From: Rhizobium sp. 9140
Lineage (GTDB): Bacteria > Pseudomonadota > Alphaproteobacteria > Rhizobiales > Rhizobiaceae
DNA: 64,000 nt
Assembly: GCF_900067135.1 (NCBI RefSeq)
Contig: NZ_FJUR01000001.1
Coordinates: 3,165,501 to 3,229,500, forward strand
Direction: 5' to 3'
The notes under the pieces are model-generated. The model searched no databases. It was not told the origin of the DNA and was given only the letters and a program-made list of their open reading frames with translations. A program made the position numbers and the translations under genes. Below are positions 1 through 64,000 of the stretch, piece by piece (the stretch's first letter is position 1; every line of letters begins with the position of its first letter).

Positions 1-973
1 TCTCGGGCTTTTCGCAAACGAGGAAGGACCCGCCAACGGGGAAGCCGGCATAGTCCGCAGCTTCGGGAATGCCCGACATCTGCAAGAGAGGCAGAGCGCC
101 TCCGCCAGCCCCGAGGAAGACGAATTTCGCGTTGATGACACCCTTCTGGGTGCCGGTCCGCGTGTCGGCGTAGCTGACCCGCCAGGTGCCATCCTCGTTC
201 CGGGTGATCTCCTGCACTTCGCTGGAGGCCGTCAGGCCGAAGGTCGGCTGGGTTTTCAGATGCGCGACATACTGACGGGTAATCTCGCCGAAATTCACAT
301 CGGTGCCGAGCGGCGACCATGTCGCGGCCAGCGTCTGCGACCGATCGCGGCCTTCCATCATGATCGGAACCCACTTCGCGATCTCGTCATGATCGCGCGA
401 GAACTTCATGCCGGAAAAGAGCGCGCTTGCCTTCAGCGCCTCGAACCGCTTCTCCAGGAATTCCGTATTATCGTCACCCCAGACGAAGCTCATATGCGGT
501 GTCGAATTGATGAAGGACCGGGGATCCTTCAGGACACCACGATCGACCTGATGCGCGAGGAACTGACGGGTAATCTGAAAGGATTCGTTGATGCCGACGG
601 CACGGCTGATATCGACGTTTCCGTTCACATCCTTGGGGGTGTAATTCAGTTCTGCGAGCGCGGAATGCCCGGTGCCGGCATTGTTCCAGCCGTTGGAGCT
701 CTCAAGCGCTACATCGTCCAGCCGCTCGATCATCTCAATCGACCAGGACGGCTCCAGCTCGTTGATGAGAAGGCCGAGCGTTGCGCTCATAATGCCGCCG
801 CCGACGAGAAGCACGTCCACCGTCTTTTCGGGCGCAAGAGCCCAGCTGGGAAGCGAGGACAGGGTGAGAGCGGCCGCACCGGTTGCAGCGGATCCAAGAA
901 GTTGCCGACGACTTATGGCCAGATGCTGCGACGTTCCCGAACGCGGAGCGCCGCTCTTCTTCTCACCGGCCAT
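1..973 (-). CDS. mqo: Malate:quinone oxidoreductase, N-terminal part (runs off window)
   Basis: FAD enzyme that oxidises malate to oxaloacetate and passes electrons to quinone at the membrane. About 324 N-terminal residues are visible; the C-terminus lies beyond position 1. The FAD-binding stretch [13 protein letters not shown] lies near residues 55-67, followed by the MQO-typical [19 protein letters not shown]. The ATG at 973 has a GTGAGG ribosome site just upstream. Odd point: the first 47 residues carry a twin-arginine-like leader (SRRQLL at about 21-26, then an Ala/Leu-rich hydrophobic stretch ending near ALA), which the well-known cytoplasmic-face MQOs do not have. Family assignment is firm; export is inference. 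Confidence 0.93.
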
Positions 974-1285
974 GTCAACCTCACGTCTTGTTAGTCCTCC
1001 CAGGATCGCCGTATAAGGGAAACCTTTTTTGGTGACAAGGCAATTTGTCGCAACGGAAAATCATGCACGATCCGCCCATTCAGAAATTTTGCGGTGGCTC
1101 TTCCGGCGTCGAAGACCTTTCGTCGCGCAGGACGCGCCTGGTAATCGACCGGCTCGCAGCCGAGCTTCCGCTGGCGATGGGCTGATGGAGATCCTGTCCG
1201 AACCGGCGTCGCAATTCGTGCGTTGCTCCGCGTGGGAATCTGGCCGATAAGCATCCAGTGATCAACCGTTGGGACCGGAGCCTGC
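974..1285. other. Divergent intergenic region between mqo and the cyclase gene
   Basis: About 310 bases between two divergently read genes, so promoters for both must lie here. I see no convincing coding sequence, hairpin terminator or recognisable operator. The short open frames here lack ribosome sites and protein-like composition. Confidence 0.5.
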
Positions 1286-2980
1286 TTGAAACGCGATCGT
1301 TCGAAGCTGCGCAAGCGCCTCCATATCTGGACCGGCGTGTGCCTGGGTCTCTTTTTGCTCACGCACTTTCTCAACCACGCGCTCGGTCTCATTTCGATCG
1401 ACGCCATGGAGCGTGGCCGGGATCTCTTCAATCAGATCTGGCGCAGCCTGCCGGGAACTATCGCCCTTTATGGGTCGCTCGCCGTCCACTTCGTTCTGGC
1501 ACTCGATGGCCTGCGGCGGCGGCAGACGCTGCGCATGCCGATGCGCGAGGCCCTGAAGATCGGGCTGGGGCTCGCTCTGCCCTTCCTGCTGATCAGCCAC
1601 GTCACCGTCACCCGCATCGACTGGATGCTGTCGGGCTACTCCGCCGATTATCGCGATGTCCTGCCGCGCATCTGGTCGAGAACCAGCAACACCGTCTGGC
1701 AGTCCGCGGCGCTGATCATCGCCTGGGCGCATGGCTGTCTCGGTTTCTGGTTCTGGATGCGCGGCCGGGACTGGTATCCGCGCATGGCACTGCCGCTCTA
1801 TACCCTTGCGCTTCTGGTCCCGGTGCTGTCGCTGCTCGGCTTCATGGTCGCCGCCCGCGCCCTCGGACCCGCAATGCCGTCGAATGCCTGGTTCATGTCG
1901 GGCCGCACCGATCCCGCACGTCTGGCCGAGATCCGGCAGGTCATCTTCTATACGCTTGCGGCCTGCATCGGCTTCACACTGCTCTGGCGGTCTTTTCCCA
2001 TTCGCGGCAAGGTGCGTATCCGTTATCCCGATGGCAAGGTGCTGTCGGTCGCGCGCGGCTTCTCCGTACTGGAAGCCAGCCGCTCCGCCGGCATACCGCA
2101 CCTCTCCGTCTGCGGCGGACGGGGGCGCTGTTCCACCTGTCGCGTCCGCGTCACGGATGGGCTGGAAGGCCTTCCCCCGCCGAGCGAAGGCGAGCGCCAG
2201 ACGCTGATCCGCATTCGCGCCGGCGAGAATGTTCGCCTCGGCTGCCAGCTTCGGCCAAATCACGACGTGGCCATCGCTCCTGTGCTCGGCGCGGACAATG
2301 TCGGTGTGCGACCGCAGATCGGCGAGGACGTCGCCGCCGGTCGCGAACGCCGTATCGCGGTGCTGTTCTGCGACCTGCGCGACTTCACGCTGCTCACCCA
2401 GCAGCAGCTGCCGTTCGATACGGTCTTCCTGCTCAATCGCTATTTCGAGACGATCGGCGAAGCCGTCGAGGGTGCCGGTGGCGTCATCGACAAGTTCATC
2501 GGCGACGGCGTGCTCGCGATCTTCGGCCTCACCGGCCGGATCGAGGACGCCTGCGCAAATGCGCTGGAGGCCACGGCGCGCATCGCCCGCGGCATGGAGA
2601 CGCTCAACCACAATTTCACGAGCGAACTCGACAAGCCGCTGCGCATCGCCATGGGCATGCATGCGGGTCCGGCGATCATCGGCCATATCGGCTACGGCCG
2701 CGCCTCGTCCCTGACGGCTGTCGGCGACACCATCAACGCGGCGAGCCGCCTCGAAGGTTTCGCCAAGGAATACGACGCGCAACTCGCCGTCTCCGCCGAC
2801 GTTATCCGCTATGCCGGGCTGACGCTGGACGACCGCGAAAGCCACAATATCGCAATCCGCGGCCGAAAGGGTACGCTGGAAACACTGATCGTCGAAAATG
2901 CCGAGGAGATCGGCACGCCGCTCGCCGCCGCCCGCGCCAGAAAAGCGGCGGTGGCGCACGCCGCACGCACCGGCGCCTGA
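1286..2980 (+). CDS. Membrane class III adenylate cyclase with Frd/Sdh-like anchor and [2Fe-2S] domain
   Basis: Probably makes cAMP in response to redox state. Three parts are visible. First, about six hydrophobic segments (roughly residues 13-34, 58-76, 92-110, 135-155, 167-187, 213-231) with several membrane His residues (in HFLNHAL, AVHFVLAL, LISHVTV, AWAHGCLG), as in diheme fumarate reductase/succinate dehydrogenase anchors. Second, a ferredoxin-like domain with Cys276, Cys282, Cys285 and Cys320. Third, a class III cyclase domain from about 350 (AVLFCDLRDFTLL, IDKFIGDGVLAIFG). The start is TTG at 1286 with GGAG six bases upstream. It resembles the redox-regulated CyaC of Sinorhizobium meliloti as I recall it, so the cyaC symbol is possible but not assigned. 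Heme and cluster binding are inferred from the residues. Confidence 0.85.
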   Translation: MKRDRSKLRKRLHIWTGVCLGLFLLTHFLNHALGLISIDAMERGRDLFNQIWRSLPGTIALYGSLAVHFVLALDGLRRRQTLRMPMREALKIGLGLALPFLLISHVTVTRIDWMLSGYSADYRDVLPRIWSRTSNTVWQSAALIIAWAHGCLGFWFWMRGRDWYPRMALPLYTLALLVPVLSLLGFMVAARALGPAMPSNAWFMSGRTDPARLAEIRQVIFYTLAACIGFTLLWRSFPIRGKVRIRYPDGKVLSVARGFSVLEASRSAGIPHLSVCGGRGRCSTCRVRVTDGLEGLPPPSEGERQTLIRIRAGENVRLGCQLRPNHDVAIAPVLGADNVGVRPQIGEDVAAGRERRIAVLFCDLRDFTLLTQQQLPFDTVFLLNRYFETIGEAVEGAGGVIDKFIGDGVLAIFGLTGRIEDACANALEATARIARGMETLNHNFTSELDKPLRIAMGMHAGPAIIGHIGYGRASSLTAVGDTINAASRLEGFAKEYDAQLAVSADVIRYAGLTLDDRESHNIAIRGRKGTLETLIVENAEEIGTPLAAARARKAAVAHAARTGA

Positions 2981-3003
2981 TCAGGCTCTACCGCACAAGG
3001 ATC

Positions 3004-3669
3004 TTACGCCGCAGGGCCACCTGTTGCAGGCCCGCTCACTGCGAGCCCATTGACGAAAAGAAGCTCCAGAAACCGGGCCGCGTCTTCGAAACGCCCCTCG
3101 CCGGCCCGGTCCTTGCCGAGCACCGCCCGCACCTGCACGTCGAAGTCGGCGTAATGCTGGGTTGTCGCCCAGATAGCGAAGATGAGGTGGTAGGGGTCGC
3201 ATTTCGCGATCTTGCCGGCCTTGGCCCAGGCGCGGATCACCGTTGCCTTTTCGTCCACAAGCGCCTTCAGCGGCCCCATCAGCGCATCCTCGATCCGTGG
3301 TGCGCCTTGCAGGACTTCGTTCGCGAAAAGCCGGCTTTCGCGCGGAAAATCCCGTGCCATCTCAAGCTTGCGCCGGATGTAGCTGCGGATCTCGGTCACC
3401 GGGTTGCCTTCCGCATCGAACTCGCGCAGCGGATCGAGCCAGCTGTCGAGCACCCGTTCGATCAGAGCCCGGTGCATCGCCTCCTTCGTGCGGAAATAAT
3501 AGAGCAGATTGGGCTTCGACATGCCCGCGACCTCGGCGATCTGGTCGATGGTGCTGCCACGGAAGCCGTTGGTCGCGAACACCTCCAGCGCCGCCTCCAG
3601 AATGAGCTCTTCCTTCTCCTCTTGGATCCGCGTGCGCCGCTGCGTTCTCGCTGCTCTTGGCAATGCCAT
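3004..3669 (-). CDS. rutR: TetR-family regulator, RutR-like (pyrimidine catabolism)
   Basis: 221-residue TetR repressor. The N-terminal HTH is at about residues 20-66 (ILEAALEVFATNGF, IAEVAGMSKPNLLYYFRTKE), followed by a C-terminal ligand domain with MARDFPRESRLFANEVLQGAP, characteristic of the RutR group that binds uracil or thymine. It is divergent from the carbamoyl amidohydrolase/dihydropyrimidinase operon, with a RutR-like inverted repeat between them. This supports control of pyrimidine degradation and of itself. It converges on the cyclase gene with only 23 bases between the stops. The ATG at 3669 has a G-rich ribosome site. Confidence 0.85.
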   Translation of the reverse strand: MALPRAARTQRRTRIQEEKEELILEAALEVFATNGFRGSTIDQIAEVAGMSKPNLLYYFRTKEAMHRALIERVLDSWLDPLREFDAEGNPVTEIRSYIRRKLEMARDFPRESRLFANEVLQGAPRIEDALMGPLKALVDEKATVIRAWAKAGKIAKCDPYHLIFAIWATTQHYADFDVQVRAVLGKDRAGEGRFEDAARFLELLFVNGLAVSGPATGGPAA

Positions 3670-3777
3670 ACCACACCCCCTTCGCCGGCCTTCCGGCCGC
3701 CATGTCCGTCCCGTCGCCCCGCAGCTTTTCGGTTTTTTTGTTTTTCCGTCTTGAGTGCTGCAACGGAAGTTGTAATG

Positions 3778-3793
3778 TTTACCAACCGGTTAA
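3778..3793. promoter_or_regulatory. Candidate RutR operator
   Basis: TTTACCAACCGGTTAA is an imperfect 7-2-7 inverted repeat. It matches 11 of 14 specified positions of the E. coli RutR consensus TTGACCA-NN-TGGTCAA. It lies between rutR and the divergent pyrimidine operon, 109 bases upstream of the rutR start and about 150 bases upstream of the amidohydrolase start. The rest of 3670-3943 holds the two divergent promoters and no gene. Confidence 0.6.
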
Positions 3794-3943
3794 ATTATCA
3801 GTCACTTCAATGACAAACGCAATGACGGATACGAGAGCGAACAAAAAGAATGCCCCATTCGACCGGTGGGAACAATGCAATCGAACATAAGGCCGGATCG
3901 CGCCAATGCGCATCGCCGTGTTCGGATAAAGAGGGATGATATC

Positions 3944-5194
3944 ATGGCCTCACCGGGCGAAAATATGCGCGTCGACGCCGACCGTCTGTGGGACAGTCTC
4001 ATGCAAATGGCGCAGATCGGCCCGGGCATTGCCGGTGGCAACAATCGCCAGACGCTGACCGACGCGGACGCCGAAGGCCGCAGCCTGTTTGCGACCTGGT
4101 GTCGCGACGCCGGGATGACCATGGGTATCGACCGCATGGGAACCATGTTCGCGACCCGCCCCGGCACCGATCCGGCTGCCCTGCCCGTCTATATTGGCTC
4201 GCATCTCGACACCCAGCCGACCGGCGGAAAATATGACGGTGTTCTCGGTGTGCTTGCAGGATTGGAAGTCGTGCGCACCATGAACGACCTCGGCCTCCAG
4301 ACGAAGCACTCGGTGGTCGTCACAAACTGGGCGAACGAGGAAGGCGCGCGCTTTGCCCCCGCCATGCTGGCCTCCGGCGTCTTTGCCGGCGTCCACACGC
4401 TCGACTACGCCTATAGCCGCCGGGACCCGGAGGGCAAGACCTATGGCGACGAGCTGAGGCGGATCGGCTGGCTCGGCGAGGAAGAGGTGGGCGCGCGCAA
4501 GATGCACGCCTACTTCGAATATCACATCGAGCAGGGGCCTATTCTCGAGGCGGAGAACAAGGCAATCGGCGTGGTGACCCATTGCCAGGGTCTCTGGTGG
4601 CTGGAATTCACCCTGACGGGACGCGAGGCGCATACCGGCTCGACGCCGATGGACCTGCGCGTCAATGCCGGGCTTGCCATGTCGCGCATCGTCGAGATGG
4701 TGCAGACCGTGGCCATGGGCGAGCAGCCGGGCGCCGTCGGAGGCGTCGGTCAGGTGTTCTTCTCTCCCAACTCCCGCAACGTCCTGCCCGGCAAGGTCGT
4801 CTTCACCGTCGACATCCGCACGCCCGACCAAGCGAAACTCGACCGCATGCGCGCCCGTATCGAGGCGGAGGCCGCCCGGATCTGCGCGGATCTCGGCGTC
4901 GGCTACGCGGTCGAAGCCGTCGGCCATTTCGACCCCGTCACCTTCGACCCCACGCTCGTCTCGGCGGTGCGCAGCGCCGCCGAAAAGCTCGGCCTCAGCC
5001 ACATGGACATCATCTCCGGCGCCGGCCACGACGCCTGCTGGGCGGCGAAAGTCGCGCCTGCAACGATGATCATGTGTCCCTGCGTCGGCGGTCTTTCGCA
5101 CAATGAGGCTGAGGAGATTTCCAGAGACTGGGCCAGCGCCGGCTGCGACGTGCTGTTTCATGCCGTGGTGGAGACGGCGGGGATTGTGGAGTAG
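3944..5194 (+). CDS. Zn-dependent hydantoinase/carbamoylase-family amidase (probable N-carbamoyl-beta-alanine amidohydrolase)
   Basis: M20-type dinuclear metal hydrolase of 416 residues. It probably removes the carbamoyl group from N-carbamoyl-beta-alanine (or the methyl homologue), giving the amino acid, CO2 and ammonia, the last step of reductive pyrimidine degradation. Visible metal-site motifs are GSHLDTQPTGGKYDG (His87, Asp89, Asp98), NWANEEGARF, and the EYHIEQGPILE segment. The start was placed at 3944 because GAGGG precedes that ATG at good spacing; an in-frame ATG at 3866 lacks this. The family also includes allantoate and L-carbamoyl amino-acid hydrolases; the neighbouring dihydropyrimidinase and RutR favour the pyrimidine role. 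Confidence 0.85.
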   Translation: MASPGENMRVDADRLWDSLMQMAQIGPGIAGGNNRQTLTDADAEGRSLFATWCRDAGMTMGIDRMGTMFATRPGTDPAALPVYIGSHLDTQPTGGKYDGVLGVLAGLEVVRTMNDLGLQTKHSVVVTNWANEEGARFAPAMLASGVFAGVHTLDYAYSRRDPEGKTYGDELRRIGWLGEEEVGARKMHAYFEYHIEQGPILEAENKAIGVVTHCQGLWWLEFTLTGREAHTGSTPMDLRVNAGLAMSRIVEMVQTVAMGEQPGAVGGVGQVFFSPNSRNVLPGKVVFTVDIRTPDQAKLDRMRARIEAEAARICADLGVGYAVEAVGHFDPVTFDPTLVSAVRSAAEKLGLSHMDIISGAGHDACWAAKVAPATMIMCPCVGGLSHNEAEEISRDWASAGCDVLFHAVVETAGIVE

Positions 5195-5226
5195 GATCGG
5201 GTGACAAAGGCAGCAGGAGAACCACG

Positions 5227-5439
5227 ATGGGACGTCCGAGAGAATTGTCGCCGGAAGAGCGTGACCTCCTTATAAGGCGAGGTTATCGCCCGGTCGAAGT
5301 CTGGGTGCCTGACCCCACCAACCCGTCCTATCTCGCGGACGCACGCCGTCAGGCAGCGAACTCGGTCGAAGCAGATGAAAAGGCGGGCATCGATGAACTC
5401 TACGATCCCACGGCCTATGAAGATTGGGACCGTCCGTGA
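5227..5439 (+). CDS. Antitoxin MazE-like (DUF3018)
   Basis: 70-residue acidic-tailed protein beginning MGRPRELSPEERDLLIRRGY, typical of the DUF3018 antitoxins paired with MazF toxins. The C-terminal half, rich in Asp and Glu, is the usual toxin-binding tail. The ATG has AGGAGA about eight bases upstream. Its stop overlaps the toxin start as GTGA, so the two are translationally coupled. The pair lies 32 bases after the amidohydrolase stop and reads in the operon direction. Confidence 0.8.
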   Translation: MGRPRELSPEERDLLIRRGYRPVEVWVPDPTNPSYLADARRQAANSVEADEKAGIDELYDPTAYEDWDRP

Positions 5440-5792
5440 GATTGAAGCGCGGCGATGTGGTCCTGGCGGTGTTTCAGGGAAACCTTGGGAAACCCAGGCC
5501 AGCCGTCATTCTTCATGCTGACGAATATATCGAAAATCACGTCACTCTGCTTGTCTGCGCCTTCACGACGTATCTGGCGGATTCACCGAATTACCGGCCG
5601 ACGATCGTCCCGTCACCGGAGAACGGCCTTGAGGAGACATCTCAGATCATGGTCGACAAGATGACGCATATCAAGAAAACGGCGATGCGCGGTGTGATCG
5701 GCTTCCTGACGGATTCGGACATATCGCAGGTCGAAGCGGCACTGATTAATATTACCGGCCTGCGACAGGCAATCATCCCGCAGCCGCATTAG
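5436..5792 (+). CDS. Toxin, MazF/PemK family endoribonuclease
   Basis: About 118 residues with the family landmarks LKRGDVVLAVFQGNLGKPRP near the N-terminus, a central hydrophobic strand (VTLLVCAFTT), and the SQIMVDKMTHIKK motif near the dimer and active site. Known members cleave mRNA at short sequences and are held inactive by the antitoxin. The GTG at 5436 overlaps the antitoxin stop (GTGA) and is the likely start; a TTG at 5424 is possible. It ends 22 bases before dihydropyrimidinase, so the toxin-antitoxin pair is embedded in the pyrimidine operon. Confidence 0.82.
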   Translation: MRLKRGDVVLAVFQGNLGKPRPAVILHADEYIENHVTLLVCAFTTYLADSPNYRPTIVPSPENGLEETSQIMVDKMTHIKKTAMRGVIGFLTDSDISQVEAALINITGLRQAIIPQPH

Positions 5793-5814
5793 GAAGCAGG
5801 AGGGAGGAGCATCC

Positions 5815-7269
5815 ATGACCACCATCATCAAGAACGGCACCATCGTCACCGCCGACCTGACCTACACCGCAGACATCCGCATCGAGAACGGCGTGATCGC
5901 TGAGATCGGGCCGAATCTGACAGGTGGCGACAGTCTCGACGCGACCGGCTGTTACGTCATGCCCGGCGGCATCGACCCGCATACGCATCTGGAAATGCCG
6001 TTCATGGGCACCTATTCGGCCGATGATTTCGAGAGCGGCACCCGGGCGGCGCTGGCTGGCGGCACGACGATGGTGGTGGATTTCGCGCTGCCGAACCCCG
6101 GCCAGTCGCTGCTCGACGCGCTCGACATGTGGCACAACAAGACCTCGCGCGCGGCCTGCGACTATTCCTTCCACATGGCGATCACCTGGTGGGGCGCGCA
6201 GGTGTTTGACGAGATGGAGACGATCGTTCGCGACAAGGGCATCAACACCTTCAAGCACTTCATGGCCTACAAGGGCGCCTTGATGGTGGATGACGACGAG
6301 ATGTTCGCCTCGTTCCAGCGCTGTGCGGAGCTTGGTGCCCTGCCGCTCGTTCATGCCGAAAATGGCGACGTGGTAGCGCAGATGCAGGCCAAACTCATGG
6401 CCGAGGGCAATGACGGGCCGGAGGCGCATGCCTATTCCCGCCCGCCGGAGGTCGAGGGCGAGGCGACGAACCGCGCCATCATGATCGCCGACATGGCGGG
6501 CTGCCCGGTCTATATCGTCCACACCTCCTGCGAGCAGAGCCACGAGGCCATCCGCCGCGCCCGGCAGAAAGGCATCCGCGTCTATGGCGAGCCGTTGATC
6601 CAGCATCTGACGCTGGACGAAAGCGAATATGCCAGCCCCGACTGGGACCACGCCGCCCGCCGCGTCATGTCGCCACCGTTCCGCAGCAGGCAGCATCAGG
6701 ACAGCCTCTGGGCGGGTCTGTCCTCCGGCTCGCTGCAATGCGTGGCGACCGACCATTGCGCCTTCACCACGCAGCAGAAGCGCTCCGGCCTCGGCGACTT
6801 CCGCAAGATACCGAACGGCACGGGAGGTCTCGAAGATCGCATGCCGATGCTCTGGACCTACGGCGTCGCCACCGGCCGCATCACCATGAACGAGTTCGTC
6901 GCCGTGACCTCGACCAACATCGCCAAGATCCTCAACATCTATCCGAAAAAAGGCGCGATCCTCGTCGGCGCCGATGCCGATCTCGTCGTCTGGGATCCGA
7001 GCCGGACGAAGACCATCTCGGCAAAGACCCAGCAATCCGCGATCGACTACAACGTCTTCGAAGGGAAGACCGTCACCGGCCTGCCCCGCTACACCCTCAC
7101 CCGGGGTGTGGTCGCCATCGAGGAGGATACGGTCAAGACGCGGGAGGGCCATGGCGCCTTCGTGCGCCGCCCGCCGGTCACCCCTGTCGCAAAGGCGCTT
7201 TCGACCTGGAAAGACATCACCACACCGCGCAAGGTCACCCGCACCGGCATCCCGGCGAGCGGCGTCTGA
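5815..7269 (+). CDS. hydA: Dihydropyrimidinase
   Basis: 484-residue amidohydrolase that opens 5,6-dihydrouracil or dihydrothymine to the N-carbamoyl beta-amino acid, feeding the amidohydrolase encoded upstream. Metal ligands are visible: DPHTHLEM (His56, His58), the carbamylated Lys153 in FKHFMAYKGAL, VHAENGD, IVHTSCEQS, and VATDHCAFTTQQK with the catalytic Asp. The length is normal for the family. An AGGAGGGAGG ribosome site precedes the ATG. No dihydropyrimidine dehydrogenase gene lies in this window, so the first step must be encoded elsewhere. Confidence 0.95.
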   Translation: MTTIIKNGTIVTADLTYTADIRIENGVIAEIGPNLTGGDSLDATGCYVMPGGIDPHTHLEMPFMGTYSADDFESGTRAALAGGTTMVVDFALPNPGQSLLDALDMWHNKTSRAACDYSFHMAITWWGAQVFDEMETIVRDKGINTFKHFMAYKGALMVDDDEMFASFQRCAELGALPLVHAENGDVVAQMQAKLMAEGNDGPEAHAYSRPPEVEGEATNRAIMIADMAGCPVYIVHTSCEQSHEAIRRARQKGIRVYGEPLIQHLTLDESEYASPDWDHAARRVMSPPFRSRQHQDSLWAGLSSGSLQCVATDHCAFTTQQKRSGLGDFRKIPNGTGGLEDRMPMLWTYGVATGRITMNEFVAVTSTNIAKILNIYPKKGAILVGADADLVVWDPSRTKTISAKTQQSAIDYNVFEGKTVTGLPRYTLTRGVVAIEEDTVKTREGHGAFVRRPPVTPVAKALSTWKDITTPRKVTRTGIPASGV

Positions 7270-7634
7270 TGCGTTCCCTCGCGCTTTTTGCCGCCTGCGG
7301 CTGCGTCTCCGGCGTCAGCATCGCCGCACCCACCTTTCTCGACGGCGCCTATGGCAATGCCGAAGGCTGCGTCTATGCCAAGACGGGTCAATCGAGCGGT
7401 GCGGACGCCTTCTTCCTCCTCAACGATGAGGGGATCACCACCGCCACCGCGTATTGCCAGTTCGAGGGAACGGCGGCGAAAACCGCATCGGGCTTTTCCA
7501 TCCGCACCCGATGCGACGCCGGAGGCGAGGTCGGCCCGAAGGAAACCGTTGCGCTCGACAGAAGCGCGACGGGCTACACGATCCGTTTCAACGACGGCAC
7601 CACATGGGGACCGCTTTCGCAATGCCGCAGATGA
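7269..7634 (+). CDS. Small secreted protein of unknown function
   Basis: 121 residues, unrecognised. Residues 1-20 form a signal peptide (MRSLALFAACGCVSGVSIAA). The mature part has four or more Cys (YGNAEGCVYAK, AYCQFEG, TRCDAGG, LSQCRR), suggesting disulfides in the periplasm. Its ATG shares one base with the dihydropyrimidinase stop (TGATG), and its stop overlaps the start of the next ABC ATPase, so it is translated as part of the operon. A role tied to periplasmic capture of pyrimidine is conceivable, but nothing in the sequence shows it. Confidence 0.7.
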   Translation: MRSLALFAACGCVSGVSIAAPTFLDGAYGNAEGCVYAKTGQSSGADAFFLLNDEGITTATAYCQFEGTAAKTASGFSIRTRCDAGGEVGPKETVALDRSATGYTIRFNDGTTWGPLSQCRR

Positions 7635-8437
7635 TACCCGACGCCGTTTCTCCCAGCGCCCGCTCCGTGGTCTTGGCCCGCGATCTCGGCCTCACCTTCA
7701 AGACAGATGACGGGCCGGTAACCGCGTTGACGGGCGTCAACCTCGACGTTCGCAAGGGCGATTTCGTCTCCTTCATCGGCCCCTCCGGCTGCGGCAAGAC
7801 CACCTTCCTGCGCGTCATCGCCGATCTGGAAAAACCGACCGCCGGCACCGTCACCGTCAACGGCACGACGCCCGAGGACGCGCGCAAGAACCGCTCCTAC
7901 GGCTACGTTTTTCAAGCCGCGGCGCTCTATCCCTGGCGCACGATCGAGCAGAACGTCGCCCTGCCGCTGGAGATCATGGGCCATAGCGAGGCCGAGAAGC
8001 GGGCGCGGATCGAGCGTACGCTCGCGTTGGTCAACCTCTCCGGCTTCGGCAAGAAATTCCCCTGGCAGCTTTCCGGCGGCATGCAGCAGCGCGCCTCCAT
8101 CGCCCGCGCGCTCGCCTTCGACGCCGATCTTTTGCTGATGGACGAGCCCTTCGGCGCGCTCGACGAGATCGTCCGCGACCACCTGAACGAGCAGCTCCTC
8201 GACCTCTGGGCGCGCACCGAAAAGACCATCTGCTTCGTCACCCACTCGATCCCGGAGGCCGTCTACCTCTCCACCAAGATCGTCGTCATGAGCCCCCGCC
8301 CCGGCCGGATCACCGACATCATCGAGTCTACTCTGCCACGAGAGCGGCCACTGGATATCCGCGAGACGCCGGAGTTTCTGGAGATCGCCAGCCGCGTGCG
8401 CGACGGGCTACGGGCGGGGCACAGCTATGACGAGTAG
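7631..8437 (+). CDS. ABC transporter ATP-binding protein (NitT/TauT type), pyrimidine importer
   Basis: 268-residue ATPase of the nitrate/taurine/riboflavin-type importers. Walker A is GPSGCGKTTFLR, the signature is LSGGMQQRASIARAL and Walker B is LLLMDEPFGALD, with the H-loop in FVTHSIPEA. The ATG at 7631 overlaps the preceding stop as ATGA; an in-frame ATG at 7622 is also possible. Its partners are the two permeases and the NMT1/THI5-like binding protein downstream. Pyrimidine as substrate is inferred from the RutR, dihydropyrimidinase and amidohydrolase context. Confidence 0.88.
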   Translation: MIPDAVSPSARSVVLARDLGLTFKTDDGPVTALTGVNLDVRKGDFVSFIGPSGCGKTTFLRVIADLEKPTAGTVTVNGTTPEDARKNRSYGYVFQAAALYPWRTIEQNVALPLEIMGHSEAEKRARIERTLALVNLSGFGKKFPWQLSGGMQQRASIARALAFDADLLLMDEPFGALDEIVRDHLNEQLLDLWARTEKTICFVTHSIPEAVYLSTKIVVMSPRPGRITDIIESTLPRERPLDIRETPEFLEIASRVRDGLRAGHSYDE

Positions 8438-8463
8438 CGCGGGTTTGGGGGAGAAAAGAAAAA

Positions 8464-8505
8464 CCCTCTCTGGCCTGCCGGCTATCTCCCCCACAAGGGG
8501 GGAGA
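8464..8505 (+). repeat. Intergenic repeat, copy 1
   Basis: About 42 bases beginning CCCTCTCTGGCCTGCCGG and ending in the small palindrome CTCCCCCACAAGGGGGGAG. An inverted copy lies at 8576-8617 and a third at 25835-25876. It resembles the short mosaic repeats scattered between genes in rhizobia. Confidence 0.75.
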
Positions 8506-8575
8506 AGAGTCGTGGCGCGCGCATGGCTTCTGTCTTGAACGTTTTTGGCTGGATCGAGCGGCCAGCCACGGGTCC

Positions 8576-8617
8576 TCTCCCCCCTTGTGGGGGAGATGGC
8601 CGGCAGGGCAGAGAGGG
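8576..8617 (-). repeat. Intergenic repeat, copy 2 (inverted)
   Basis: Reverse complement of copy 1 with about three changes, 70 bases away. The two copies could pair into a long hairpin in the transcript between the ATPase and permease genes. Read on the minus strand it begins CCCTCTCTGCCCTGCCGG. Confidence 0.75.
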
Positions 8618-8663
8618 CCTTCCTTCCCCAAACCACCGCCGCCTCAACGGGACCACCCGAACC

Positions 8664-8969
8664 ATGGCCCACTCCAACATCACCCCACTCACGCGAACCC
8701 GCGCCAAACGCCTCCGCCGGGAATGCACCAAGGCCGAGCAAATCATGTGGAGCATCCTGCGGGACTTCCACCCCCGCGGCGCCCGCTTCCGGCGTGAAAC
8801 CCCCATCGGCCCCTACATCGCCGACTTCGCCTGGCTCACAGCACGCATCGTCATCGAGGTGGATGGTGACAGTCATGAAACCGAAAAGGGCCGCATTCAC
8901 GACCGCCATCGCGATGCCTTCCTGATCGAACACCGCCTCGCACACCTGCTCTCCGAGGCAACCCCATGA
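8664..8969 (+). CDS. DUF559 endonuclease-like protein, C-terminally truncated
   Basis: 101 residues matching the N-terminal three quarters of DUF559 proteins (Vsr/restriction-endonuclease-like fold): LRRECTKAEQIMWSILRD, GARFRRETPIGPYIADF, IVIEVDGDSHE. The usual ending with a G-Y-x-V-x-R-F-W-N segment is missing. Instead the frame runs into the permease start, with a final ATGA overlap at 8966. The product is probably inactive, and the gene looks like a hitch-hiker inserted with the flanking repeats into the transporter operon. The start ATG at 8664 has no strong ribosome site. Confidence 0.65.
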   Translation: MAHSNITPLTRTRAKRLRRECTKAEQIMWSILRDFHPRGARFRRETPIGPYIADFAWLTARIVIEVDGDSHETEKGRIHDRHRDAFLIEHRLAHLLSEATP

Positions 8970-9838
8970 CAGCCCGCGATAAAATCCTCCCTGTCCTCAC
9001 CATCCTCGCGGCCCTGCTCGTCATCTGGTACGCCGCCGCCGTCTTCCTCAATGCGCCCTTCGAGCGCGACACCGCCGCCCGGGCCGGCACCACCATCGCC
9101 TTCTCCGACATCGTACCGCGAACGATGGCTCAGGCGCGGCCTGTTCTGCCGGCGCCCCATCAGGTGCTGGTCGAACTGTGGGACACCACGATCAACAAGC
9201 CGGTGACCTCCAAGCGCAGCCTCGTCTACCACGCGTGGATCACGCTTTCGGCCACGTTGGTCGGCTTCGGGCTCGGCACGCTGCTTGGCGTCGCGCTGGC
9301 GGTCGGCATCGTGCACAACAGGGCGATGGATCGCTCGCTGATGCCCTGGATCATCGCCAGCCAGACCATCCCGATCCTCGCCATCGCCCCGATGATCATC
9401 GTCGTGCTGAACGCGATCGGCATTTCCGGGCTGCTGCCCAAAGCTCTGATCTCGACCTATCTCTCCTTCTTCCCCATCGCCGTGGGTATGGTGAAGGGCC
9501 TGCGCAGCCCGGAGCAGATCCAGCTTGACCTGATGCGCACCTACAGCGCCAGCTCCTCGCAGCTCTTCTGGAAGCTCCGCTGGCCGGCTTCCATGCCCTA
9601 TTTGTTCACCTCACTGAAGGTTGCGGTCGCGATCTCGCTGGTCGGCGCCATCGTGGGCGAGCTTCCGACGGGCGCTGTCGCAGGCCTCGGCGCGCGCCTG
9701 CTGGCAGGCTCCTATTACGGGCAAACGGTACAGATCTGGTCGGCTCTGTTCATGGCGGCAGGCCTCGCCGCCATCCTCGTCCTCATCGTCGGCTATGCCC
9801 ATAGCGCGGTGTTGCGCCGGATGGGAGCACGCCCATGA
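8966..9838 (+). CDS. ABC transporter permease 1, pyrimidine importer
   Basis: 290-residue permease of the NitT/TauT class (BPD_transp_1). It has an N-terminal membrane segment at about 8-28, a periplasmic stretch, then five to six further segments, with the EAA-like loop around LMRTYSASSSQLFWKLRWPASMPY that contacts the ATPase. The ATG overlaps the truncated DUF559 stop (ATGA), and its own stop overlaps permease 2 (ATGA). The pair forms the transmembrane channel for the context-inferred pyrimidine importer. Confidence 0.87.
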   Translation: MTARDKILPVLTILAALLVIWYAAAVFLNAPFERDTAARAGTTIAFSDIVPRTMAQARPVLPAPHQVLVELWDTTINKPVTSKRSLVYHAWITLSATLVGFGLGTLLGVALAVGIVHNRAMDRSLMPWIIASQTIPILAIAPMIIVVLNAIGISGLLPKALISTYLSFFPIAVGMVKGLRSPEQIQLDLMRTYSASSSQLFWKLRWPASMPYLFTSLKVAVAISLVGAIVGELPTGAVAGLGARLLAGSYYGQTVQIWSALFMAAGLAAILVLIVGYAHSAVLRRMGARP

Positions 9839-10698
9839 ACGCCATCCTGCCTGCCATCCTGTTCTGGCTCGGGGCCTGGGCGCTCAACGAATGGCTCGTC
9901 CGCCGCAAGCCGGCCTCCAAAGCGGCGGAGCGCGCCATTCGCCTCGCCGTTCCAATCCTCTTCGGCATCAGCCTGCTCGTTCTGTGGGAAGGTTTCGTGC
10001 GCGGCTTCGCGGTGCCGGCGGTCCTGCTGCCCCCGCCCTCCATGATCTGGACGCGGTTGATCTCGTCGCTCCCGACGCTCTGGGCCGATTTCCGCCAGAC
10101 CTTCCTCAAATCCGTCCTCACCGGCTATGTCGCCGGCTGCGGCCTCGGCTTCCTCGTCGCCATCGCCATCGATCGCTCGCCATTCCTGCAAAAGGGCCTG
10201 CTGCCGCTCGGCAATTTCGTCTCGGCCCTGCCCGTCGTCGGCGTCGCCCCGATCATGGTCATGTGGTTCGGTTTCGACTGGCCCTCCAAGGTCGCGGTCG
10301 TTGTTATCATGACGTTCTTTCCCATGCTTGTGAACACGGTGACCGGGCTTGCCGCCGCCAGCAGCATGGAAAAGGACCTGATGCAGACCTATGCGGCCTC
10401 GTGGTTCCAGACGCTGGTCAAGCTCCGGTTGCCGGCCGCCTGGCCGTTCATCTTCAATGCGCTGAAGATCAACTCGACGCTGGCGCTGATCGGTGCCATC
10501 GTCGCCGAATTCTTCGGCACGCCGATCGTCGGCATGGGCTTTCGCATCTCCACCGAAGTCGGACGCATGAATGTCGATATGGTCTGGGCAGAAATCGCTG
10601 TGGCGGCGCTGGCCGGCTCGGTATTTTATGGTGTGGTGGCGCTGGTGGAACGCGTCGTCACCTTCTGGCATCCGTCCGTCCGTGGTGGACAGGCGTAA
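9835..10698 (+). CDS. ABC transporter permease 2, pyrimidine importer
   Basis: 287-residue permease of the same family as the preceding gene. Hydrophobic segments lie throughout, with the ATPase-contact loop near DLMQTYAASWFQTLVKLRLPAAWP. The start is coupled to permease 1 by an ATGA overlap. A gene order of ATPase, permease, permease, binding protein is typical of NMT1/THI5-linked importers. Confidence 0.87.
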   Translation: MNAILPAILFWLGAWALNEWLVRRKPASKAAERAIRLAVPILFGISLLVLWEGFVRGFAVPAVLLPPPSMIWTRLISSLPTLWADFRQTFLKSVLTGYVAGCGLGFLVAIAIDRSPFLQKGLLPLGNFVSALPVVGVAPIMVMWFGFDWPSKVAVVVIMTFFPMLVNTVTGLAAASSMEKDLMQTYAASWFQTLVKLRLPAAWPFIFNALKINSTLALIGAIVAEFFGTPIVGMGFRISTEVGRMNVDMVWAEIAVAALAGSVFYGVVALVERVVTFWHPSVRGGQA

Positions 10699-10727
10699 AA
10701 AGACAAACGATAACAAAGGGAACAGAC

Positions 10728-11720
10728 ATGAAACGGACAATCGCATCGCTTCTCCTGTCCAGCGCGCTGACGCTGGCCGCTTTCGACGCCATGGCGGCAG
10801 AAAAAGTGACGTTGCAGCTGAAATGGGTCACGCAGGCCCAGTTCGCCGGCTACTACGTCGCCAAGGACAAGGGTTTCTACGAGGCGGAAGGTCTCGATGT
10901 CGAGATCAAGCCGGGCGGGCCGGATATCGCACCGCCGCAGGTCATTGCCGGTGGTGGCGCCGATGTCGTGGTCGATTGGATGCCCTCGGCGCTTGCCACG
11001 CGCGAAAAGGGCGTCGCCCTCGTCAACATCGCCCAGCCCTTCAAGACATCCGGCATGATGCTGACCTGCCTCAAGGAAAGCGGCGTCACGTCGCCGGCGG
11101 ATTTCAAGGGCAAGACGCTCGGCGTCTGGTTCTTCGGCAACGAGTATCCGTTCCTCTCCTGGATGAGCCAGCTCGGCCTAAAGACGGATGGCGGGCCGGA
11201 GGGCGTGACCGTCTTGAAGCAGGGCTTCAACGTCGATCCGCTGATCCAGAAGCAGGCCGCCTGCATCTCCACCATGACCTATAACGAATACGGCCAGGTT
11301 CTCGACGCCGGCATCAAGCCGGAGGATCTCGTCACCTTCAAGTACGAGGATCAGGGCGTCGCGACGCTCGAAGACGGTCTCTATGTGCTGGAAGACAAGC
11401 TGAAGGACCCGGCCTTCAAGGACAAGATGGTCAAGTTCGTCCGCGCCTCGATGAAGGGCTGGAAATATGCCGAGGAGCATGTGGATGAAGCCGCCGGCAT
11501 CGTGCTTGAGAACGACGCCACCGGCGCCCAGACCGAAGAGCACCAGAAGCGCATGATGGGCGAGATCGCCAAGCTCACCGCCGGCTCCAACGGCGCACTG
11601 GATGAAGCCGATTACGCACGCACCGTCGCGTCCTTGATGAAAGGCGGCTCCGACCCCGTCATCACCAAGGAACCGACCGGCGCTTGGACGCATGAGATCA
11701 CCGACGCAGCCCTGAAATAG
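10728..11720 (+). CDS. ABC transporter substrate-binding protein, NMT1/THI5-like
   Basis: 330-residue periplasmic binding protein. The signal peptide is at about 1-23 (MKRTIASLLLSSALTLAAF then DAMA). The NMT1/THI5 landmark LQLKWVTQAQFAGYYVAKDK is followed by GFYEAEGLDVEIKPGG. This family binds pyrimidine-like or aromatic small molecules such as thiamine precursors. In this operon the ligand is probably a pyrimidine base or dihydropyrimidine. It lies 29 bases after permease 2 and is followed by a hairpin terminator, making it the last gene of the operon. Confidence 0.87.
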   Translation: MKRTIASLLLSSALTLAAFDAMAAEKVTLQLKWVTQAQFAGYYVAKDKGFYEAEGLDVEIKPGGPDIAPPQVIAGGGADVVVDWMPSALATREKGVALVNIAQPFKTSGMMLTCLKESGVTSPADFKGKTLGVWFFGNEYPFLSWMSQLGLKTDGGPEGVTVLKQGFNVDPLIQKQAACISTMTYNEYGQVLDAGIKPEDLVTFKYEDQGVATLEDGLYVLEDKLKDPAFKDKMVKFVRASMKGWKYAEEHVDEAAGIVLENDATGAQTEEHQKRMMGEIAKLTAGSNGALDEADYARTVASLMKGGSDPVITKEPTGAWTHEITDAALK

Positions 11721-11746
11721 CCCTCTAGCACGAGCAAATTCGACAG

Positions 11747-11770
11747 CGCGCGGCTTCGGTCGCGCGTTTT
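11747..11770 (+). terminator. Rho-independent terminator of the pyrimidine operon
   Basis: CGCGCG, an eight-base loop GCTTCGGT, CGCGCG, then TTTT, 26 bases after the binding-protein stop. The rest of 11771-12012 shows no gene. Confidence 0.7.
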
Positions 11771-12012
11771 GCGTTCTGCCTGAAAAATGCCTGATCCCGA
11801 CGCCATATACCGTGAAGACTGCCCGCATTTGCGCGGGTTCGGCGACGTGCGAGGGCGACCTTGGCCTCCATTTCGACAAGCATCAGATACGGGATGATGG
11901 TATAGACGCTCATGGGTGCAGTGCTGCGGGGGCGTGGCGCGTGCCGGGAGATGACGGGGCAGCAAGGCGACACAGTCGCCTTTCAGCATATTTCGACAGT
12001 GAGGACAGGCCG

Positions 12013-13269
12013 ATGGCTGGTGAAGGTACGTTTGCAAACGGCATGCGCACGGCTGCGCGGGCTCCCACACTTCTGACGGCGCTTCTGCTGGCGGCGGCAC
12101 CCGTATTGACGCGCGAGGCCCTGGCGCAGGACGCAACGCCGGCCAAAGCGGAAACGCAGGCAGCACCCGACACCGCCTACCCCTCCATCGTCGTCACCAA
12201 AGCCGAAATACGGACAGTCATCGACCGCGTCATCGCGACGGGAACCATCCAGGCCGTCGAGGAAACCTTCGTGCAGCCGCTTGTCGAAGGCCTGTCGATC
12301 CGCAGTCTCGCCGTCGATATCGGCGATACCGTCAAGGCCGATGGCACCATGGCCACGCTGAACGACGACGCTCTGCTGCTGACCCGCAGCGAGAACGAGG
12401 CGAACCTTGCCCGGGCTCGCGCCTCGCTCGCCCAGTACCAGGCGCAGCTCGTGGAAGCACAGGCCAATGCGCAGGAAGCCGTCCGCGTCTCCGCACGCAA
12501 TGCCAAGCTGCGGGAAGCCGGCTCCGTCTCGACAGCGCTTGCCGACCAGACGGAAGCGGCGGCTGCCGCCGCCCTTGCCCGCGTTAATTCCGCCGAGCAA
12601 CTGATCGCGGTGGCGCAATCCGACATCAAGGTCGTCGAAGCCCAGATTTCCGATGTCGATCTCCGTCTCGCCCGCACCGTCATCAAGGCGCCCGTGGCCG
12701 GCGTGGTCTCGGCCCGCACGGCGAAAGTCGGGGCCATTGCCACGGGCTCCGGCCAGCCGCTTTTCACCATCATCCGCGATGGCGCGGTGGAAATGCGCGC
12801 CGACATCTCGGAAAGCGATCTTCTGAAGCTCGCAGTCGGGCAGAAGGCCAAGCTGAAGCTTGCGGATAGCAGCGTCACGCTCAACGGCACGATCCGGCTG
12901 ATCTCGCCGACCGTAGACGCCGATACGCGCCTCGGCACCGTCTTCATCAGCATCGCCGAGCCGGAAAGGGCGCGTGTGGGCATGTATGCGAACGCCGACA
13001 TCACGATCGAGGAAAAGCAGGCGCTGGCCCTGCCGCTCACCGCCGTGACCAGCGGCAAGTCCGAAACCGTGGTGCGCAAGGTGCGCGACGGCGTGGTCGA
13101 GATGGCGCGCGTCGAGACGGGCATTCAGGACGGCCGCTATATCGAGATCCTCTCCGGCATCGAGGACGGTGACGAGGTCGTGGCAAAGGCCGGCGCCTAT
13201 GTCCGCGATGGCGATCGCATCACCCCGGTCAAGGCAGCAGTCCCCACCGACAAGACGGCCACCAACTGA
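12013..13269 (+). CDS. RND efflux periplasmic adaptor (membrane-fusion protein)
   Basis: 418-residue HlyD/AcrA-family adaptor. It has a signal peptide ending near REALAQ (about residue 38), a lipoyl-like half (IRSLAVDIGDTVKADGTMATLN), a coiled-coil hairpin at about 120-200 rich in Ala, Glu and Gln, then the second lipoyl half (RTVIKAPVAGVVSARTAKVG) and beta-barrel. It links the inner-membrane RND pump encoded 26 bases downstream to an outer-membrane channel. The ATG at 12013 has GAGGA upstream; a later ATG at 12043 would also keep the signal peptide. Substrate unknown. Confidence 0.9.
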   Translation: MAGEGTFANGMRTAARAPTLLTALLLAAAPVLTREALAQDATPAKAETQAAPDTAYPSIVVTKAEIRTVIDRVIATGTIQAVEETFVQPLVEGLSIRSLAVDIGDTVKADGTMATLNDDALLLTRSENEANLARARASLAQYQAQLVEAQANAQEAVRVSARNAKLREAGSVSTALADQTEAAAAAALARVNSAEQLIAVAQSDIKVVEAQISDVDLRLARTVIKAPVAGVVSARTAKVGAIATGSGQPLFTIIRDGAVEMRADISESDLLKLAVGQKAKLKLADSSVTLNGTIRLISPTVDADTRLGTVFISIAEPERARVGMYANADITIEEKQALALPLTAVTSGKSETVVRKVRDGVVEMARVETGIQDGRYIEILSGIEDGDEVVAKAGAYVRDGDRITPVKAAVPTDKTATN

Positions 13270-13295
13270 GGCCACCAACCGAGGATCGACCCGCC

Positions 13296-16200
13296 ATGAA
13301 CTTTTCGGCCTGGGCCATTCGAAATCCGATCGCACCGATCCTGACCTTTGTGCTGTTGATGTTCCTCGGCTATCAGTCGTTCAACACGCTGCCGATCACG
13401 CGCTTCCCCAATATCGACGTTCCCGTCGTCTCCATCGCCGTCGCGCAGAGCGGCGCAGCCCCCGCCGAGCTGGAAACGCAGGTGACCAAGGAAATTGAGG
13501 ATGCCGTGGCCGGCATCGCTGGGGTCAAGCACGTCACCTCCACCATCACCGATGGGCTTTCGACCACCGCCGTCCAGTTCGAGATCGAAATCCCGACCAA
13601 CCAGGCTGTGCAGGATACCAAGGACGCAATCGACCGCATCCGTGGCGATCTGCCGGCCGGCATCGAGGAGCCGATCGTCGCCAAGGTCGATATCGAGGGA
13701 CAGGCGATCCAGACCTTCGCCGTCTCCGCGCCCGACATGACGCTGGAGGAAATCAGCTGGTTCGTGGACGATACGGTCAAGCGCGCGCTTCAGGGCCAGA
13801 CCGGCATTGGCCGGATTGACCGCTACGGCGGCGCCGACCGCGAGGTCCGCGTCGAACTCAACGAAAGCCGCCTGAACTCCTACGGCATAACCGCGACCGA
13901 TGTGAACGCGCAATTGCGCAAGATGAACACCGACCTCGGCTCCGGCCGCGGGCAGATCGGTGGCAGCGAACAGGCGATCCGCACGCTCGGCGACGCCCGC
14001 TCGGTCTCGGCACTCGCCGACACCATGATCGCCATGCCGAACGGACGCTTCGTGCGCCTCTCGGAACTCGGCACCGTCACCGATACCTATGAGGAGCCGA
14101 AGAGCTTCTCGCGCTTCGACGGCACGCCCGTCGTCACCTTCGCCGTCTTCCGCTCCAAGGGCGCGAGCGAGGTCAGCGTCGCGGAAACCGTCGCAAAGTC
14201 ACTGGATGCCGTGCGCGCCGCCAATCCCGGCGTGTCGATCCAGTTGATCAACGACAGCGTCTACTTCACCTATGGCAACTACGAAGCAGCCCTTCACACG
14301 CTGCTCGAAGGCGCGCTGCTGGCGGTGGCCGTCGTGCTGCTGTTCCTGCGCAACTGGCGCGCGACACTGATTTCCGCCCTTGCCCTTCCGCTCTCAGCCA
14401 TCCCGACCTTCTGGATCATGGACCTGCTCGGCTTCTCGCTGAACCTCGTCTCATTCCTCGCGCTAACGCTTGCGACCGGCATACTTGTGGACGATGCGAT
14501 CGTCGAGATCGAGAACATCGCCCGGCACATCAAGATGGGAAAATCCCCCTACAGGGCATCGATCGAGGCGGCGGACGAGATCGGCCTCGCCGTCATCGCC
14601 ACCACCTTCACCATCATCGCCGTCTTCGTGCCGGTGTCGTTCATGCCGGGCATTGCCGGGCAGTACTTCATCCAGTTCGGTCTGACGGTCGCCGTCTCGG
14701 TGTTCTTCTCGCTCATGGTCGCCCGCCTGATCACGCCTGTCATGGCGGCCTATCTCATGCGCTCCGGCGATGGTGACGGACATGGGGAAGCGCGCGACGG
14801 CCTCTTCATGCGCGGCTACACCTGGCTGGTCGCCGCCACCACGCGGCGCTGGTACATGCGCTACCTCACGCTCTCCTTGGCGCTCGCCTTCCTCGTCGGT
14901 TCCGTCATGCTGCTTCTCACCGTTCCCGGCGGCTTCCTGCCGCCGGAGGACGCCTCGCGCATCGTTCTCTCAGTCGAACTGCCGCCGGATGCCATGCTGG
15001 AAGATACCGACAGCACGACGGCCGAGATCTACGACCGGATCAAGGATTTCCCGGGTGTCGAGGGCATCTTCGTGCTCGGCGGCGCCTCGCCGAAGGGCGA
15101 TCTGGAGTTGCGCCGCGCCACCATCACCGTCATGCTGGAAAAGCTCGACCATTCCTTGATCAACAAGCTGGTCAACACGCTGCTCGGCAATCTGCCGTTG
15201 GTCGGGCAATATATGCCGAAGCTGCCGCCCGCCGGCCGCATCATTCCGCAGTCGCAGATCGAAACCCAGATTTTCGCCGCCATCCATTCGATCCCGGATG
15301 TTCGCGTTCTCAAGCTGAACGACCGTGGCGAACGCGACCTCGCCTTCAACCTTCTCTCCAACAACGACGCCGCCCTCAACGAAGCTGTCGGTCTGCTGGA
15401 GGCACGCTTGCGCGACGAGCCGACGCTCGCCAATGTCAGCCCGGATGGCGCCCTGCCTCGCCCCGAACTGCAGCTGCGCCCGCTCGCTGACCGCATGTCG
15501 CGCCTCGGCATCACCACGTCCCAGCTTTCCGACATCGTGCGGGTCGCGACCATCGGCGATATCGACGCGGCACTGACCAAGATCTCGCTCGACGACCGGC
15601 AGATCCCGATCCGCGTGCAGATCGATACCGGCCTGCGCACCGACCTCGCCGCCATCCGCAACCTCAAGATCCAGACGGCCTCCGGCGCGCTCGTTCCCAT
15701 CTCCAGCGTCGCCGATATTTCCTATTCGGAAGGCCCAAGCTCCATCAAGCGCTACGACCGCTTCCGCGTCGTCACCATGGGCGCCGACCTTCCCGTTGGC
15801 GTGGCGCTCGACACGGCCTCCGGCCGCTTCGAGCAGATCGCGGCCGAAACCAACCTGCCCCAAGGCGTCCGCTTCATCAAAAGCGGCGATTCGGAGGTGC
15901 AGGCGGAAATGTTGTCGGGCTTCGTCCACGCCATGCTGCTCGGGCTTCTGCTGGTGCTCGTCGTGCTCATCCTTCTCTTCAAGGACGTCATACAGCCGTT
16001 CACGATCCTCTTCTCGCTGCCGCTCGCCATCGGCGGCGTCGCGCTCGGCCTGATCGTCACCAACAATTCACTCTCCATGCCTGTCCTCATCGGCATCCTC
16101 ATGCTGATGGGCATCGTCACCAAGAACGCCATCCTGCTGGTCGATTTCGCGATCGAAATGAAACGGCACGGCATGGAACGCGTCGAGGCCATGGTGGAGG

Positions 16201-16619
16201 CCGGCCGCAAGCGCGCCCGGCCAATCATCATGACCTCCATCGCCATGTCGGCCGGCATGCTGCCCTCGGCGCTCGGCGTCGGCGAAGGCGGCTCCTTCCG
16301 CGCACCCATGGCCATCGCCGTCATCGGCGGCATCATCGTCTCAACGGTCCTGTCGCTGGTCGTCGTACCCTCGTTCTTCCTGATCATGGACGACCTCTCC
16401 CGACTCCTTGGCTGGTCCTTCGGCCGCCTTGTGGGAAGCAAGGAGGCCGAGACCGTGCCGCTGGAGAATGTGGTGTTGACCGAGAAGCTCGCCGAGCAGT
16501 CCGAGACCATCGAAGCCCTGCAGACCCGCCTCGACCGCCTGGAAGGCCGGACCGCACCCGGCACCCTGCGCGCCGTGGGCGGCACGGTCGTCACGCATCC
16601 GGCATTGGCTGCGGAGTAG
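13296..16619 (+). CDS. RND efflux pump inner-membrane transporter
   Basis: 1107-residue proton-driven exporter of the AcrB/MexB superfamily. The N-terminal first helix is ILTFVLLMFLGYQSF, followed by two large periplasmic loops and twelve membrane helices. Family motifs are TLATGILVDDAIVEIENIAR in helix 4 (proton-relay Asp pair) and GIVTKNAILLVDFAIEMKR in helix 10. The C-terminus carries a short coiled coil (EKLAEQSETIEALQTRLDRL), an extension beyond the usual end. No outer-membrane factor or local regulator gene adjoins it, so it must use a TolC-like channel encoded elsewhere. Confidence 0.92.
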   Translation: MNFSAWAIRNPIAPILTFVLLMFLGYQSFNTLPITRFPNIDVPVVSIAVAQSGAAPAELETQVTKEIEDAVAGIAGVKHVTSTITDGLSTTAVQFEIEIPTNQAVQDTKDAIDRIRGDLPAGIEEPIVAKVDIEGQAIQTFAVSAPDMTLEEISWFVDDTVKRALQGQTGIGRIDRYGGADREVRVELNESRLNSYGITATDVNAQLRKMNTDLGSGRGQIGGSEQAIRTLGDARSVSALADTMIAMPNGRFVRLSELGTVTDTYEEPKSFSRFDGTPVVTFAVFRSKGASEVSVAETVAKSLDAVRAANPGVSIQLINDSVYFTYGNYEAALHTLLEGALLAVAVVLLFLRNWRATLISALALPLSAIPTFWIMDLLGFSLNLVSFLALTLATGILVDDAIVEIENIARHIKMGKSPYRASIEAADEIGLAVIATTFTIIAVFVPVSFMPGIAGQYFIQFGLTVAVSVFFSLMVARLITPVMAAYLMRSGDGDGHGEARDGLFMRGYTWLVAATTRRWYMRYLTLSLALAFLVGSVMLLLTVPGGFLPPEDASRIVLSVELPPDAMLEDTDSTTAEIYDRIKDFPGVEGIFVLGGASPKGDLELRRATITVMLEKLDHSLINKLVNTLLGNLPLVGQYMPKLPPAGRIIPQSQIETQIFAAIHSIPDVRVLKLNDRGERDLAFNLLSNNDAALNEAVGLLEARLRDEPTLANVSPDGALPRPELQLRPLADRMSRLGITTSQLSDIVRVATIGDIDAALTKISLDDRQIPIRVQIDTGLRTDLAAIRNLKIQTASGALVPISSVADISYSEGPSSIKRYDRFRVVTMGADLPVGVALDTASGRFEQIAAETNLPQGVRFIKSGDSEVQAEMLSGFVHAMLLGLLLVLVVLILLFKDVIQPFTILFSLPLAIGGVALGLIVTNNSLSMPVLIGILMLMGIVTKNAILLVDFAIEMKRHGMERVEAMVEAGRKRARPIIMTSIAMSAGMLPSALGVGEGGSFRAPMAIAVIGGIIVSTVLSLVVVPSFFLIMDDLSRLLGWSFGRLVGSKEAETVPLENVVLTEKLAEQSETIEALQTRLDRLEGRTAPGTLRAVGGTVVTHPALAAE

Positions 16620-16658
16620 ACGGCAGGACGTGAAGCCTGCGGCAGCCCCTCACCCTAA

Positions 16659-16763
16659 CCCTCTCCCCGCTGGGCGGGGCGAGGGGACGTGGCCTGCCCA
16701 GCGGTTCGATATAAGGCGAAAATAGTGCCTCGAGGTCCCTTCTCCCCGCCTGCGGGGAGAAGG
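16659..16763. repeat. Two palindromic GC-rich elements between convergent genes
   Basis: A first imperfect palindrome at about 16659-16686 (CCCTCTCCCCGC with CGGGGCGAGGGG) and a perfect 12-bp stem at 16738-16763 (CCTTCTCCCCGC, loop CT, GCGGGGAGAAGG). They fill the gap between the RND gene and ureG. They are of the repetitive palindromic type and may stop transcription from both sides. Confidence 0.65.
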
Positions 16764-16825
16764 TGCAGGCATGCGGATGAGGGGCGAACGCGCCCGCAAC
16801 GAAGCGGGCGGGCGAAAAAGCAGCC

Positions 16826-17437
16826 CTACAACCCACCCTCAACCCGCAAAAACTCCACGATCCGCTCCACGCCCTCGCCGCGCTTCATGTCCGAGAACAC
16901 GAACGGGCGGGACTGGCGCATGCGGTCGGCGTCGCGCTGCATGACGTCGAGATCGGCGCCGACGTAAGGGGCGAGATCCTTCTTGTTGATGACGAGAAGA
17001 TCGGATCGCGTGATGCCGGGTCCGCCCTTGCGCGGGATTTCCTCGCCCTGGCAGACGGAGATTACGTAGAGCGTGATATCCGCGAGATCGGGCGAGAAGG
17101 TTGCCGCGAGATTGTCGCCGCCGGATTCGATGAAGACGATGTCGAGGTCCGGAATGCGGCGGTTGAGATCGGCGATGGCCTGAAGGTTGATCGTCGCATC
17201 CTCGCGGATGGCGGTGTGCGGGCAGCCGCCCGTCTCCACGCCGACGATCCTGTCGGAGGGCAGCGCCTGCATGCGCACCAGCGCTTCCGCATCCTCCTGC
17301 GTATAGATGTCGTTGGTGACCACCGCGACCGACCATCTGTCCCGCATGGCCTTGCAGAGCTTGTCCGTCAGCGCCGTCTTGCCGGAGCCGACGGGGCCGC
17401 CGATGCCGACACGGAGGGGACCATTGGAAGATGCCAT
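16826..17437 (-). CDS. ureG: Urease accessory GTPase UreG
   Basis: 203-residue SIMIBI-class GTPase that powers nickel delivery into urease together with UreD, UreE and UreF. The P-loop is GGPVGSGKT at residues 13-21. [19 protein letters not shown] contains the conserved Cys-Pro-His nickel site, [20 protein letters not shown] forms switch II, and the guanine-specificity NKKD is present. It is the last gene of the urease operon and converges on the RND gene. Confidence 0.96.
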
Positions 17438-17549
17438 GAGATTATCCTTTCAGAAGAATATGTCGAAAGCTGCCGATGAACCGGAGTTTACCGGAAAGCC
17501 CATAAGCCGGCCGGAGAGATGCCGCGCGGCACGAATCGATGTCTGTCGT

Positions 17550-18254
17550 TCACGAGCGGAACAGGCGCGAGGTCAGCGTCTCGTGCCGGAAACCGGCGAT
17601 GTCGGCGAGGATACCGGCAGAGCCGAGATCGTCCAGCGAACTTGCCGCCGCCCGCTCGGCCGCGGCTCCGATCTCGCCTTCCAGCGCCGCCAGCACGGCG
17701 ACCCCCGCACGCTGCCCGAGGACGCCGCAGCGGATCGCGACAGAAATCTGATTGGAGGCCGTTGCGTGCAGATAGGCCGCAATCGCGGGCTCCGACCCGG
17801 TCGCATGCGCACCGGCGACCGCGCCGACGGCAACCGGATAGGCCATGCGGGCAGGCATGATCTCGTCGCCCCCCGTCGGCCAGGCCGAAGCCGCCGCGAT
17901 GAATGCTTCGCCCTGAAGCATCGTTTCCATCTGCCGCTCCCGACTGCCGGCCATGGCTTCGGCCAGCGAAGCGACAGCGTGAAGGCGCTCGACGTCTTCA
18001 GCGGCACGATAGCTTTCCGCCAGCAGCACCGCATCGTTCCAGACGGCCCCTTCCGCAATCGCCCCGGACAACCAGTCCTGAAGAGAGGCCGCATCCCCGA
18101 TACTGCCATCCGCCACCGCCTGCTCGAGCCCGGCCGAATAGGAAAAGGCACCGATGGGGAAAGCCGGCGACATCCAGGCGATCAGGCGGAGCAGAGCCTG
18201 GGTGCCGCCGGTGGCCGGTCGTTGTTGCTGACCTTCGGTAAGCATGTCAGTCAT
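17550..18254 (-). CDS. ureF: Urease accessory protein UreF
   Basis: About 234 residues, all-alpha. UreF bridges UreD and UreG and regulates GTP hydrolysis during nickel insertion. Landmarks are [24 protein letters not shown] near the N-terminus and [18 protein letters not shown] helices near the C-terminus. The start at 18254 overlaps the ureE stop by eight bases; an in-frame ATG at 18245 would begin one base after it. The open frame extends far upstream through the reverse of the His-rich ureE tail, but that part is not coding in this frame. Confidence 0.93.
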
Positions 18255-18846
18255 GGGCGTGGCTGTGTCCTTTGCCGTCATGTCCATGCTCGTCGCAAGA
18301 GTGATCGTGGACATGGTCATGGTGATCATGGTCATGATCGGCGTGGTCATGCTTTCCGTGTTCGTGCTTCCCGTGTTCAGGCGCCCCATGAGCGTGAGGC
18401 CCATGGTCATGCCCGCTGTGATAGGCGCCCCGCATCGGCTGGAACTGCGCCGTCACCTCGTTCACCTCGGCACCGAGCCCGATCAGCATGGACCGGATGA
18501 CGGGATCGCGCAGGATGACGATGCGGTCCTTACAGATTTCGGCTTGCAGATGCCGGTTGCCGAGATGCCAGGCAAGCTCGACGAGGTGAAGCCTGTCGCG
18601 CGGCAGGATCTCGTAAAGGGGCTCTTCTACCGCGGCGATGAGGATGTAGCCGCCCTGCTCCAGCACCAGCGCATCGCCATCCGCCAGCATCACGGCCTGC
18701 TTCAGGTCCAGCATGACGACATCGTCATCCGGCAGGTGCAACAGCTTGCGCCGGAGATGCCGCTGGTCGTGCGGCAGGCGCAGCAGGGCAACAGGCGTGA
18801 TATCGGCAGGTGCCGGCGAGACGATGGAGGTGGAGCGATAGGGCAT
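18247..18846 (-). CDS. ureE: Urease accessory nickel chaperone UreE
   Basis: 199 residues. An N-terminal peptide-binding domain precedes a metal-binding domain with [17 protein letters not shown]. The C-terminal tail of about 50 residues is very rich in His and Asp ([19 protein letters not shown] and onward), binding several nickel ions for hand-over to UreG. ATG 18846 has GAGG upstream. The low-complexity CAT/GAC tail produces long false frames in the other phases. It lies 11 bases after the TIGR02117 gene. Confidence 0.95.
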
Positions 18847-18857
18847 GGTAACCTCGA

Positions 18858-19559
18858 TCAGTTGAAATGCGTGAGAGAAAAGGTGAGCGATACCGGCAGC
18901 GGGTTCCATAGTCCTGTGCGCAGGCCCGCGGCCCTCAGGCCCCGGGCCGTCCATGTGTTGCAGCCGGCGAGCGCCGTAAACCAGCCGGTCGCCTCGAAGA
19001 ACCGGTCGTTCTGCCCGTAGCGCGCATCGGGCACGGGCACGACCTGCCCATCGCGCTTTGCGAAGCTGGCTTCGATCATGTCCAGCAGCCGGGCATAGCC
19101 GGCCGGTCCGATCTCGAAGCCTTGCACGCTCAGTGAAGGTTCGGCAAGCGCGCCGACGACATCCACATGCAGCACCGCCCGATCGACCGTCAGCCCCCGC
19201 AGTAAGGGCAGCGGCTTCAGGTCCGCCCAGTTCGGCGTCTCCAGATAGAAGCTACGCCCGCCCCGGCCGAAGATGATCCACCGCGCCGCGGGATCATCGA
19301 CAGGAACGCCACTCTGGCCGAGAAACGGAAACCGCGCCAGGCTTTCCGCATCCACGGGAATGGCGATATCGGTGTGGATCGGGTTCGAGAGAACGAGAAT
19401 GCGCCGCATCTCCCCATTTTCCCTTTCCTCTTCCCCTTCGCGCGATGCGAAGAGCGGCTGCGGCACGATGGTCCCGAGACCTGCCGCAATCGCAAGCAGC
19501 AGAATGATGACCGACAGGCCGAGCGACAGCCTTCGCATGACCTTGCGGAACCTCGTCAT
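18858..19559 (-). CDS. TIGR02117/DUF2459 family protein of urease regions
   Basis: 233 residues with one N-terminal membrane segment (about 11-32, [20 protein letters not shown]) and a periplasmic domain. Landmarks are [36 protein letters not shown] and a closing [19 protein letters not shown] with an invariant-looking Cys-Asn-Thr-Trp. This family is known mainly from alphaproteobacterial urease clusters and has no established function. It sits between ureC and ureE in the same direction. The His and Cys residues would suit a thiol peptidase-like fold, but that is speculation. Confidence 0.85.
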
Positions 19560-19618
19560 GCCCGCACGGCGATGGCTATTCGCTTGGCGACAGGCGTCGA
19601 AATCGCGGTCACGAGCGT

Positions 19619-21331
19619 CTAGAACAGGAAATAGCGCTGCGCCATCGGCAGCACCGTCGCCGGCTCGCAGGTCAGCAGCTCTCCATCCGCGCGCACCTCG
19701 TAAGTCTCCGGATCCACCTCGATCACCGGCGTCAGGCTATTGTGGATCATCGAGGCCTTGCCGATACCGCCGCGCGTGTTCTTCACCGCCATCAGCGTTT
19801 TCGCCACGCCGAGCTTGGCCGCAAGGCCGGCGTCCAGCGACGCCTGCGATACGAAGGTTACGGAGGAGTTGGTCCGCGCCTTGCCGAAGGCGCCGAACAT
19901 CGGCCGGTAATGCACCGGCTGCGGTGTGGGAATGGAGGCGTTCGGATCGCCCATGGGGGCGGCCGCGATCATGCCGCCGAGCAGCACCATGTCCGGCTTC
20001 ACGCCGAAGAAGGCGGGGTTCCACAGCACGAGATCGGCCCGTTTGCCAACCTCGACCGAGCCGATCGCGTGGCTGAGGCCGTGGGCGATAGCCGGGTTGA
20101 TCGTGTATTTCGCGATGTAGCGCTTCACCCGCATATTGTCGTTGTCGCCGGTTTCGCTCGCCAGCCGGCCGCGCTGGCGCTTCATCTTGTCGGCCGTCTG
20201 CCACGTGCGGATCGCCACCTCGCCGACGCGGCCCATGGCCTGGCTGTCGGACGAGATGATCGAGAAAGCGCCGATATCGTGCAGGATATCCTCGGCCGCA
20301 ATCGTTTCCTTGCGGATACGGCTTTCGGCAAAGGCGATGTCCTCCGGGATCGACGGGGACAGGTGATGGCAGACCATCAGCATATCCAGATGTTCGGCCA
20401 GCGTGTTGATCGTGTAGGGCCGCGTCGGATTGGTCGAGGACGGGATGACGTTCGGCTGGCCGCAGATCTTGATAATGTCGGGCGCATGTCCGCCGCCCGC
20501 CCCTTCGGTGTGGAAGGCATGGATGGTGCGACCCTTCAGCGCCGCAATGGAATCCTCCACGAAGCCGCTCTCGTTCAGCGTGTCCGTGTGGATCATCACC
20601 TGCACATCGTATTCGTCGGCGACCGAGAGGCAGCAGTCGATGGCGGCCGGCGTCGTACCCCAGTCCTCGTGCAGCTTCAGCGATGTCGCGCCGCCGAGCA
20701 CCATTTCCACCAGCGCGCCGGGCAGCGAGGCATTGCCCTTGCCGGCAAAGGCGAGGTTCATCGGAAAGGCATCGGCCGCCTCGATCATCCGCGCCAGGTG
20801 CCACGGCCCGGGCGTGCAGGTGGTGGCGAGCGTACCATGCGCGGGGCCTGTGCCGCCGCCCAGCATGGTGGTGAGGCCGGACATCAGCGCCTCCTCGATC
20901 TGCTGCGGGCAGATGAAGTGGATATGGCTGTCCATGCCGCCGGCGGTGACGATCTTGCCTTCGGCCGCGATTGCCTCCGTGCCGGGGCCGACGATGATGT
21001 CCACATTCGGCTGCGTATCCGGATTTCCGGCCTTGCCGATGGCGACGATCAGCCCGTCCTTCAGCCCGATATCGGCCTTCACGATACCCCAATGGTCTAC
21101 GATCAGCGCGTTGGTGATGACGGTATCGACCGCGCCGTCCGCCCGCGTCACCTGGCTCTGCCCCATGCCGTCGCGGATGACCTTGCCGCCGCCGAACTTC
21201 ACCTCGTCGCCATAGGTGGTGAAATCCTTCTCCACCTCGATGAACAGCTCCGTATCCGCCAGCCGCACCCGGTCGCCCGTCGTCGGGCCGAACATATTGG
21301 CATAGGCGGCGCGGGACATCTTGTAGGACAT
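19619..21331 (-). CDS. ureC: Urease alpha subunit UreC (catalytic)
   Basis: 570 residues, the normal length. It hydrolyses urea to ammonia and carbamate at a dinickel site. Visible: DSHIHF (His136, His138), the bridging carbamylated Lys219 in [13 protein letters not shown], the [15 protein letters not shown] segment, and the flap MVCHHL with the catalytic His. The ATG is three bases after the vapC stop, so it is translated from the same transcript as the toxin gene. Confidence 0.98.
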
Positions 21332-21334
21332 GGT

Positions 21335-21745
21335 CTACCTCGAGAGTTCGGAGAAAAGGGGTGACCGCGCAGCGGCACGGTCGAAAGTATAGGTGGTGCG
21401 GCAGCCGTTTCGGCTGTTGATCTCGCCGATCAGGTGGTCGGCAAAGTCGCCTGGATGATCTTCATAGGAACGCAGGGATGCGATGACGGCGTCGCGATCC
21501 TGCACGACGATCCGCGGTCGGTTCAGCATGTCGAAAATGAACGCGGACACCGCGGGCCGCGCCATCTTCACCTTCTGCCGCAGAAGCCAAACGACCTCTA
21601 CGAGAACGACGTGATTGATGAAGACGGGCGCACTGTCCTGCTCAAGAAAGGCTGTCGCCTGCTCGCCCTGCTTCACGCCTTCGGCATCGGTGATCGAGCC
21701 CAAGGCCAACCACCGCATCACCATGTTGGTGTCGAGACCGATCAT
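21335..21745 (-). CDS. vapC: PIN-domain toxin, VapC-like
   Basis: 136-residue PIN-domain ribonuclease. Acidic active-site residues are visible in MIGLDTNMVMRWLA near the N-terminus, VLVEVVWLL, and FADHLIGEINSRNGC (Asp), with TYTFDRAAA at the end. Known VapC toxins cut tRNA or rRNA. The start overlaps the antitoxin stop (ATGA). It is wedged between the accessory gene and ureC, ending only three bases before the ureC ATG. Confidence 0.87.
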   Translation of the reverse strand: MIGLDTNMVMRWLALGSITDAEGVKQGEQATAFLEQDSAPVFINHVVLVEVVWLLRQKVKMARPAVSAFIFDMLNRPRIVVQDRDAVIASLRSYEDHPGDFADHLIGEINSRNGCRTTYTFDRAAARSPLFSELSR

Positions 21746-21996
21746 TCCTCGCTCTCCCGAAAACCGGCATTTCGGGCTTCCCTGATCCAGTCATCCAGTT
21801 CCTCGCCGGTAATCGGCCTCTCGAACTTCACGATCCCGCGCAAATCCTCGAAACTCTTCCCCGGCTTGCGGATTTCGACCGCGCCGGCGTCGTTCGCGAC
21901 GAACTCGACCGCGTCGCCATCCTTGAGGCCGAGGGTCTTCAGCACCGATTCGGGAACCGTGATCGTGCCTGCCTTGATCCTGACCGTTTCACCCAT
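21742..21996 (-). CDS. vapB: AbrB/SpoVT-type antitoxin, VapB-like
   Basis: 84 residues. The N-terminal swapped-hairpin AbrB domain (VRIKAGTITVPESVLKTLGLKDGDAVEFV) binds DNA and autoregulates. The C-terminal acidic helix (FEDLRGIVKFERPITGEELDDW) would wrap the VapC toxin. ATGA overlap with vapC. It lies nine bases downstream of the urease accessory gene. Confidence 0.87.
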   Translation of the reverse strand: MGETVRIKAGTITVPESVLKTLGLKDGDAVEFVANDAGAVEIRKPGKSFEDLRGIVKFERPITGEELDDWIREARNAGFRESEE

Positions 21997-22005
21997 GGTG
22001 CGCTC

Positions 22006-22746
22006 CTAGCTCCCGACCGCGAGAGAAAATGCCGGCGCGACGGAGAGCCGGCGGAGCCGGCCTTCGGCCACCCAGCGATCGACCAGCCGCGCTTCGGCCG
22101 CAAAGGGATGTCCCTCCCAGCCGACATGGGTGAACCCGGCGAGCGCGATATCCGCTGCGGGATGAGCGCCGAGCACATCGCCAATAACGACGAGGCCGCT
22201 GCTCGGCACGATGTAGGGGGCCGGCGAAAAACCGGCGAGCGCTGTCTCCAGCGAACGTTGCGTTTCCGCCTCGAGCACCCGGACGATCTTGTCGGCCGCA
22301 AGCGCAAAGGCCTCGAACCCCGCCGTCTCGTCGTCGCAGAAATCATCGAGCTCCGGATGCGTGATGGCGAGCGGCGCCCGGAGTGCCGCAAAGAGTGCGG
22401 GGTTGCGGACGCACCAGATACCGGCTGCCGCGACCACTGCGGGATGCGCGCCCCAGGCCGTCGGCAGGATGTTGGCGTGCAGAGCCGAGGGCGCCGACGT
22501 TCCCAGCATCATTTTTGCCGGCCGGCCGGTGTTGCAGACGGCAACGATATCCGTTCGCTGGCCCGGGCGATACGAGCGGCAATCATTGAACCGGATGACG
22601 CAATCGGCAGACGCGATCTCCTTGGCGGCGCTGTCCGGCACCGGCCCATTGCCAACGATCACGATGCGCGCACCGGTCTTCACAGCGTTCTCCCGTCCGT
22701 CTTTCTGCCGTCCGAGCCAGCAGTCTGCTTCATGTTCGGCCCGCAT
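22006..22746 (-). CDS. Urease operon accessory protein, GT29-like
   Basis: About 246 residues, of the group labelled urease operon accessory protein in rhizobia. It contains ARIVIVGNGPVPDSAAKEI and DCVIRFNDCRS. The VGNGP and IRFND pattern recalls the L-sialylmotif of GT29-type transferases, though no known link to urease exists. The ATG at 22746 is eight bases after the DUF1311 stop. A GTG at 22683 with GGGAG upstream begins just before the conserved region and may be the true start. Function unknown. Confidence 0.75.
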   Translation of the reverse strand: MRAEHEADCWLGRQKDGRENAVKTGARIVIVGNGPVPDSAAKEIASADCVIRFNDCRSYRPGQRTDIVAVCNTGRPAKMMLGTSAPSALHANILPTAWGAHPAVVAAAGIWCVRNPALFAALRAPLAITHPELDDFCDDETAGFEAFALAADKIVRVLEAETQRSLETALAGFSPAPYIVPSSGLVVIGDVLGAHPAADIALAGFTHVGWEGHPFAAEARLVDRWVAEGRLRRLSVAPAFSLAVGS

Positions 22747-22754
22747 CGAGACGA

Positions 22755-23186
22755 TCAGCGATCGGCCAGCGCCGCGTTCAGTTCGTCCGTCCGCTTGGTC
22801 GTCAGTTCCGCAAGACAACCTGCCACCAGCATCGGTTCCATGCTGCCACCGCGCGCCTCGAAGCCGGCAAGCGCGCACTGCCCGTCACGATAGGCGATCC
22901 AGGCACGTTGCGCGGTCTTCAGCGCTTCCACCGCGCCGACCATGTGGTCGCCCAGATCGGCGAGATCCTTGTCCATCGCCTGCGCACGCGCCAGCGTCTT
23001 GCGATAGGCCGCGTTCAGCGCCACGTCCGCGGTCTCGTAGTCCTGCTGCGAACACGCCGTCATGTCGCTCTGGGTAACCGCCTTGCTGCAATCGGGATCA
23101 TCCGGCCCGGCGGACGAGGCAGACCCTGCCCCGAAAACCAGAGAGAAGGCCAGCGTAGCGCCCGGATATGCGAGCCGCATCACCAT
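22755..23186 (-). CDS. LprI/DUF1311-family secreted protein
   Basis: 143 residues. A signal peptide (about 1-25, MVMRLAYPGATLAFSLVFG) precedes a DUF1311 domain (DPDCSKAVTQSDMTACSQQD, LNAAYRKTLAR, LKTAQRAWIAYRDGQCAL, MLVAGCLAELTTKRTDEL). The conserved Cys pairs suggest disulfides. Family members include the Mycobacterium lysozyme inhibitor LprI. Its ATG begins one base after the ureB stop (TGACATG). The role in a urease operon is unclear, but this gene is often found there in rhizobia. Confidence 0.82.
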   Translation of the reverse strand: MVMRLAYPGATLAFSLVFGAGSASSAGPDDPDCSKAVTQSDMTACSQQDYETADVALNAAYRKTLARAQAMDKDLADLGDHMVGAVEALKTAQRAWIAYRDGQCALAGFEARGGSMEPMLVAGCLAELTTKRTDELNAALADR

Positions 23187-23187
23187 G

Positions 23188-23493
23188 TCAGAGCGCACCC
23201 ATGACCTTCTGGCGGAAGCCATAGACTTCCCGTTTGCCCGCGAAGGGAATAAGCGTCACGTCGCGCGTCTGCCCCGGCTCGAAGCGCACGGCCGTACCGG
23301 CGGGAATATCCAGCCGCTTGCCATGGGCCGCCTCGCGATCGAAGGTCAGTCCGGCATTGGTCTCGGCGAAATGATAGTGGCTGCCGACCTGCACCGGCCG
23401 GTCGCCGGTGTTCGACACCTCGATCGTTACCGTTTCCAGCCCGACATTCAGCTCGATCTCGCCGTCTGCCGCAAGGATTTCACCGGGGATCAT
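23188..23493 (-). CDS. ureB: Urease beta subunit UreB
   Basis: 101 residues beginning [18 protein letters not shown], with [11 protein letters not shown] and [29 protein letters not shown], all typical. It is a structural subunit that packs against UreC. The start was set at 23493 (AGGAGA about six bases upstream), not the upstream ATG at 23523. Confidence 0.97.
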
Positions 23494-23568
23494 CTTGTCT
23501 CTCCTGAAGGTCTCGATAGGCATGTTGCACGGCGATCATGGCAGGCTGAGGATGCTGTCGCCTCGGCA

Positions 23569-23817
23569 TCACGCCGCCGCAGCACAGCCCGCGAGCTTCA
23601 CCACGCGCTCCGTGGAAGCGGGATTGTTCACCATCTTCTCAGCCGGCCGCACAGGCCGGCGAACGAGCTCGCCTGTGCAATTCGGGCAACGCCCGCCGAG
23701 CACGTCGCGCGCGCAGGCGGCACAGAAGGTGCACTCGAAACTGCAGATCATCGCCTCGCGGCTGTCGGCCGCCAGATCCGTGTCGCAGCATTCGCAATTG
23801 GGTCGAAGCGCCAGCAT
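23569..23817 (-). CDS. DUF1272 zinc-binding protein
   Basis: 82 residues, about ten Cys. The family core is LRPNCECCDTDLAADSREAM, then ICSFECTFCAACARDVLGGRCPNC, which should bind two zinc ions. It lies between ureA and ureB in the same direction, eight bases after the ureA stop. Common in rhizobial urease operons; function unknown. Metal buffering or binding near a nickel enzyme is a guess. Confidence 0.85.
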   Translation of the reverse strand: MLALRPNCECCDTDLAADSREAMICSFECTFCAACARDVLGGRCPNCTGELVRRPVRPAEKMVNNPASTERVVKLAGCAAAA

Positions 23818-23825
23818 GGAAAACC

Positions 23826-24128
23826 TCAGCGGATGGGTTCGTGAACGGTAACGAGCTTCGTTCCGTCCGGGAACGTCGCCTCGATCTGGATGTCATGAAT
23901 CATTTCTGGGATCCCTTCCATCACCTGCTCGCGCGTGATGACATGAGCGCCGGCCTCCATGAGGTCGGGAACCGAACGGCCGTCGCGCGCGCCCTCGACC
24001 ACGAAATCGGTGATCAGCGCGATGGCTTCGGGATGGTTCAGCTTGACGCCACGCTCCAGCCGGCGGCGCGCCACCATGGCGGCCATCGAGATCAGCAGCT
24101 TGTCTTTTTCGCGGGGAGTAAGGTTCAT
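23826..24128 (-). CDS. ureA: Urease gamma subunit UreA
   Basis: 100 residues starting [20 protein letters not shown], with [20 protein letters not shown] and [20 protein letters not shown], all diagnostic. It is the small structural subunit of urease. Start at 24128 with AAGG upstream; the longer open frame upstream is an artefact. Lies 32 bases after ureD. Confidence 0.97.
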
Positions 24129-24160
24129 GCGACGCGATCCATCATCATCTTCGACATTCT

Positions 24161-25063
24161 CTACAGGCTCCAGACTTTCGGCACAGACGCGCTCCTGCGC
24201 AAGTGCGAAATCATCGGCACGAGGATTTTTCGCAGGGCGAAGCCGTCCTTCGCCACGATCCGTGCAACGAGCTTTTCCTGATCGCCGACCACGACATGGC
24301 TGACGCCGCCCGACCCGCTGGCTGCACCTCTGTCCAAGCGTTCGCGGAGCGGCTTCAGATGGCGCTCGCATCCGCTCGCGGTGAAGAACAGCGTGGCGAA
24401 GGCGACGTGACCGCTCAGCGAAAAAGCGCGCCGCGTCAGCGCATCGATATCCCCGGACAGCCGCATATTCTCGGCATGCAGCAGCGCACCACCCTTCACG
24501 ATCCGCCACCGGTCGCGAAAAAGGCCGTTCCGCATGCGCTCGCCCATGGCGGCACGCCCGAGCAGCACGGCCTCGACGGCCAGAAACTCGGCATCCGCGT
24601 CAAGCTCGACATCCAGCGACCGCGTCATCGAGGCCCGGTCGAACAGGATCGTCTCCTGCGGTAGCCAGTGGACGCGGGACCCGGCCTCCGCCCGGATCGT
24701 CGTCGTCACCGAGGTCGTGCCGGCGCTGGCCTTGTAGATCTTCTCGCAGGCCTGCGTCGTTAGCGTCAACTCGGTATCCGCACCGGCGCCGAACCGCCAG
24801 TCCATCACGTCACCACCGGTCAGCCCGCCCGAACTGTTGATCAGCACGGCTTCCATGCTGCCGTCGAACATGGTCGGCAAGCGCAGCTTGGCGCACCCTT
24901 CCTGATAGAACTCCTGCAGCCGCGTTCGTCCGCCGGCATGCTTTGCCACAAGGCGCCCGCGCCCGAAGGCGCGCTGCGGCGCTGCCGCCAGCCCCTCCTG
25001 CCCGGGTTTAGACATGGCCTCAGACATGGCCTCCGGCTGGGACTCAACCAAGGCCTCAGACAT
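24161..25063 (-). CDS. ureD: Urease accessory protein UreD
   Basis: About 300 residues. It scaffolds the apo-urease/UreF/UreG activation complex. Landmarks: [51 protein letters not shown]. The ATG at 25063 lies just after the urtE stop; a TTG at 25078 overlapping that stop (TTGA) is an alternative. The close fit to urtE joins urea uptake and urease in one transcription unit. Confidence 0.94.
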
Positions 25064-25074
25064 GCGTTGCGCGA

Positions 25075-25770
25075 TCAAACCGTGAGGTGCCTTCGGGCTT
25101 CCGGCGTGTCGAGCGTTTCGGCCGGGCCTTCATGCACAATCTCTCCGCGATCCATGATGTAGACATGGTCTGCAAGCTCGCGGCAGAAGTCAAGATATTG
25201 TTCCACAAGCAAAATCGCCATCCCCGTGGAATCACGCAAATACTGGATCGCCCGTCCGATATCCTTGATGATCGAGGGCTGGATGCCCTCCGTCGGCTCG
25301 TCGAGCACGAGGATCTTCGGACGTGTGACGAGCGCCCGGCCGATGGCAAGCTGCTGCTGCTGCCCGCCCGAAAGGTCGCCACCGCGCCGCCCGAGCATGG
25401 ATTTGAGAATGGGGAACAGCGCGAAGATCTCGTCCGGCACGAAGCGGTCCTTGCGGGCGACGGGGGCGTAGCCGGACTCAAGGTTCTCCTTGACGGTGAG
25501 AAGAGGAAACACCTCCCGCCCCTGCGGCACGAAACCGACGCCGAGGCGTGCGCGGTTATAGGGCGCCATGCCGTTCATGACGGTATCGTTGAAGGTCACC
25601 TTGCCGGCGCTCGTCGCATGCTGGCCGGTGACCGAGCGCAAAAGGCTGGTCTTGCCCACGCCGTTGCGGCCGAGCACGCAGGTGATCTTGCCCATCGGCG
25701 CCGTGATGGAGACGCCGCGCAGGGCCTGCGCCGCACCGTAATGAAGGTTGATATTGTCGACGGTCAGCAT
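25075..25770 (-). CDS. urtE: Urea ABC transporter ATP-binding protein UrtE
   Basis: 231 residues, LivF-like ATPase. Walker [13 protein letters not shown], signature [15 protein letters not shown], Walker [27 protein letters not shown] is typical of UrtE. It energises import of urea captured by UrtA through UrtBC. It is separated from urtD by about 208 bases that hold a repeat copy. Confidence 0.96.
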
Positions 25771-25829
25771 GAGGCACCTCGTTCGGTGGGCGGGGTCGAG
25801 GCATCGGAGGCTGAAGCGCTTGCGGGAAG

Positions 25830-25885
25830 GAAAGCCCTCTCTGCCCTGCCAGCCATCTGCCCCACAAGGGGGGAGAAGACCCTTG
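25830..25885 (+). repeat. Intergenic repeat, copy 3
   Basis: Within the 208-base gap between urtE and urtD. CCCTCTCTGCCCTGCCAG at 25835 followed by the CCCCACAAGGGGGGAG palindrome matches copies at 8464 and 8576. The remainder of the gap shows no gene. Confidence 0.72.
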
Positions 25886-25978
25886 GCTGGGCGTCCACAT
25901 CAAAGCGAGGATGGCGCTTGAGTCCATCGGAGGCGACGTGCTGAACCGCGAACATCGAGACATTGTAATGCATTGAAA

Positions 25979-26740
25979 TCACCGTCCCAGATAGTTTTCG
26001 ATGACTTTGGGATCGTTCGACACGAAGTCGATCGAGCCCTCCGCGAGAACCGAGCCCTCGGCAAGGCAGGTGACCTTGACGCCGAGGTCGCGGATGAAGC
26101 CCATGTCGTGCTCCACCACCACGACCGAGCGGGTCTTGGCGATTTCCTTGAGCAGGATCGCGGTCTCCGCGGTCTCTGCGTCCGTCATGCCGGCGACGGG
26201 CTCGTCCACCAGCAGCAGCTTCGGTTCCTGCGCCAGCAGCATGCCGATTTCCAGCCACTGCTTCTGCCCGTGCGACAGGCTTCCCGCGAGATGATCCTTC
26301 CGGGCCGTCATGCGCACGGTTTCGAGGATCTCCTCGATCCGCGCCTTGTCGGCTGGCGTCAGCGTGTAGAACAGCGTGGCGAAGACGCCGCGTTTGCGGT
26401 TCAGCGCCAGTTCGATATTGTCCCAGACGGTATGGCTCTCGAACACTGTCGGCTTCTGGAATTTCCGGCCGATGCCCAGCTGCGCGATATCCGCCTCGTC
26501 CTTTTTGGTCAGGTCCACCTGCCCGTCGAAATAGACTGTGCCGCTGTCGGGCCGCGTCTTGCCGGTGATGATGTCCATCATCGTTGTCTTGCCCGCGCCG
26601 TTCGGGCCGATGATCGCCCTGAGCTCGCCGGGCGCCACCACGAAGGACAGCGCATTCAGCGCCTTGAAGCCATCGAAGGAAACCGAGACGCCATCGAGAT
26701 AAAGGAGGCTGTTGGTGATCTTCTCGTCCATGGCGCTCAC
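25979..26740 (-). CDS. urtD: Urea ABC transporter ATP-binding protein UrtD
   Basis: 253 residues, LivG-like ATPase. Walker A GPNGAGKTTMMDIITGKTRP, signature LSHGQKQWLEIGMLL (the SHGQ variant typical of UrtD), Walker B LLLVDEPVAGMTD. Its start overlaps the urtC stop by four bases. Confidence 0.96.
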   Translation of the reverse strand: MSAMDEKITNSLLYLDGVSVSFDGFKALNALSFVVAPGELRAIIGPNGAGKTTMMDIITGKTRPDSGTVYFDGQVDLTKKDEADIAQLGIGRKFQKPTVFESHTVWDNIELALNRKRGVFATLFYTLTPADKARIEEILETVRMTARKDHLAGSLSHGQKQWLEIGMLLAQEPKLLLVDEPVAGMTDAETAETAILLKEIAKTRSVVVVEHDMGFIRDLGVKVTCLAEGSVLAEGSIDFVSNDPKVIENYLGR

Positions 26741-27915
26741 TCCGCGGCTTGAGGTTGAACGTCGACGGCGTCACGGGCGGCAACGGTGCGCCCCTTCTCG
26801 GCTTCGGCGGCGGCCTTGTAGTCCCGACGCGAGGCAAATCCCTGCTGGATGGTGCCGACGATGCCCTTCGGCAGGAAGAGCGTGGTGGCGACGAAAAGGG
26901 CGCCGAGCGCGAACAGCCAGAACTCCGGGAAGGCGGCGGTGAAGATGGACTTGCCGAAGTTGACCAGCACCGCCCCGATGATCGGCCCGATCAGCGTCCC
27001 CCGCCCGCCGACAGCCGTCCAGATGACGACCTCGATGGAGTTGGCGGGCGCGAACTCGCCCGGGTTGATGATGCCGACCTGCGGCACGTAGAGCGCGCCG
27101 GCAACGCCTGCGATCATGGCGGAAAAGGTGAAGATGAAGAGCTTCATGTTCTCGACGCGATAACCGAGAAAGCGCGTCCGGCTTTCCGCATCCCGCACCC
27201 CGACCAGCACCTTGCCGTATTTCGACTGCACGATGGCGGAGGAGAGGAGCAGAACGAGCGCGAGAACGATGCCGGTGATGGCGAACAGCGTGGCGCGCGT
27301 TTCCGGCGCCTGGATGTTGAAGCCGATGATGTCCTTGAAATCGGTCAGGCCGTTATTGCCGCCGAAGCCCATTTCGTTGCGGAAGAAGGCGAGCAGCAGC
27401 GCATAGGTCATCGCCTGCGTGATGATGGAGAGGTAGACGCCGGTGACGCGCGAGCGGAAGGCGAGCCAGCCGAAGACGAAGGCGAGCGCGCCCGGCACCA
27501 GCACCACCATCAGGGCCGCGAAGGGGAATGAATCGAAGCCGGTCCAGTACCAGGGCAGTTCCTTCCAGTTCAGGAAGACCATGAAGTCGGGCAGGATCGG
27601 ATTGGCATAGACGCCGCGCGCGCCGATCTGGCGCATCAGATACATGCCCATGGCATAGCCGCCGAGCGCGAAGAAGGCCCCGTGGCCGAGCGAGAGAATG
27701 CCGCAATAGCCCCAGACGAGATCGAGCGCGAGCGCGAGCAACGCGTAGCAGAGATACTTCCCGAACAGCGGCACGACATGGGACGGCACATGCAGCGGGT
27801 TGCCGGGATCGAGCAGCAGGTTGGAGGCGGGAACCGCAATGGCGATGAGGAGGATCAGTGCGGCGAGGGCCAGAACCTTTTTCTCGTGGGCGTGGATGAG
27901 CCGGGTCGTGAACAT
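26737..27915 (-). CDS. urtC: Urea ABC transporter permease UrtC
   Basis: 392 residues, LivM-like permease with about ten hydrophobic segments. Landmarks are DLVWGYCGILSLGHGAFFALGGYAMGMYLM near the N-terminus and the ATPase-contact region VLVGVRDAESRTRFLGYRVE. The start shares one base with the urtB stop (TAATG), so the two are coupled. Confidence 0.95.
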   Translation of the reverse strand: MFTTRLIHAHEKKVLALAALILLIAIAVPASNLLLDPGNPLHVPSHVVPLFGKYLCYALLALALDLVWGYCGILSLGHGAFFALGGYAMGMYLMRQIGARGVYANPILPDFMVFLNWKELPWYWTGFDSFPFAALMVVLVPGALAFVFGWLAFRSRVTGVYLSIITQAMTYALLLAFFRNEMGFGGNNGLTDFKDIIGFNIQAPETRATLFAITGIVLALVLLLSSAIVQSKYGKVLVGVRDAESRTRFLGYRVENMKLFIFTFSAMIAGVAGALYVPQVGIINPGEFAPANSIEVVIWTAVGGRGTLIGPIIGAVLVNFGKSIFTAAFPEFWLFALGALFVATTLFLPKGIVGTIQQGFASRRDYKAAAEAEKGRTVAARDAVDVQPQAAE

Positions 27916-29534
27916 TATTCGATCGACCTCCCCTTGAGGGCGAACAGGCCGCGCGGCCGCCGCTGGATGAACAGGATGATGAGGACGAGGATCAGGATCT
28001 TGCCGAGAACCGCGCCCGCATAGGGCTCGAGGAACTTGTTGGCGATCCCGAGCGTCATGGCGCCGACGAAGGTTCCCCAGAGATTGCCGACCCCGCCGAA
28101 GACCACGACCATGAAGCTGTCGATGATGTAGTTCTGCCCGAGATTGGGCGAGACGTTGTCGATCTGGCTCAACGCCACCCCGGCGATGCCGGCGATGCCG
28201 GAACCGAGACCGAAGGTCATCGCGTCCACCATCGGCGTGCGGATACCCATGGATGACGCCATGCGCCGGTTCTGCGTGACGGCGCGCATCTGCAGGCCGA
28301 GGCGCGATCGTTTAAGAAGCGTCAGCAGAGCCAGGAACACCGCCAGCGAGAAGACGATGATCCACATGCGGTTCCAGGTGATGGCGAGCCCGCCGAAGTC
28401 GAACGTTCCCGACATCCAGCTCGGATTGTCCACCTGCCGGTTGGTCGGCCCGAAAATGGTGCGGATGGTCTGCTGCAGGATCAGCGACAGGCCCCAGGTG
28501 GCAAGCAGCGTCTCCAGCGGCCGGCCATAGAGGAAGCGGATGATGCCGCGCTCGATGGCGACGCCGACGAGACCGGTAAAGAGAAAGGCGATCGGCACCG
28601 CGAAGGCGAGCGAGAAAGTGGAGAGACCGGGCGCGAACGAGGCGACTGTCTGCTGCACGACATAGGTCGTGTAGGCGCCGAGCATCACCATCTCGCCATG
28701 CGCCATATTGATGACGCCCATGACGCCGAAGGTGATGGCAAGGCCGATGGCGGCGAGCAGCAGGACCGAGCCGAGCGACAGTCCGTACCAGACGTTCTGC
28801 ACCACATCCCACACAGCAAGGCTGCTGGTGATGCCGTCGATGCGGCTCTGGATCACCGGCACGAGATCCGGCGGGGCCGTGGAAAGCGCTGCGGTGAGGA
28901 TGTTGAGCGCGCCGCGGTCGCCTCGCGCGGCGACGTTCTCGATCGCCGCCTTCTTGTCTTCGGCGCTCGCATCCGTCTTCAGGATCAGCACCGCCCTGGC
29001 AGATTCCATCGCCGCCTTGACCTCGGCATCGCCCTCCTTCGAGAGAGCCCCGTCGAGCAGCGCGAGATTGGCGGTATCGCCGCTCGCCAGCAGCGCCTGT
29101 GCGGCGGAAAGCCGAGCATTGCGGTCGGGGCTGAGCAGGGTCAGCTGGCTCATGGCGTCGCCAATGGCGCCGCGCAGCATATTGTTCAGCCGGATCTTCT
29201 GCAGGCTGGCCGCAGGCACGCCCTCGACAGGCGCCCCGGTCACCGGATCGGACACGACGTCGCCCTCGACGAGATAGACCGCGCCGCCCGTTTTCGGTGC
29301 AAACAGTTCGCCGGCGCTGAGCTTTTCGAGGATCTCGGGTACCTTCGGGTCGCCGGTCGCGGCAAGCTGCTTCACCGCCTCCACCTTCTGCGGAAACGCG
29401 GTCGCGCCCAGCCCGTCGATCAACGGCTTCAGCGCATCCTGCGCTTGCGCGCCACTTGCCGCGCCGGTCGTGAAGGCAAGGCCGAGCCCAAGGAGAAGAA
29501 GAACGATCCGAAGTGCGCGCGATGTCAGCTGCAT
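27915..29534 (-). CDS. urtB: Urea ABC transporter permease UrtB
   Basis: 539 residues. After a signal-like segment (about 8-30) comes a periplasmic region of about 230 residues with helical repeats (VEAVKQLAATGDPKVPEILE; RLSAAQALLASGDTANLALL), then a LivH-like permease domain (GVMGVINMAHGEMVMLGAYT; LYGRPLETLLATWGLSLILQ). The long N-terminal domain is normal for UrtB and sets it apart from LivH. ATG 29534 was chosen for the hydrophobic leader; the frame stays open upstream without coding signs. Confidence 0.94.
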   Translation of the reverse strand: MQLTSRALRIVLLLLGLGLAFTTGAASGAQAQDALKPLIDGLGATAFPQKVEAVKQLAATGDPKVPEILEKLSAGELFAPKTGGAVYLVEGDVVSDPVTGAPVEGVPAASLQKIRLNNMLRGAIGDAMSQLTLLSPDRNARLSAAQALLASGDTANLALLDGALSKEGDAEVKAAMESARAVLILKTDASAEDKKAAIENVAARGDRGALNILTAALSTAPPDLVPVIQSRIDGITSSLAVWDVVQNVWYGLSLGSVLLLAAIGLAITFGVMGVINMAHGEMVMLGAYTTYVVQQTVASFAPGLSTFSLAFAVPIAFLFTGLVGVAIERGIIRFLYGRPLETLLATWGLSLILQQTIRTIFGPTNRQVDNPSWMSGTFDFGGLAITWNRMWIIVFSLAVFLALLTLLKRSRLGLQMRAVTQNRRMASSMGIRTPMVDAMTFGLGSGIAGIAGVALSQIDNVSPNLGQNYIIDSFMVVVFGGVGNLWGTFVGAMTLGIANKFLEPYAGAVLGKILILVLIILFIQRRPRGLFALKGRSIE

Positions 29535-29746
29535 GTGTGTCAAAGCCCCTTCACGCGGCAGGACGGCGGTGTAACGCGCGCATCTGCCCAAGAATTCCGC
29601 AGGAACGACCTTTCGGTTGCGCTTTTGCGGGTACGACATTGCAGGAAAGCCCTCATCCGTCCGTGTCCGGCCTGATCCATGCATGTTCCGTGCCATGCCT
29701 GGAGTGTCCTGAACGCAACGCACGATCGCTTCCCCTGAGGAAGAGT

Positions 29747-29778
29747 GTCTCCGCCCGGAGCAAAAACCGGACGGAGAC
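29747..29778 (-). promoter_or_regulatory. Stem-loop between urtA and urtB
   Basis: A 12-bp stem (GTCTCCGTCCGG with CCGGGCGGAGAC on the transcribed strand, one wobble pair) and an eight-base loop, about 110 bases after the urtA stop. There is no T-run after it, so it is more likely an RNA-stabilising or partial attenuation hairpin than a full terminator. Such hairpins often let the binding protein be made in excess of the permeases. The rest of 29535-29889 shows no gene. Confidence 0.65.
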
Positions 29779-29889
29779 GATGGCGTCTAAAATATCCTGC
29801 AATAAACTTTGGCGATGCGGCCCGAAGGTCGCACCGGAAAGGCGTGCTTCATGAAATCCGTCTGGAAAAACAATCTCTGAAGGCGGAGA

Positions 29890-31179
29890 TCAGGAACCCT
29901 TGCCGCCGCACTTGCCCGTTGCAACGTTGAAGTTGCCGCAGGACATCGGCTTGCGCCAATCGGAGATCAGGTCCTTCGAGTCCGGCAGGAAGTCCGACCA
30001 CTCGTCGCCGACGACCTGGGGGGTCTGCTGGACAATTTCGAACTGGCCGTCGCCCTGGATTTCGCCGATCAGCACGGGCTTGGTGATGTGGTGGTTCGGC
30101 ATGACGGTGGAGTAGCCGCCCGACAGGTTGGGAACCGAGGTGCCGATGATCGTGTCGAGAACGGCGTCCGTATCGGTCGTGCCGGCAGCCTCGACGGCCT
30201 TCACCCAGGCGGAGAAGCCGATATAGGCGGCTTCCATCGGATCGTTCGTCACGCGCTTGTCGTTCTTCGTATAGGCATGCCACTGCTTGATGAACTCGGC
30301 ATTGGCAGGCGCATCGACGGACTGGAAGTAGTTCCAGGCAGCAAGGTGACCGACGAGCGGCTTGGTGTCGAGACCGGCAAGCTCTTCTTCACCGACCGAG
30401 AAGGCGACGACCGGAATATCGGTGGCCTTGATGCCCTGGTTGCCGAGTTCCTTGTAGAAGGGAACGTTGGCATCGCCGTTGATGGTGGAGACGACGGCCG
30501 TCTTCTTGCCGGCCGAGCCGAATTCCTTGATCTTCGCAACTTCCGTCTGCCAGTCGGAGAAGCCGAACGGCGTGTAGTTGACGATGATGTCTTCCTTGGC
30601 CACGCCTTTGGCGATCAGGTAGGCTTCCAGGATCTTGTTGGTCGTGCGCGGATAGACGTAATCGGTGCCTTCGAGCACGAAGCGCTCGACGCCTTCGTTT
30701 GCGATCAGGTAATCGACAGCCGGGATGGCCTGCTGGTTCGGAGCGGCGCCCGTATAGAAGATGTTGCGCGAGGACTCTTCGCCCTCGTACTGGACCGGGT
30801 AGAAGAGAATGGAGTTCAGCTCTTCGAACACCGGCAGGACCGACTTGCGCGACGAGGACGTCCAGCAGCCGAACACGGCCGCGACCTTGTTGACGGAGAT
30901 CAGTTCGCGCGCCTTTTCGGCAAACAGCGGCCAGTCGGACGCGGGATCGACGACGACGGCCTCGAGCTTCTTGCCGAGAACGCCACCCTTCTTGTTCTGC
31001 TCCTCGATGAGCATCAGCATGGCGTCTTTCAGCGTCGTCTCGGAAATGGCCATCGTGCCGGACAGCGAGTGCAGAACGCCGACCTTGATGGTGTCGTCAG
31101 CCGCGTTGACGGCAGAAAATGCCGTGGTTGCCAGGGCGCAGGCCAGAAATGCGCTTAAGGTATGGGATTTGAATGACAT
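29890..31179 (-). CDS. urtA: Urea ABC transporter substrate-binding protein UrtA
   Basis: 429 residues, type I periplasmic binding protein. Signal peptide about 1-26 (MSFKSHTLSAFLACALATTA). UrtA landmarks: TIKVGVLHSLSGTMAISETT, AAVFGCWTSSSRKSVLPVFE, NSILFYPVQYEGEESSRNIF, and a Cys-rich end (MSCGNFNVATGKCGGKGS). First gene of the urt-ure run, divergent from the permease-kinase gene. Confidence 0.97.
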   Translation of the reverse strand: MSFKSHTLSAFLACALATTAFSAVNAADDTIKVGVLHSLSGTMAISETTLKDAMLMLIEEQNKKGGVLGKKLEAVVVDPASDWPLFAEKARELISVNKVAAVFGCWTSSSRKSVLPVFEELNSILFYPVQYEGEESSRNIFYTGAAPNQQAIPAVDYLIANEGVERFVLEGTDYVYPRTTNKILEAYLIAKGVAKEDIIVNYTPFGFSDWQTEVAKIKEFGSAGKKTAVVSTINGDANVPFYKELGNQGIKATDIPVVAFSVGEEELAGLDTKPLVGHLAAWNYFQSVDAPANAEFIKQWHAYTKNDKRVTNDPMEAAYIGFSAWVKAVEAAGTTDTDAVLDTIIGTSVPNLSGGYSTVMPNHHITKPVLIGEIQGDGQFEIVQQTPQVVGDEWSDFLPDSKDLISDWRKPMSCGNFNVATGKCGGKGS

Positions 31180-31257
31180 CGGAGAACCCCTCTCGTTCTT
31201 TGGCGCCGTTTCCTTATGGAGTGTTAACGGGTCGCAACGGGACTATCCGCCAGCCCT

Positions 31258-31286
31258 TGTGCAATGCACATACGTCAATTGACGTA
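31258..31286. promoter_or_regulatory. Adjacent palindromes in the urtA/kinase divergent promoter region
   Basis: TACGTCAATTGACGTA at 31271-31286 is a perfect 16-bp palindrome. TGTGCAATGCACA at 31258-31270 abuts it and is palindromic around its centre. They lie 78-107 bases upstream of urtA. This is a plausible operator for the LuxR-type regulator encoded at 34845 or another dimeric regulator. Confidence 0.55.
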
Positions 31287-31452
31287 GGTCGGAACCGCAG
31301 ATGCCGCGTGCGTTCCCGCCGGAAACATGCGGTCTGTCTGGACAGGGGGACGCATTGTCTTCAAGATCGACCGAACCCCGATCCGTCGCGACCTTCCTCC
31401 CGCGATCTCGCTTGCCGACAAGGATGTTGCTCCGCACCATGAAAACCTCGAA

Positions 31453-34400
31453 ATGACAGCCCGGCAGCGCATCATTCCGGTCCGGCGCGAGTATAATCGC
31501 TGGGTCGCGGACCAGACGCTGGAGGATTATGCCCTGCGGTTCACGGCCAAAAGCGCCCGGCGCTTTTCGGCCAGCCGCATTTCCCAGACCGCCATCGGCG
31601 CGATTTCCTTTCTCGCGCTGGAGGCGATCGGCGGCACGATCACCCTTTCCTACGGCACGACGAACGCATTCTACGCCATCCTCGCCGCCGCCATCGCCAT
31701 GCTCCTTATCGGCATGCCGATCAGTCGCTACGCCATCCGCCACGGCGTGGATATCGACCTTCTCACGCGCGGCGCGAGCTTCGGCTATATCGGCTCCACC
31801 ATCACCTCGCTGATCTATGCCAGCTTCACCTTCATGCTGTTCGCCATCGAGGCATCGATCATGACGGGCGCGCTGAACCTCGCCTTCGGCATCCCGCTCT
31901 GGATCGGCTACATCATCAGCGCCGTCGTGGTCATTCCGCTCGTCGTCTACGGTGTCCAGCTCATTTCGCGCTTCCAGCTGATCACCCAGCCCTTCTGGAT
32001 CGTGCTCAACATCCTGCCGTTCGTCTTCATCGCCTATTCGGACTGGGAGAAGTTCGATCTCTGGCGTGCCTTCGCCGGCATCGCCCATTCGAATGCGCAG
32101 GTCGGCGGCGCGACGCCGTTCGATCTGATCGAGTTCGGCGCCGCCTCCGCGGTTATCCTGGCGCTGATGCCGCAAATCGGCGAACAGGTGGACTTTCTGC
32201 GTTTCCTGCCGCCGGAAGGCATGAAGAAGTGGCGGCATCGCCTCGCCGTCTTTCTGGCGGGACCCGGATGGGTGGTGGTCGGCGTGCCGAAGCTGCTCGC
32301 GGGCTCGTTCCTCGCCGTGCTCACGCTCTCCACCGGCGTGCCTGCCGGCGAGGCTGCGGACCCGTCGCGTATGTATCTTGCAGCCTTCGGCTACATGATC
32401 CCCAACGACACGGCCGCCCTCGTGCTCATGGCCGCCTTCGTGGTCGTCTCGCAACTGAAGATCAACGTGATGAATGCCTATGCGGGCTCGCTCGCCTGGT
32501 CGAATTTCTTCTCCCGCCTGACGCACAGCCATCCCGGCCGCGTCGTCTGGCTGGTGTTCAACGTCGCCATTGCCCTCCTCCTCATGGAGTTCGGCATCTA
32601 CAAGCTGCTCGAAGCCACCCTCGGCGTGTTCTCCATCATCGCCATGTCCTGGCTCTGCACGCTCTCGGCCGATCTCTTCATCAACAAGCCGCTCGGCCTC
32701 TCGCCTGATGGCATCGAGTTCAAGCGCGCCCATCTCTACGACATCAACCCGGTCGGCCTCGGCGCCATGTTCGCGTCTGCCGGCGTGGCCCTTGCCGCTC
32801 ATTTCGGCCTTTTCGGCACCGTCATGGCATCGCTGTCGACTTACGTCACGCTCATTGCCTTCCTCGTCTCCCCCGCGCTCGCCTATGCCACGCGCGGCCG
32901 CTACTATCTCGCGCGCAAGCCGCGCGCGCACTGGAAGCTGCGCGCCACCATCACCTGTTCCATTTGCCAGCATCCATTCGAGCCCGAAGACATGGCCTAT
33001 TGCCCGGCCTATGCCGCGCCGATCTGTTCGCTCTGCTGCTCGCTCGACAGCCGCTGCCACGATATCTGCAAGCCGCATGCGCGAGTGAATGCACAGACCG
33101 CCGCCGTCGCCCGCAGGCTACTGCCCGAGCGCATCGTCGCGGCACTCGCCAGTCGCCTCGGCCGCTATGCCACCGCCGTCGTCATCGCCGTCTCCGCCAT
33201 CGGCGCCATCCTCGCCATGATCGCCTACCAGACCGGTTCCGCCTCGCCCATTGCCGCCGAGGTCATCAACCGCACCATCGGCATCGTCTTCTTCGTGTTC
33301 ACCGTCGTCACCGGCGTGGTCTGCTGGTTCTATGTGCTGGCCCATGACAGCCGGCTCGTGGCAGAGGAGGAATCGTCCCGCCAGAACACCTTGCTTCTCA
33401 AGGAGATCGCCGCCCACAAGAAGACGGACGCCGCGCTGCAATATGCAAAGGAAACCGCCGAGGCCGCCAACCGCGCCAAGAGCCGCTATGTCGTCGGCCT
33501 CAGCCACGAGCTGCGCACCCCGCTCAACGCCGTCATGGGCTATGCCCAGATCCTCGAGCGTGACGAGACCATTCCCGCCCCCCGGCAAGCGGCCATCCGC
33601 GTCATCAAGCGGAGCGCCGACCATCTCTCGGGGCTCATCGACGGCCTGCTCGACATCTCCCGCATCGAGGCCGGTCGGCTGCAGGTTTTCTCCAACGAGA
33701 TCAATATTCAGGACTTTCTCGACCAGATCGTCGATATGTTCCGTCCCCAGGCTCAGGCCAAGGGCCTCGCCTTCGAGCATGTAAGGGCGCCCGGCCTGCC
33801 GACGCATGTCCGCACAGACGAAAAGCGCCTGCGACAAATCCTCGTCAATCTTCTTTCCAACGCCGTCAAATTTACCGATCGCGGCGTCGTGCGCTTCGAA
33901 GTGGCTTATCGCAGTCAGGTTGCGACGTTTACCGTGACCGACACCGGTCGCGGCATCTCCGAGGCCGACCGCCCCCGCATTTTCGAGCCGTTCCAGCGCG
34001 GCGAGGCCGAAACCATCCGCCCCATGCCGGGCCTTGGCCTTGGCCTCACGATCACGCGGCTTCTGACCGAAACGCTGGGCGGCGAAATTCAGGTCACGAG
34101 CGAGCGCGACAGGGGCTCGACCTTCCGCGTGCGGCTGATGCTGTCGGCTGTTGCCCGCCCTGCGGCCGTTCCCACACCCCAGCGAGACGTGACCGGCTAT
34201 GCCGGCCCGCGCCGCACCATCGTCGTCGTGGACGACAACGAGGATCACCGGGAGCTGATGCGCGAGGTATTGATCCCGCTCGACTTCGTTGTTCTTACAG
34301 CCATCGGCGGCGCCGAGTGCTTGACGCTCATCGAGGGCATCGAGCCCGATCTCTTTCTGGTCGATATCTCCATGCCCGGCATGAGCGGCTGGCAGCTGGT

Positions 34401-34848
34401 CTCGCGCCTGCGCGAGCACGGGCAGACCGCGCCCATCATCATGCTGTCGGCCAACATAGGGGACGGCAGTCTGGCCAGCCAGCACACTGGCCACAACGAT
34501 ACGCTCGCCAAGCCTTTCGTCATCCGGCAACTCAAGGACAAGATTGCCGTCAATCTCGGCCTTGAGTGGACGCATGACGACTCCCCACAGCCGGCCGAGC
34601 CCATAGCGCCCCGGCCTATACTCGTCCCTGACGCATCGCATATCGAAGAACTGATCCGGCTCGGCGAAATCGGCTATATCAGGGGCATCGAGGCAAAACT
34701 CGCCGAGCTTGCGCGCGACGCCGCCCACCAGCCCTTTGCCGAGGCGGCCCGCGCCTACGTGCAGGCCTTCGACATGGCCGGCTACGCCACCTTTCTCGAA
34801 ACAGCAGCCGTCCGAAGCGACCCGTTGCCGGAAGGAGACCACCGGTGA
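31453..34848 (+). CDS. NCS1-permease-like hybrid sensor histidine kinase
   Basis: 1131 residues from ATG 31453 (an ATG at 31327 would add 42 residues of less protein-like sequence). Order of domains: a purine/cytosine-permease (NCS1)-like region of about a dozen membrane segments (roughly 20-480; begins RQRIIPVRREYNRWVADQTL, FLALEAIGGTITLSYG); a Cys-rich motif at about 502-541 with spacing C-x2-C-x11-C-x7-C-x2-CC-x5-C-x3-C; two more membrane segments; a coiled linker; HisKA with His685 (LSHELRTPLN); HATPase (ILVNLLSNAVKFTD, GRGISEADRPRIF, PGLGLGLTITR); and a receiver with Asp971 (DLFLVDISMPGMSG). The tail of about 80 residues is unassigned. It is translationally coupled to the response regulator, and divergent from urea uptake, suggesting it senses a nitrogen compound. 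Confidence 0.88.
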   Translation: MTARQRIIPVRREYNRWVADQTLEDYALRFTAKSARRFSASRISQTAIGAISFLALEAIGGTITLSYGTTNAFYAILAAAIAMLLIGMPISRYAIRHGVDIDLLTRGASFGYIGSTITSLIYASFTFMLFAIEASIMTGALNLAFGIPLWIGYIISAVVVIPLVVYGVQLISRFQLITQPFWIVLNILPFVFIAYSDWEKFDLWRAFAGIAHSNAQVGGATPFDLIEFGAASAVILALMPQIGEQVDFLRFLPPEGMKKWRHRLAVFLAGPGWVVVGVPKLLAGSFLAVLTLSTGVPAGEAADPSRMYLAAFGYMIPNDTAALVLMAAFVVVSQLKINVMNAYAGSLAWSNFFSRLTHSHPGRVVWLVFNVAIALLLMEFGIYKLLEATLGVFSIIAMSWLCTLSADLFINKPLGLSPDGIEFKRAHLYDINPVGLGAMFASAGVALAAHFGLFGTVMASLSTYVTLIAFLVSPALAYATRGRYYLARKPRAHWKLRATITCSICQHPFEPEDMAYCPAYAAPICSLCCSLDSRCHDICKPHARVNAQTAAVARRLLPERIVAALASRLGRYATAVVIAVSAIGAILAMIAYQTGSASPIAAEVINRTIGIVFFVFTVVTGVVCWFYVLAHDSRLVAEEESSRQNTLLLKEIAAHKKTDAALQYAKETAEAANRAKSRYVVGLSHELRTPLNAVMGYAQILERDETIPAPRQAAIRVIKRSADHLSGLIDGLLDISRIEAGRLQVFSNEINIQDFLDQIVDMFRPQAQAKGLAFEHVRAPGLPTHVRTDEKRLRQILVNLLSNAVKFTDRGVVRFEVAYRSQVATFTVTDTGRGISEADRPRIFEPFQRGEAETIRPMPGLGLGLTITRLLTETLGGEIQVTSERDRGSTFRVRLMLSAVARPAAVPTPQRDVTGYAGPRRTIVVVDDNEDHRELMREVLIPLDFVVLTAIGGAECLTLIEGIEPDLFLVDISMPGMSGWQLVSRLREHGQTAPIIMLSANIGDGSLASQHTGHNDTLAKPFVIRQLKDKIAVNLGLEWTHDDSPQPAEPIAPRPILVPDASHIEELIRLGEIGYIRGIEAKLAELARDAAHQPFAEAARAYVQAFDMAGYATFLETAAVRSDPLPEGDHR

Positions 34849-35759
34849 GCGACGCACCCCGCCCCCGCGATATCGTGTTGATCGTCGATGACAGCCCGGA
34901 AACCCTCGGCTTCCTCACCGACGCGCTGGAGCAATCCGGCTTCTCCGTGCTGATCGCCACCTCCGGCCCGGCTGCCCTGAAGGTCGTCGCCAGGATCACG
35001 CCCGACATTGTGCTGATGGACGCCGTCATGCCGGAGATGGACGGATTCGATACCTGCCGGCGGCTGAAGGCGCTTGCCGACATCGCCCCCGTTCCCGTGA
35101 TTTTCATGACCGGGTTGACGGAGACGGAGCACATCGTCCACGCGCTCGAATCCGGCGGCGTGGATTACCTCTCCAAACCCATCAATATCGACGAGCTGCG
35201 CGCCCGCATCCGCGTCCACCTCGGCAACGCCCGCTCCGCCCAGAGCGCCCGCGTCGCGCTGGATGCGGCCGGTCGGCATCTGCTCGCGGTGCGCGGCAAT
35301 GGCGCGCTGCACTGGTCGACGCCGCAGGCGACCCGACTGGTCGATACCGCCATCGGCTCGGAGGACGGGCTTGATGCCGTCTCCGACCAGATCGCCCTTT
35401 TCCTGCGCGACCGCACCAGTGGCAAGGACGCCCCCCTCGTCATCGAGAGCGCCGGTGTCCCCGTCCTGCAACTCGCCTTTCTCGGCACCGTCGGCAGCGA
35501 CGAATACCTGTTCCGCCTCACCGCCGTGAGCCAGACCACCGACGAGGAAGCCTTGCGCCGGCATTTCTCCCTGACGATGCGCGAGGCGGAAGTCCTCGTC
35601 TGGATCGCCAAGGGCAAATCCAACCGCGATATCGCCGAAATCCTCGGCCTCTCCGCCCGCACCGTCAACAAACACCTCGAGCAGATCTACGTGAAGCTGG
35701 GCGTCGAGAACCGGGCTTCGGCCGCGGTGAAGGCGACGAATGCGCTGAGCCAGAGTTGA
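34845..35759 (+). CDS. Response regulator, receiver plus LuxR-type HTH
   Basis: 304 residues. An N-terminal receiver (IVLIVDDSPETLGFLTDALE, phospho-acceptor Asp59 in DIVLMDAVMPEMDG, Lys in VDYLSKPINIDEL), a middle region of about 100 residues with no recognised domain, and a C-terminal LuxR/NarL HTH (LTMREAEVLVWIAKGKSNRD, LSARTVNKHLEQIYVKLGVE). GTG start overlaps the kinase stop (GTGA) with AAGGAGA upstream. It is the cognate output of the permease-kinase and candidate binder of the palindrome upstream of urtA. Confidence 0.9.
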   Translation: MSDAPRPRDIVLIVDDSPETLGFLTDALEQSGFSVLIATSGPAALKVVARITPDIVLMDAVMPEMDGFDTCRRLKALADIAPVPVIFMTGLTETEHIVHALESGGVDYLSKPINIDELRARIRVHLGNARSAQSARVALDAAGRHLLAVRGNGALHWSTPQATRLVDTAIGSEDGLDAVSDQIALFLRDRTSGKDAPLVIESAGVPVLQLAFLGTVGSDEYLFRLTAVSQTTDEEALRRHFSLTMREAEVLVWIAKGKSNRDIAEILGLSARTVNKHLEQIYVKLGVENRASAAVKATNALSQS

Positions 35760-35792
35760 GGGGTTGTTCATCACACCCGGAAAACACGGAAA

Positions 35793-35813
35793 AGCCCGGC
35801 ACAGGGCCGGGCT
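35793..35813. terminator. Hairpin terminator between convergent genes
   Basis: AGCCCGGC, loop ACAGG, GCCGGGCT. Read on the minus strand it is followed by TTTTCC, so it best serves the liv-type binding-protein gene, but it may stop both directions. Confidence 0.7.
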
Positions 35814-35851
35814 CTCCTCGTTGCGAACACAAAGGCCGAAGCCGTTATGTC

Positions 35852-36970
35852 TTACATCTGCGGGAAGTAGCTGTACTTGCCGTCCGGGCCTTTTTTCCAC
35901 TCGTACATGACGTAGCCGGGAAGCTTCGGGTCGCCCTTTTCGTCGAACGACATATCGCCGAGAACGGTCTTGAACGGACCCTTTTCCTTCATCGCGGTGG
36001 CAACGGTTTCAGGATCGATCGAGCCGGCGGCCTTCGCAGCTTCTGCGATCGTCTGCAGAGCGGCATAGGAGTAGAGCGTGTAGGCTTCCGGGTTGAAGCC
36101 GGCGGTCTTGAACTTCTCGACCAGTTCCTTGTTCTCCGGGCGGAGCGTCGGATCGGGGCCGAAGGTGTTGAGCGTGCCTTCAACGGCGTCGCCGGCGATC
36201 GAGGCCAGTTCGTTGGAGACGATGCCGTCACCCGAAACGAGCGTTGCCTTGAGGCCCTGGTCTGCCGACTGGCGGATGATCAGGCCGGCTTCGGTGTGGA
36301 GGCCACCCCAGTAGATCACGGAAACGCCGGCTTCCTTCATCTTGGCGATGAGGGCCGAGAAGTCCTTGTCGCCGGTGTTGACGCCTTCGTACATGACTTC
36401 CGTCATGCCGGCAGCGTTCATCGCCTTCTTGGTTTCGTCGGCAAGGCCCTGGCCGTAAGGCGTCTTGTCATGAATGACGGCGACCTTGGCGTCCTTGAAC
36501 TTTTCAGCAAGATACGCGCCGGCAACGCCGCCCTGCTGGTCGTCACGGCCGCAGGTGCGGAACGTGTTCCAGAGGCCGCGCTCGGTAAAGACGGGGTTGG
36601 TTGCAGCCGGCGTGATTTCGAGAATGCCGTTTTCTGCGTACACTTCCGACGCAGGGATCGAAACGCCCGAGTTGAAGTGACCAATGACGTATTTCACGCC
36701 GTCGGCAACGAACTTGTTGGCAACCGAAATGCCCTGCTTCGGGTCGGACACGTCGTCGCCGAGAACGATCTTGATCTGCTCGCCGTTGATGCCGCCGGCG
36801 GCGTTGATGTCAGCGGCTGCCTGCTCGGCACCCTTCTGGAGCTGCGCGCCGAATGCGGCGTTCGGGCCGGTCAGCGGACCGGCAACAGCGATCGTGATGT
36901 CCGCCCAGGCCTGGCCGCTGAACGCGACCATCGCCGTCAGCGCAACAGCCGACAAAAGTGACTTCTTCAT
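35852..36970 (-). CDS. livJ: Branched-chain amino-acid ABC transporter substrate-binding protein
   Basis: 372 residues. Signal peptide [20 protein letters not shown] then AWA. Type I binding fold: [83 protein letters not shown] class, leucine/isoleucine/valine likely. Lies last in the liv cluster, 112 bases after DUF6867, followed by a terminator. Start set at 36970 by the signal peptide; the frame is open far upstream but non-coding. Confidence 0.92.
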
Positions 36971-37082
36971 CCTGTAACTCCCAATTTTCAAGCGGGTCTG
37001 TTGCCATAGCCAACGCAGTTCCCACTCTGACTGCGCCGGTGTTCGTTGTGGCCGAGGCGATGCACCTGCGGCTGTTCCCTTA

Positions 37083-37427
37083 TTATTTATTCTTCCACGA
37101 GAACGGTGATGCCTTCTCGTAAAGCCAGTAGTAGCTGCTGACCATTTGGCGTGTCCGGTAGAAACGGAAGCCAGCGGTAGAAAACAGCAAAAGAATGATC
37201 GTGTCCACGACGTAGTAGTGCAGGCTGAACATCGTGCCGTTGAACAGTGCGTGATGCACGAAACGGATGCCGAGACCGAGCAACAGCGTGTAGACCACGA
37301 CGGTCGTATAGGTCTGCCAGCCGTCCGCGACGCTCTTGCCCGTGCGCCAGGCGCTCCAGCCGCCGAGCACACAGGTGATCAGCATGAACTGAAGGATCGA
37401 AGGCTCTTCGTGAAGAATGCCCTGCAT
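37083..37427 (-). CDS. DUF6867 small membrane protein
   Basis: 114 residues with two or three hydrophobic segments (about 10-26, 42-62, 66-86: [48 protein letters not shown]). This family is regularly found inside alphaproteobacterial liv operons. Function unknown. Located between livF and the binding-protein gene in the same direction. Confidence 0.8.
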
Positions 37428-37466
37428 GTCAGAAACTCCCGATGGAAGGGATGAGGGAAGCGGCGC

Positions 37467-38189
37467 TCAATGGTGCCCGCCTTCGAGATAGGCGGCGCGC
37501 ACTTCCGGATTGGCCAGCAATTCCCGGCCGCCGCCGCTCATCGTCACCTGTCCGTTGACCATCACGTAGCCGCGATGCGACAGCTTGAGCGCGGCGAACG
37601 CGTTCTGCTCGACGAGGAACACGGTCAGCCCCTCTTCCTCGTTCAGCTTCTTGATTGCCGCGAAAATGCCCTTGACGATCAGCGGCGCGAGACCGAGCGA
37701 CGGCTCGTCGAGAAGCAGGAGCTTGGGGCGGGCCATCAGCGCGCGGCCGATGGACAGCATCTGCTGCTCGCCGCCCGAAAGCGTGCCGCCGCGCTGCGAC
37801 TGGCGCTCCTTCAGCCGCGGAAACAGCGTGAAGATCTTCTCGATATCCTCGTTGAAATATTTGAGGTTGTCGAGGCTCGCGCCCATCTGAAGGTTCTCAT
37901 AGACCGTCATGCGCGGAAAGATGCGCCGGCCCTCGGGCGACTGGGCGATGCGCAGCCGGGCGATCTCGTGGGTCGGCATGCGGGTGATGTCCTGACCATC
38001 GAAGATGACGGAGCCGGTTCGCGCCTGCGGACTGCCGCAGATGGTCATCATCAGCGTCGACTTGCCGGCGCCGTTCGCACCGATCATGCAGACGATCTCG
38101 CCGGGTTCCACAACGACATCGACGCCGCCGAGCGCCCGGATATTGCCGTAATAGGTCTCGACGTTCTTGACGTGAAGCAGCGGGCTCAT
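37467..38189 (-). CDS. livF: Branched-chain amino-acid ABC transporter ATPase LivF
   Basis: 240 residues. Walker A GANGAGKSTLMMTICG, signature LSGGEQQMLSIGRALMARP, Walker B LLLLDEPSLGLAPLIV, all LivF-typical. Start overlaps the livG stop by four bases. Works with LivG on the LivHM channel. Confidence 0.95.
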   Translation of the reverse strand: MSPLLHVKNVETYYGNIRALGGVDVVVEPGEIVCMIGANGAGKSTLMMTICGSPQARTGSVIFDGQDITRMPTHEIARLRIAQSPEGRRIFPRMTVYENLQMGASLDNLKYFNEDIEKIFTLFPRLKERQSQRGGTLSGGEQQMLSIGRALMARPKLLLLDEPSLGLAPLIVKGIFAAIKKLNEEEGLTVFLVEQNAFAALKLSHRGYVMVNGQVTMSGGGRELLANPEVRAAYLEGGHH

Positions 38190-39094
38190 GGGCGCTCTCC
38201 CGTGCTGCCGGCACCATGACCGACCGTTGCCGCAACCTCTTCCACTTCCGCGATCACCTCGTCGACCTCATCATCCTCGACGCCGAGATAGGCCGCAATG
38301 ACCTTCGGGTCGTTCTGTACGAACTGCGGATTGCCGTCCGAGATCTTCTGTCCGTATTCCAGCACGACGACGTGATCGGAGATTTCCATGACCACCGACA
38401 TATCGTGCTCGATCAGCAGGATCGACGTGCCGGTGTCGGTGCGGATATCGCGCAGCAGCGTGTTGAGCGCCAGCGACTCGCGCGGGTTGAGACCCGCTGC
38501 GGGCTCGTCCAGGCACAGAAGCTCCGGCTGCGTGCACATGGCGCGGGCGATTTCCAGCCGGCGCTGGGCACCATAGGGAAGATCGCCGGCCGGATCGTCG
38601 GCCCGGTCGGTCAGCGATGCCTTGTCGAGCCAGTATTTTGCAAGCTCGATGCTGGCCAGCGACGCCTTCTTGTAGGCCGGGAAGCCGAAGAGGCCGAGAA
38701 TGGTGTAGCCGGATGCCCGCATCAGCGCATTGTGCTGGGCGACCAGCAGGTTTTCCAGCACCGTCAGACCCGAGAACAGGCGAATGTTCTGGAAGGTACG
38801 GGCGACCTTCGCCCGCTTGGTGATCTCGAAGTCCGGCAGGCGCTCCAGCAGGAACTCCTTGCCGCCCTTCTGCCGCATCGTGATCATGCCCATGGTCGGC
38901 TTGTAGAAGCCGGTGATGCAGTTGAACACGGTGGTCTTGCCGGCCCCGTTCGGGCCGATGAGGGCGGTGATCTCGCCGCGCGTGGCTTCGAACGAGAAGT
39001 CGTTGATGGCCATCAGACCGCCGAAGCGCATGGAGAGATGTTCGACCTTGAGGATTGGATCCTTGGACATTGTCGTCGCCGTTCCCGTAACCAT
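38186..39094 (-). CDS. livG: Branched-chain amino-acid ABC transporter ATPase LivG
   Basis: 302 residues. Walker A GPNGAGKTTVFNCITGFYKP, signature LPYGAQRRLEIARAM, Walker B LLCLDEPAAGLNP. Carries an acidic C-terminal extension (VEDDEVDEVIAEVEEVAATV) beyond the usual end. ATG 39094 shares a base with the livM stop; an internal ATG at 39070 is also possible. Confidence 0.94.
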   Translation of the reverse strand: MVTGTATTMSKDPILKVEHLSMRFGGLMAINDFSFEATRGEITALIGPNGAGKTTVFNCITGFYKPTMGMITMRQKGGKEFLLERLPDFEITKRAKVARTFQNIRLFSGLTVLENLLVAQHNALMRASGYTILGLFGFPAYKKASLASIELAKYWLDKASLTDRADDPAGDLPYGAQRRLEIARAMCTQPELLCLDEPAAGLNPRESLALNTLLRDIRTDTGTSILLIEHDMSVVMEISDHVVVLEYGQKISDGNPQFVQNDPKVIAAYLGVEDDEVDEVIAEVEEVAATVGHGAGSTGERP

Positions 39095-40497
39095 CAGCCG
39101 TGCCCTTCCTTGGTAAAGCTTCCCGACACGTTCTTCCGGGTGTGGAGGAAGGCCGATGGTGCGCGGGAACCGACGAAGCCACGCGGCTTGAACAGCATCA
39201 CGACCACCATGGCGAGACCGAAGATCAGCATGCGATAGAGTTCCGGGGTAAACTCAGGGCCGAAGACGACCTTGAGGAAGTTCATTTCCCGCAGCAGTTC
39301 CGTGCCGCCGACCATGACCACGGCTGCAATCGCGATGCCGGTGAGCGAGCCCATGCCGCCGAGAACGACGATGGCGAGGATGACAGCGGACTCGATGAAC
39401 ACGAAGCTTTCCGGCGAAACGAAGCCCTGGCGGGCGGCGAAGAACGAGCCGGCGAAACCGCCGAACATGGCGCCCGTGGCAAAGGCGGTCAGCTTGGTCG
39501 TGACCGTGTTGATACCGAGCGAGCGGCAGGCGATCTCGTCCTCACGCAGCGCTTCCCACGCACGGCCGATCGGCATGCGGCGCAGGCGAATGGTAACATA
39601 GGCCGTGAGCATGCAGAGCAGCAGGATCACGTAGAACAGGAAGATCTTGTAGTAGGCCGACGACATCGGCAGGCCGAAGACCTTGGCGAAGTTCGACGGC
39701 GAGCCGACGTCGAACGACCAGATGCCGAAGATCGACGCCTTGGCGATGCCCGAGATCCCGAAGGTGCCCTTGGTCACTTCCGTCCAATTGATCAGCACGA
39801 GGCGGATGATCTCACCGAAGGCGAGCGTCACGATGGCGAGATAGTCGCCCCGCAGGCGCAGGACAGGAAAGCCGAGAATGATGCCCCACAGCGCCGCAAA
39901 GATGCCTGCCAGCGGCAGGAGCACCCAGAAGGAGAGGCCGAAATGGGTGGACAGCAGCGCGTAGGAATAGGCGCCGACCGCGTAGAAGGCGACATAGCCG
40001 AGATCGAGCAGGCCTGCGAGGCCGACCACGATGTTGAGGCCCCAGGCCAGCATCACGTAGATCAGGATCTGAATGCCGAAATTGTCGACCAGCAGCAGCG
40101 AACCCTGAACGCCGCGCAGCATGACCGACACCGGCGGATAGATCAGCAGCGCGATCAGCGCGATCTTGAGGAAGTGGCGGTGGAAAAACCCCTTGTCCTC
40201 GGACACGTCGAGGATGCCGCTCTTGGCTTTCGCAAGCTTGCGCTTGTCGAGCGTCGGCCGGATGAAGGCGACGTTGAGGAAGCGACCGACGGCAGCGACG
40301 CCGACAAAGACCGCGAGCAGGCCCCAGCGCATGCGCCAGACGAGCTCATTGTTGATGTTCTGGTAGGTCTCGACGCCGACGAAGAGGCAGAAGAGGCCGA
40401 GCGAGACGAGGCCTGCGAAGAAGGCTTCCTTAAGAGCACGCGCCATGACGCTGGGCTCGGCATGTGGTTCTGAGACGGGAGAGGACATGTTCGCCAT
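39094..40497 (-). CDS. livM: Branched-chain amino-acid ABC transporter permease LivM
   Basis: 467 residues with a long N-terminal region holding two or three extra membrane segments, then the LivM core (LNIVVGLAGLLDLGYVAFYA; GRAWEALREDEIACRSLGIN as the ATPase-contact loop). It lies four bases after livH. Confidence 0.94.
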   Translation of the reverse strand: MANMSSPVSEPHAEPSVMARALKEAFFAGLVSLGLFCLFVGVETYQNINNELVWRMRWGLLAVFVGVAAVGRFLNVAFIRPTLDKRKLAKAKSGILDVSEDKGFFHRHFLKIALIALLIYPPVSVMLRGVQGSLLLVDNFGIQILIYVMLAWGLNIVVGLAGLLDLGYVAFYAVGAYSYALLSTHFGLSFWVLLPLAGIFAALWGIILGFPVLRLRGDYLAIVTLAFGEIIRLVLINWTEVTKGTFGISGIAKASIFGIWSFDVGSPSNFAKVFGLPMSSAYYKIFLFYVILLLCMLTAYVTIRLRRMPIGRAWEALREDEIACRSLGINTVTTKLTAFATGAMFGGFAGSFFAARQGFVSPESFVFIESAVILAIVVLGGMGSLTGIAIAAVVMVGGTELLREMNFLKVVFGPEFTPELYRMLIFGLAMVVVMLFKPRGFVGSRAPSAFLHTRKNVSGSFTKEGHG

Positions 40498-40501
40498 GGA
40501 C

Positions 40502-41404
40502 TTATACCTTCTCCACTTCGGGCCGGCCGAGAATGCCGGTCGGCTTGAAAATCAGAACGACCGCGAGGATGACGAAGGTTGCGACGTCCTTGTAGGCGAT
40601 GGAGAAATAGGCCGACCACAGGCTTTCGATGAGGCCGATGAGGATGCCGCCGAGAACGGCGCCCGGCAGCGAGCCGATGCCGCCCAGAACGGCCGCCGTA
40701 AAGGCCTTCACACCGGGAATAAATCCATCGGTGAAGACGGCGACGCCGTAATACATCAGATACATCGTACCGGCGACGGCAGCGAGCGCAGCACCCATAA
40801 TGAAGGTGATGGAGATCGTGCGATCGACGTCGATGCCAAGCAGTGCCGCCATCTTGCGGTCCTGCTCGGTAGCACGCTGCGCCCGACCGAGCGGCGTCTT
40901 GTTGACGATGTACCAGAAGATGGTCAGCAGCACGGCGGTGACGACGATGATCACGATCTGCTTCAGCGAGATCGAAATGCCGAGCACCTGAAAGTTGGAA
41001 TTGACCAGCGGCGGGATCGGCTTGTTGCGCGGCCCCTGCACGACCTGGATGAAGTTGGACAGCGCGATCGACATGCCGATGGCGGTGATCAGCGGCGCAA
41101 GCCGGAACGATCCGCGCAACGGCCGGTAGGCAATCCGCTCGATCGTCCAGTTCCACAGACCCGCCAGCAGCATGGCCACGATCATCATCACCAGGAGAGC
41201 GAGGACGACGGGGATGCCGGCAAACAGGGTCGTGAGAATCAGGAAGACGATGAGGGCCGCGAAACTGCCCAGCATGAAGATATCGCCATGGGCGAAGTTA
41301 ATCATGCCGATAATGCCGTAAACCATCGTATAGCCGATGGCTATCATGCCGTAGATAGATCCAAGAGTCAGCCCGTTGACGAGCTGTTGGACGAAATACA
41401 CCAT
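40502..41404 (-). CDS. livH: Branched-chain amino-acid ABC transporter permease LivH
   Basis: 300 residues, about eight membrane segments. Landmarks: FVQQLVNGLTLGSIYGMIAI, MVYGIIGMINFAHGDIFMLG, RAQRATEQDRKMAALLGIDV. First gene of the liv run; its promoter must lie in 41405-41878. Confidence 0.95.
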   Translation of the reverse strand: MVYFVQQLVNGLTLGSIYGMIAIGYTMVYGIIGMINFAHGDIFMLGSFAALIVFLILTTLFAGIPVVLALLVMMIVAMLLAGLWNWTIERIAYRPLRGSFRLAPLITAIGMSIALSNFIQVVQGPRNKPIPPLVNSNFQVLGISISLKQIVIIVVTAVLLTIFWYIVNKTPLGRAQRATEQDRKMAALLGIDVDRTISITFIMGAALAAVAGTMYLMYYGVAVFTDGFIPGVKAFTAAVLGGIGSLPGAVLGGILIGLIESLWSAYFSIAYKDVATFVILAVVLIFKPTGILGRPEVEKV

Positions 41405-41878
41405 CTATTTTCCCCTGGACCAGATCCCTTGGCGGGTCCGGCCTCTTGTTCTGCAGTCCATTGAGGACCCGACGTTTGCGGGGATTCCATACTGTTTTCG
41501 GTCGAAAAGAAAAGCACAAAAAGAAGGCACCCAACAGATTCTTTTCCATTCAGAAAATTTCTGGCAGTTTCCTCGGCAATCGGCTGAATGGGAAGCAGTC
41601 GGCGCTTACATTTTATGCATATCAGCATGTTGGCAAGGGCATCGAGCCTTACTGCTCTCAGGTCATCAAACTGAATTTGCTAACGAAACGCGCGATGCGC
41701 GTGACGCGACTACAAAATCGTGCTCGTAAGGCTCGGCCCACAACACCACGAATTGTAACGCCCGGTCACAGGGATTTGCCTGACGAATGCGGCAGAACCC
41801 TGTAAGGTTGTGGTGATAACGCGGTGGGCGCCGGGACGCGAGGCCACCGCCAGACCGAAAAGGAGCGCGGCGAGCGCA
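41405..41878. other. Intergenic region between livH and the cysQ-like gene
   Basis: About 470 bases, more AT-rich than the neighbouring genes, between divergent genes, so it holds promoters for both. Short open frames here have no ribosome site and look non-coding. I see no clear operator or hairpin. Confidence 0.5.
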
Positions 41879-42655
41879 ATGTTGGACGTGTTGGAGAGGG
41901 CGGCGGTAGAGGCCGGGCGGGCAGTCATCGACGTCTATAATGTGGGTGCGGAGGTCCGTTACAAGGAGGATGCATCGCCGGTTACGGATGCGGACGAAAG
42001 CGCGGAACGCATCATCCTGCGGCATCTTCAGGGTGCCTTTCCCGGCATTCCCGTGGTTGCGGAAGAAGCCGCTTCGGCGGGCCTCGTTCCCGATATCGAC
42101 GGACGCGCTTTTTTCCTTGTCGATCCGCTGGATGGCACGAAGGAATTCGTCGGCCGCAATCACGACTTCACGGTCAATATCGCGCTGATCGAACAGGGCG
42201 CGCCGACGCTGGGCGTGGTCTACGCGCCGGCCCTCGGTATCCTCTATGCAGCGGAGCGCAACCAGGCCCGCAAGTCCGTCGTGTCCGGCCAGACGGATAT
42301 CGGCACCCCCACTGTCATCGGCTGTCGCCAGCGCGGCGACCGCATCGTCGCACTCGCCAGCCGCTCGCACAACAGCGCGGAGACCATCGCCTACCTCGCC
42401 GAACACGGCGTCACCGATTACGAGTCGGTCGGCTCCTCGCTGAAATTCTGCCTTCTCGCGGAAGGTCTCGCCGACATCTATCCGCGCCTCAGCCGCACGA
42501 TGGAATGGGACACGGCAGCCGGCGATGCCGTGCTGCGCGCGGCCGGCGGGGAAACCGTGACCATGGATGGCAACCCGCTCTTCTACGGCAAGCGCAACCA
42601 GACCGACGATGTGGACTTCGCCAATCCGCATTTCGTCTCCCGCGGCCGGGCCTGA
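41879..42655 (+). CDS. cysQ: 3'(2'),5'-bisphosphate nucleotidase, CysQ-like
   Basis: 258 residues of the inositol-monophosphatase fold. Metal-site motifs: SPVTDADESAER, VAEEAAS, DPLDGTKEFVGRNHDFTVNI, and EWDTAAGDAVLRAAGG. CysQ hydrolyses 3'-phosphoadenosine 5'-phosphate made during sulfate assimilation. The DGTKEF form is the CysQ type. Start 41879 was chosen where homology begins; an upstream in-frame ATG at 41810 adds 23 unlikely residues. Confidence 0.88.
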   Translation: MLDVLERAAVEAGRAVIDVYNVGAEVRYKEDASPVTDADESAERIILRHLQGAFPGIPVVAEEAASAGLVPDIDGRAFFLVDPLDGTKEFVGRNHDFTVNIALIEQGAPTLGVVYAPALGILYAAERNQARKSVVSGQTDIGTPTVIGCRQRGDRIVALASRSHNSAETIAYLAEHGVTDYESVGSSLKFCLLAEGLADIYPRLSRTMEWDTAAGDAVLRAAGGETVTMDGNPLFYGKRNQTDDVDFANPHFVSRGRA

Positions 42656-42827
42656 CGCTCGTTGCGACTCAAAGCATGGGGCGCCGCTTCGTTCGCCCCC
42701 CGCATGCTCTGACGCCGCGGGGAAAGAAATCCGCAAAAGGCCCATCAAAACAGCGCCGCACCTCCCTGCGGTTCCCCGCCCCCTTTACCGCGCGCACACT
42801 ACCGGCACCCCCTGACAGGAGATGCCG

Positions 42828-43856
42828 ATGAGCGAGATGACCCCCAACCTCGAAATGCCTTACATCCTGCCATCGCAGGCGCAGAAGCATGTCACGCACA
42901 ATGAGGCGCTGCAGCGGCTGGATGCCGTGACGCAACTCGTGATCGCCGCGCGTCTGGCGCATCCCCCTGTGAATCCCGGCGAAGGCGCTTGCTACGAGAT
43001 CGCGCCTTTGCCAACGGACGAATGGACCGGCAAGGCCGGCAAGATCGCCGTACGGCAGGATGGCGCATGGACCTTCGTCACGCCCCGCCCCGGCTGGCGG
43101 GCCGTCTTTGCGAGCGACTTCCGGCTGTACATCCATGACGGGACGGCCTTCCGCGTCTACGATGCCACGGCCGGTCTTGAGCGGCTGGGTATCAACGCGA
43201 CCGCCGACGAGGTCAATCGCCTCGCTGTGTCGGCAGATGCAACGTTGCTCAGCCATGCCGGTCACGGCCATCAGCTGAAGATCAACAAGGCATCGCCCGA
43301 CGACACGGCCAGCCTCCTCTTTCAGAGCGGCTGGTCCGGTCGGGCGGAAATAGGCCTGAACGGTACGGAGACCTTCGCGATTAAGACCAGCCCCGACGGC
43401 ACGTCCTGGCAGGAGGCCTTGAGCGTGGACGCAGCCGGCCGCGTTCACCTGCCGCAGAGGCCCATCGCCCGCGCGAGCACGCCGGTGGGCACGGCAACGC
43501 CTGCGAATGGCAGCGAAAGCGGCTTTGCGACAATGCCGCTCTCTCAAGGCGGCTTCGCGCTTGGGGCGACGGCGGCTGGCGGCGGCAAGAGCCTTATCGT
43601 GCCGGCAACGGGGATCTATCTGGTCACGCTCAAAGCGGAGGTCGAGCCGAGCGGCGCCTTTTCCCTTGCCGTAAAGGCGGGAACGCAAGCCGTGGCCACC
43701 CTGCGTGCGTTTTCAGGCCCGTCAGCCCGACATGCGACTATGGTCACAGGCCTTGCAGCCATGACGGCAGGGGATCCGGTAACATTGTCCCATACGGGCA
43801 GCGCCACCTTCACCTTCGGCGAAGACCGGACGGAAGTGCTTATCGCGATGCTTTAG
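42828..43856 (+). CDS. DUF2793 domain protein (phage-tail-associated type)
   Basis: 342 residues. The N-terminal DUF2793 domain (MPYILPSQAQKHVTHNEALQ, LDAVTQLVI) and a C-terminal beta-rich region (GIYLVTLKAEVEPSGAFSLA) are reminiscent of tail or receptor-binding proteins. DUF2793 genes in Rhizobiales sit in prophage-like or gene-transfer-agent clusters, but also stand alone as here; no other phage gene is near. AGGAG precedes ATG 42828 by six bases. Its last 17 bases overlap the convergent response-regulator gene. Confidence 0.8.
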   Translation: MSEMTPNLEMPYILPSQAQKHVTHNEALQRLDAVTQLVIAARLAHPPVNPGEGACYEIAPLPTDEWTGKAGKIAVRQDGAWTFVTPRPGWRAVFASDFRLYIHDGTAFRVYDATAGLERLGINATADEVNRLAVSADATLLSHAGHGHQLKINKASPDDTASLLFQSGWSGRAEIGLNGTETFAIKTSPDGTSWQEALSVDAAGRVHLPQRPIARASTPVGTATPANGSESGFATMPLSQGGFALGATAAGGGKSLIVPATGIYLVTLKAEVEPSGAFSLAVKAGTQAVATLRAFSGPSARHATMVTGLAAMTAGDPVTLSHTGSATFTFGEDRTEVLIAML

Positions 43857-44265
43857 AAGAGACTTCGGCGGGTTCCGCGCCGGCATCTCCCACAGCCGAC
43901 ACGGAGGCGAGCAACTGGCTCATCGACGTCTCGTTGAAGGGCTTGGTGATGCGTGGCCGGTCCCGGTGGCTGCCGGGGAACATGGCGCTTTCGCCATAGC
44001 CGCTGACGAAACCGAACGGCGTATCACGGGACACGAGAATGTTGGCGAAATCGAAGCTCGTCTCGCTACCCAGATTGACGTCGAGGAGCGCGAAGTCGAA
44101 CGCATGCTCATCGACAAGCTGTTTGGCCTGCGCGACATTCGTTGCGATATCGACGGTCTCGACGCCCAGCGTGCGCAGAATATCCTCGGCTTCCATCGCG
44201 ATGATGAAATTGTCTTCCAGGACGAGGACACGTTTGATTGACAAGAGTGTTTCCAAACGCAGCAC
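43840..44265 (-). CDS. Single-domain response regulator
   Basis: About 141 residues, receiver only. VLVLEDNFIIAMEAEDILRT at the N-terminus, phospho-acceptor Asp in FDFALLDVNLG, and Lys in RPRITKPFNE. No output domain, so it probably shuttles phosphate. GTG at 44265 opens the frame; a TTG at 44244 with GGAA upstream is a likely alternative. Overlaps the end of the DUF2793 gene tail to tail by 17 bases. Confidence 0.85.
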   Translation of the reverse strand: MLRLETLLSIKRVLVLEDNFIIAMEAEDILRTLGVETVDIATNVAQAKQLVDEHAFDFALLDVNLGSETSFDFANILVSRDTPFGFVSGYGESAMFPGSHRDRPRITKPFNETSMSQLLASVSAVGDAGAEPAEVSSKASR

Positions 44266-44488
44266 CAGGATCCGATCTTACAGAGGCTTCAAGTCGCCCA
44301 ACATAAATATGATTCGACGTCCTCGAATTCAACACTAGTGCTTATCACGCAGGGTCACATTTAAATAAGACATAGCGAAGGTTGGAGGCGGTAACGGCAG
44401 GCATTACGCTACCATCAAGATACCCCTGGGAATAGCACCAGGAATGGGAAAAACAGCAGCATATTTTCGAGAGCCCTTATGTTGGACT

Positions 44489-44514
44489 GGAACTTTTAAC
44501 GCTTCGGGAGCATT
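44489..44514 (+). promoter_or_regulatory. Candidate EcfG/RpoE2-type stress promoter
   Basis: GGAAC, 17 bases, CATT (GGAAC-N19-TT). It fits the reported alphaproteobacterial general-stress sigma consensus GGAAC-N18-19-TT, but CATT differs from the ideal CGTT. Lies 33 bases upstream of the small gene at 44547. The rest of 44266-44546 is AT-rich and shows no gene. Confidence 0.45.
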
Positions 44515-44546
44515 CTGGTTTTCGGGAGAACAAAAGGGAGGAAATC

Positions 44547-44714
44547 ATGACAGCCAGCGATATCGAAAGACTGGAACAAGCAGCACGAAGCGTGTTCGGC
44601 CATGATGACGGCGATACTCTGATCGTCGAGGAGCATCAGAGCTTTGCCGATCGTATCCGCGCCTTCTTCCAGAAACGGCTACCAGCGCGCCCGGCATCGG
44701 TACCAAGCGTCTAG
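44547..44714 (+). CDS. Small protein, 55 residues, unknown
   Basis: Begins MTASDIERLEQAARSVFGHD and includes FADRIRAFFQKRLPARP. Strong GGGAGG ribosome site six bases upstream of the ATG. Acidic first half and basic end, no membrane segment. Unrecognised. The combination of good ribosome site, GGAAC promoter candidate and rhizobial codon use supports a real gene. Convergent with the Crp/Fnr regulator, 12 bases apart. Confidence 0.7.
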   Translation: MTASDIERLEQAARSVFGHDDGDTLIVEEHQSFADRIRAFFQKRLPARPASVPSV

Positions 44715-44726
44715 GCCCGATATCCG

Positions 44727-45482
44727 TCAGATAAACGGACGCCGGACGGCTTCCAGGCCGTCCCAGTCCGCAACACGCATCAGCCCTTCGGCGTCCAGCA
44801 CGTCGCACCCGCGATCCGCCCAGCGAATAAGGTTGCGCTCGGCAAGTTTTTTCAGCGTCTTGTTCGTGTGAACGATCGAGAGCCCCAACGTATCGGCAAC
44901 ATGCTGCTGTGTGAGCGGGATAGAGACGCGCTCGCCTCTGAAAAGGTTCGACACCCCCGCCCTTTGCGAAAGGAACGACAGCAGATAGGCTGCTCGCTCC
45001 AGCGCCGTACGCCGTCCGATGCTCAATAGGTGTTCATCGAGAATCCGTTCTTCCTGCGAGGCGATCCAGGTCACGTCGAAAGCGAGATCGGGATGGTTGC
45101 GATAGACCTGCCCGAGGCGCTCGCGCTCGAACACGCAGAGCGTCAGCGCTGACAGCGCCTCCACCGAATGCTTCATCTCCCCCATCAGACTCCCTTGCAG
45201 GCCGACGAGATCGCCCGGCATGATGTAATTCAGAATTTGCCGGCGGCCATCGCCGAGCATCTTGTAGCGAAAGCCCCAGCCGGACAGCACGGTGAACAGA
45301 TGCGCGCTGTGGCTTCCTTCGCTCAGCACCGTGGTTCCCGCATCCACCGACAGTTCGCCGGTCTTGAAGTGCGACACAAATGCAAGCTCCTCAGGCTGAA
45401 ATTCGCGGAAGGTCGGCAGGTGACGCAGGGGACATTGTTCGCACGGCGTCTGCCGGCTATTGCGCGTTCTCGGGGGATACAT
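44727..45482 (-). CDS. Crp/Fnr-family transcriptional regulator
   Basis: 251 residues. An N-terminal cyclic-nucleotide-binding-like barrel (about 35-150, LSEGSHSAHLFTVLSGWGFR; ILNYIMPGDLVGLQGSL) and a C-terminal winged HTH (about 195-240, PLTQQHVADTLGLSIVHTNK). It has Cys14 and Cys17 (CEQC) but lacks the full set of four Cys of Fnr, so an oxygen-sensing cluster is unlikely. This subtype is common in rhizobia; ligand unknown. Cyclases elsewhere in the window make cAMP a possible ligand, by inference only. Confidence 0.88.
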   Translation of the reverse strand: MYPPRTRNSRQTPCEQCPLRHLPTFREFQPEELAFVSHFKTGELSVDAGTTVLSEGSHSAHLFTVLSGWGFRYKMLGDGRRQILNYIMPGDLVGLQGSLMGEMKHSVEALSALTLCVFERERLGQVYRNHPDLAFDVTWIASQEERILDEHLLSIGRRTALERAAYLLSFLSQRAGVSNLFRGERVSIPLTQQHVADTLGLSIVHTNKTLKKLAERNLIRWADRGCDVLDAEGLMRVADWDGLEAVRRPFI

Positions 45483-45684
45483 AGGGACTCGAAGAGGGAG
45501 ACGGATGGATGACGGGAGCGGAAGAGCACGCTCGGCGAGGCAGTCTGGCGCTGGAGGATAAGGGCAAGGCGGGGAGCGCCAAGAGGATGGACTTGAGCCT
45601 TCTCCTTACCTAGTTTCGCGGGCGACACTATTAAATTTGCTAACCGCACGCCTCATAAATGGGGCCGCAGAGTTCGGACCGACC

Positions 45685-46563
45685 ATGACACATGCCGCCT
45701 TCGCCGCCAATGCCGTTGCCGTCGTCACCGGAGCCGCCTCCGGCATCGGCCTTGCCGCCGCCCACCGCTTCGCATCCCTCGGCATGAAGGTCGTGCTGGC
45801 CGACCGCAAGGGCGAGCGTCTGATCGACGCCGCACGGTCGGTTGCGGAGGTTTCCGCGCAGGGCGCAGAGGGCGTTCTCGCCTGCGCGACGGATGTTTCG
45901 GAGCTGGAAGCGCTTGAAGCCCTGCAGGAAGAGGTCATCGAGCGGTTCGGCAAGGTCAACGTGCTCATGAACAATGCCGGGATCCAGCCCGGCAGCACGC
46001 TCTTCGGTGCGCTGGAAAACTGGGAGCGCGTGATGGCTGTCAATCTCGGCGGCGTCATCAACGGCACGCGGGTCTTCGGCCCCGGCATGATCGCGCATGG
46101 CGAACCCGGCCTCATCATCAACACCGGCTCCAAGCAGGGCATCACCACGCCGCCGGGAGATCCGGCCTATAACGTAGCAAAAGCCGGCGTCAAAGCTTTC
46201 TCGGAAGCGCTCGAGCACGAGTTGCGCAACACCGCCGGGTGCCGCATTGCGTCCCATCTCCTCATCCCCGGCTTCGTCTATACCGGCCTGACCGCCAACG
46301 GCCGCACGGAAAAGCCGGATGCCGCGTGGACCCCGGAGCAGACGGTGGACTTCATGATGGACAGCATCGCGCACGGCGACTTCTACATCCTCTGCCCTGA
46401 CAATGATGTCAGCCGGGACCTTGACGAGAAGCGTATTCTGTGGGCTGCCGGCGATATCGTGGAAAACCGCCCGCCCCTCTCCCGCTGGCACCCCGACCAT
46501 GCCGAAGCCTTCCGCACCTATCTGACCCAGGACCGTCCGCGGCAGTCGGGCGACCCTGCATGA
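45685..46563 (+). CDS. Short-chain dehydrogenase/reductase
   Basis: 292 residues, classical SDR. NAD(P)-binding TGAASGIG at about 15-22, NNAG, and catalytic Tyr and Lys in YNVAKAG. Asp in VLADRKG suggests NAD(H) preference. Extra C-terminal segment (RPPLSRWHPDHAEAFRTYLT) beyond the core. Stop overlaps the next gene (ATGA), so the two form an operon. Substrate unknown. Confidence 0.88.
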   Translation: MTHAAFAANAVAVVTGAASGIGLAAAHRFASLGMKVVLADRKGERLIDAARSVAEVSAQGAEGVLACATDVSELEALEALQEEVIERFGKVNVLMNNAGIQPGSTLFGALENWERVMAVNLGGVINGTRVFGPGMIAHGEPGLIINTGSKQGITTPPGDPAYNVAKAGVKAFSEALEHELRNTAGCRIASHLLIPGFVYTGLTANGRTEKPDAAWTPEQTVDFMMDSIAHGDFYILCPDNDVSRDLDEKRILWAAGDIVENRPPLSRWHPDHAEAFRTYLTQDRPRQSGDPA

Positions 46564-48149
46564 CCGCGATCCCCAAAGGCACCAGCGGCCTCCACCACAT
46601 CACGCTCATCACGCGCAAGGTGCAGGCGAATGTCGATTTCTACGTCGGCTTCCTTGGCCTGCGCCTCGTCAAGCGGACGGCGGGGTTCGAGGATACAGCC
46701 CAGTTGCACCTGCTTTATGGCGACCGCATCGGCACGCCCGGTTCGCTCGTTACCTTCCTCGTCTGGGAAGACGGCGGACCCGGCCGTGTCGGCGAAGGCC
46801 AGCCGAGCGAGATCGCCTTCGCCATCGCCCCCGGGTCGATCGGCTTCTGGCTTCAACGCGCCCTGCGCTACCTCGTGCCCGTTTCCGGCCCGGCGCCGGA
46901 ATTCGGCGAGCCCGTGCTGCGCCTGAAGGACCCGGACGGCGTCATCGTCAAGCTGGTGGGGACGACGGATATTGCGGGCGTCGAGCCCGCCTATACCCCC
47001 GGCATCCCGCCGGAAGATGCGATCCGCGCGCTGCGCGGCGCCACCATCCTCACCAGCCGACCTGTGGAAACAGCCACCTTCCTCGAACGTCACACCGGCT
47101 TCCGGTCGGCCGAAAGAACCGAAACGATCGAGCGTCTGCGTTCGGATGCAGGCGACGTCATCGACGTTCGCGACGCCACCGGTTTCTGGACATCCGCCCC
47201 CGGCACCGGCACGATAGACCACATTGCCGTGCGCGCGCCCGACCGCAAAGCCGTGAAGGCTCTCAGGGATCGCCTCGGCGCGGAGGATGCCGGCCCCACG
47301 CCCGCGCATGACCGCACCTATTTCTTCTCGCTCTACGTCCGCGAACCCGGCGGCAGTCTTATAGAGGTCGCGACCGACGGGCCGGGCATGACGATCGACG
47401 AGGATGAACCCACTCTGGGTACCCGGCTTTTCGTCCCCGGACAGAGCGAGAACGGGCCAGACGAGGACATAACCGTCCTCTTGCCCCAGTTCGGCCTTCC
47501 CGGCGAGGAGCGTTTCGCTGCCCGCGAACTGCCCTTCGTCCACCGCCTGCACCAACCGGCCGAGCCGGACGGCACCACGCTGTTTCTGCTGCATGGCAGC
47601 GGCGCCAACGAGTTGAGCCTCCTGCCGCTCGCGCGCAAGGCGGCGCCGAACGCGCTGCTCGTCGCCCTTCGCGGTCGCAGCCTCGAGGAAGGTGCGCCGC
47701 GTTTCTACCGGCGCCTCGGCGCCACGACATTCGATCAGGCCGATATCGCAAACGAAGCGGAAGCCCTCGCTGCCTTCATCGAAGGAGCGGCATCCGGCTA
47801 TGGCATCGATCTCGGGCGCGCGACGTTTCTCGGCTATTCCAACGGCGCGAACCTGATCGCCGCGACGCTGTTCCTGCAGCCGGGCCTCATCCGCCGGGCC
47901 GTCCTCTTGCGCAGCATGATGCCTCTGGAAACGATACCGCCGGCCGATCTCTCCGGCACAGAGGTGCTGATCGTCTCGGGAGCCGACGACAGTTTCGACG
48001 CCTATCGCCCGGCGCAGGTGGCCGCGCTGGCAGGCGCCGGTGCCGAAACGACCGTCGTCATGCTGTCGGCCGGGCATGAACTCTCACCGGAGGATGCAGG
48101 CACGATCGCCAGTTGGCTGCGTGCGCTCCCGGCGCACCAGGCGCTGTAG
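46560..48149 (+). CDS. Fusion: tandem VOC (glyoxalase/ring-cleaving dioxygenase-like) plus alpha/beta hydrolase
   Basis: 529 residues. The N-terminal half has two VOC modules (GLHHITLITRKVQANVDFYV; GTIDHIAVRAPDRKAVKAL; FFSLYVREPGGSLIEVATD), like MhqO/LinE-type dioxygenases. The C-terminal half from about 330 is an alpha/beta hydrolase of the carboxylesterase/phospholipase type: LFLLHGSGANELSL, nucleophile GYSNGANL, Asp in VSGADDSFD, His in LSAGHELSP. In Firmicutes the equivalents MhqO and MhqD are separate genes in quinone resistance. Coupled to the SDR upstream. A role in quinone or aromatic detoxification is inference. Confidence 0.85.
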   Translation: MTAIPKGTSGLHHITLITRKVQANVDFYVGFLGLRLVKRTAGFEDTAQLHLLYGDRIGTPGSLVTFLVWEDGGPGRVGEGQPSEIAFAIAPGSIGFWLQRALRYLVPVSGPAPEFGEPVLRLKDPDGVIVKLVGTTDIAGVEPAYTPGIPPEDAIRALRGATILTSRPVETATFLERHTGFRSAERTETIERLRSDAGDVIDVRDATGFWTSAPGTGTIDHIAVRAPDRKAVKALRDRLGAEDAGPTPAHDRTYFFSLYVREPGGSLIEVATDGPGMTIDEDEPTLGTRLFVPGQSENGPDEDITVLLPQFGLPGEERFAARELPFVHRLHQPAEPDGTTLFLLHGSGANELSLLPLARKAAPNALLVALRGRSLEEGAPRFYRRLGATTFDQADIANEAEALAAFIEGAASGYGIDLGRATFLGYSNGANLIAATLFLQPGLIRRAVLLRSMMPLETIPPADLSGTEVLIVSGADDSFDAYRPAQVAALAGAGAETTVVMLSAGHELSPEDAGTIASWLRALPAHQAL

Positions 48150-48164
48150 CGAGCGCCATATCGG

Positions 48165-48695
48165 CTATTTGCGGAAGTCGATCTTGACCCGGGCGACGGG
48201 CAGGATCGTCTTCCACACCACCGCCGTGTTCGACATGGTCTTGCCGTCGCGCGAAAACGTCAGCGTATCGAAGAAGCGGTAGATATCCTGTTTCGGACCG
48301 GGGTCGAGATCCACGAGATAGTTGAACCGCACGACATTTCCATCCACCCGCACCGTGGTGCCGCCGATGACGTCTTCGCGCGTTCCGCTATAGGTCGCAG
48401 GGCCGGTACGGAGGAAATGCCAGGTCTTGCGCTCCTTCTGTCCGTCGTCGTAGCGGATGTCTTCCCGCAGCGTCAGCCCGGTTTTCGTCACCGTTCCCCG
48501 CAGCGCGATATCGAGGTCCCGCCGTGTGCCATTGATAGCGCGAAAGGTTCCCTGGGCCTGTGTCTGCCCCCGGAAGAAGCGCTCCATGACGGTCTCCCGC
48601 ATACCGTCCGCGGTCTGGGCAAAGGCGCTGCTGGATACAGACAGGAGGGCTGCTGTGAGGCTGGCGGCGAAAACGGCGGTCGATGCAATCTTCAT
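48165..48695 (-). CDS. DUF3833 secreted protein
   Basis: 176 residues. Signal peptide about 1-26 (MKIASTAVFAASLTAALLSV) then a DUF3833 domain (FFRGQTQAQGTFRAINGTRR, LTLREDIRYDDGQKERKTW, YSGTREDVIGGTTVRVDGN). Lipocalin-like beta structure is likely. Function unknown. Start chosen at the signal peptide; the frame stays open upstream without coding signs. Convergent with the VOC-hydrolase fusion. Confidence 0.83.
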   Translation of the reverse strand: MKIASTAVFAASLTAALLSVSSSAFAQTADGMRETVMERFFRGQTQAQGTFRAINGTRRDLDIALRGTVTKTGLTLREDIRYDDGQKERKTWHFLRTGPATYSGTREDVIGGTTVRVDGNVVRFNYLVDLDPGPKQDIYRFFDTLTFSRDGKTMSNTAVVWKTILPVARVKIDFRK

Positions 48696-48972
48696 GATGA
48701 TCTCCATTCTGTCATGGAGACGATACGGATCTTTCGACAGAACGGTTTTCCACGACACCGGCAAAACATCACCTGGCCACGAAACCATCGTAGCCCTTTT
48801 ATCCTGGAACGGCTTCTGGAAATATCCGGGAAATCGTCTTACGTTCGGACGAACCCCCTTCCGGCGCAAATCGGCCACCATTCTCCCTGAATCCTCAAGC
48901 GCAATCTCTTTCGACGCTGATCCGCGGCGGCCTCCCAACCTCCGGACCAGCGTCCCTCACAGGAACGAACCC

Positions 48973-50151
48973 ATGCCGAAATTCAATCCGCTGGTCGCCC
49001 GGCTGTCGCCGCCGCCCGTCCCCTCGGTTGCCGCCTGGGCCAAGAGCTATGATGGAAGGCGCGGCCCGTTGCTCGACCTCAGCCAGGCGGTGCCCGGCTA
49101 CCCGCCGCATCCCGACATGCTGGCGTGGCTCGGCGAAGCCGCGGCCTCCAAACAGGCAGCCGGCTATGGGCCGATCGAGGGAGAAATCCCCCTGCGCACC
49201 GCCTATGGCACACATGTCGCAGCACTTTACGGCGCGCCGCTCACCGGCCGCAACGTTCAGATCACCGCCGGCTGCAATCAGGCCTTCGTCGCCACCGTCA
49301 TCGCGCTTGCCGGTGCCGGCGATACGGTCCTGATGACCAACCCCTATTACTTCAACCACGAGACGACGCTGTCGATGCTCGGCATCAATGTCGATATCGT
49401 GCCCTGCGATGCAGCAAGCGGCTTCATTCCGGATCTCGATTCCATCGAGGCGTCGCTGCATGCGGGCGTCAAGGCGCTGGCTTTGGTTTCGCCGAACAAT
49501 CCGACGGGCGCCGTCTACCCTCCCGCCCTCCTTACCGATATCTTCGACCTCTGCCGCCGCAACGACATCTGGCTGATCCTCGACGAGACCTACCGCGACT
49601 TCCTGGCCGACACGGCCGAGCCGCCGCATGGCATCTTCTCGGTCGAAGGCTGGCAGAACCACTTCGTCAGCCTCTACAGCTTTTCAAAATCCTATTGCAT
49701 CCCGGGCCACCGGATCGGCGCCATCACCTGCGGCATGCAGACGGTCCACCAGATCGCCAAGATCATGGACAACCTGCAGATCTGCCCGCCCCGCGCCGGC
49801 CAGATCGCACTGGTCAAGGCAATCCCGGCGCTTGCCGACTGGCGTGATGAGAACCGTCTGGAAATCGGCCGACGGAGCGCGGCCATGCAGGCCGTGATGG
49901 CTGGCCTCGATGGCTGGAGGCTCGAATCCATCGGCGCCTACTTCGCCTATGTCCGCCACCCCTACCCCGACATCAGCGCCGAATTCGTTGCGGGCAAGCT
50001 CGCGACGCTTGCCGGCGTCGTCTGCCTCCCCGGCGATTATTTCGGCGAGATCCAGGAAGGCTTCCTGCGCTTCGCCTTTGCGAATGCCGATGTCGAGACC
50101 ATCGGCCTCCTGCGCCAGCGCCTTGAGGACTTCAAGCTGCCCGGCATTTGA
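48973..50151 (+). CDS. PLP-dependent class I/II aminotransferase
   Basis: 392 residues, fold type I. Landmarks: SQAVPGYPPHPDM, ITAGCNQAFVATVIAL, SPNNPTGAVYPP, DETYRDFL, and the PLP-binding Lys in YSFSKSYCIPGHRIG. AGGAA precedes the ATG. Substrate unknown; it stands alone between divergent DUF3833 and a terminator. Confidence 0.88.
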   Translation: MPKFNPLVARLSPPPVPSVAAWAKSYDGRRGPLLDLSQAVPGYPPHPDMLAWLGEAAASKQAAGYGPIEGEIPLRTAYGTHVAALYGAPLTGRNVQITAGCNQAFVATVIALAGAGDTVLMTNPYYFNHETTLSMLGINVDIVPCDAASGFIPDLDSIEASLHAGVKALALVSPNNPTGAVYPPALLTDIFDLCRRNDIWLILDETYRDFLADTAEPPHGIFSVEGWQNHFVSLYSFSKSYCIPGHRIGAITCGMQTVHQIAKIMDNLQICPPRAGQIALVKAIPALADWRDENRLEIGRRSAAMQAVMAGLDGWRLESIGAYFAYVRHPYPDISAEFVAGKLATLAGVVCLPGDYFGEIQEGFLRFAFANADVETIGLLRQRLEDFKLPGI

Positions 50152-50182
50152 CGTCGAAAGGCATTTGACCGTTCCAGAACGA

Positions 50183-50221
50183 CAAAACCGGACCTCAGCT
50201 TGTCGCCACGATCCGGTTTTG
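50183..50221. terminator. Bidirectional hairpin terminator
   Basis: CAAAACCGGA and TCCGGTTTTG form a ten-base perfect stem around a 19-base loop. A-run on one side and T-run on the other suit both the aminotransferase gene and the convergent small membrane gene. Confidence 0.75.
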
Positions 50222-50244
50222 CAATGTCGGAGAAGAAGGAGCGC

Positions 50245-50400
50245 TCAGATCGCTCCGAAGACACATGCGCCGATGAAGGCGAAGGCCGCAACCAGCGTCA
50301 GCGTGCGGAGCACGGCATGAAAGCTCGGCAGGGTGGCCGTCGATGCGGCATTGGAATATCGGGCGTGGGGACCGTGCAGGACCTGTTTCGACGTTCGCAT
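50245..50400 (-). CDS. Small single-pass membrane protein, 51 residues
   Basis: Starts MRTSKQVLHGPHARYSNAAS and ends in a hydrophobic helix (TLTLVAAFAFIGACVFGAI). GGAGG lies five bases upstream of ATG 50400. Unrecognised. It is preceded by a near-perfect stress-sigma promoter at 50566-50590 and followed by a hairpin, so it looks like a complete monocistronic stress gene. Confidence 0.75.
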   Translation of the reverse strand: MRTSKQVLHGPHARYSNAASTATLPSFHAVLRTLTLVAAFAFIGACVFGAI

Positions 50401-50565
50401 CATATCCTCCAGAATAAGCGAGCCGCGTTCACATTTCGCAAGGTCGACCGCGATCGGCTCTGCGTCTAAATTCGTGAATTTCCACCGATTTCATAGATAA
50501 TATATTCCATGGCACCGATCGTTTTCGGAATTTTCTACTTTTCTCTCGGAGACCATCGCAGCCAT

Positions 50566-50590
50566 AACGTCAACGCTCCTTCATGGTTCC
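50566..50590 (-). promoter_or_regulatory. Candidate EcfG/RpoE2 promoter, GGAAC-N16-CGTT
   Basis: On the minus strand GGAAC is followed after exactly 16 bases by CGTT, the full reported alphaproteobacterial general-stress consensus. It points toward the 51-residue membrane protein, leaving a leader of about 155 bases. The remaining 50401-50766 region also holds the promoter of the kinase gene; no other gene seen. Confidence 0.6.
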
Positions 50591-50766
50591 CGGCCACCCT
50601 ATCATTTGTCCAGTCCGGCAATGGTCGCACCGGAGACGGCGGGCTGTGCACCGTCCGGACGCGCTCACAAGGGCCGAAAATCCTCTCGTCCAACCCGTCA
50701 TAGCATTATGAAAAAGATGACTTTCGGGCGGTTTTACCTATATCTCTCCCCTAGGATGCTCCCGGG

Positions 50767-52734
50767 ATGCGAGGAGCGACCGAACCCACTTCGAGATGCC
50801 CCATGCAGAGTTCTCTCCCGCCAGAAACCGTCGATACGCCGCCTGTGTCTGGCAAGCGCTGGACGACGGTCGCGACATCCCGGAGCGAGATTGCAGCGCT
50901 CCTCGAAAGCCGGGATTGGAGCCAGACGCCGCTCGGCGCGCGCGCGAAATGGCCGGCATCGTTGACGAGCCTTGTCCGCACCGTCCTGTCGTCGCCGGTC
51001 GCCATGACGTTGCTGCTGGGTCCGGATGGCATCATGATCTACAATGCCGGTTATGCCGCCATCGCCGGCGGCCGCCATCCGACATGTTTCGGCATGTCGG
51101 CCATAGCATGTTGGCCCGAGGTCGCAGATTTCAACCGCACCATCATCGATGGCGTGCTCAGTGGCGCGTGCTTTTCCTACGCCGATATGGAAATGACGCT
51201 GAACCGCAGCGGCGCGCCGGAACGCGTCTGGTTCGATCTCGACTACAGCCCCGTCTTCGACGATGACGGCGCCATCAACGGCGTGCTCGCGGTCGTCGTG
51301 GAAACGACGAAAGCTGTGGAGGCCGAGCAGGCGCTTCTGCGCAGTCGCGAAAAGCTGTCGCTCGCCCTGCAGGCCTCCGGTGTCGTCGGCATCTGGGACT
51401 GGGATGTCGTCGCCGACCGTGTCTACGCCGACGACAGATTCGCCTCCCTCTATGGCGTCGATCCCAAGGCTGCGGCGACGGACGGCGTGCCGATCTCCGG
51501 CTTCACCGCCGCCATTCACCCCGACGATGCCGAGCGTGTGTCAGACGTCCTGCAAGACGTCATGAGGTCGGGCGAGAAGCTTTCGATCGAATACAGGCTC
51601 GTCCAGACGGACGGGTCCGTGCGCTGGGTTCTGGCCGAGGGGCAGCCGCTGCTCGAACACGGAACCTGCATCCGCTTTCCCGGCATCGCCGTCGATATTT
51701 CCGCGCAAAAGGAGGTGACGGAGGCCTATGCGCAGTCGGAAACCGGGTTCCGCACGCTGGCCGACACCATGCCGCAGATGGTGTGGTCGACGCGGCCCGA
51801 CGGCTTCCACGACTACTACAATGCCCGATGGTACGAGTTCACCGGCGCACCACCCGGCTCGACCGACGGAGCAGGCTGGAGCGGCATCTTCCACCCGGAA
51901 GATCAGGACCGTGCCTGGGCAGTCTGGCGCCACAGCCTGGAGACCGGAGATCCCTACCAGATCGAATATCGGCTGCGCCATCATAGCGGGTCCTACCGCT
52001 GGGTGCTCGGACGCGCTCTGCCCATCCGCGATGCCGAGGGGCGGATCACGCGCTGGTACGGCACCTGCACCGACATTCACGACGCCAAAATGGCGCAGGC
52101 GGAGCGCGAGGTCGTGGCACACGAACTCAGCCACCGGATCAAGAACATCTTCTCGGTGCTGAGCGGCATCATCAGCCTGTCCGCACGTTCCGAGCCGCAG
52201 GCCCGGGGTTTTGCCGAACAATTGCGCAAGCGCATCGACGCCATGGGCCGCGCGCATGATTTCGTGCGTCCGCACAGCGAGGCGTCGCGCCCGACCATGC
52301 CGGACACGACGTTGTTCAACCTTCTGGCACGGCTGCTCGAGCCCTATTGGGGCGAAGAAGGTAGAAGTGCGATTGGACTGCACGGCGACGACACCGCCAT
52401 TGCCGACAGCGCGGCCACGCCTCTGGCCCTGCTTCTCCACGAGCTCGGCACCAACTCTGCGAAATACGGAGCCCTCTCAACGGCAGATGGTCGGGTCGAG
52501 ATCACCGGACGTATCGATGGCGAGACCTATCATTTAAGCTGGAAGGAAAAGGTTCCGGGCGCCGTCATTTCCGCGCCGGAGAAGGACGGTTTCGGGTCGC
52601 GGCTGATGAAGATCAGCGCAGAAGGCCAGTTGGAAGGACAGTTGGAGCGTTTTTGGGAACCGGATGGTTTGCGGATCGAGGCGTCGATACCGTTGAGCGC
52701 ATTGACCCGCAGCGGGCGCCTCGGGCGCCGGTAG
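50767..52734 (+). CDS. PAS-domain HWE histidine kinase
   Basis: 655 residues, no membrane segment. An N-terminal sensor region (about 45-180), then two PAS/PAC units (LQASGVVGIWDWDVVADRVY; MPQMVWSTRPDGFHDYYNAR with RYGTC-like PAC ends). The HWE kinase core has phospho-acceptor His456 (AHELSHRIKNIFSVLSGI), N-box LLLHELGTNSAKYGALS, and the W-x-E motif in LSWKEK. ATG 50803 is an alternative start. Converges on a single-domain response regulator 17 bases away, its likely partner. HWE kinases often feed the general stress response in this class. Confidence 0.88.
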   Translation: MRGATEPTSRCPMQSSLPPETVDTPPVSGKRWTTVATSRSEIAALLESRDWSQTPLGARAKWPASLTSLVRTVLSSPVAMTLLLGPDGIMIYNAGYAAIAGGRHPTCFGMSAIACWPEVADFNRTIIDGVLSGACFSYADMEMTLNRSGAPERVWFDLDYSPVFDDDGAINGVLAVVVETTKAVEAEQALLRSREKLSLALQASGVVGIWDWDVVADRVYADDRFASLYGVDPKAAATDGVPISGFTAAIHPDDAERVSDVLQDVMRSGEKLSIEYRLVQTDGSVRWVLAEGQPLLEHGTCIRFPGIAVDISAQKEVTEAYAQSETGFRTLADTMPQMVWSTRPDGFHDYYNARWYEFTGAPPGSTDGAGWSGIFHPEDQDRAWAVWRHSLETGDPYQIEYRLRHHSGSYRWVLGRALPIRDAEGRITRWYGTCTDIHDAKMAQAEREVVAHELSHRIKNIFSVLSGIISLSARSEPQARGFAEQLRKRIDAMGRAHDFVRPHSEASRPTMPDTTLFNLLARLLEPYWGEEGRSAIGLHGDDTAIADSAATPLALLLHELGTNSAKYGALSTADGRVEITGRIDGETYHLSWKEKVPGAVISAPEKDGFGSRLMKISAEGQLEGQLERFWEPDGLRIEASIPLSALTRSGRLGRR

Positions 52735-52751
52735 GCGACAGGCCGCTTGCC

Positions 52752-53150
52752 TCAGGCAAAAACACGAAGACGTGCGGGTGCATGTGCCTGCCGCGCTTCG
52801 CGCAACGCAACCGTATAGCGAACGGCCGCTTTCAGGTCCTCCTCCGCCACCGGCTTCGGCAGCACGCCGACGGCACCCGGAAACGCTTCGCCGACTTGCG
52901 AGGGGTTGGCGGTCATGAAGAGAACGGTCATGCCGTGACGTTCGGCAAGCATCCGGCCGATATCGCGGCCCGTGGCGCCATCGCGCAGGTTGAGATCGAC
53001 GAGGGCGATATCGGCAAGCGGGCCGAGCTTGATTGCCGATGCCGTATCGGCAGCGATGCCGACAGGCCGGTAACCCAGTTCCTCGACAACGTACTCGATC
53101 TCGGTCGCAACGAACATCTCGTCCTCGACCACCATGATATTACAACTCAT
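52752..53150 (-). CDS. Single-domain response regulator near HWE kinase
   Basis: 132 residues, receiver only: IMVVEDEMFVATEIEYVVEE, phospho-acceptor Asp in DIALVDLNLRDGATG, Lys in GVLPKPVAEEDL. No output domain. Probable phosphorylation partner of the convergent HWE kinase. A GGAAC-type promoter candidate lies about 100 bases upstream. Confidence 0.87.
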   Translation of the reverse strand: MSCNIMVVEDEMFVATEIEYVVEELGYRPVGIAADTASAIKLGPLADIALVDLNLRDGATGRDIGRMLAERHGMTVLFMTANPSQVGEAFPGAVGVLPKPVAEEDLKAAVRYTVALREARQAHAPARLRVFA

Positions 53151-53249
53151 TATCGAACGCCCACTTCACCGAAAGTGCCTTGTCGCTCCCCTTTACAGAT
53201 CCGAACAGACGGCTCCAATTGCCCCGGGAGGAAGACGGAGACGCTCATG

Positions 53250-53274
53250 AATGCGGCAGGACGCCAAAAGTTCC
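53250..53274 (-). promoter_or_regulatory. Candidate EcfG/RpoE2-type promoter upstream of response regulator
   Basis: On the minus strand GGAAC is followed after 18 bases by TT, fitting GGAAC-N18-19-TT, though the two bases before TT (CA) are not ideal. Region 53151-53372 shows no gene. Confidence 0.4.
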
Positions 53275-53372
53275 ATATCATTGCGCCCGAAGAAACTCTT
53301 TCAAACGCTCTTTTTTTCCGCCCGCGCCTGTGATGTAACCCGCGCAACGCGATCGACCGGGAAAGGTGGCGC

Positions 53373-54273
53373 ATGCCCCTCAATGACGTCATGCCGGTTT
53401 TGAAACGGTGGAAGCGCCGTGTCCGCAAGCTGCGCAACAGGCTTGCCCGCCGCGCCTTTGCCACCCGCTACGGACGGGAACTGCTGGTCCAGTGCATCAG
53501 CCCCCCGCGTTCTTACCATGACGGCGGATTGCGGCGATCACGTCATGACGTTTTCGCCGCATGACTATATCGGTCGCAAGATCTACCGGAAGGGCCAGTT
53601 CGAGCGCGAACACGTCGTCCGCCTTCTCGCTGTCCTGCGGGAGCGGAATATCGACCTCTCGGGCGCCTTGCTGGAGGTCGGCGGCAATATCGGCACGCAA
53701 ACGCTCTATTTCGCCCTTGGCAGCGATATTCCACACATCGTGACGGTAGAGGCCGATCCGCGCAACTACGCGCTGCTCACAGAGAACATCCGCCAGAACG
53801 GGTTGGAAGACCGGATTACCGCCATCCCCTGCGCAGCCGGCGAGACCGCAGGCACGATCGACTTCTTCCAGCACCCCGACAATCACGGCAAGAGCAGCGC
53901 GACGCGCCAGAGCCCGCGCGACCGGCAGATCAGCGTGCCGGTGCGCCCCGTGATGGAGATCCTCGCGGACGCGGACATCGCAGCCGATGGCGTGTCGCTG
54001 ATCTTTATGGATATCGAGGGCTACGAGCCGGTCGCCGCCCGCTCGATGATCCCGCTTCTTGAGCGCCAGACGCCGTTCTATCTCGAGTTCTCGCCGGTCT
54101 TCTACGGCCGCGATCAGGCCCGCGTTTTCGCAAAATGGCTCGGCACCTTCTATTCCCGCTGCATCGTCTTCACCGAAACCGACATGCCCGAAATGGCGCT
54201 CGCCGACATCCCCCTCGACGCGGACCAGTTCGACCTGCTGCTGCTGCCCGAGGCGGTTCAGCGGCGGCGATAG
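53373..54273 (+). pseudogene. FkbM-family methyltransferase, frameshifted at a C6 run
   Basis: SAM-dependent methyltransferase of the FkbM family. The first 45 or so residues (MPLNDVMPVLKRWKRRVRKL, GRELLVQCIS) lie in one frame. From about 53510 the rest (VLTMTADCGDHVMTFSPHDY, LLEVGGNIGTQTLYFA, LIFMDIEGYEPVAARSMIPL) is in the +1-shifted frame. Removing one C from the six-C run at 53501-53506 joins them into 299 residues with a natural reading through SPRVLTMTAD. The full span is 901 bases, one more than a multiple of three. Either a recent loss of function, slippage control or a sequencing error. Confidence 0.8.
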
Positions 54274-54740
54274 AGATAGTAGCGCCTGGGGTCGATCCCC
54301 TCTGGGACCGGCAGAGGCGCGAGGTCGGAATGGTCGAGCGGCAGGCCGCTGGCGACGATGCCGCCGGAGGCCAGCGCGTCGGCAAGCGCTGGCGGCAACC
54401 AGCGTTTCGTTTCCGCATCCACCTCGGGATAGGCCGTGCCGATATCGGCATGGGCGAACGCCACCCCCATGCCCCCCACGCTCTTCAGCGTCTCCGAGAT
54501 TTCGCCGAGCACCAGGTCGCCTTCATCCGGCGTCGATTTGGGATGCGACCCCACCGCCCGATCGAAGGCGATGATGCGACGGCCGGGGAAGATCTCGCGG
54601 ATATGATCGTAGGTGCGGCCGTTTCCAAGCCCGATTTCGAGCACTGCGCCCGTGCCCGGAAGCGCCATGTCATCGCGGATATGGTTGAGGATGGCGCGCT
54701 GCGCCTGCAGGCGGGCGATGAAGCTGTCGAGACGACTCAT
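54258..54740 (-). CDS. Class I SAM-dependent methyltransferase (Methyltransf_17-like)
   Basis: 160 residues. The SAM-binding motif I is AVLEIGLGNGRTYDHIREIF, with GRRIIAFDRAVGSHP as motif II region and a C-terminal WLPPALADALASGGIVASG. Matches the small methyltransferases of rhizobia described as PF12692. Substrate unknown. Overlaps the FkbM gene tail to tail by 16 bases. Confidence 0.8.
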   Translation of the reverse strand: MSRLDSFIARLQAQRAILNHIRDDMALPGTGAVLEIGLGNGRTYDHIREIFPGRRIIAFDRAVGSHPKSTPDEGDLVLGEISETLKSVGGMGVAFAHADIGTAYPEVDAETKRWLPPALADALASGGIVASGLPLDHSDLAPLPVPEGIDPRRYYLYRRR

Positions 54741-54874
54741 GAAGGCGCTTCCCGTTGCTGTGAGCGCCCTCTATAGGGTGCCCGCCACCCGACAGGCAAC
54801 ATCGCACGGCGCCGCACGCAAAAGTCATTCGGCACGGCCTGTCGGACGGAGAAGGCTGTGCTACCTTAAATCGC

Positions 54875-56041
54875 ATGGCACAGATGCAGAGCGACCAGTT
54901 CTTTTCCACACTCCCCGTCTTCACGGCGTTCGAGGGCGTGGCGGACGCGGAGAACTATCGCCCGCTACCCATCGACTGGTGGATCGCCAGCGCCGATATC
55001 GTCGATTCCACCGGCGCCATCGACGCCGGTCGGTACAAGGCCGTTAACATGGCCGGCGCCAGCGTCATCTCGGCGGTGCTCAACGCGGTCGGTCATTTCG
55101 ACCTTCCCTTCGTCTTCGGCGGCGATGGCGCGCTCGTGGCGCTTCCCCCCTCGGCGCTGGTCGCGGCCACATCGGCGCTGGCCTCCGTTCAACTCTATGC
55201 GCGCGAAGAGCTCGATCTCGACCTGCGCGCCGCCCTCGTCCCGGTCTCCGACATCCGCATGGCTGGGCTCGATGTGCGCGTGGCACGCTTCCAGGTCAGC
55301 CCGGACGTCTCCTATGCGATGTTTGCCGGCGGCGGCGGTGCATGGGCGGAGACGGAGATGAAGGCCGGACGCTATCTCGTCGCGCCGGCGCCGGCGGGTG
55401 CCCGCCCCGACCTCACCGGCCTCTCCTGTCGCTGGAACCCCATCGCCTCCCGCCACGGCGCGATCGTCTCGATCATTGCGGTGCCCTGCCCCGGCAAGGA
55501 GGCCGGACCGTTTGCGACGCTGGTTTCCGATATCGTCGCGCTGGCCGCGGGCGAGGAGCGAGAGGGCCATCCGGTCCCGGCGGAAGGCCCGACGCTCGGC
55601 CTCTCCCGCGAAGGTCTGGAAACGGAGGTGCGCACGGTCGGAAAACCTCGCCGCCTGCGTCAGCGCGGCCGCATCCTTGTGGAAGCGGCACTGACCTATG
55701 GCTTGGCAAAGCTTGGAATGACGCTCGGCCGCTTCGATCCGAAGATCTACCGCCAGGACGTCGCCACCAATTCGGACTTTCGCAAGTTCGACGACGGGCT
55801 GAAGATGACCATCGACATCGAGGCGACCCGCCTCGTCAGCCTGGAAGCACGGCTGGAACGCGCAGCGTCCGAAGGCGTCTGCCGGTACGGCCTGCACCGG
55901 CAGGACGAGGCGCTGATGACCTGCATCGTGCCGACCGCACTCAGCCGCGACCACATGCACTTCATCGACGGCGCCAATGGCGGCTATGCAATGGCAGCCA
56001 GCCACCTAAAGGCACCCATGCCGGCCGCACCCGCGGCCTGA
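54875..56041 (+). CDS. DUF3095 protein (nucleotidyl-cyclase-like)
   Basis: 388 residues. The N-terminal part (WWIASADIVDSTGAIDAGRY, KAVNMAGASVISAVLN, LPFVFGGDGALVALP) parallels the metal and substrate strands of class III cyclases (D-I-x-x-S-T and F-G-G-D-G-A). The C-terminal part (FRKFDDGLKMTIDIEATRLV, RYGLHRQDEALMTCIVPTAL) is family-specific. Whether it makes a cyclic nucleotide is unknown. No clear ribosome site. Stops five bases before the convergent sugar dehydrogenase stop. Confidence 0.82.
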   Translation: MAQMQSDQFFSTLPVFTAFEGVADAENYRPLPIDWWIASADIVDSTGAIDAGRYKAVNMAGASVISAVLNAVGHFDLPFVFGGDGALVALPPSALVAATSALASVQLYAREELDLDLRAALVPVSDIRMAGLDVRVARFQVSPDVSYAMFAGGGGAWAETEMKAGRYLVAPAPAGARPDLTGLSCRWNPIASRHGAIVSIIAVPCPGKEAGPFATLVSDIVALAAGEEREGHPVPAEGPTLGLSREGLETEVRTVGKPRRLRQRGRILVEAALTYGLAKLGMTLGRFDPKIYRQDVATNSDFRKFDDGLKMTIDIEATRLVSLEARLERAASEGVCRYGLHRQDEALMTCIVPTALSRDHMHFIDGANGGYAMAASHLKAPMPAAPAA

Positions 56042-56045
56042 CGCC

Positions 56046-57377
56046 TCAGGCCTTTACGATCAATCCACCTTGAATACCGCGGCGGGCAAAAACGTTGCGC
56101 GTGTCGATGACCAGCGGCGCCTGCTGCGCGATCAGCGCATAATCGACATCGTCGTGATCGGTCGCAACCAGCACGGCATCGAAACGGCCGAGTTCGCTCA
56201 GCGGCACCGAGCGCCGGCCCTTCAACGACAGATATTCGCGCGTTCTCGGAATCTCGTCCACATGCGGATCATGGAAGGATGCGCTGCCGCCACGCTCCTC
56301 GATCAGCTCGATCAGTTTCAGCGACGGGCTTTCCCGGATATCCGGCACGTTCTTCTTGTAGGCAAGCCCGATGATCAGCACGCGCGACCGGCTCAGAGCT
56401 TTACCCAGGTGAATGTCAAGCGCTTCGGCAAGCCGCCCGACAATATGCTTCGGCATAGCCGAATTGATCTCGCCCGCAAGCTCGATGAAGCGGGTCGGCA
56501 TGTCGTACTCGCGGGATTTCCAGGTGAGATAGAACGGATCGATCGGGATGCAGTGCCCGCCGAGACCGGGGCCGGGATAGAACGGCATGTAGCCGAACGG
56601 CTTGGTCTTCGCCGCGTCGATCACCTCCCAGATATCGATGCCCATCGCCTCGAACACCGTCTTCAGCTCGTTCACGAGCGCGATATTGACCGCGCGAAAA
56701 ATGTTCTCCGTCAGCTTCACCGCCTCGGCTGTGGCTGTCGTGGAGACAGGCACGACGCGCTCCACCACGGCCGAATAGAACGCCTCCATCGCCTGCGCTG
56801 CCGCATCGCCGTCGCCAGCGACGATCTTCGGAATGCTGGTGGTCGAGAAATCGCGGTTGCCAGGGTCCTCGCGCTCGGGCGAGAAGCCGAGGAAGACCTC
56901 CCCCCCGATATCGAGCCCGGTGGCAGCCAGGATTGGCCGCACGACATCCGTCGTCGTGCCGGGATAGGTGGTGGATTCCAGCACTACGAGCTGTCCCGGC
57001 CGCAGCCGCAGCGCGATCTCCTGGCAGGTTTTCACGATATAGGTGAGGTCTGGATCGCGATGTCGCGTCAGCGGTGTCGGCACGCAGATGACGATGACGT
57101 CACAGGCGGCAAGGCCATCGAAATCGACCGTCGCGGAAAACCTGCCTGCATCCCGCTCGACCGAGAGAACATCGTCGCCGACCGCCTCGATATAGGACCG
57201 ACCCGCCTCGATGGCGACGATCTTGCCGGGGTCGATATCGAAGCCGGTGACAGTGAAGCCCTTGCGCGCGATGGCGATGGCAAGCGGCAGTCCGACATAG
57301 CCAAGGCCGATGACGCCCGCATGCGCCGTGCGATCGGCGATCCGCGACAGGAGAACCGCGTGGGAGGACGTGCTCAT
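56046..57377 (-). CDS. Nucleotide-sugar dehydrogenase (UDP-GlcNAc/UDP-glucose 6-dehydrogenase type)
   Basis: 443 residues. NAD-binding GVIGLGYVGLPLAIAIARKG, then PTPLTRHRDPDLTYI (typical of the WbpA/UDP-N-acetylglucosamine 6-dehydrogenase subgroup), VVLESTTYPGTT, SPEREDPGN, and the catalytic Cys in GGHCIPIDPFYLTWK. It oxidises C6 of a UDP-sugar to a uronic acid for polysaccharide or O-antigen synthesis. No other sugar gene adjoins it. ATG 57377 has AAGG upstream; upstream extension of the frame is spurious. Confidence 0.88.
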   Translation of the reverse strand: MSTSSHAVLLSRIADRTAHAGVIGLGYVGLPLAIAIARKGFTVTGFDIDPGKIVAIEAGRSYIEAVGDDVLSVERDAGRFSATVDFDGLAACDVIVICVPTPLTRHRDPDLTYIVKTCQEIALRLRPGQLVVLESTTYPGTTTDVVRPILAATGLDIGGEVFLGFSPEREDPGNRDFSTTSIPKIVAGDGDAAAQAMEAFYSAVVERVVPVSTTATAEAVKLTENIFRAVNIALVNELKTVFEAMGIDIWEVIDAAKTKPFGYMPFYPGPGLGGHCIPIDPFYLTWKSREYDMPTRFIELAGEINSAMPKHIVGRLAEALDIHLGKALSRSRVLIIGLAYKKNVPDIRESPSLKLIELIEERGGSASFHDPHVDEIPRTREYLSLKGRRSVPLSELGRFDAVLVATDHDDVDYALIAQQAPLVIDTRNVFARRGIQGGLIVKA

Positions 57378-57634
57378 CGGTAACCTTGCCTGTTGGGCGC
57401 GCCTCGCACGCCGAAGCCATGGCAGATGCGGACTTGGCCTGCCGCTGTCAAGGCCAGGATATCGGGGCCAGGCCATCATGCGAATTCCCGCGCAGCAGCC
57501 ATCGCCAACTTTTCGTCGCCGCCATTCTGGTTTCCGCCATACCGCATCATTATATCGTGAAGACGATCGCGTCACGCCGGGGGGTTGATATCGGCCTGCG
57601 GCGATCGTTCGCGGCAAACAGCGGGAAGATCGAC

Positions 57635-58975
57635 ATGACCCAGATGCAGCAGGTTTCCACCCATCTGCTCGATCGCGTGTCCCTGTGGCTCAAGCAGACG
57701 GCGCTGAACGGCGCCTCGCTTGAGATGCTCGTGACGGGCTTCTGCGAAAGGCTTGCCGCCGCCGGCGTGCCGCTGTCGCGCGTGCATCTAAGCTTCGCCA
57801 TGCTCCATCCACTCTACGACGCGCTCGGCTTCACCTGGCAGCGCGGCAAGGGCGTCACCGTCGAGGGCTTTCGCGCCGGTCAGAGCGAAACGGATGCGGA
57901 GCGCTTCCTGCGCAGCCCCTATTACTATCTCTATTCCCACGACCTCGACCATCTGCGCCGCCGCATCACGCCGGAGTCTCCCATCGAGTTCCCGATCTTC
58001 GAGGAACTGAAGCGCGACGGCGCGACCGATTACTTCGCCTTCGTACAGTCCTTCAGCGAAAGTCATGGACAGGGCATGGTCGGCTCCTGGACCACGGACG
58101 CGCCGGAAGGTTTCTCCGACCAGCTGATCGAGGCCATGCTGCGGCTCCAGAGCAGTCTGGCCGTCGCCGCCAAGATGGCCGTGCTCGGCAAGCTTGCCGA
58201 CAACATGCTCACCACCTATCTCGGCGAAAACGCCGGCAAGCGCGTGCTGTCCGGCCAGATCCGGCGTGGCGACGGCGAAACCATCCGCGCCGTCCTCGTC
58301 ATGGCCGACATGCGCCAATCGACCGTTCTCGCAGAACGCGAAGGCCGTCAGGCTTATATCGACACGCTCAACCAGTTTTTCGATGCCATCGCCACGCCGT
58401 TCAACCGCGGCGGCGGCGAGATCCTGAGCTTCCTGGGCGATGGCTTCCTCGCCGTCTACCCCTGCGGGCGCCACCGCGAACCGTCGCAGGCCGCAGCCCT
58501 TGCCGCCATGGAGGCCGTGCGCCAGGCCTCCGCACGCATGGCCGAGATGAACGGCGAGCGCCGCGAAAACGGACTGAGCGAGGTCGGCTACGGCATCGGC
58601 CTTCATATCGGTAACGTCATGTTCGGCAATGTCGGCCTGCGCGACCGCCTGACCTTCTCCGCCTTCGGCACCGCCGTCAATGAGGTCTCCCGCCTGCAGG
58701 GCCTGACCAAGAAGCATTCCACCCACATCGTCGCCAGCCAGGCCTTCACCGCCTATGCCGGCGGCGAATGGGAGACGCTCGGCGAGGAAAAGCTGCGCGG
58801 CGTGCGCCAGAAACTGACGGTGCTGGTACCGAGCGAAAAGCTCCTGAAGATCGATCAGGCGGAAGCCATCCGCCATCGCACGCAGGAGAGCAGTTCGGAG
58901 GCCGAGCAGGTCATGCTGCTTTACCGCAACCGCAACACGCCGCAGCGGGACATCTGGAACAAACTGCTGCAATAG
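57635..58975 (+). CDS. Adenylate/guanylate cyclase, soluble class III
   Basis: 446 residues. An N-terminal sensor-like region of about 210 residues (RVHLSFAMLHPLYDALGFTW; FEELKRDGATDYFAFVQSF) precedes a cyclase domain (AVLVMADMRQSTVLAEREGR, ILSFLGDGFLAVYPC, YGIGLHIGNVMFGNVG, FSAFGTAVNEVSRLQGL). Catalytic Asp residues are present at both metal positions. Such proteins are numerous in rhizobia. GGGAAG six bases upstream supports ATG 57635. The signal it senses is unknown. Confidence 0.9.
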   Translation: MTQMQQVSTHLLDRVSLWLKQTALNGASLEMLVTGFCERLAAAGVPLSRVHLSFAMLHPLYDALGFTWQRGKGVTVEGFRAGQSETDAERFLRSPYYYLYSHDLDHLRRRITPESPIEFPIFEELKRDGATDYFAFVQSFSESHGQGMVGSWTTDAPEGFSDQLIEAMLRLQSSLAVAAKMAVLGKLADNMLTTYLGENAGKRVLSGQIRRGDGETIRAVLVMADMRQSTVLAEREGRQAYIDTLNQFFDAIATPFNRGGGEILSFLGDGFLAVYPCGRHREPSQAAALAAMEAVRQASARMAEMNGERRENGLSEVGYGIGLHIGNVMFGNVGLRDRLTFSAFGTAVNEVSRLQGLTKKHSTHIVASQAFTAYAGGEWETLGEEKLRGVRQKLTVLVPSEKLLKIDQAEAIRHRTQESSSEAEQVMLLYRNRNTPQRDIWNKLLQ

Positions 58976-59172
58976 AAATTATCTGCCTGCGGGGCATTAT
59001 TTAAAAAAAACGATACATGACGACGCTAGACCCGCAGCCGACGCCGGGAAGGCGTGACCGTGCGGTTTACATTGCGGTCATGGACAGGCCGAAATGCCTG
59101 CGATAGTCTTCCCATAAGGTATCGGCGCAAAGCCAGCCACCATCCGCATCGGATGGAGAGAATAAGTGGGGA

Positions 59173-61164
59173 ATGGCAGGCATGACATCAGGCGGAGACC
59201 TGTTGCGGATCGAGGACCTGAGCGTTTCTTTCGCCATGTTCGGCGGCCAGATCGACGCGGTTCGAAAGGCCAGCCTCCGGGTCCTTCCGGGCAAAGTCAC
59301 GGCGCTTGTGGGCGAGTCCGGTTCCGGAAAATCCGTGATCAGCCAGGCCATCATGGGCATCCTTCCGAAATCGGCGAGGATCGGCGGCAAGATCTTCTTC
59401 AAGGATGAAACGACACCGGGCGGTGTCGTCGATCTCGCGGCGCTCGCGCCTGACGGTGCCGACATGCGCGCCTTTCGCGGCAACCGCATCGGCATGATCT
59501 TCCAGGAGCCGATGACCTCGCTGTCGCCGCTCCACACGATCGGCGACCAGATCAGCGAAAGCCTGCGCATCCACCGCAACGTCGACAAGCCGGGACAGCG
59601 GGAACAGACCGAAGAGATGCTGCGTCTCGTCGGCTTCCCCGACCCCAAGCGCGCCTTCGGCATGTATCCGTTCGAGCTTTCCGGCGGCATGCGGCAGCGC
59701 GCGATGATTGCCATGGCGCTGATCTGCAAGCCGTCGCTCCTCATTGCCGACGAGCCGACGACGGCGCTCGACGTGACCATTCAGGCGCAGATCCTGCAAT
59801 TGCTCAAGGATCTGCAATCGACCTTCAACATGGCCGTACTGCTCATCACCCACGATCTCGGCATCGTCGCCAACATGGCCGACGAAGTCGTGGTGATCTA
59901 TCACGGCGAGATCATGGAAGCGGGTTCGGTGGAGGATATCTTCCGCAATCCTTCCCACCCCTATCTCAAGGGATTGATGGCCGCGGTCCCGCATTTCGAT
60001 ATGAAGCCCGGCGAGCGCCTGAAGGCGCTGCGCGAGGTGCCCGTCAACGTCGAGAGCCTGATCGTGCGGCGCAAGGGCGAACCTGCGCCCGCTCGCCCGC
60101 TACCCCGCGTCGAGGATACGCGTCCGGTACTCGCCAAAAGCACGTATCCGGGGCTGGGCAAGGACACGCTTCCGGCACCGGGCGACGATGTGCTCCTCTC
60201 CGTGCGCCATGTCGGCAAGACGTTTTCCAGCCGCAAATCCGGCTGGTGGAAAAAGGGCAAGGCCAACCAGCATCGCGCCGTGGACGATGTCAGCTTCGAC
60301 ATCCATCGTGGCGAATGTCTCGGACTCGTCGGCGAAAGCGGCTGCGGCAAGACCACGCTCAGCAAGATCCTGATGCGGGCTCTCTCGCCTGACACCGGCT
60401 CGATCATGCTGAACTCGGCCGATGGCCCGATCGACATCCGCGAAGCCCAAGGCAAGACGCTGGACAGGCTGCGCACGCGCATGCAGATGATCTTCCAGGA
60501 CCCTGTCTCCTCGCTCTCGCCGCGCATGACGGTGCAGAACATCCTCAGCGAACCGCTCGAAATCCATCGCCGTGGCGATCCGAAGAGCCGGCAGCAGACC
60601 GTCAAGTCGCTGCTGAAGGCCATCGGCCTCGATGAGCGGCACATGAACCGTTATCCCCACAGCTTCTCCGGCGGGCAGCGCCAGCGCATCGGCATCGCCC
60701 GCGCTTTGGCGCTCGGGCCGGAACTGCTGATCTGCGACGAGCCGGTCTCCGCGCTCGACGTCTCCGTTCAGGCGCAGATCCTCAACCTCTTGAAGGATCT
60801 GCAGGCGGAACTCGGCCTGACCTATTTGTTCATTTCGCACAATCTCGCCGTCGTCGATTACATGGCCGACCGTATCGCCGTCATGTGTGCCGGGCGGATC
60901 GTCGAGCTTGCGCCGCGCGAACAGCTGATGCGCGCGCCGGTCCACCCCTATACCAAGGCGCTGTTGGCCGCTGTGCCCTTCCCCGACCTCGACCGGCCCC
61001 TCGACTTCGTCGCGCTCAATGCGGGGGGAGCCTCCGATAAGAAGCGCTGGAACTCTGCCTTCCGCCCCGGCGAAAGCGATAGCGGCCTAGCGCCCGCCGA
61101 TCTTGGCAACGGTCACTGGGTTCTGGCGAGCCGGAATGCCGATGTGAAGGAGCTCCAGCCGTGA
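59173..61164 (+). CDS. ABC transporter dual ATP-binding protein (peptide-type, DppDF-like fusion)
   Basis: 663 residues with two complete ATPase domains. Domain 1: Walker A GESGSGKSVISQ, signature LSGGMRQRAMIAMAL, Walker B LLIADEPTTALDV. Domain 2 from about 335: GESGCGKTTLSK, FSGGQRQRIGIARAL, LLICDEPVSALDV. Each carries the oligopeptide-type C-terminal extension (HPYLKGLMAAVPH; HPYTKALLAAVPF). It drives the importer whose binding protein and permease follow. Stop overlaps the next GTG start. Confidence 0.92.
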   Translation: MAGMTSGGDLLRIEDLSVSFAMFGGQIDAVRKASLRVLPGKVTALVGESGSGKSVISQAIMGILPKSARIGGKIFFKDETTPGGVVDLAALAPDGADMRAFRGNRIGMIFQEPMTSLSPLHTIGDQISESLRIHRNVDKPGQREQTEEMLRLVGFPDPKRAFGMYPFELSGGMRQRAMIAMALICKPSLLIADEPTTALDVTIQAQILQLLKDLQSTFNMAVLLITHDLGIVANMADEVVVIYHGEIMEAGSVEDIFRNPSHPYLKGLMAAVPHFDMKPGERLKALREVPVNVESLIVRRKGEPAPARPLPRVEDTRPVLAKSTYPGLGKDTLPAPGDDVLLSVRHVGKTFSSRKSGWWKKGKANQHRAVDDVSFDIHRGECLGLVGESGCGKTTLSKILMRALSPDTGSIMLNSADGPIDIREAQGKTLDRLRTRMQMIFQDPVSSLSPRMTVQNILSEPLEIHRRGDPKSRQQTVKSLLKAIGLDERHMNRYPHSFSGGQRQRIGIARALALGPELLICDEPVSALDVSVQAQILNLLKDLQAELGLTYLFISHNLAVVDYMADRIAVMCAGRIVELAPREQLMRAPVHPYTKALLAAVPFPDLDRPLDFVALNAGGASDKKRWNSAFRPGESDSGLAPADLGNGHWVLASRNADVKELQP

Positions 61165-63083
61165 TCAAGCGCCGCACGACACTCGGCCTCCTCGCCTCCG
61201 CCATCGCCCTGCCCCGGCTTATGTTGCCGCGCAACGCCATGGCCGCGGGGACGGAGCCCAAGATCCTTCTCGAGAAGATCGCGGCGGGCACCCTGCCGCC
61301 GATGGCCGAGCGGGTTCCGAAGACGCCACGCATCGTCAACCTCGCCGCCATGGGCCGCACGCCCGGAAGCTATGGCAACTCCATCCGCATCCTCATCGGC
61401 AGCCAGAAGGACATCCGCGTGATGTTCATTAACGGCTATGCCCGTCTGGTGGGCTACGACGAGAAACTGAATTTCCAGCCGGATATTTTGGAGGCCTGCG
61501 AGGTCGAGGGCGAGAAGGTCTTCACCTTCCGCATTCGCGAGGGCCATCGCTGGTCGGACGGCAGCCCACTCACGTCGGAAGACTTCCGGTATACCTGGGA
61601 AGACGTGGTCCTGAACGAGGACCTGCGCAAGGGCGGTGTGCAGCGGGAGCTTCTGGCGGAGGGAAAGCCGCCCCGGTTCGAGGTTTTGGACGAGCGCACC
61701 GTGCGCTACAGCTGGGACGCGCCGAACCCCGATTTCCTGCCAAACCTCGCAGCGGCATTGCCGTTGATCCTGCTCTTGCCCGCCGCGTACATGAAGCAGT
61801 TCCACAAAAAGTACCAGACCGAGGAACAGCTGAAGACTTTCATGAAGACGTACCGGGTCAAGAAGTGGGTGGACCTGCACATCAAGATGTCGCGGCAGAA
61901 CCGGCCCGACAATCCGGACCTGCCGACGCTCGACCCGTGGCAGAACACGACGGCCTCGCCGGCCGAACAATTCCTCTTCGACCGGAACCCCTTCTTCCAC
62001 CGCGTCGACGAGAACGGGGTGCAGCTTCCCTATATTGACCGCGTCGTCCTCAACGTCTCCACGCCCGGCATCATCGCCGCGAAAACCGGTGGCGGCGAAG
62101 CCGACCTGCAGGCGCAGAACATCGACTTTACCGACTACGCCTTCATCAAGGATTCCGAAAAGCGGTATCCGGTGAAGGTGAAACTGTGGAAGCGCACGCA
62201 AGGGTCGCGCGTCGCGCTGCTGCCGAACCTGAATTACGGTGACCCCGTCTGGCAGGGCCTGCTGCGCGACGTCCGCGTTCGCCGCGCCCTTTCGCTCGCC
62301 ATCGACCGGCGCGAGATCAATATAGTTGCCTTCTACGGCCTCGGCAAGGAAAGCGCCGATACCGTGCTGCCGGAGAGCCCGCTCTACAAGCCCGAATATG
62401 CCGCCGCATGGTCGCAGCATGACACCGAGCAGGCCAACCGCCTGCTGGACGAGGCGGGCCTGACCGGCCGCAACGAAGACGGCATGCGCCTGCTGCCGGA
62501 TGGCCGTCTTGCGCAGATCGTGGTGGAATCCGCCGGCGAGAGCACGCTGGAAACCGACGTGCTCGAGCTCGTGACCGATCACTGGGCAAAGATCGGCATT
62601 CCGCTCTTCATCAAGACCTCCCAGCGCGAGGTCTTTCGAAACCGCACCATGGGCGGCGAGATCATGATGTCCATGTGGCTCGGGCTCGACAATGGCGTGC
62701 CGACGGCCGACATGAACCCCGGGCAGCTGGCACCGAGCAGCGACGTCCAGCTGCAATGGCCGGTCTGGGGTATGCACTACCTGTCGCTCGGGCAGTTCGG
62801 TCATGCGCCGGAGCTTCCCGAGGCGCAGAAGCTTGTCGATCTCCTGAAAGAGTGGCGGCGCACAGCGGATAATGCCGGTCGCACGCGGATCTGGCACGAG
62901 ATGCTGTCGATCTACACCGATCAGGTCTATTCGATCGGTATGGTCAACGCCACGCTCCAGCCGATCCTTCATTCGTCGCGCATGCAGAACGTTCCGGAAC
63001 ACGGCCTCTACGGCTTCGATCCGACCTGCTTCTTCGGGGTCTACATGCCGGATACGTTCTGGCTCGGCGACAAGGTGAGCTGA
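61161..63083 (+). CDS. ABC transporter substrate-binding protein, family 5 (peptide/oligosaccharide type)
   Basis: 640 residues, larger than most family-5 members. N-terminal leader MIKRRTTLGLLASAIALPRL then a signal cleavage near AMA. Core motif FTFRIREGHRWSDGSPLTSE, and RVRRALSLAIDRREINIVAF. Peptides are the usual ligands, but large members also bind oligosaccharides or opines, so substrate is open. The GTG start overlaps the ATPase stop (GTGA). Confidence 0.88.
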   Translation: MIKRRTTLGLLASAIALPRLMLPRNAMAAGTEPKILLEKIAAGTLPPMAERVPKTPRIVNLAAMGRTPGSYGNSIRILIGSQKDIRVMFINGYARLVGYDEKLNFQPDILEACEVEGEKVFTFRIREGHRWSDGSPLTSEDFRYTWEDVVLNEDLRKGGVQRELLAEGKPPRFEVLDERTVRYSWDAPNPDFLPNLAAALPLILLLPAAYMKQFHKKYQTEEQLKTFMKTYRVKKWVDLHIKMSRQNRPDNPDLPTLDPWQNTTASPAEQFLFDRNPFFHRVDENGVQLPYIDRVVLNVSTPGIIAAKTGGGEADLQAQNIDFTDYAFIKDSEKRYPVKVKLWKRTQGSRVALLPNLNYGDPVWQGLLRDVRVRRALSLAIDRREINIVAFYGLGKESADTVLPESPLYKPEYAAAWSQHDTEQANRLLDEAGLTGRNEDGMRLLPDGRLAQIVVESAGESTLETDVLELVTDHWAKIGIPLFIKTSQREVFRNRTMGGEIMMSMWLGLDNGVPTADMNPGQLAPSSDVQLQWPVWGMHYLSLGQFGHAPELPEAQKLVDLLKEWRRTADNAGRTRIWHEMLSIYTDQVYSIGMVNATLQPILHSSRMQNVPEHGLYGFDPTCFFGVYMPDTFWLGDKVS

Positions 63084-63086
63084 TCG

Positions 63087-64000
63087 ATGCTGCGATACAT
63101 TCTCTGGCGCGTCAGTGCCATGATCCCGACGCTCGTCATTATCTCGGCCCTCGTCTTCACCATCATCGAACTGCCTCCGGGCGACTATTTCGAGAGCTAC
63201 ATCTCGGAAATGCGCGCCCAGGGCGAAGGCGTCGATATGGCGGAAATCGAGGCGTTGCGGGCCGAATACGGCTTCGACAAGCCGCCGGTCATGCGCTACT
63301 TCTACTGGGTCGCAGGCATGCTGCACGGCGACTTCGGCTATTCGTTCGAATATCAGCTGCCGGTTTCCGACGTGGTCGGCGACCGGCTCTGGCTGACGGT
63401 GATGGTCTCCTTCGTGACCATCCTCTTCACCTGGCTCATTGCCTTCCCGATCGGCATCTACTCCGCCACGCACCAGTACAGCTGGGGTGATTACGGCCTG
63501 ACGTTCCTCGGTCTGCTCGGCCTTGCCATTCCCAATTTCATGTTCGCGCTGATCCTCATGTATTTTGCCAATATGTGGTTCGGCACATCCATCGGGCATC
63601 TGATGGACCAGAAATATCTGTCGCAGCCCATGAGCTGGGACAAATTCCTGTCGATTCTGGAACATCTCTGGATCCCCGTCATCATCATCGGCACGGCCGG
63701 GACAGCGGGCATGATCCGCCGGCTGCGGGCCAACCTGCTCGATGAACTCCAGAAGCAATATGTCGTGACGGCGAAGGCGAAGGGGCTTCACCCCTTCCGC
63801 GCGCTGGTGAAGTACCCGCTCCGCATGGCGCTGAACTTCTTCATCGCCGACATCGGCTCGATCCTGCCCGCCATTATCTCCGGTGCGGAAATCACGGCCA
63901 TCGTGCTGTCGCTCGAAACCACCGGCCCGATGCTCATCAAGGCGCTGCAAAGCCAGGATATGTATCTCGCCGGCTCGTTCCTGATGTTCCTCGCCTTCCT
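63087..64000 (+). CDS. ABC transporter permease, DppB/OppB-like (runs off window)
   Basis: The first 304 residues are visible. MLRYILWRVSAMIPTLVIIS is the first helix, then a periplasmic loop (ALRAEYGFDKPPVMRYFYWV; HGDFGYSFEYQLPVSDVV), followed by membrane helices and the ATPase-contact loop (LLDELQKQYVVTAKAKGLHP). It lies three bases after the binding-protein stop; a second permease should follow beyond the window. Confidence 0.92.
   Translation, partial: MLRYILWRVSAMIPTLVIISALVFTIIELPPGDYFESYISEMRAQGEGVDMAEIEALRAEYGFDKPPVMRYFYWVAGMLHGDFGYSFEYQLPVSDVVGDRLWLTVMVSFVTILFTWLIAFPIGIYSATHQYSWGDYGLTFLGLLGLAIPNFMFALILMYFANMWFGTSIGHLMDQKYLSQPMSWDKFLSILEHLWIPVIIIGTAGTAGMIRRLRANLLDELQKQYVVTAKAKGLHPFRALVKYPLRMALNFFIADIGSILPAIISGAEITAIVLSLETTGPMLIKALQSQDMYLAGSFLMFLAF

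Follow-up and report, generated by a model that had tools for sequence, protein, structure and literature searches.

The locus raises the question of what is sensed by a hybrid histidine kinase with a transporter-like N-terminus, and which genes this kinase controls. In the window (the whole stretch of 64,000 nucleotides of Rhizobium sp. 9140 that was analysed), the kinase gene lies at 31453..34848 on the forward strand. Its ORF opens at 31327, which gives 1173 aa, and the start of homologues falls close to the ATG at 31453; residues are numbered here along ORF 31327-34848 rather than from that ATG. Hydropathy indicated about 12 hydrophobic clusters in residues 85-514, corresponding to the predicted TM helices of an NCS1-type permease domain (31579..32868, +; see below for the profile comparison), and two further TM helices ahead of the kinase at residues 615-671 (33169..33339, +). 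An eight-Cys module lies between them (residues 544-581; 32956..33069, +). All parts of a hybrid histidine kinase were recognised by Pfam: a HisKA domain (residues 718-783; 33478..33675, +) with the putative phospho-acceptor H727, a HATPase_c domain (residues 830-939; 33814..34143, +) and a receiver domain (Response_reg, residues 965-1073; 34219..34545, +) with the motif LVDISMP at 1011-1017. H727 was kept in all 51 kinase homologues of a set filtered to <85% mutual identity. This domain order and the start near ATG 31453 agree with the initial annotation. The kinase gene overlaps by 4 bp with a gene for a 304-aa response regulator (34845..35759, +), in which Pfam recognised Response_reg (11-123) and a LuxR/NarL-type HTH (GerE/LuxR, 242-297). 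The closest genomes were those of Rhizobium sp. NFR03 and Ferranicluibacter rubi, with 98% in the kinase N-terminus.

Divergent from the kinase gene lies urtA (29890..31179, −; TIGR03407, 549 bits), encoding the binding protein of a urea ABC transporter, whose promoter is the predicted target of the regulator. It is accompanied by urtB-urtC-urtD-urtE (25075..29723, −; UrtC, UrtD and UrtE above NCBIfam cut-offs) and by a urease cluster including ureC for the alpha subunit (19619..21331, −; UreC above the NCBIfam cut-off). The sole match in an Rfam scan of the window was the antisense '5_ureB_sRNA'. Pyrimidine genes had been placed ~20 kb away by the initial annotation, and a dihydropyrimidinase gene (5815-7269; TIGR02033, 606 bits) is indeed present about 24 kb from the kinase. 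From this distance, and from the divergent urtABCDE-ure genes, it had been suggested that the sensor reports uptake of a nucleobase, hydantoin, allantoin or related nitrogen source. A nucleobase, hydantoin or allantoin signal is a reading that we consider very improbable for the reasons given below.

The NCS1 ancestry of the permease domain was accessible to profile comparison rather than to standard searches. No NCS1 match was returned by Pfam in the window protein or in any of the 51 homologues, the window kinase received no NCS1 call from NCBIfam, and a PDB sequence search with the permease region gave no match. With hhalign, the sensor profile matched two clear PF02133 proteins (75.6%, E 2.4e-5, 218 columns), six NCS1-type proteins (98.3%, E 1.9e-14, 426 columns) and an NCS1 set including Mhp1 (99.2%, E 1.4e-19, 427 columns); the larger sets are not wholly independent of the sensor, because two of the six proteins (L126, L195) were first found with the sensor. 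The controls UrtB and UrtC gave 0.1% and 0.7%. An identity of the carrier domain as SSF (SLC5) was not indicated, with 0.2% in hhalign and no SSF match in Pfam. Among four distant stand-alone proteins that were scanned, L126 and L182 were above the PF02133 cut-off and the other two below, and the L182 permease scored 164 bits against the sensor profile. By remote homology at the level of sequence profiles, the domain is thus NCS1, a relationship that is real though distant. The proposed NCS1-like N-terminus was borne out in this way, and the finding that would have spoken against it, an N-terminal region unrelated to NCS1, did not occur.

The residues of the putative pocket differ from those of a nucleobase transporter. 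Pocket assignments were based on alignment with Mhp1, since an AlphaFold2 model of the permease built from 40 close-relative rows reached a pLDDT of 46.8 and was not used. We take S312 of Mhp1 to belong to the Na2 site, and W117 and W220 to be its ring-sandwich residues. In the alignment, S312 corresponds to K378, Q121 to E175 and N318 to N383 in 51/51 sensors. W117 corresponds to Phe (38) or Leu (13), and W220 to L280 in all 51, with the TM6 register uncertain by about one residue; the TM6 stretch of the window protein (267-285) contains no Trp at all. The Na2-site Ser/Thr and the ring-sandwich Trp residues of Mhp1 were hence kept in none of the 51 sensors. Because of these losses, the domain is better termed NCS1-derived than a typical nucleobase symporter, and a flat aromatic ligand is disfavoured. 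As far as alignment allows, the sensor pocket thus points away from a nucleobase.

The conserved gene neighbourhood points towards urea and short-chain amides instead. With a kinase-type match defined as E under 1e-100 and the own genome included, the kinase was found in 7/7 genomes of the genus, in 20/289 genomes of the class (one more with a weak match) and in 52/398 genomes of Pseudomonadota (ten more with weak, partial or NCS1-like matches). Outside the window, the class and phylum searches, plus one genus member, provided 73 kinase loci. Urea or amide uptake or hydrolysis genes were present within the fetched stretch in 67 of these, namely urtA (16), an fmd-type binding protein (42), ureC alone (7) or a formamidase with AmiS/UreI (2). 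The fmd-type binding protein was divergent in all 42 loci having one, with 39-669 bp between matches; it scored above the UrtA model cut-off, yet was about 36-43% identical to the UrtA of the window. The reference formamidase matched NF045496 with 768 bits. Near four loci with sufficient flank (L116-118, from one genus, and L121) no urea/amide gene was found, and the other two misses (L208, L211) were contig ends, of which L208 starts an fmd-type gene. In a tree made by a quick method and containing several long branches, partners switched within urea/amide genes, with at least six changes of the urt label and at least four of fmd on starred branches.

A LuxR-type regulator followed downstream on the same strand in 71/73 loci, in line with the pairing proposed by the initial annotation. 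L176, one locus without it, has a separate receiver-kinase and an OmpR-type regulator, as does Paracoccus TOH. A kinase variant without receiver adjoins genes for a formamidase, an FmdB-like zinc ribbon and AmiS/UreI. The 80 close relatives, with identities of 80-98%, had urtA upstream in 77 cases and the regulator in all 80; nearly all of them are titled as Rhizobiaceae or Rhizobiales, and one is a MAG titled Arenimonas.

Seven stand-alone relatives of the permease formed one separate group in the tree (99*). The six that were measured share 40-44% identity with the sensor domain. At 61 positions these six (L182 excluded) and all sensors were identical, including E175, L280, Q283, E286, Q287, D289, K378, N380, N383 and Y385 of the pocket region. 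Urea/amide genes (urease, formamidase or amidase) were close by in 11 of the 16 stand-alone loci that were read. On four Acinetobacter plasmids ureEFGJDABC lies downstream of the permease, and in two Klebsiella records the permease follows ureG. It adjoins FmdB-formamidase in Moraxella, is near a formamidase in Tsukamurella and precedes an aliphatic amidase in Arthrobacter U41. In Methylovirgula it occurs together with kinase, regulator, formamidase and amidase, and in G915 permease-formamidase-amidase lies divergent from the kinase. Downstream of the L182 permease, which is more distant, come genes for a CN-hydrolase, a Peripla_BP_5 protein and an AmiR-like protein. In A. baumannii L309 the permease is divergent from a kinase and the stretch had no urease or amidase match; urea/amide genes were likewise not found at L285 and L289 (annotation and queries) or at L315 and L316 (queries).

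These relatives bear on two alternative readings. They are annotated as 'allantoin' or 'cytosine permease', which, with the NCS1 homology and the dihydropyrimidinase gene, would agree with a nucleobase or allantoin signal; however, several permeases annotated in this way adjoin urease genes, the conserved partners of the kinase are urt, urease, fmd (formamidase/amide ABC) and amidase genes, and the ring-sandwich Trp residues have been lost. According to the second alternative, the permease is a mere anchor or low-flux carrier, and the kinase sets urea/amide uptake in response to a cytosolic nitrogen cue such as ammonium, pH or a PII-type signal. The partner genes cover urea and amides, which have ammonia as a common product, and the transporter domain of CbrA was reported to be non-essential for signal perception (PMC9100948). 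The 61 invariant permease positions, pocket region included, nevertheless exceed what an anchor needs, and the linkage is specific to urea/amide genes, which makes such a nitrogen-status sensor unlikely.

Between carrier and kinase, the Cys spacing C-x2-C-x11-C-x7-C-x2-CC-x5-C-x3-C was the same in 51/51 homologues, and the window protein matched exactly the pattern written down in the initial annotation. The pattern was confined to these kinases (57 places, in 52 of 396 genomes searched). No convincing relative of the module was found in PDB sequences, where three matches had E 1.9-2.9. The module may be treble-clef-like, perhaps with two metal sites, and the claim of a metal-type module is weakly supported. 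In the six stand-alone permeases compared, the tail is homologous and contains between one and five of these Cys; C571, C577 and C581 were missing, so that each lacked at least three. The invariance of the eight Cys, their confinement to the kinases and their incompleteness in every stand-alone permease could also be explained if the module itself were the sensor, either of a metal (e.g., Ni or Zn for urease or formamidase) or of thiol redox, with the permease being secondary. Such a Cys-based sensor appears improbable, as the module also occurs in loci whose partner genes encode an amide transporter but no urease, and the conserved permease pocket would be left unaccounted for.

A candidate target of the regulator was obtained by k-mer counting in the divergent intergenic regions. 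The window contains the perfect palindrome TACGTCAATTGACGTA (31271..31286), starting 92 bp from the urtA ATG and ending 167 bp before the kinase ATG. Its consensus TACGYN6RCGTA was present in 62 of 74 divergent regions, comprising 32/43 fmd and 30/31 urt regions including the window, compared with a mean of 0.04 (maximum 1) in shuffled controls and 0 or 1 for other spacings. The fmd regions are diverse, whereas the urt regions all came from the window's family except L173, which has no site; outside the family, the site therefore rests on the fmd regions (32/43). Since the motif was discovered on the same regions, further tests weigh more. In 58 loci where the binding-protein gene and the kinase lie apart, the site was upstream of the transporter only in 49, of the kinase only in 3, of both in 0 and of neither in 6; of the 49 sites found before the transporter only, 47 belong to the window's family or its near relatives, and among separated loci the nine from elsewhere gave 2, 3, 0 and 4, respectively. 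The palindrome was found in 0/15 urtA-type promoters from 13 kinase-less genomes of the same order, and in 0/2 further ones from genomes of unscored kinase status. Among seven more kinase loci on plasmids and in other genomes, it stood beside the kinase in the Klebsiella plasmid, A. baumannii, Methylovirgula and G915, and was not found at L283, L284 and L319. It was also missing from seven ure-type loci, three fmdA/amiS loci and 12 of the 74 divergent regions.

The perfect palindrome occurs once in the 5.4-Mb genome, and at two mismatches there was no excess (69 vs. 227 for the reversed control). The window has no second copy, so that the predicted operator was not found near its pyrimidine genes, which again argues against a nucleobase or allantoin signal. 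By comparison, a conserved site before uptake genes thus tracks with the regulator (62/74, 49/58 and 0/15), and the palindrome is predicted to be the operator of the response regulator. NarL sites are TAC..GTA inverted repeats in a 7-2-7 layout, which the palindrome resembles.

Comparison across genomes showed the architecture, the family, the linkage and the predicted operator. On these grounds, we consider it probable (roughly two chances in three) that this kinase is a receptor of transporter origin for urea and/or short-chain amides (formamide, acetamide) and controls their uptake. The NCS1-type 12-TM domain would bind urea or an amide in a pocket common to the sister stand-alone putative urea/amide permeases, and a conformational change may be passed through the cytosolic eight-Cys finger and the two extra TM helices to the kinase. 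Judging from the domains, phosphate would then pass from H727 first to the receiver within the kinase and next to the LuxR-type regulator, which would bind the 16-bp NarL-like palindrome before the uptake genes, here urtA, and presumably raise uptake when substrate is present. Of the initial interpretation, the NCS1 sensor, the metal-type Cys module (weakly supported), the regulator and the link to urea uptake were retained, the latter given the divergent urtA, the urea/amide genes in 67/73 loci and the operator comparison; the nucleobase, hydantoin or allantoin signal was not, in view of the urea/amide partners, the lost Trp and the pyrimidine genes without operator copy.

This account offers a testable explanation of how urea and small amides may be perceived in many bacteria (kinase in 52/398 Pseudomonadota genomes). 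According to it, a family of bacterial permeases whose present annotation is that of nucleobase or allantoin carriers would transport urea or amides, and the natural series from permeases with up to five Cys to kinases with eight could serve as a model for a transporter becoming a receptor. We lean slightly towards a still wider proposal, of a widespread and so far unrecognised class of urea/amide transceptors: an NCS1 lineage would have turned into urea/short-amide permeases (including the Klebsiella and Acinetobacter 'cytosine/allantoin permease') and been fused to a kinase via its own cytosolic tail, with a four-Cys finger upgraded to eight as the coupling piece and a dedicated 7-2-7 operator before urt, fmd or permease genes.

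Parts of this arrangement have precedents. A urtABCDE-fmdA cluster with a hybrid kinase and a LuxR regulator is known from annotation in Ectopseudomonas (PMC13296017), and an allantoin NCS1 permease has been described in a paper whose accessible part does not mention a kinase (PMC11698098); a description of an NCS1-kinase was not found in the open-licence literature. In the SLC5/STAC kinases (CbrA, CrbS, RpuS), a carrier is fused to a histidine kinase (PMC9100948). The sensor shares with them a LeuT-fold-type carrier fused to a (hybrid) histidine kinase, as well as LuxR-family partner regulators, which occur in Sinorhizobium fredii (PMC9100948). CbrA also has a Lys at the Na2 site, K196, interpreted as proton coupling (PMC13022988), comparable to K378 here; unlike in the SLC5/STAC kinases, the alignment puts K378 in the position of the Na2-site Ser itself. 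The sensor further differs from these kinases in its NCS1 instead of SLC5 carrier, the Cys finger between carrier and kinase and the urea/amide linkage. In Ks-Amt5, an Amt-histidine kinase, a transporter for a nitrogen compound has likewise been repurposed by fusion to a kinase (PMC5764959); it belongs to a different transporter family and is not known to carry a Cys module. With NCS1 transporters (Mhp1, PF02133) the sensor has in common the profile match over 427 columns and the TM8 Asn residues, whereas it differs from Mhp1 in the Na2 Ser changed to Lys, Q121 changed to Glu, the absent ring-sandwich Trp and a similarity below Pfam detection. The regulator resembles NarL/FixJ-type regulators in its LuxR HTH and TAC..GTA 7-2-7 repeat, and differs in the sequence of its own site and the link to urea/amide uptake. 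Transporter-kinase fusions are thus already known from the SLC5/STAC and Amt families, and the present sensor is of this kind, with an NCS1 carrier and a Cys finger.

Directly downstream of the regulator gene lies a second branched-chain-type ABC operon (window 35852–39094, minus strand), which encodes a LivJ-like binding protein and LivF- and LivG-like ATPases and was present in most of the 80 close-relative loci. Dihydropyrimidinase (TIGR02033) and allantoate/carbamoyl amidohydrolase-type genes (3866–7269, plus strand), with accompanying ABC permeases (8966–10698), form a pyrimidine/hydantoin degradation cluster, at which the palindrome was not found. An antisense match to Rfam 5_ureB_sRNA (85 bits; 20890–21179, plus strand) within ureC may merely reflect conserved coding sequence. 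A DUF3095 protein (within 54875–58975) and a guanylate-cyclase-domain protein (57386–58975) are also encoded on the plus strand.

Variants of the sensor were found among the fetched loci. In one variant (L176, 4001–10956; L177; L283, 6593–13390) the kinase is receiver-less; an OmpR-type regulator and a receiver-kinase encoded as a protein of its own accompany it, and genes for formamidase, an FmdB-like zinc ribbon and AmiS/UreI lie alongside. The kinases of L178–L181 carry an insertion between permease and Cys module; urease genes are adjacent and the palindrome is absent from these loci.

In the plasmid search, 342 of the 532 records matching the sensor permease were from Klebsiella. In the single one of these whose gene order was read, a conjugative IncF plasmid (L281, 2909–12381), the module runs formamidase (CN-hydrolase)-urtEDCBA-kinase. 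The sensor's permease family also includes a Klebsiella pneumoniae gene 3' of ureG (L287, 5971–7578; L317, 6971–8578), annotated as 'cytosine permease', which is probably a urea permease.
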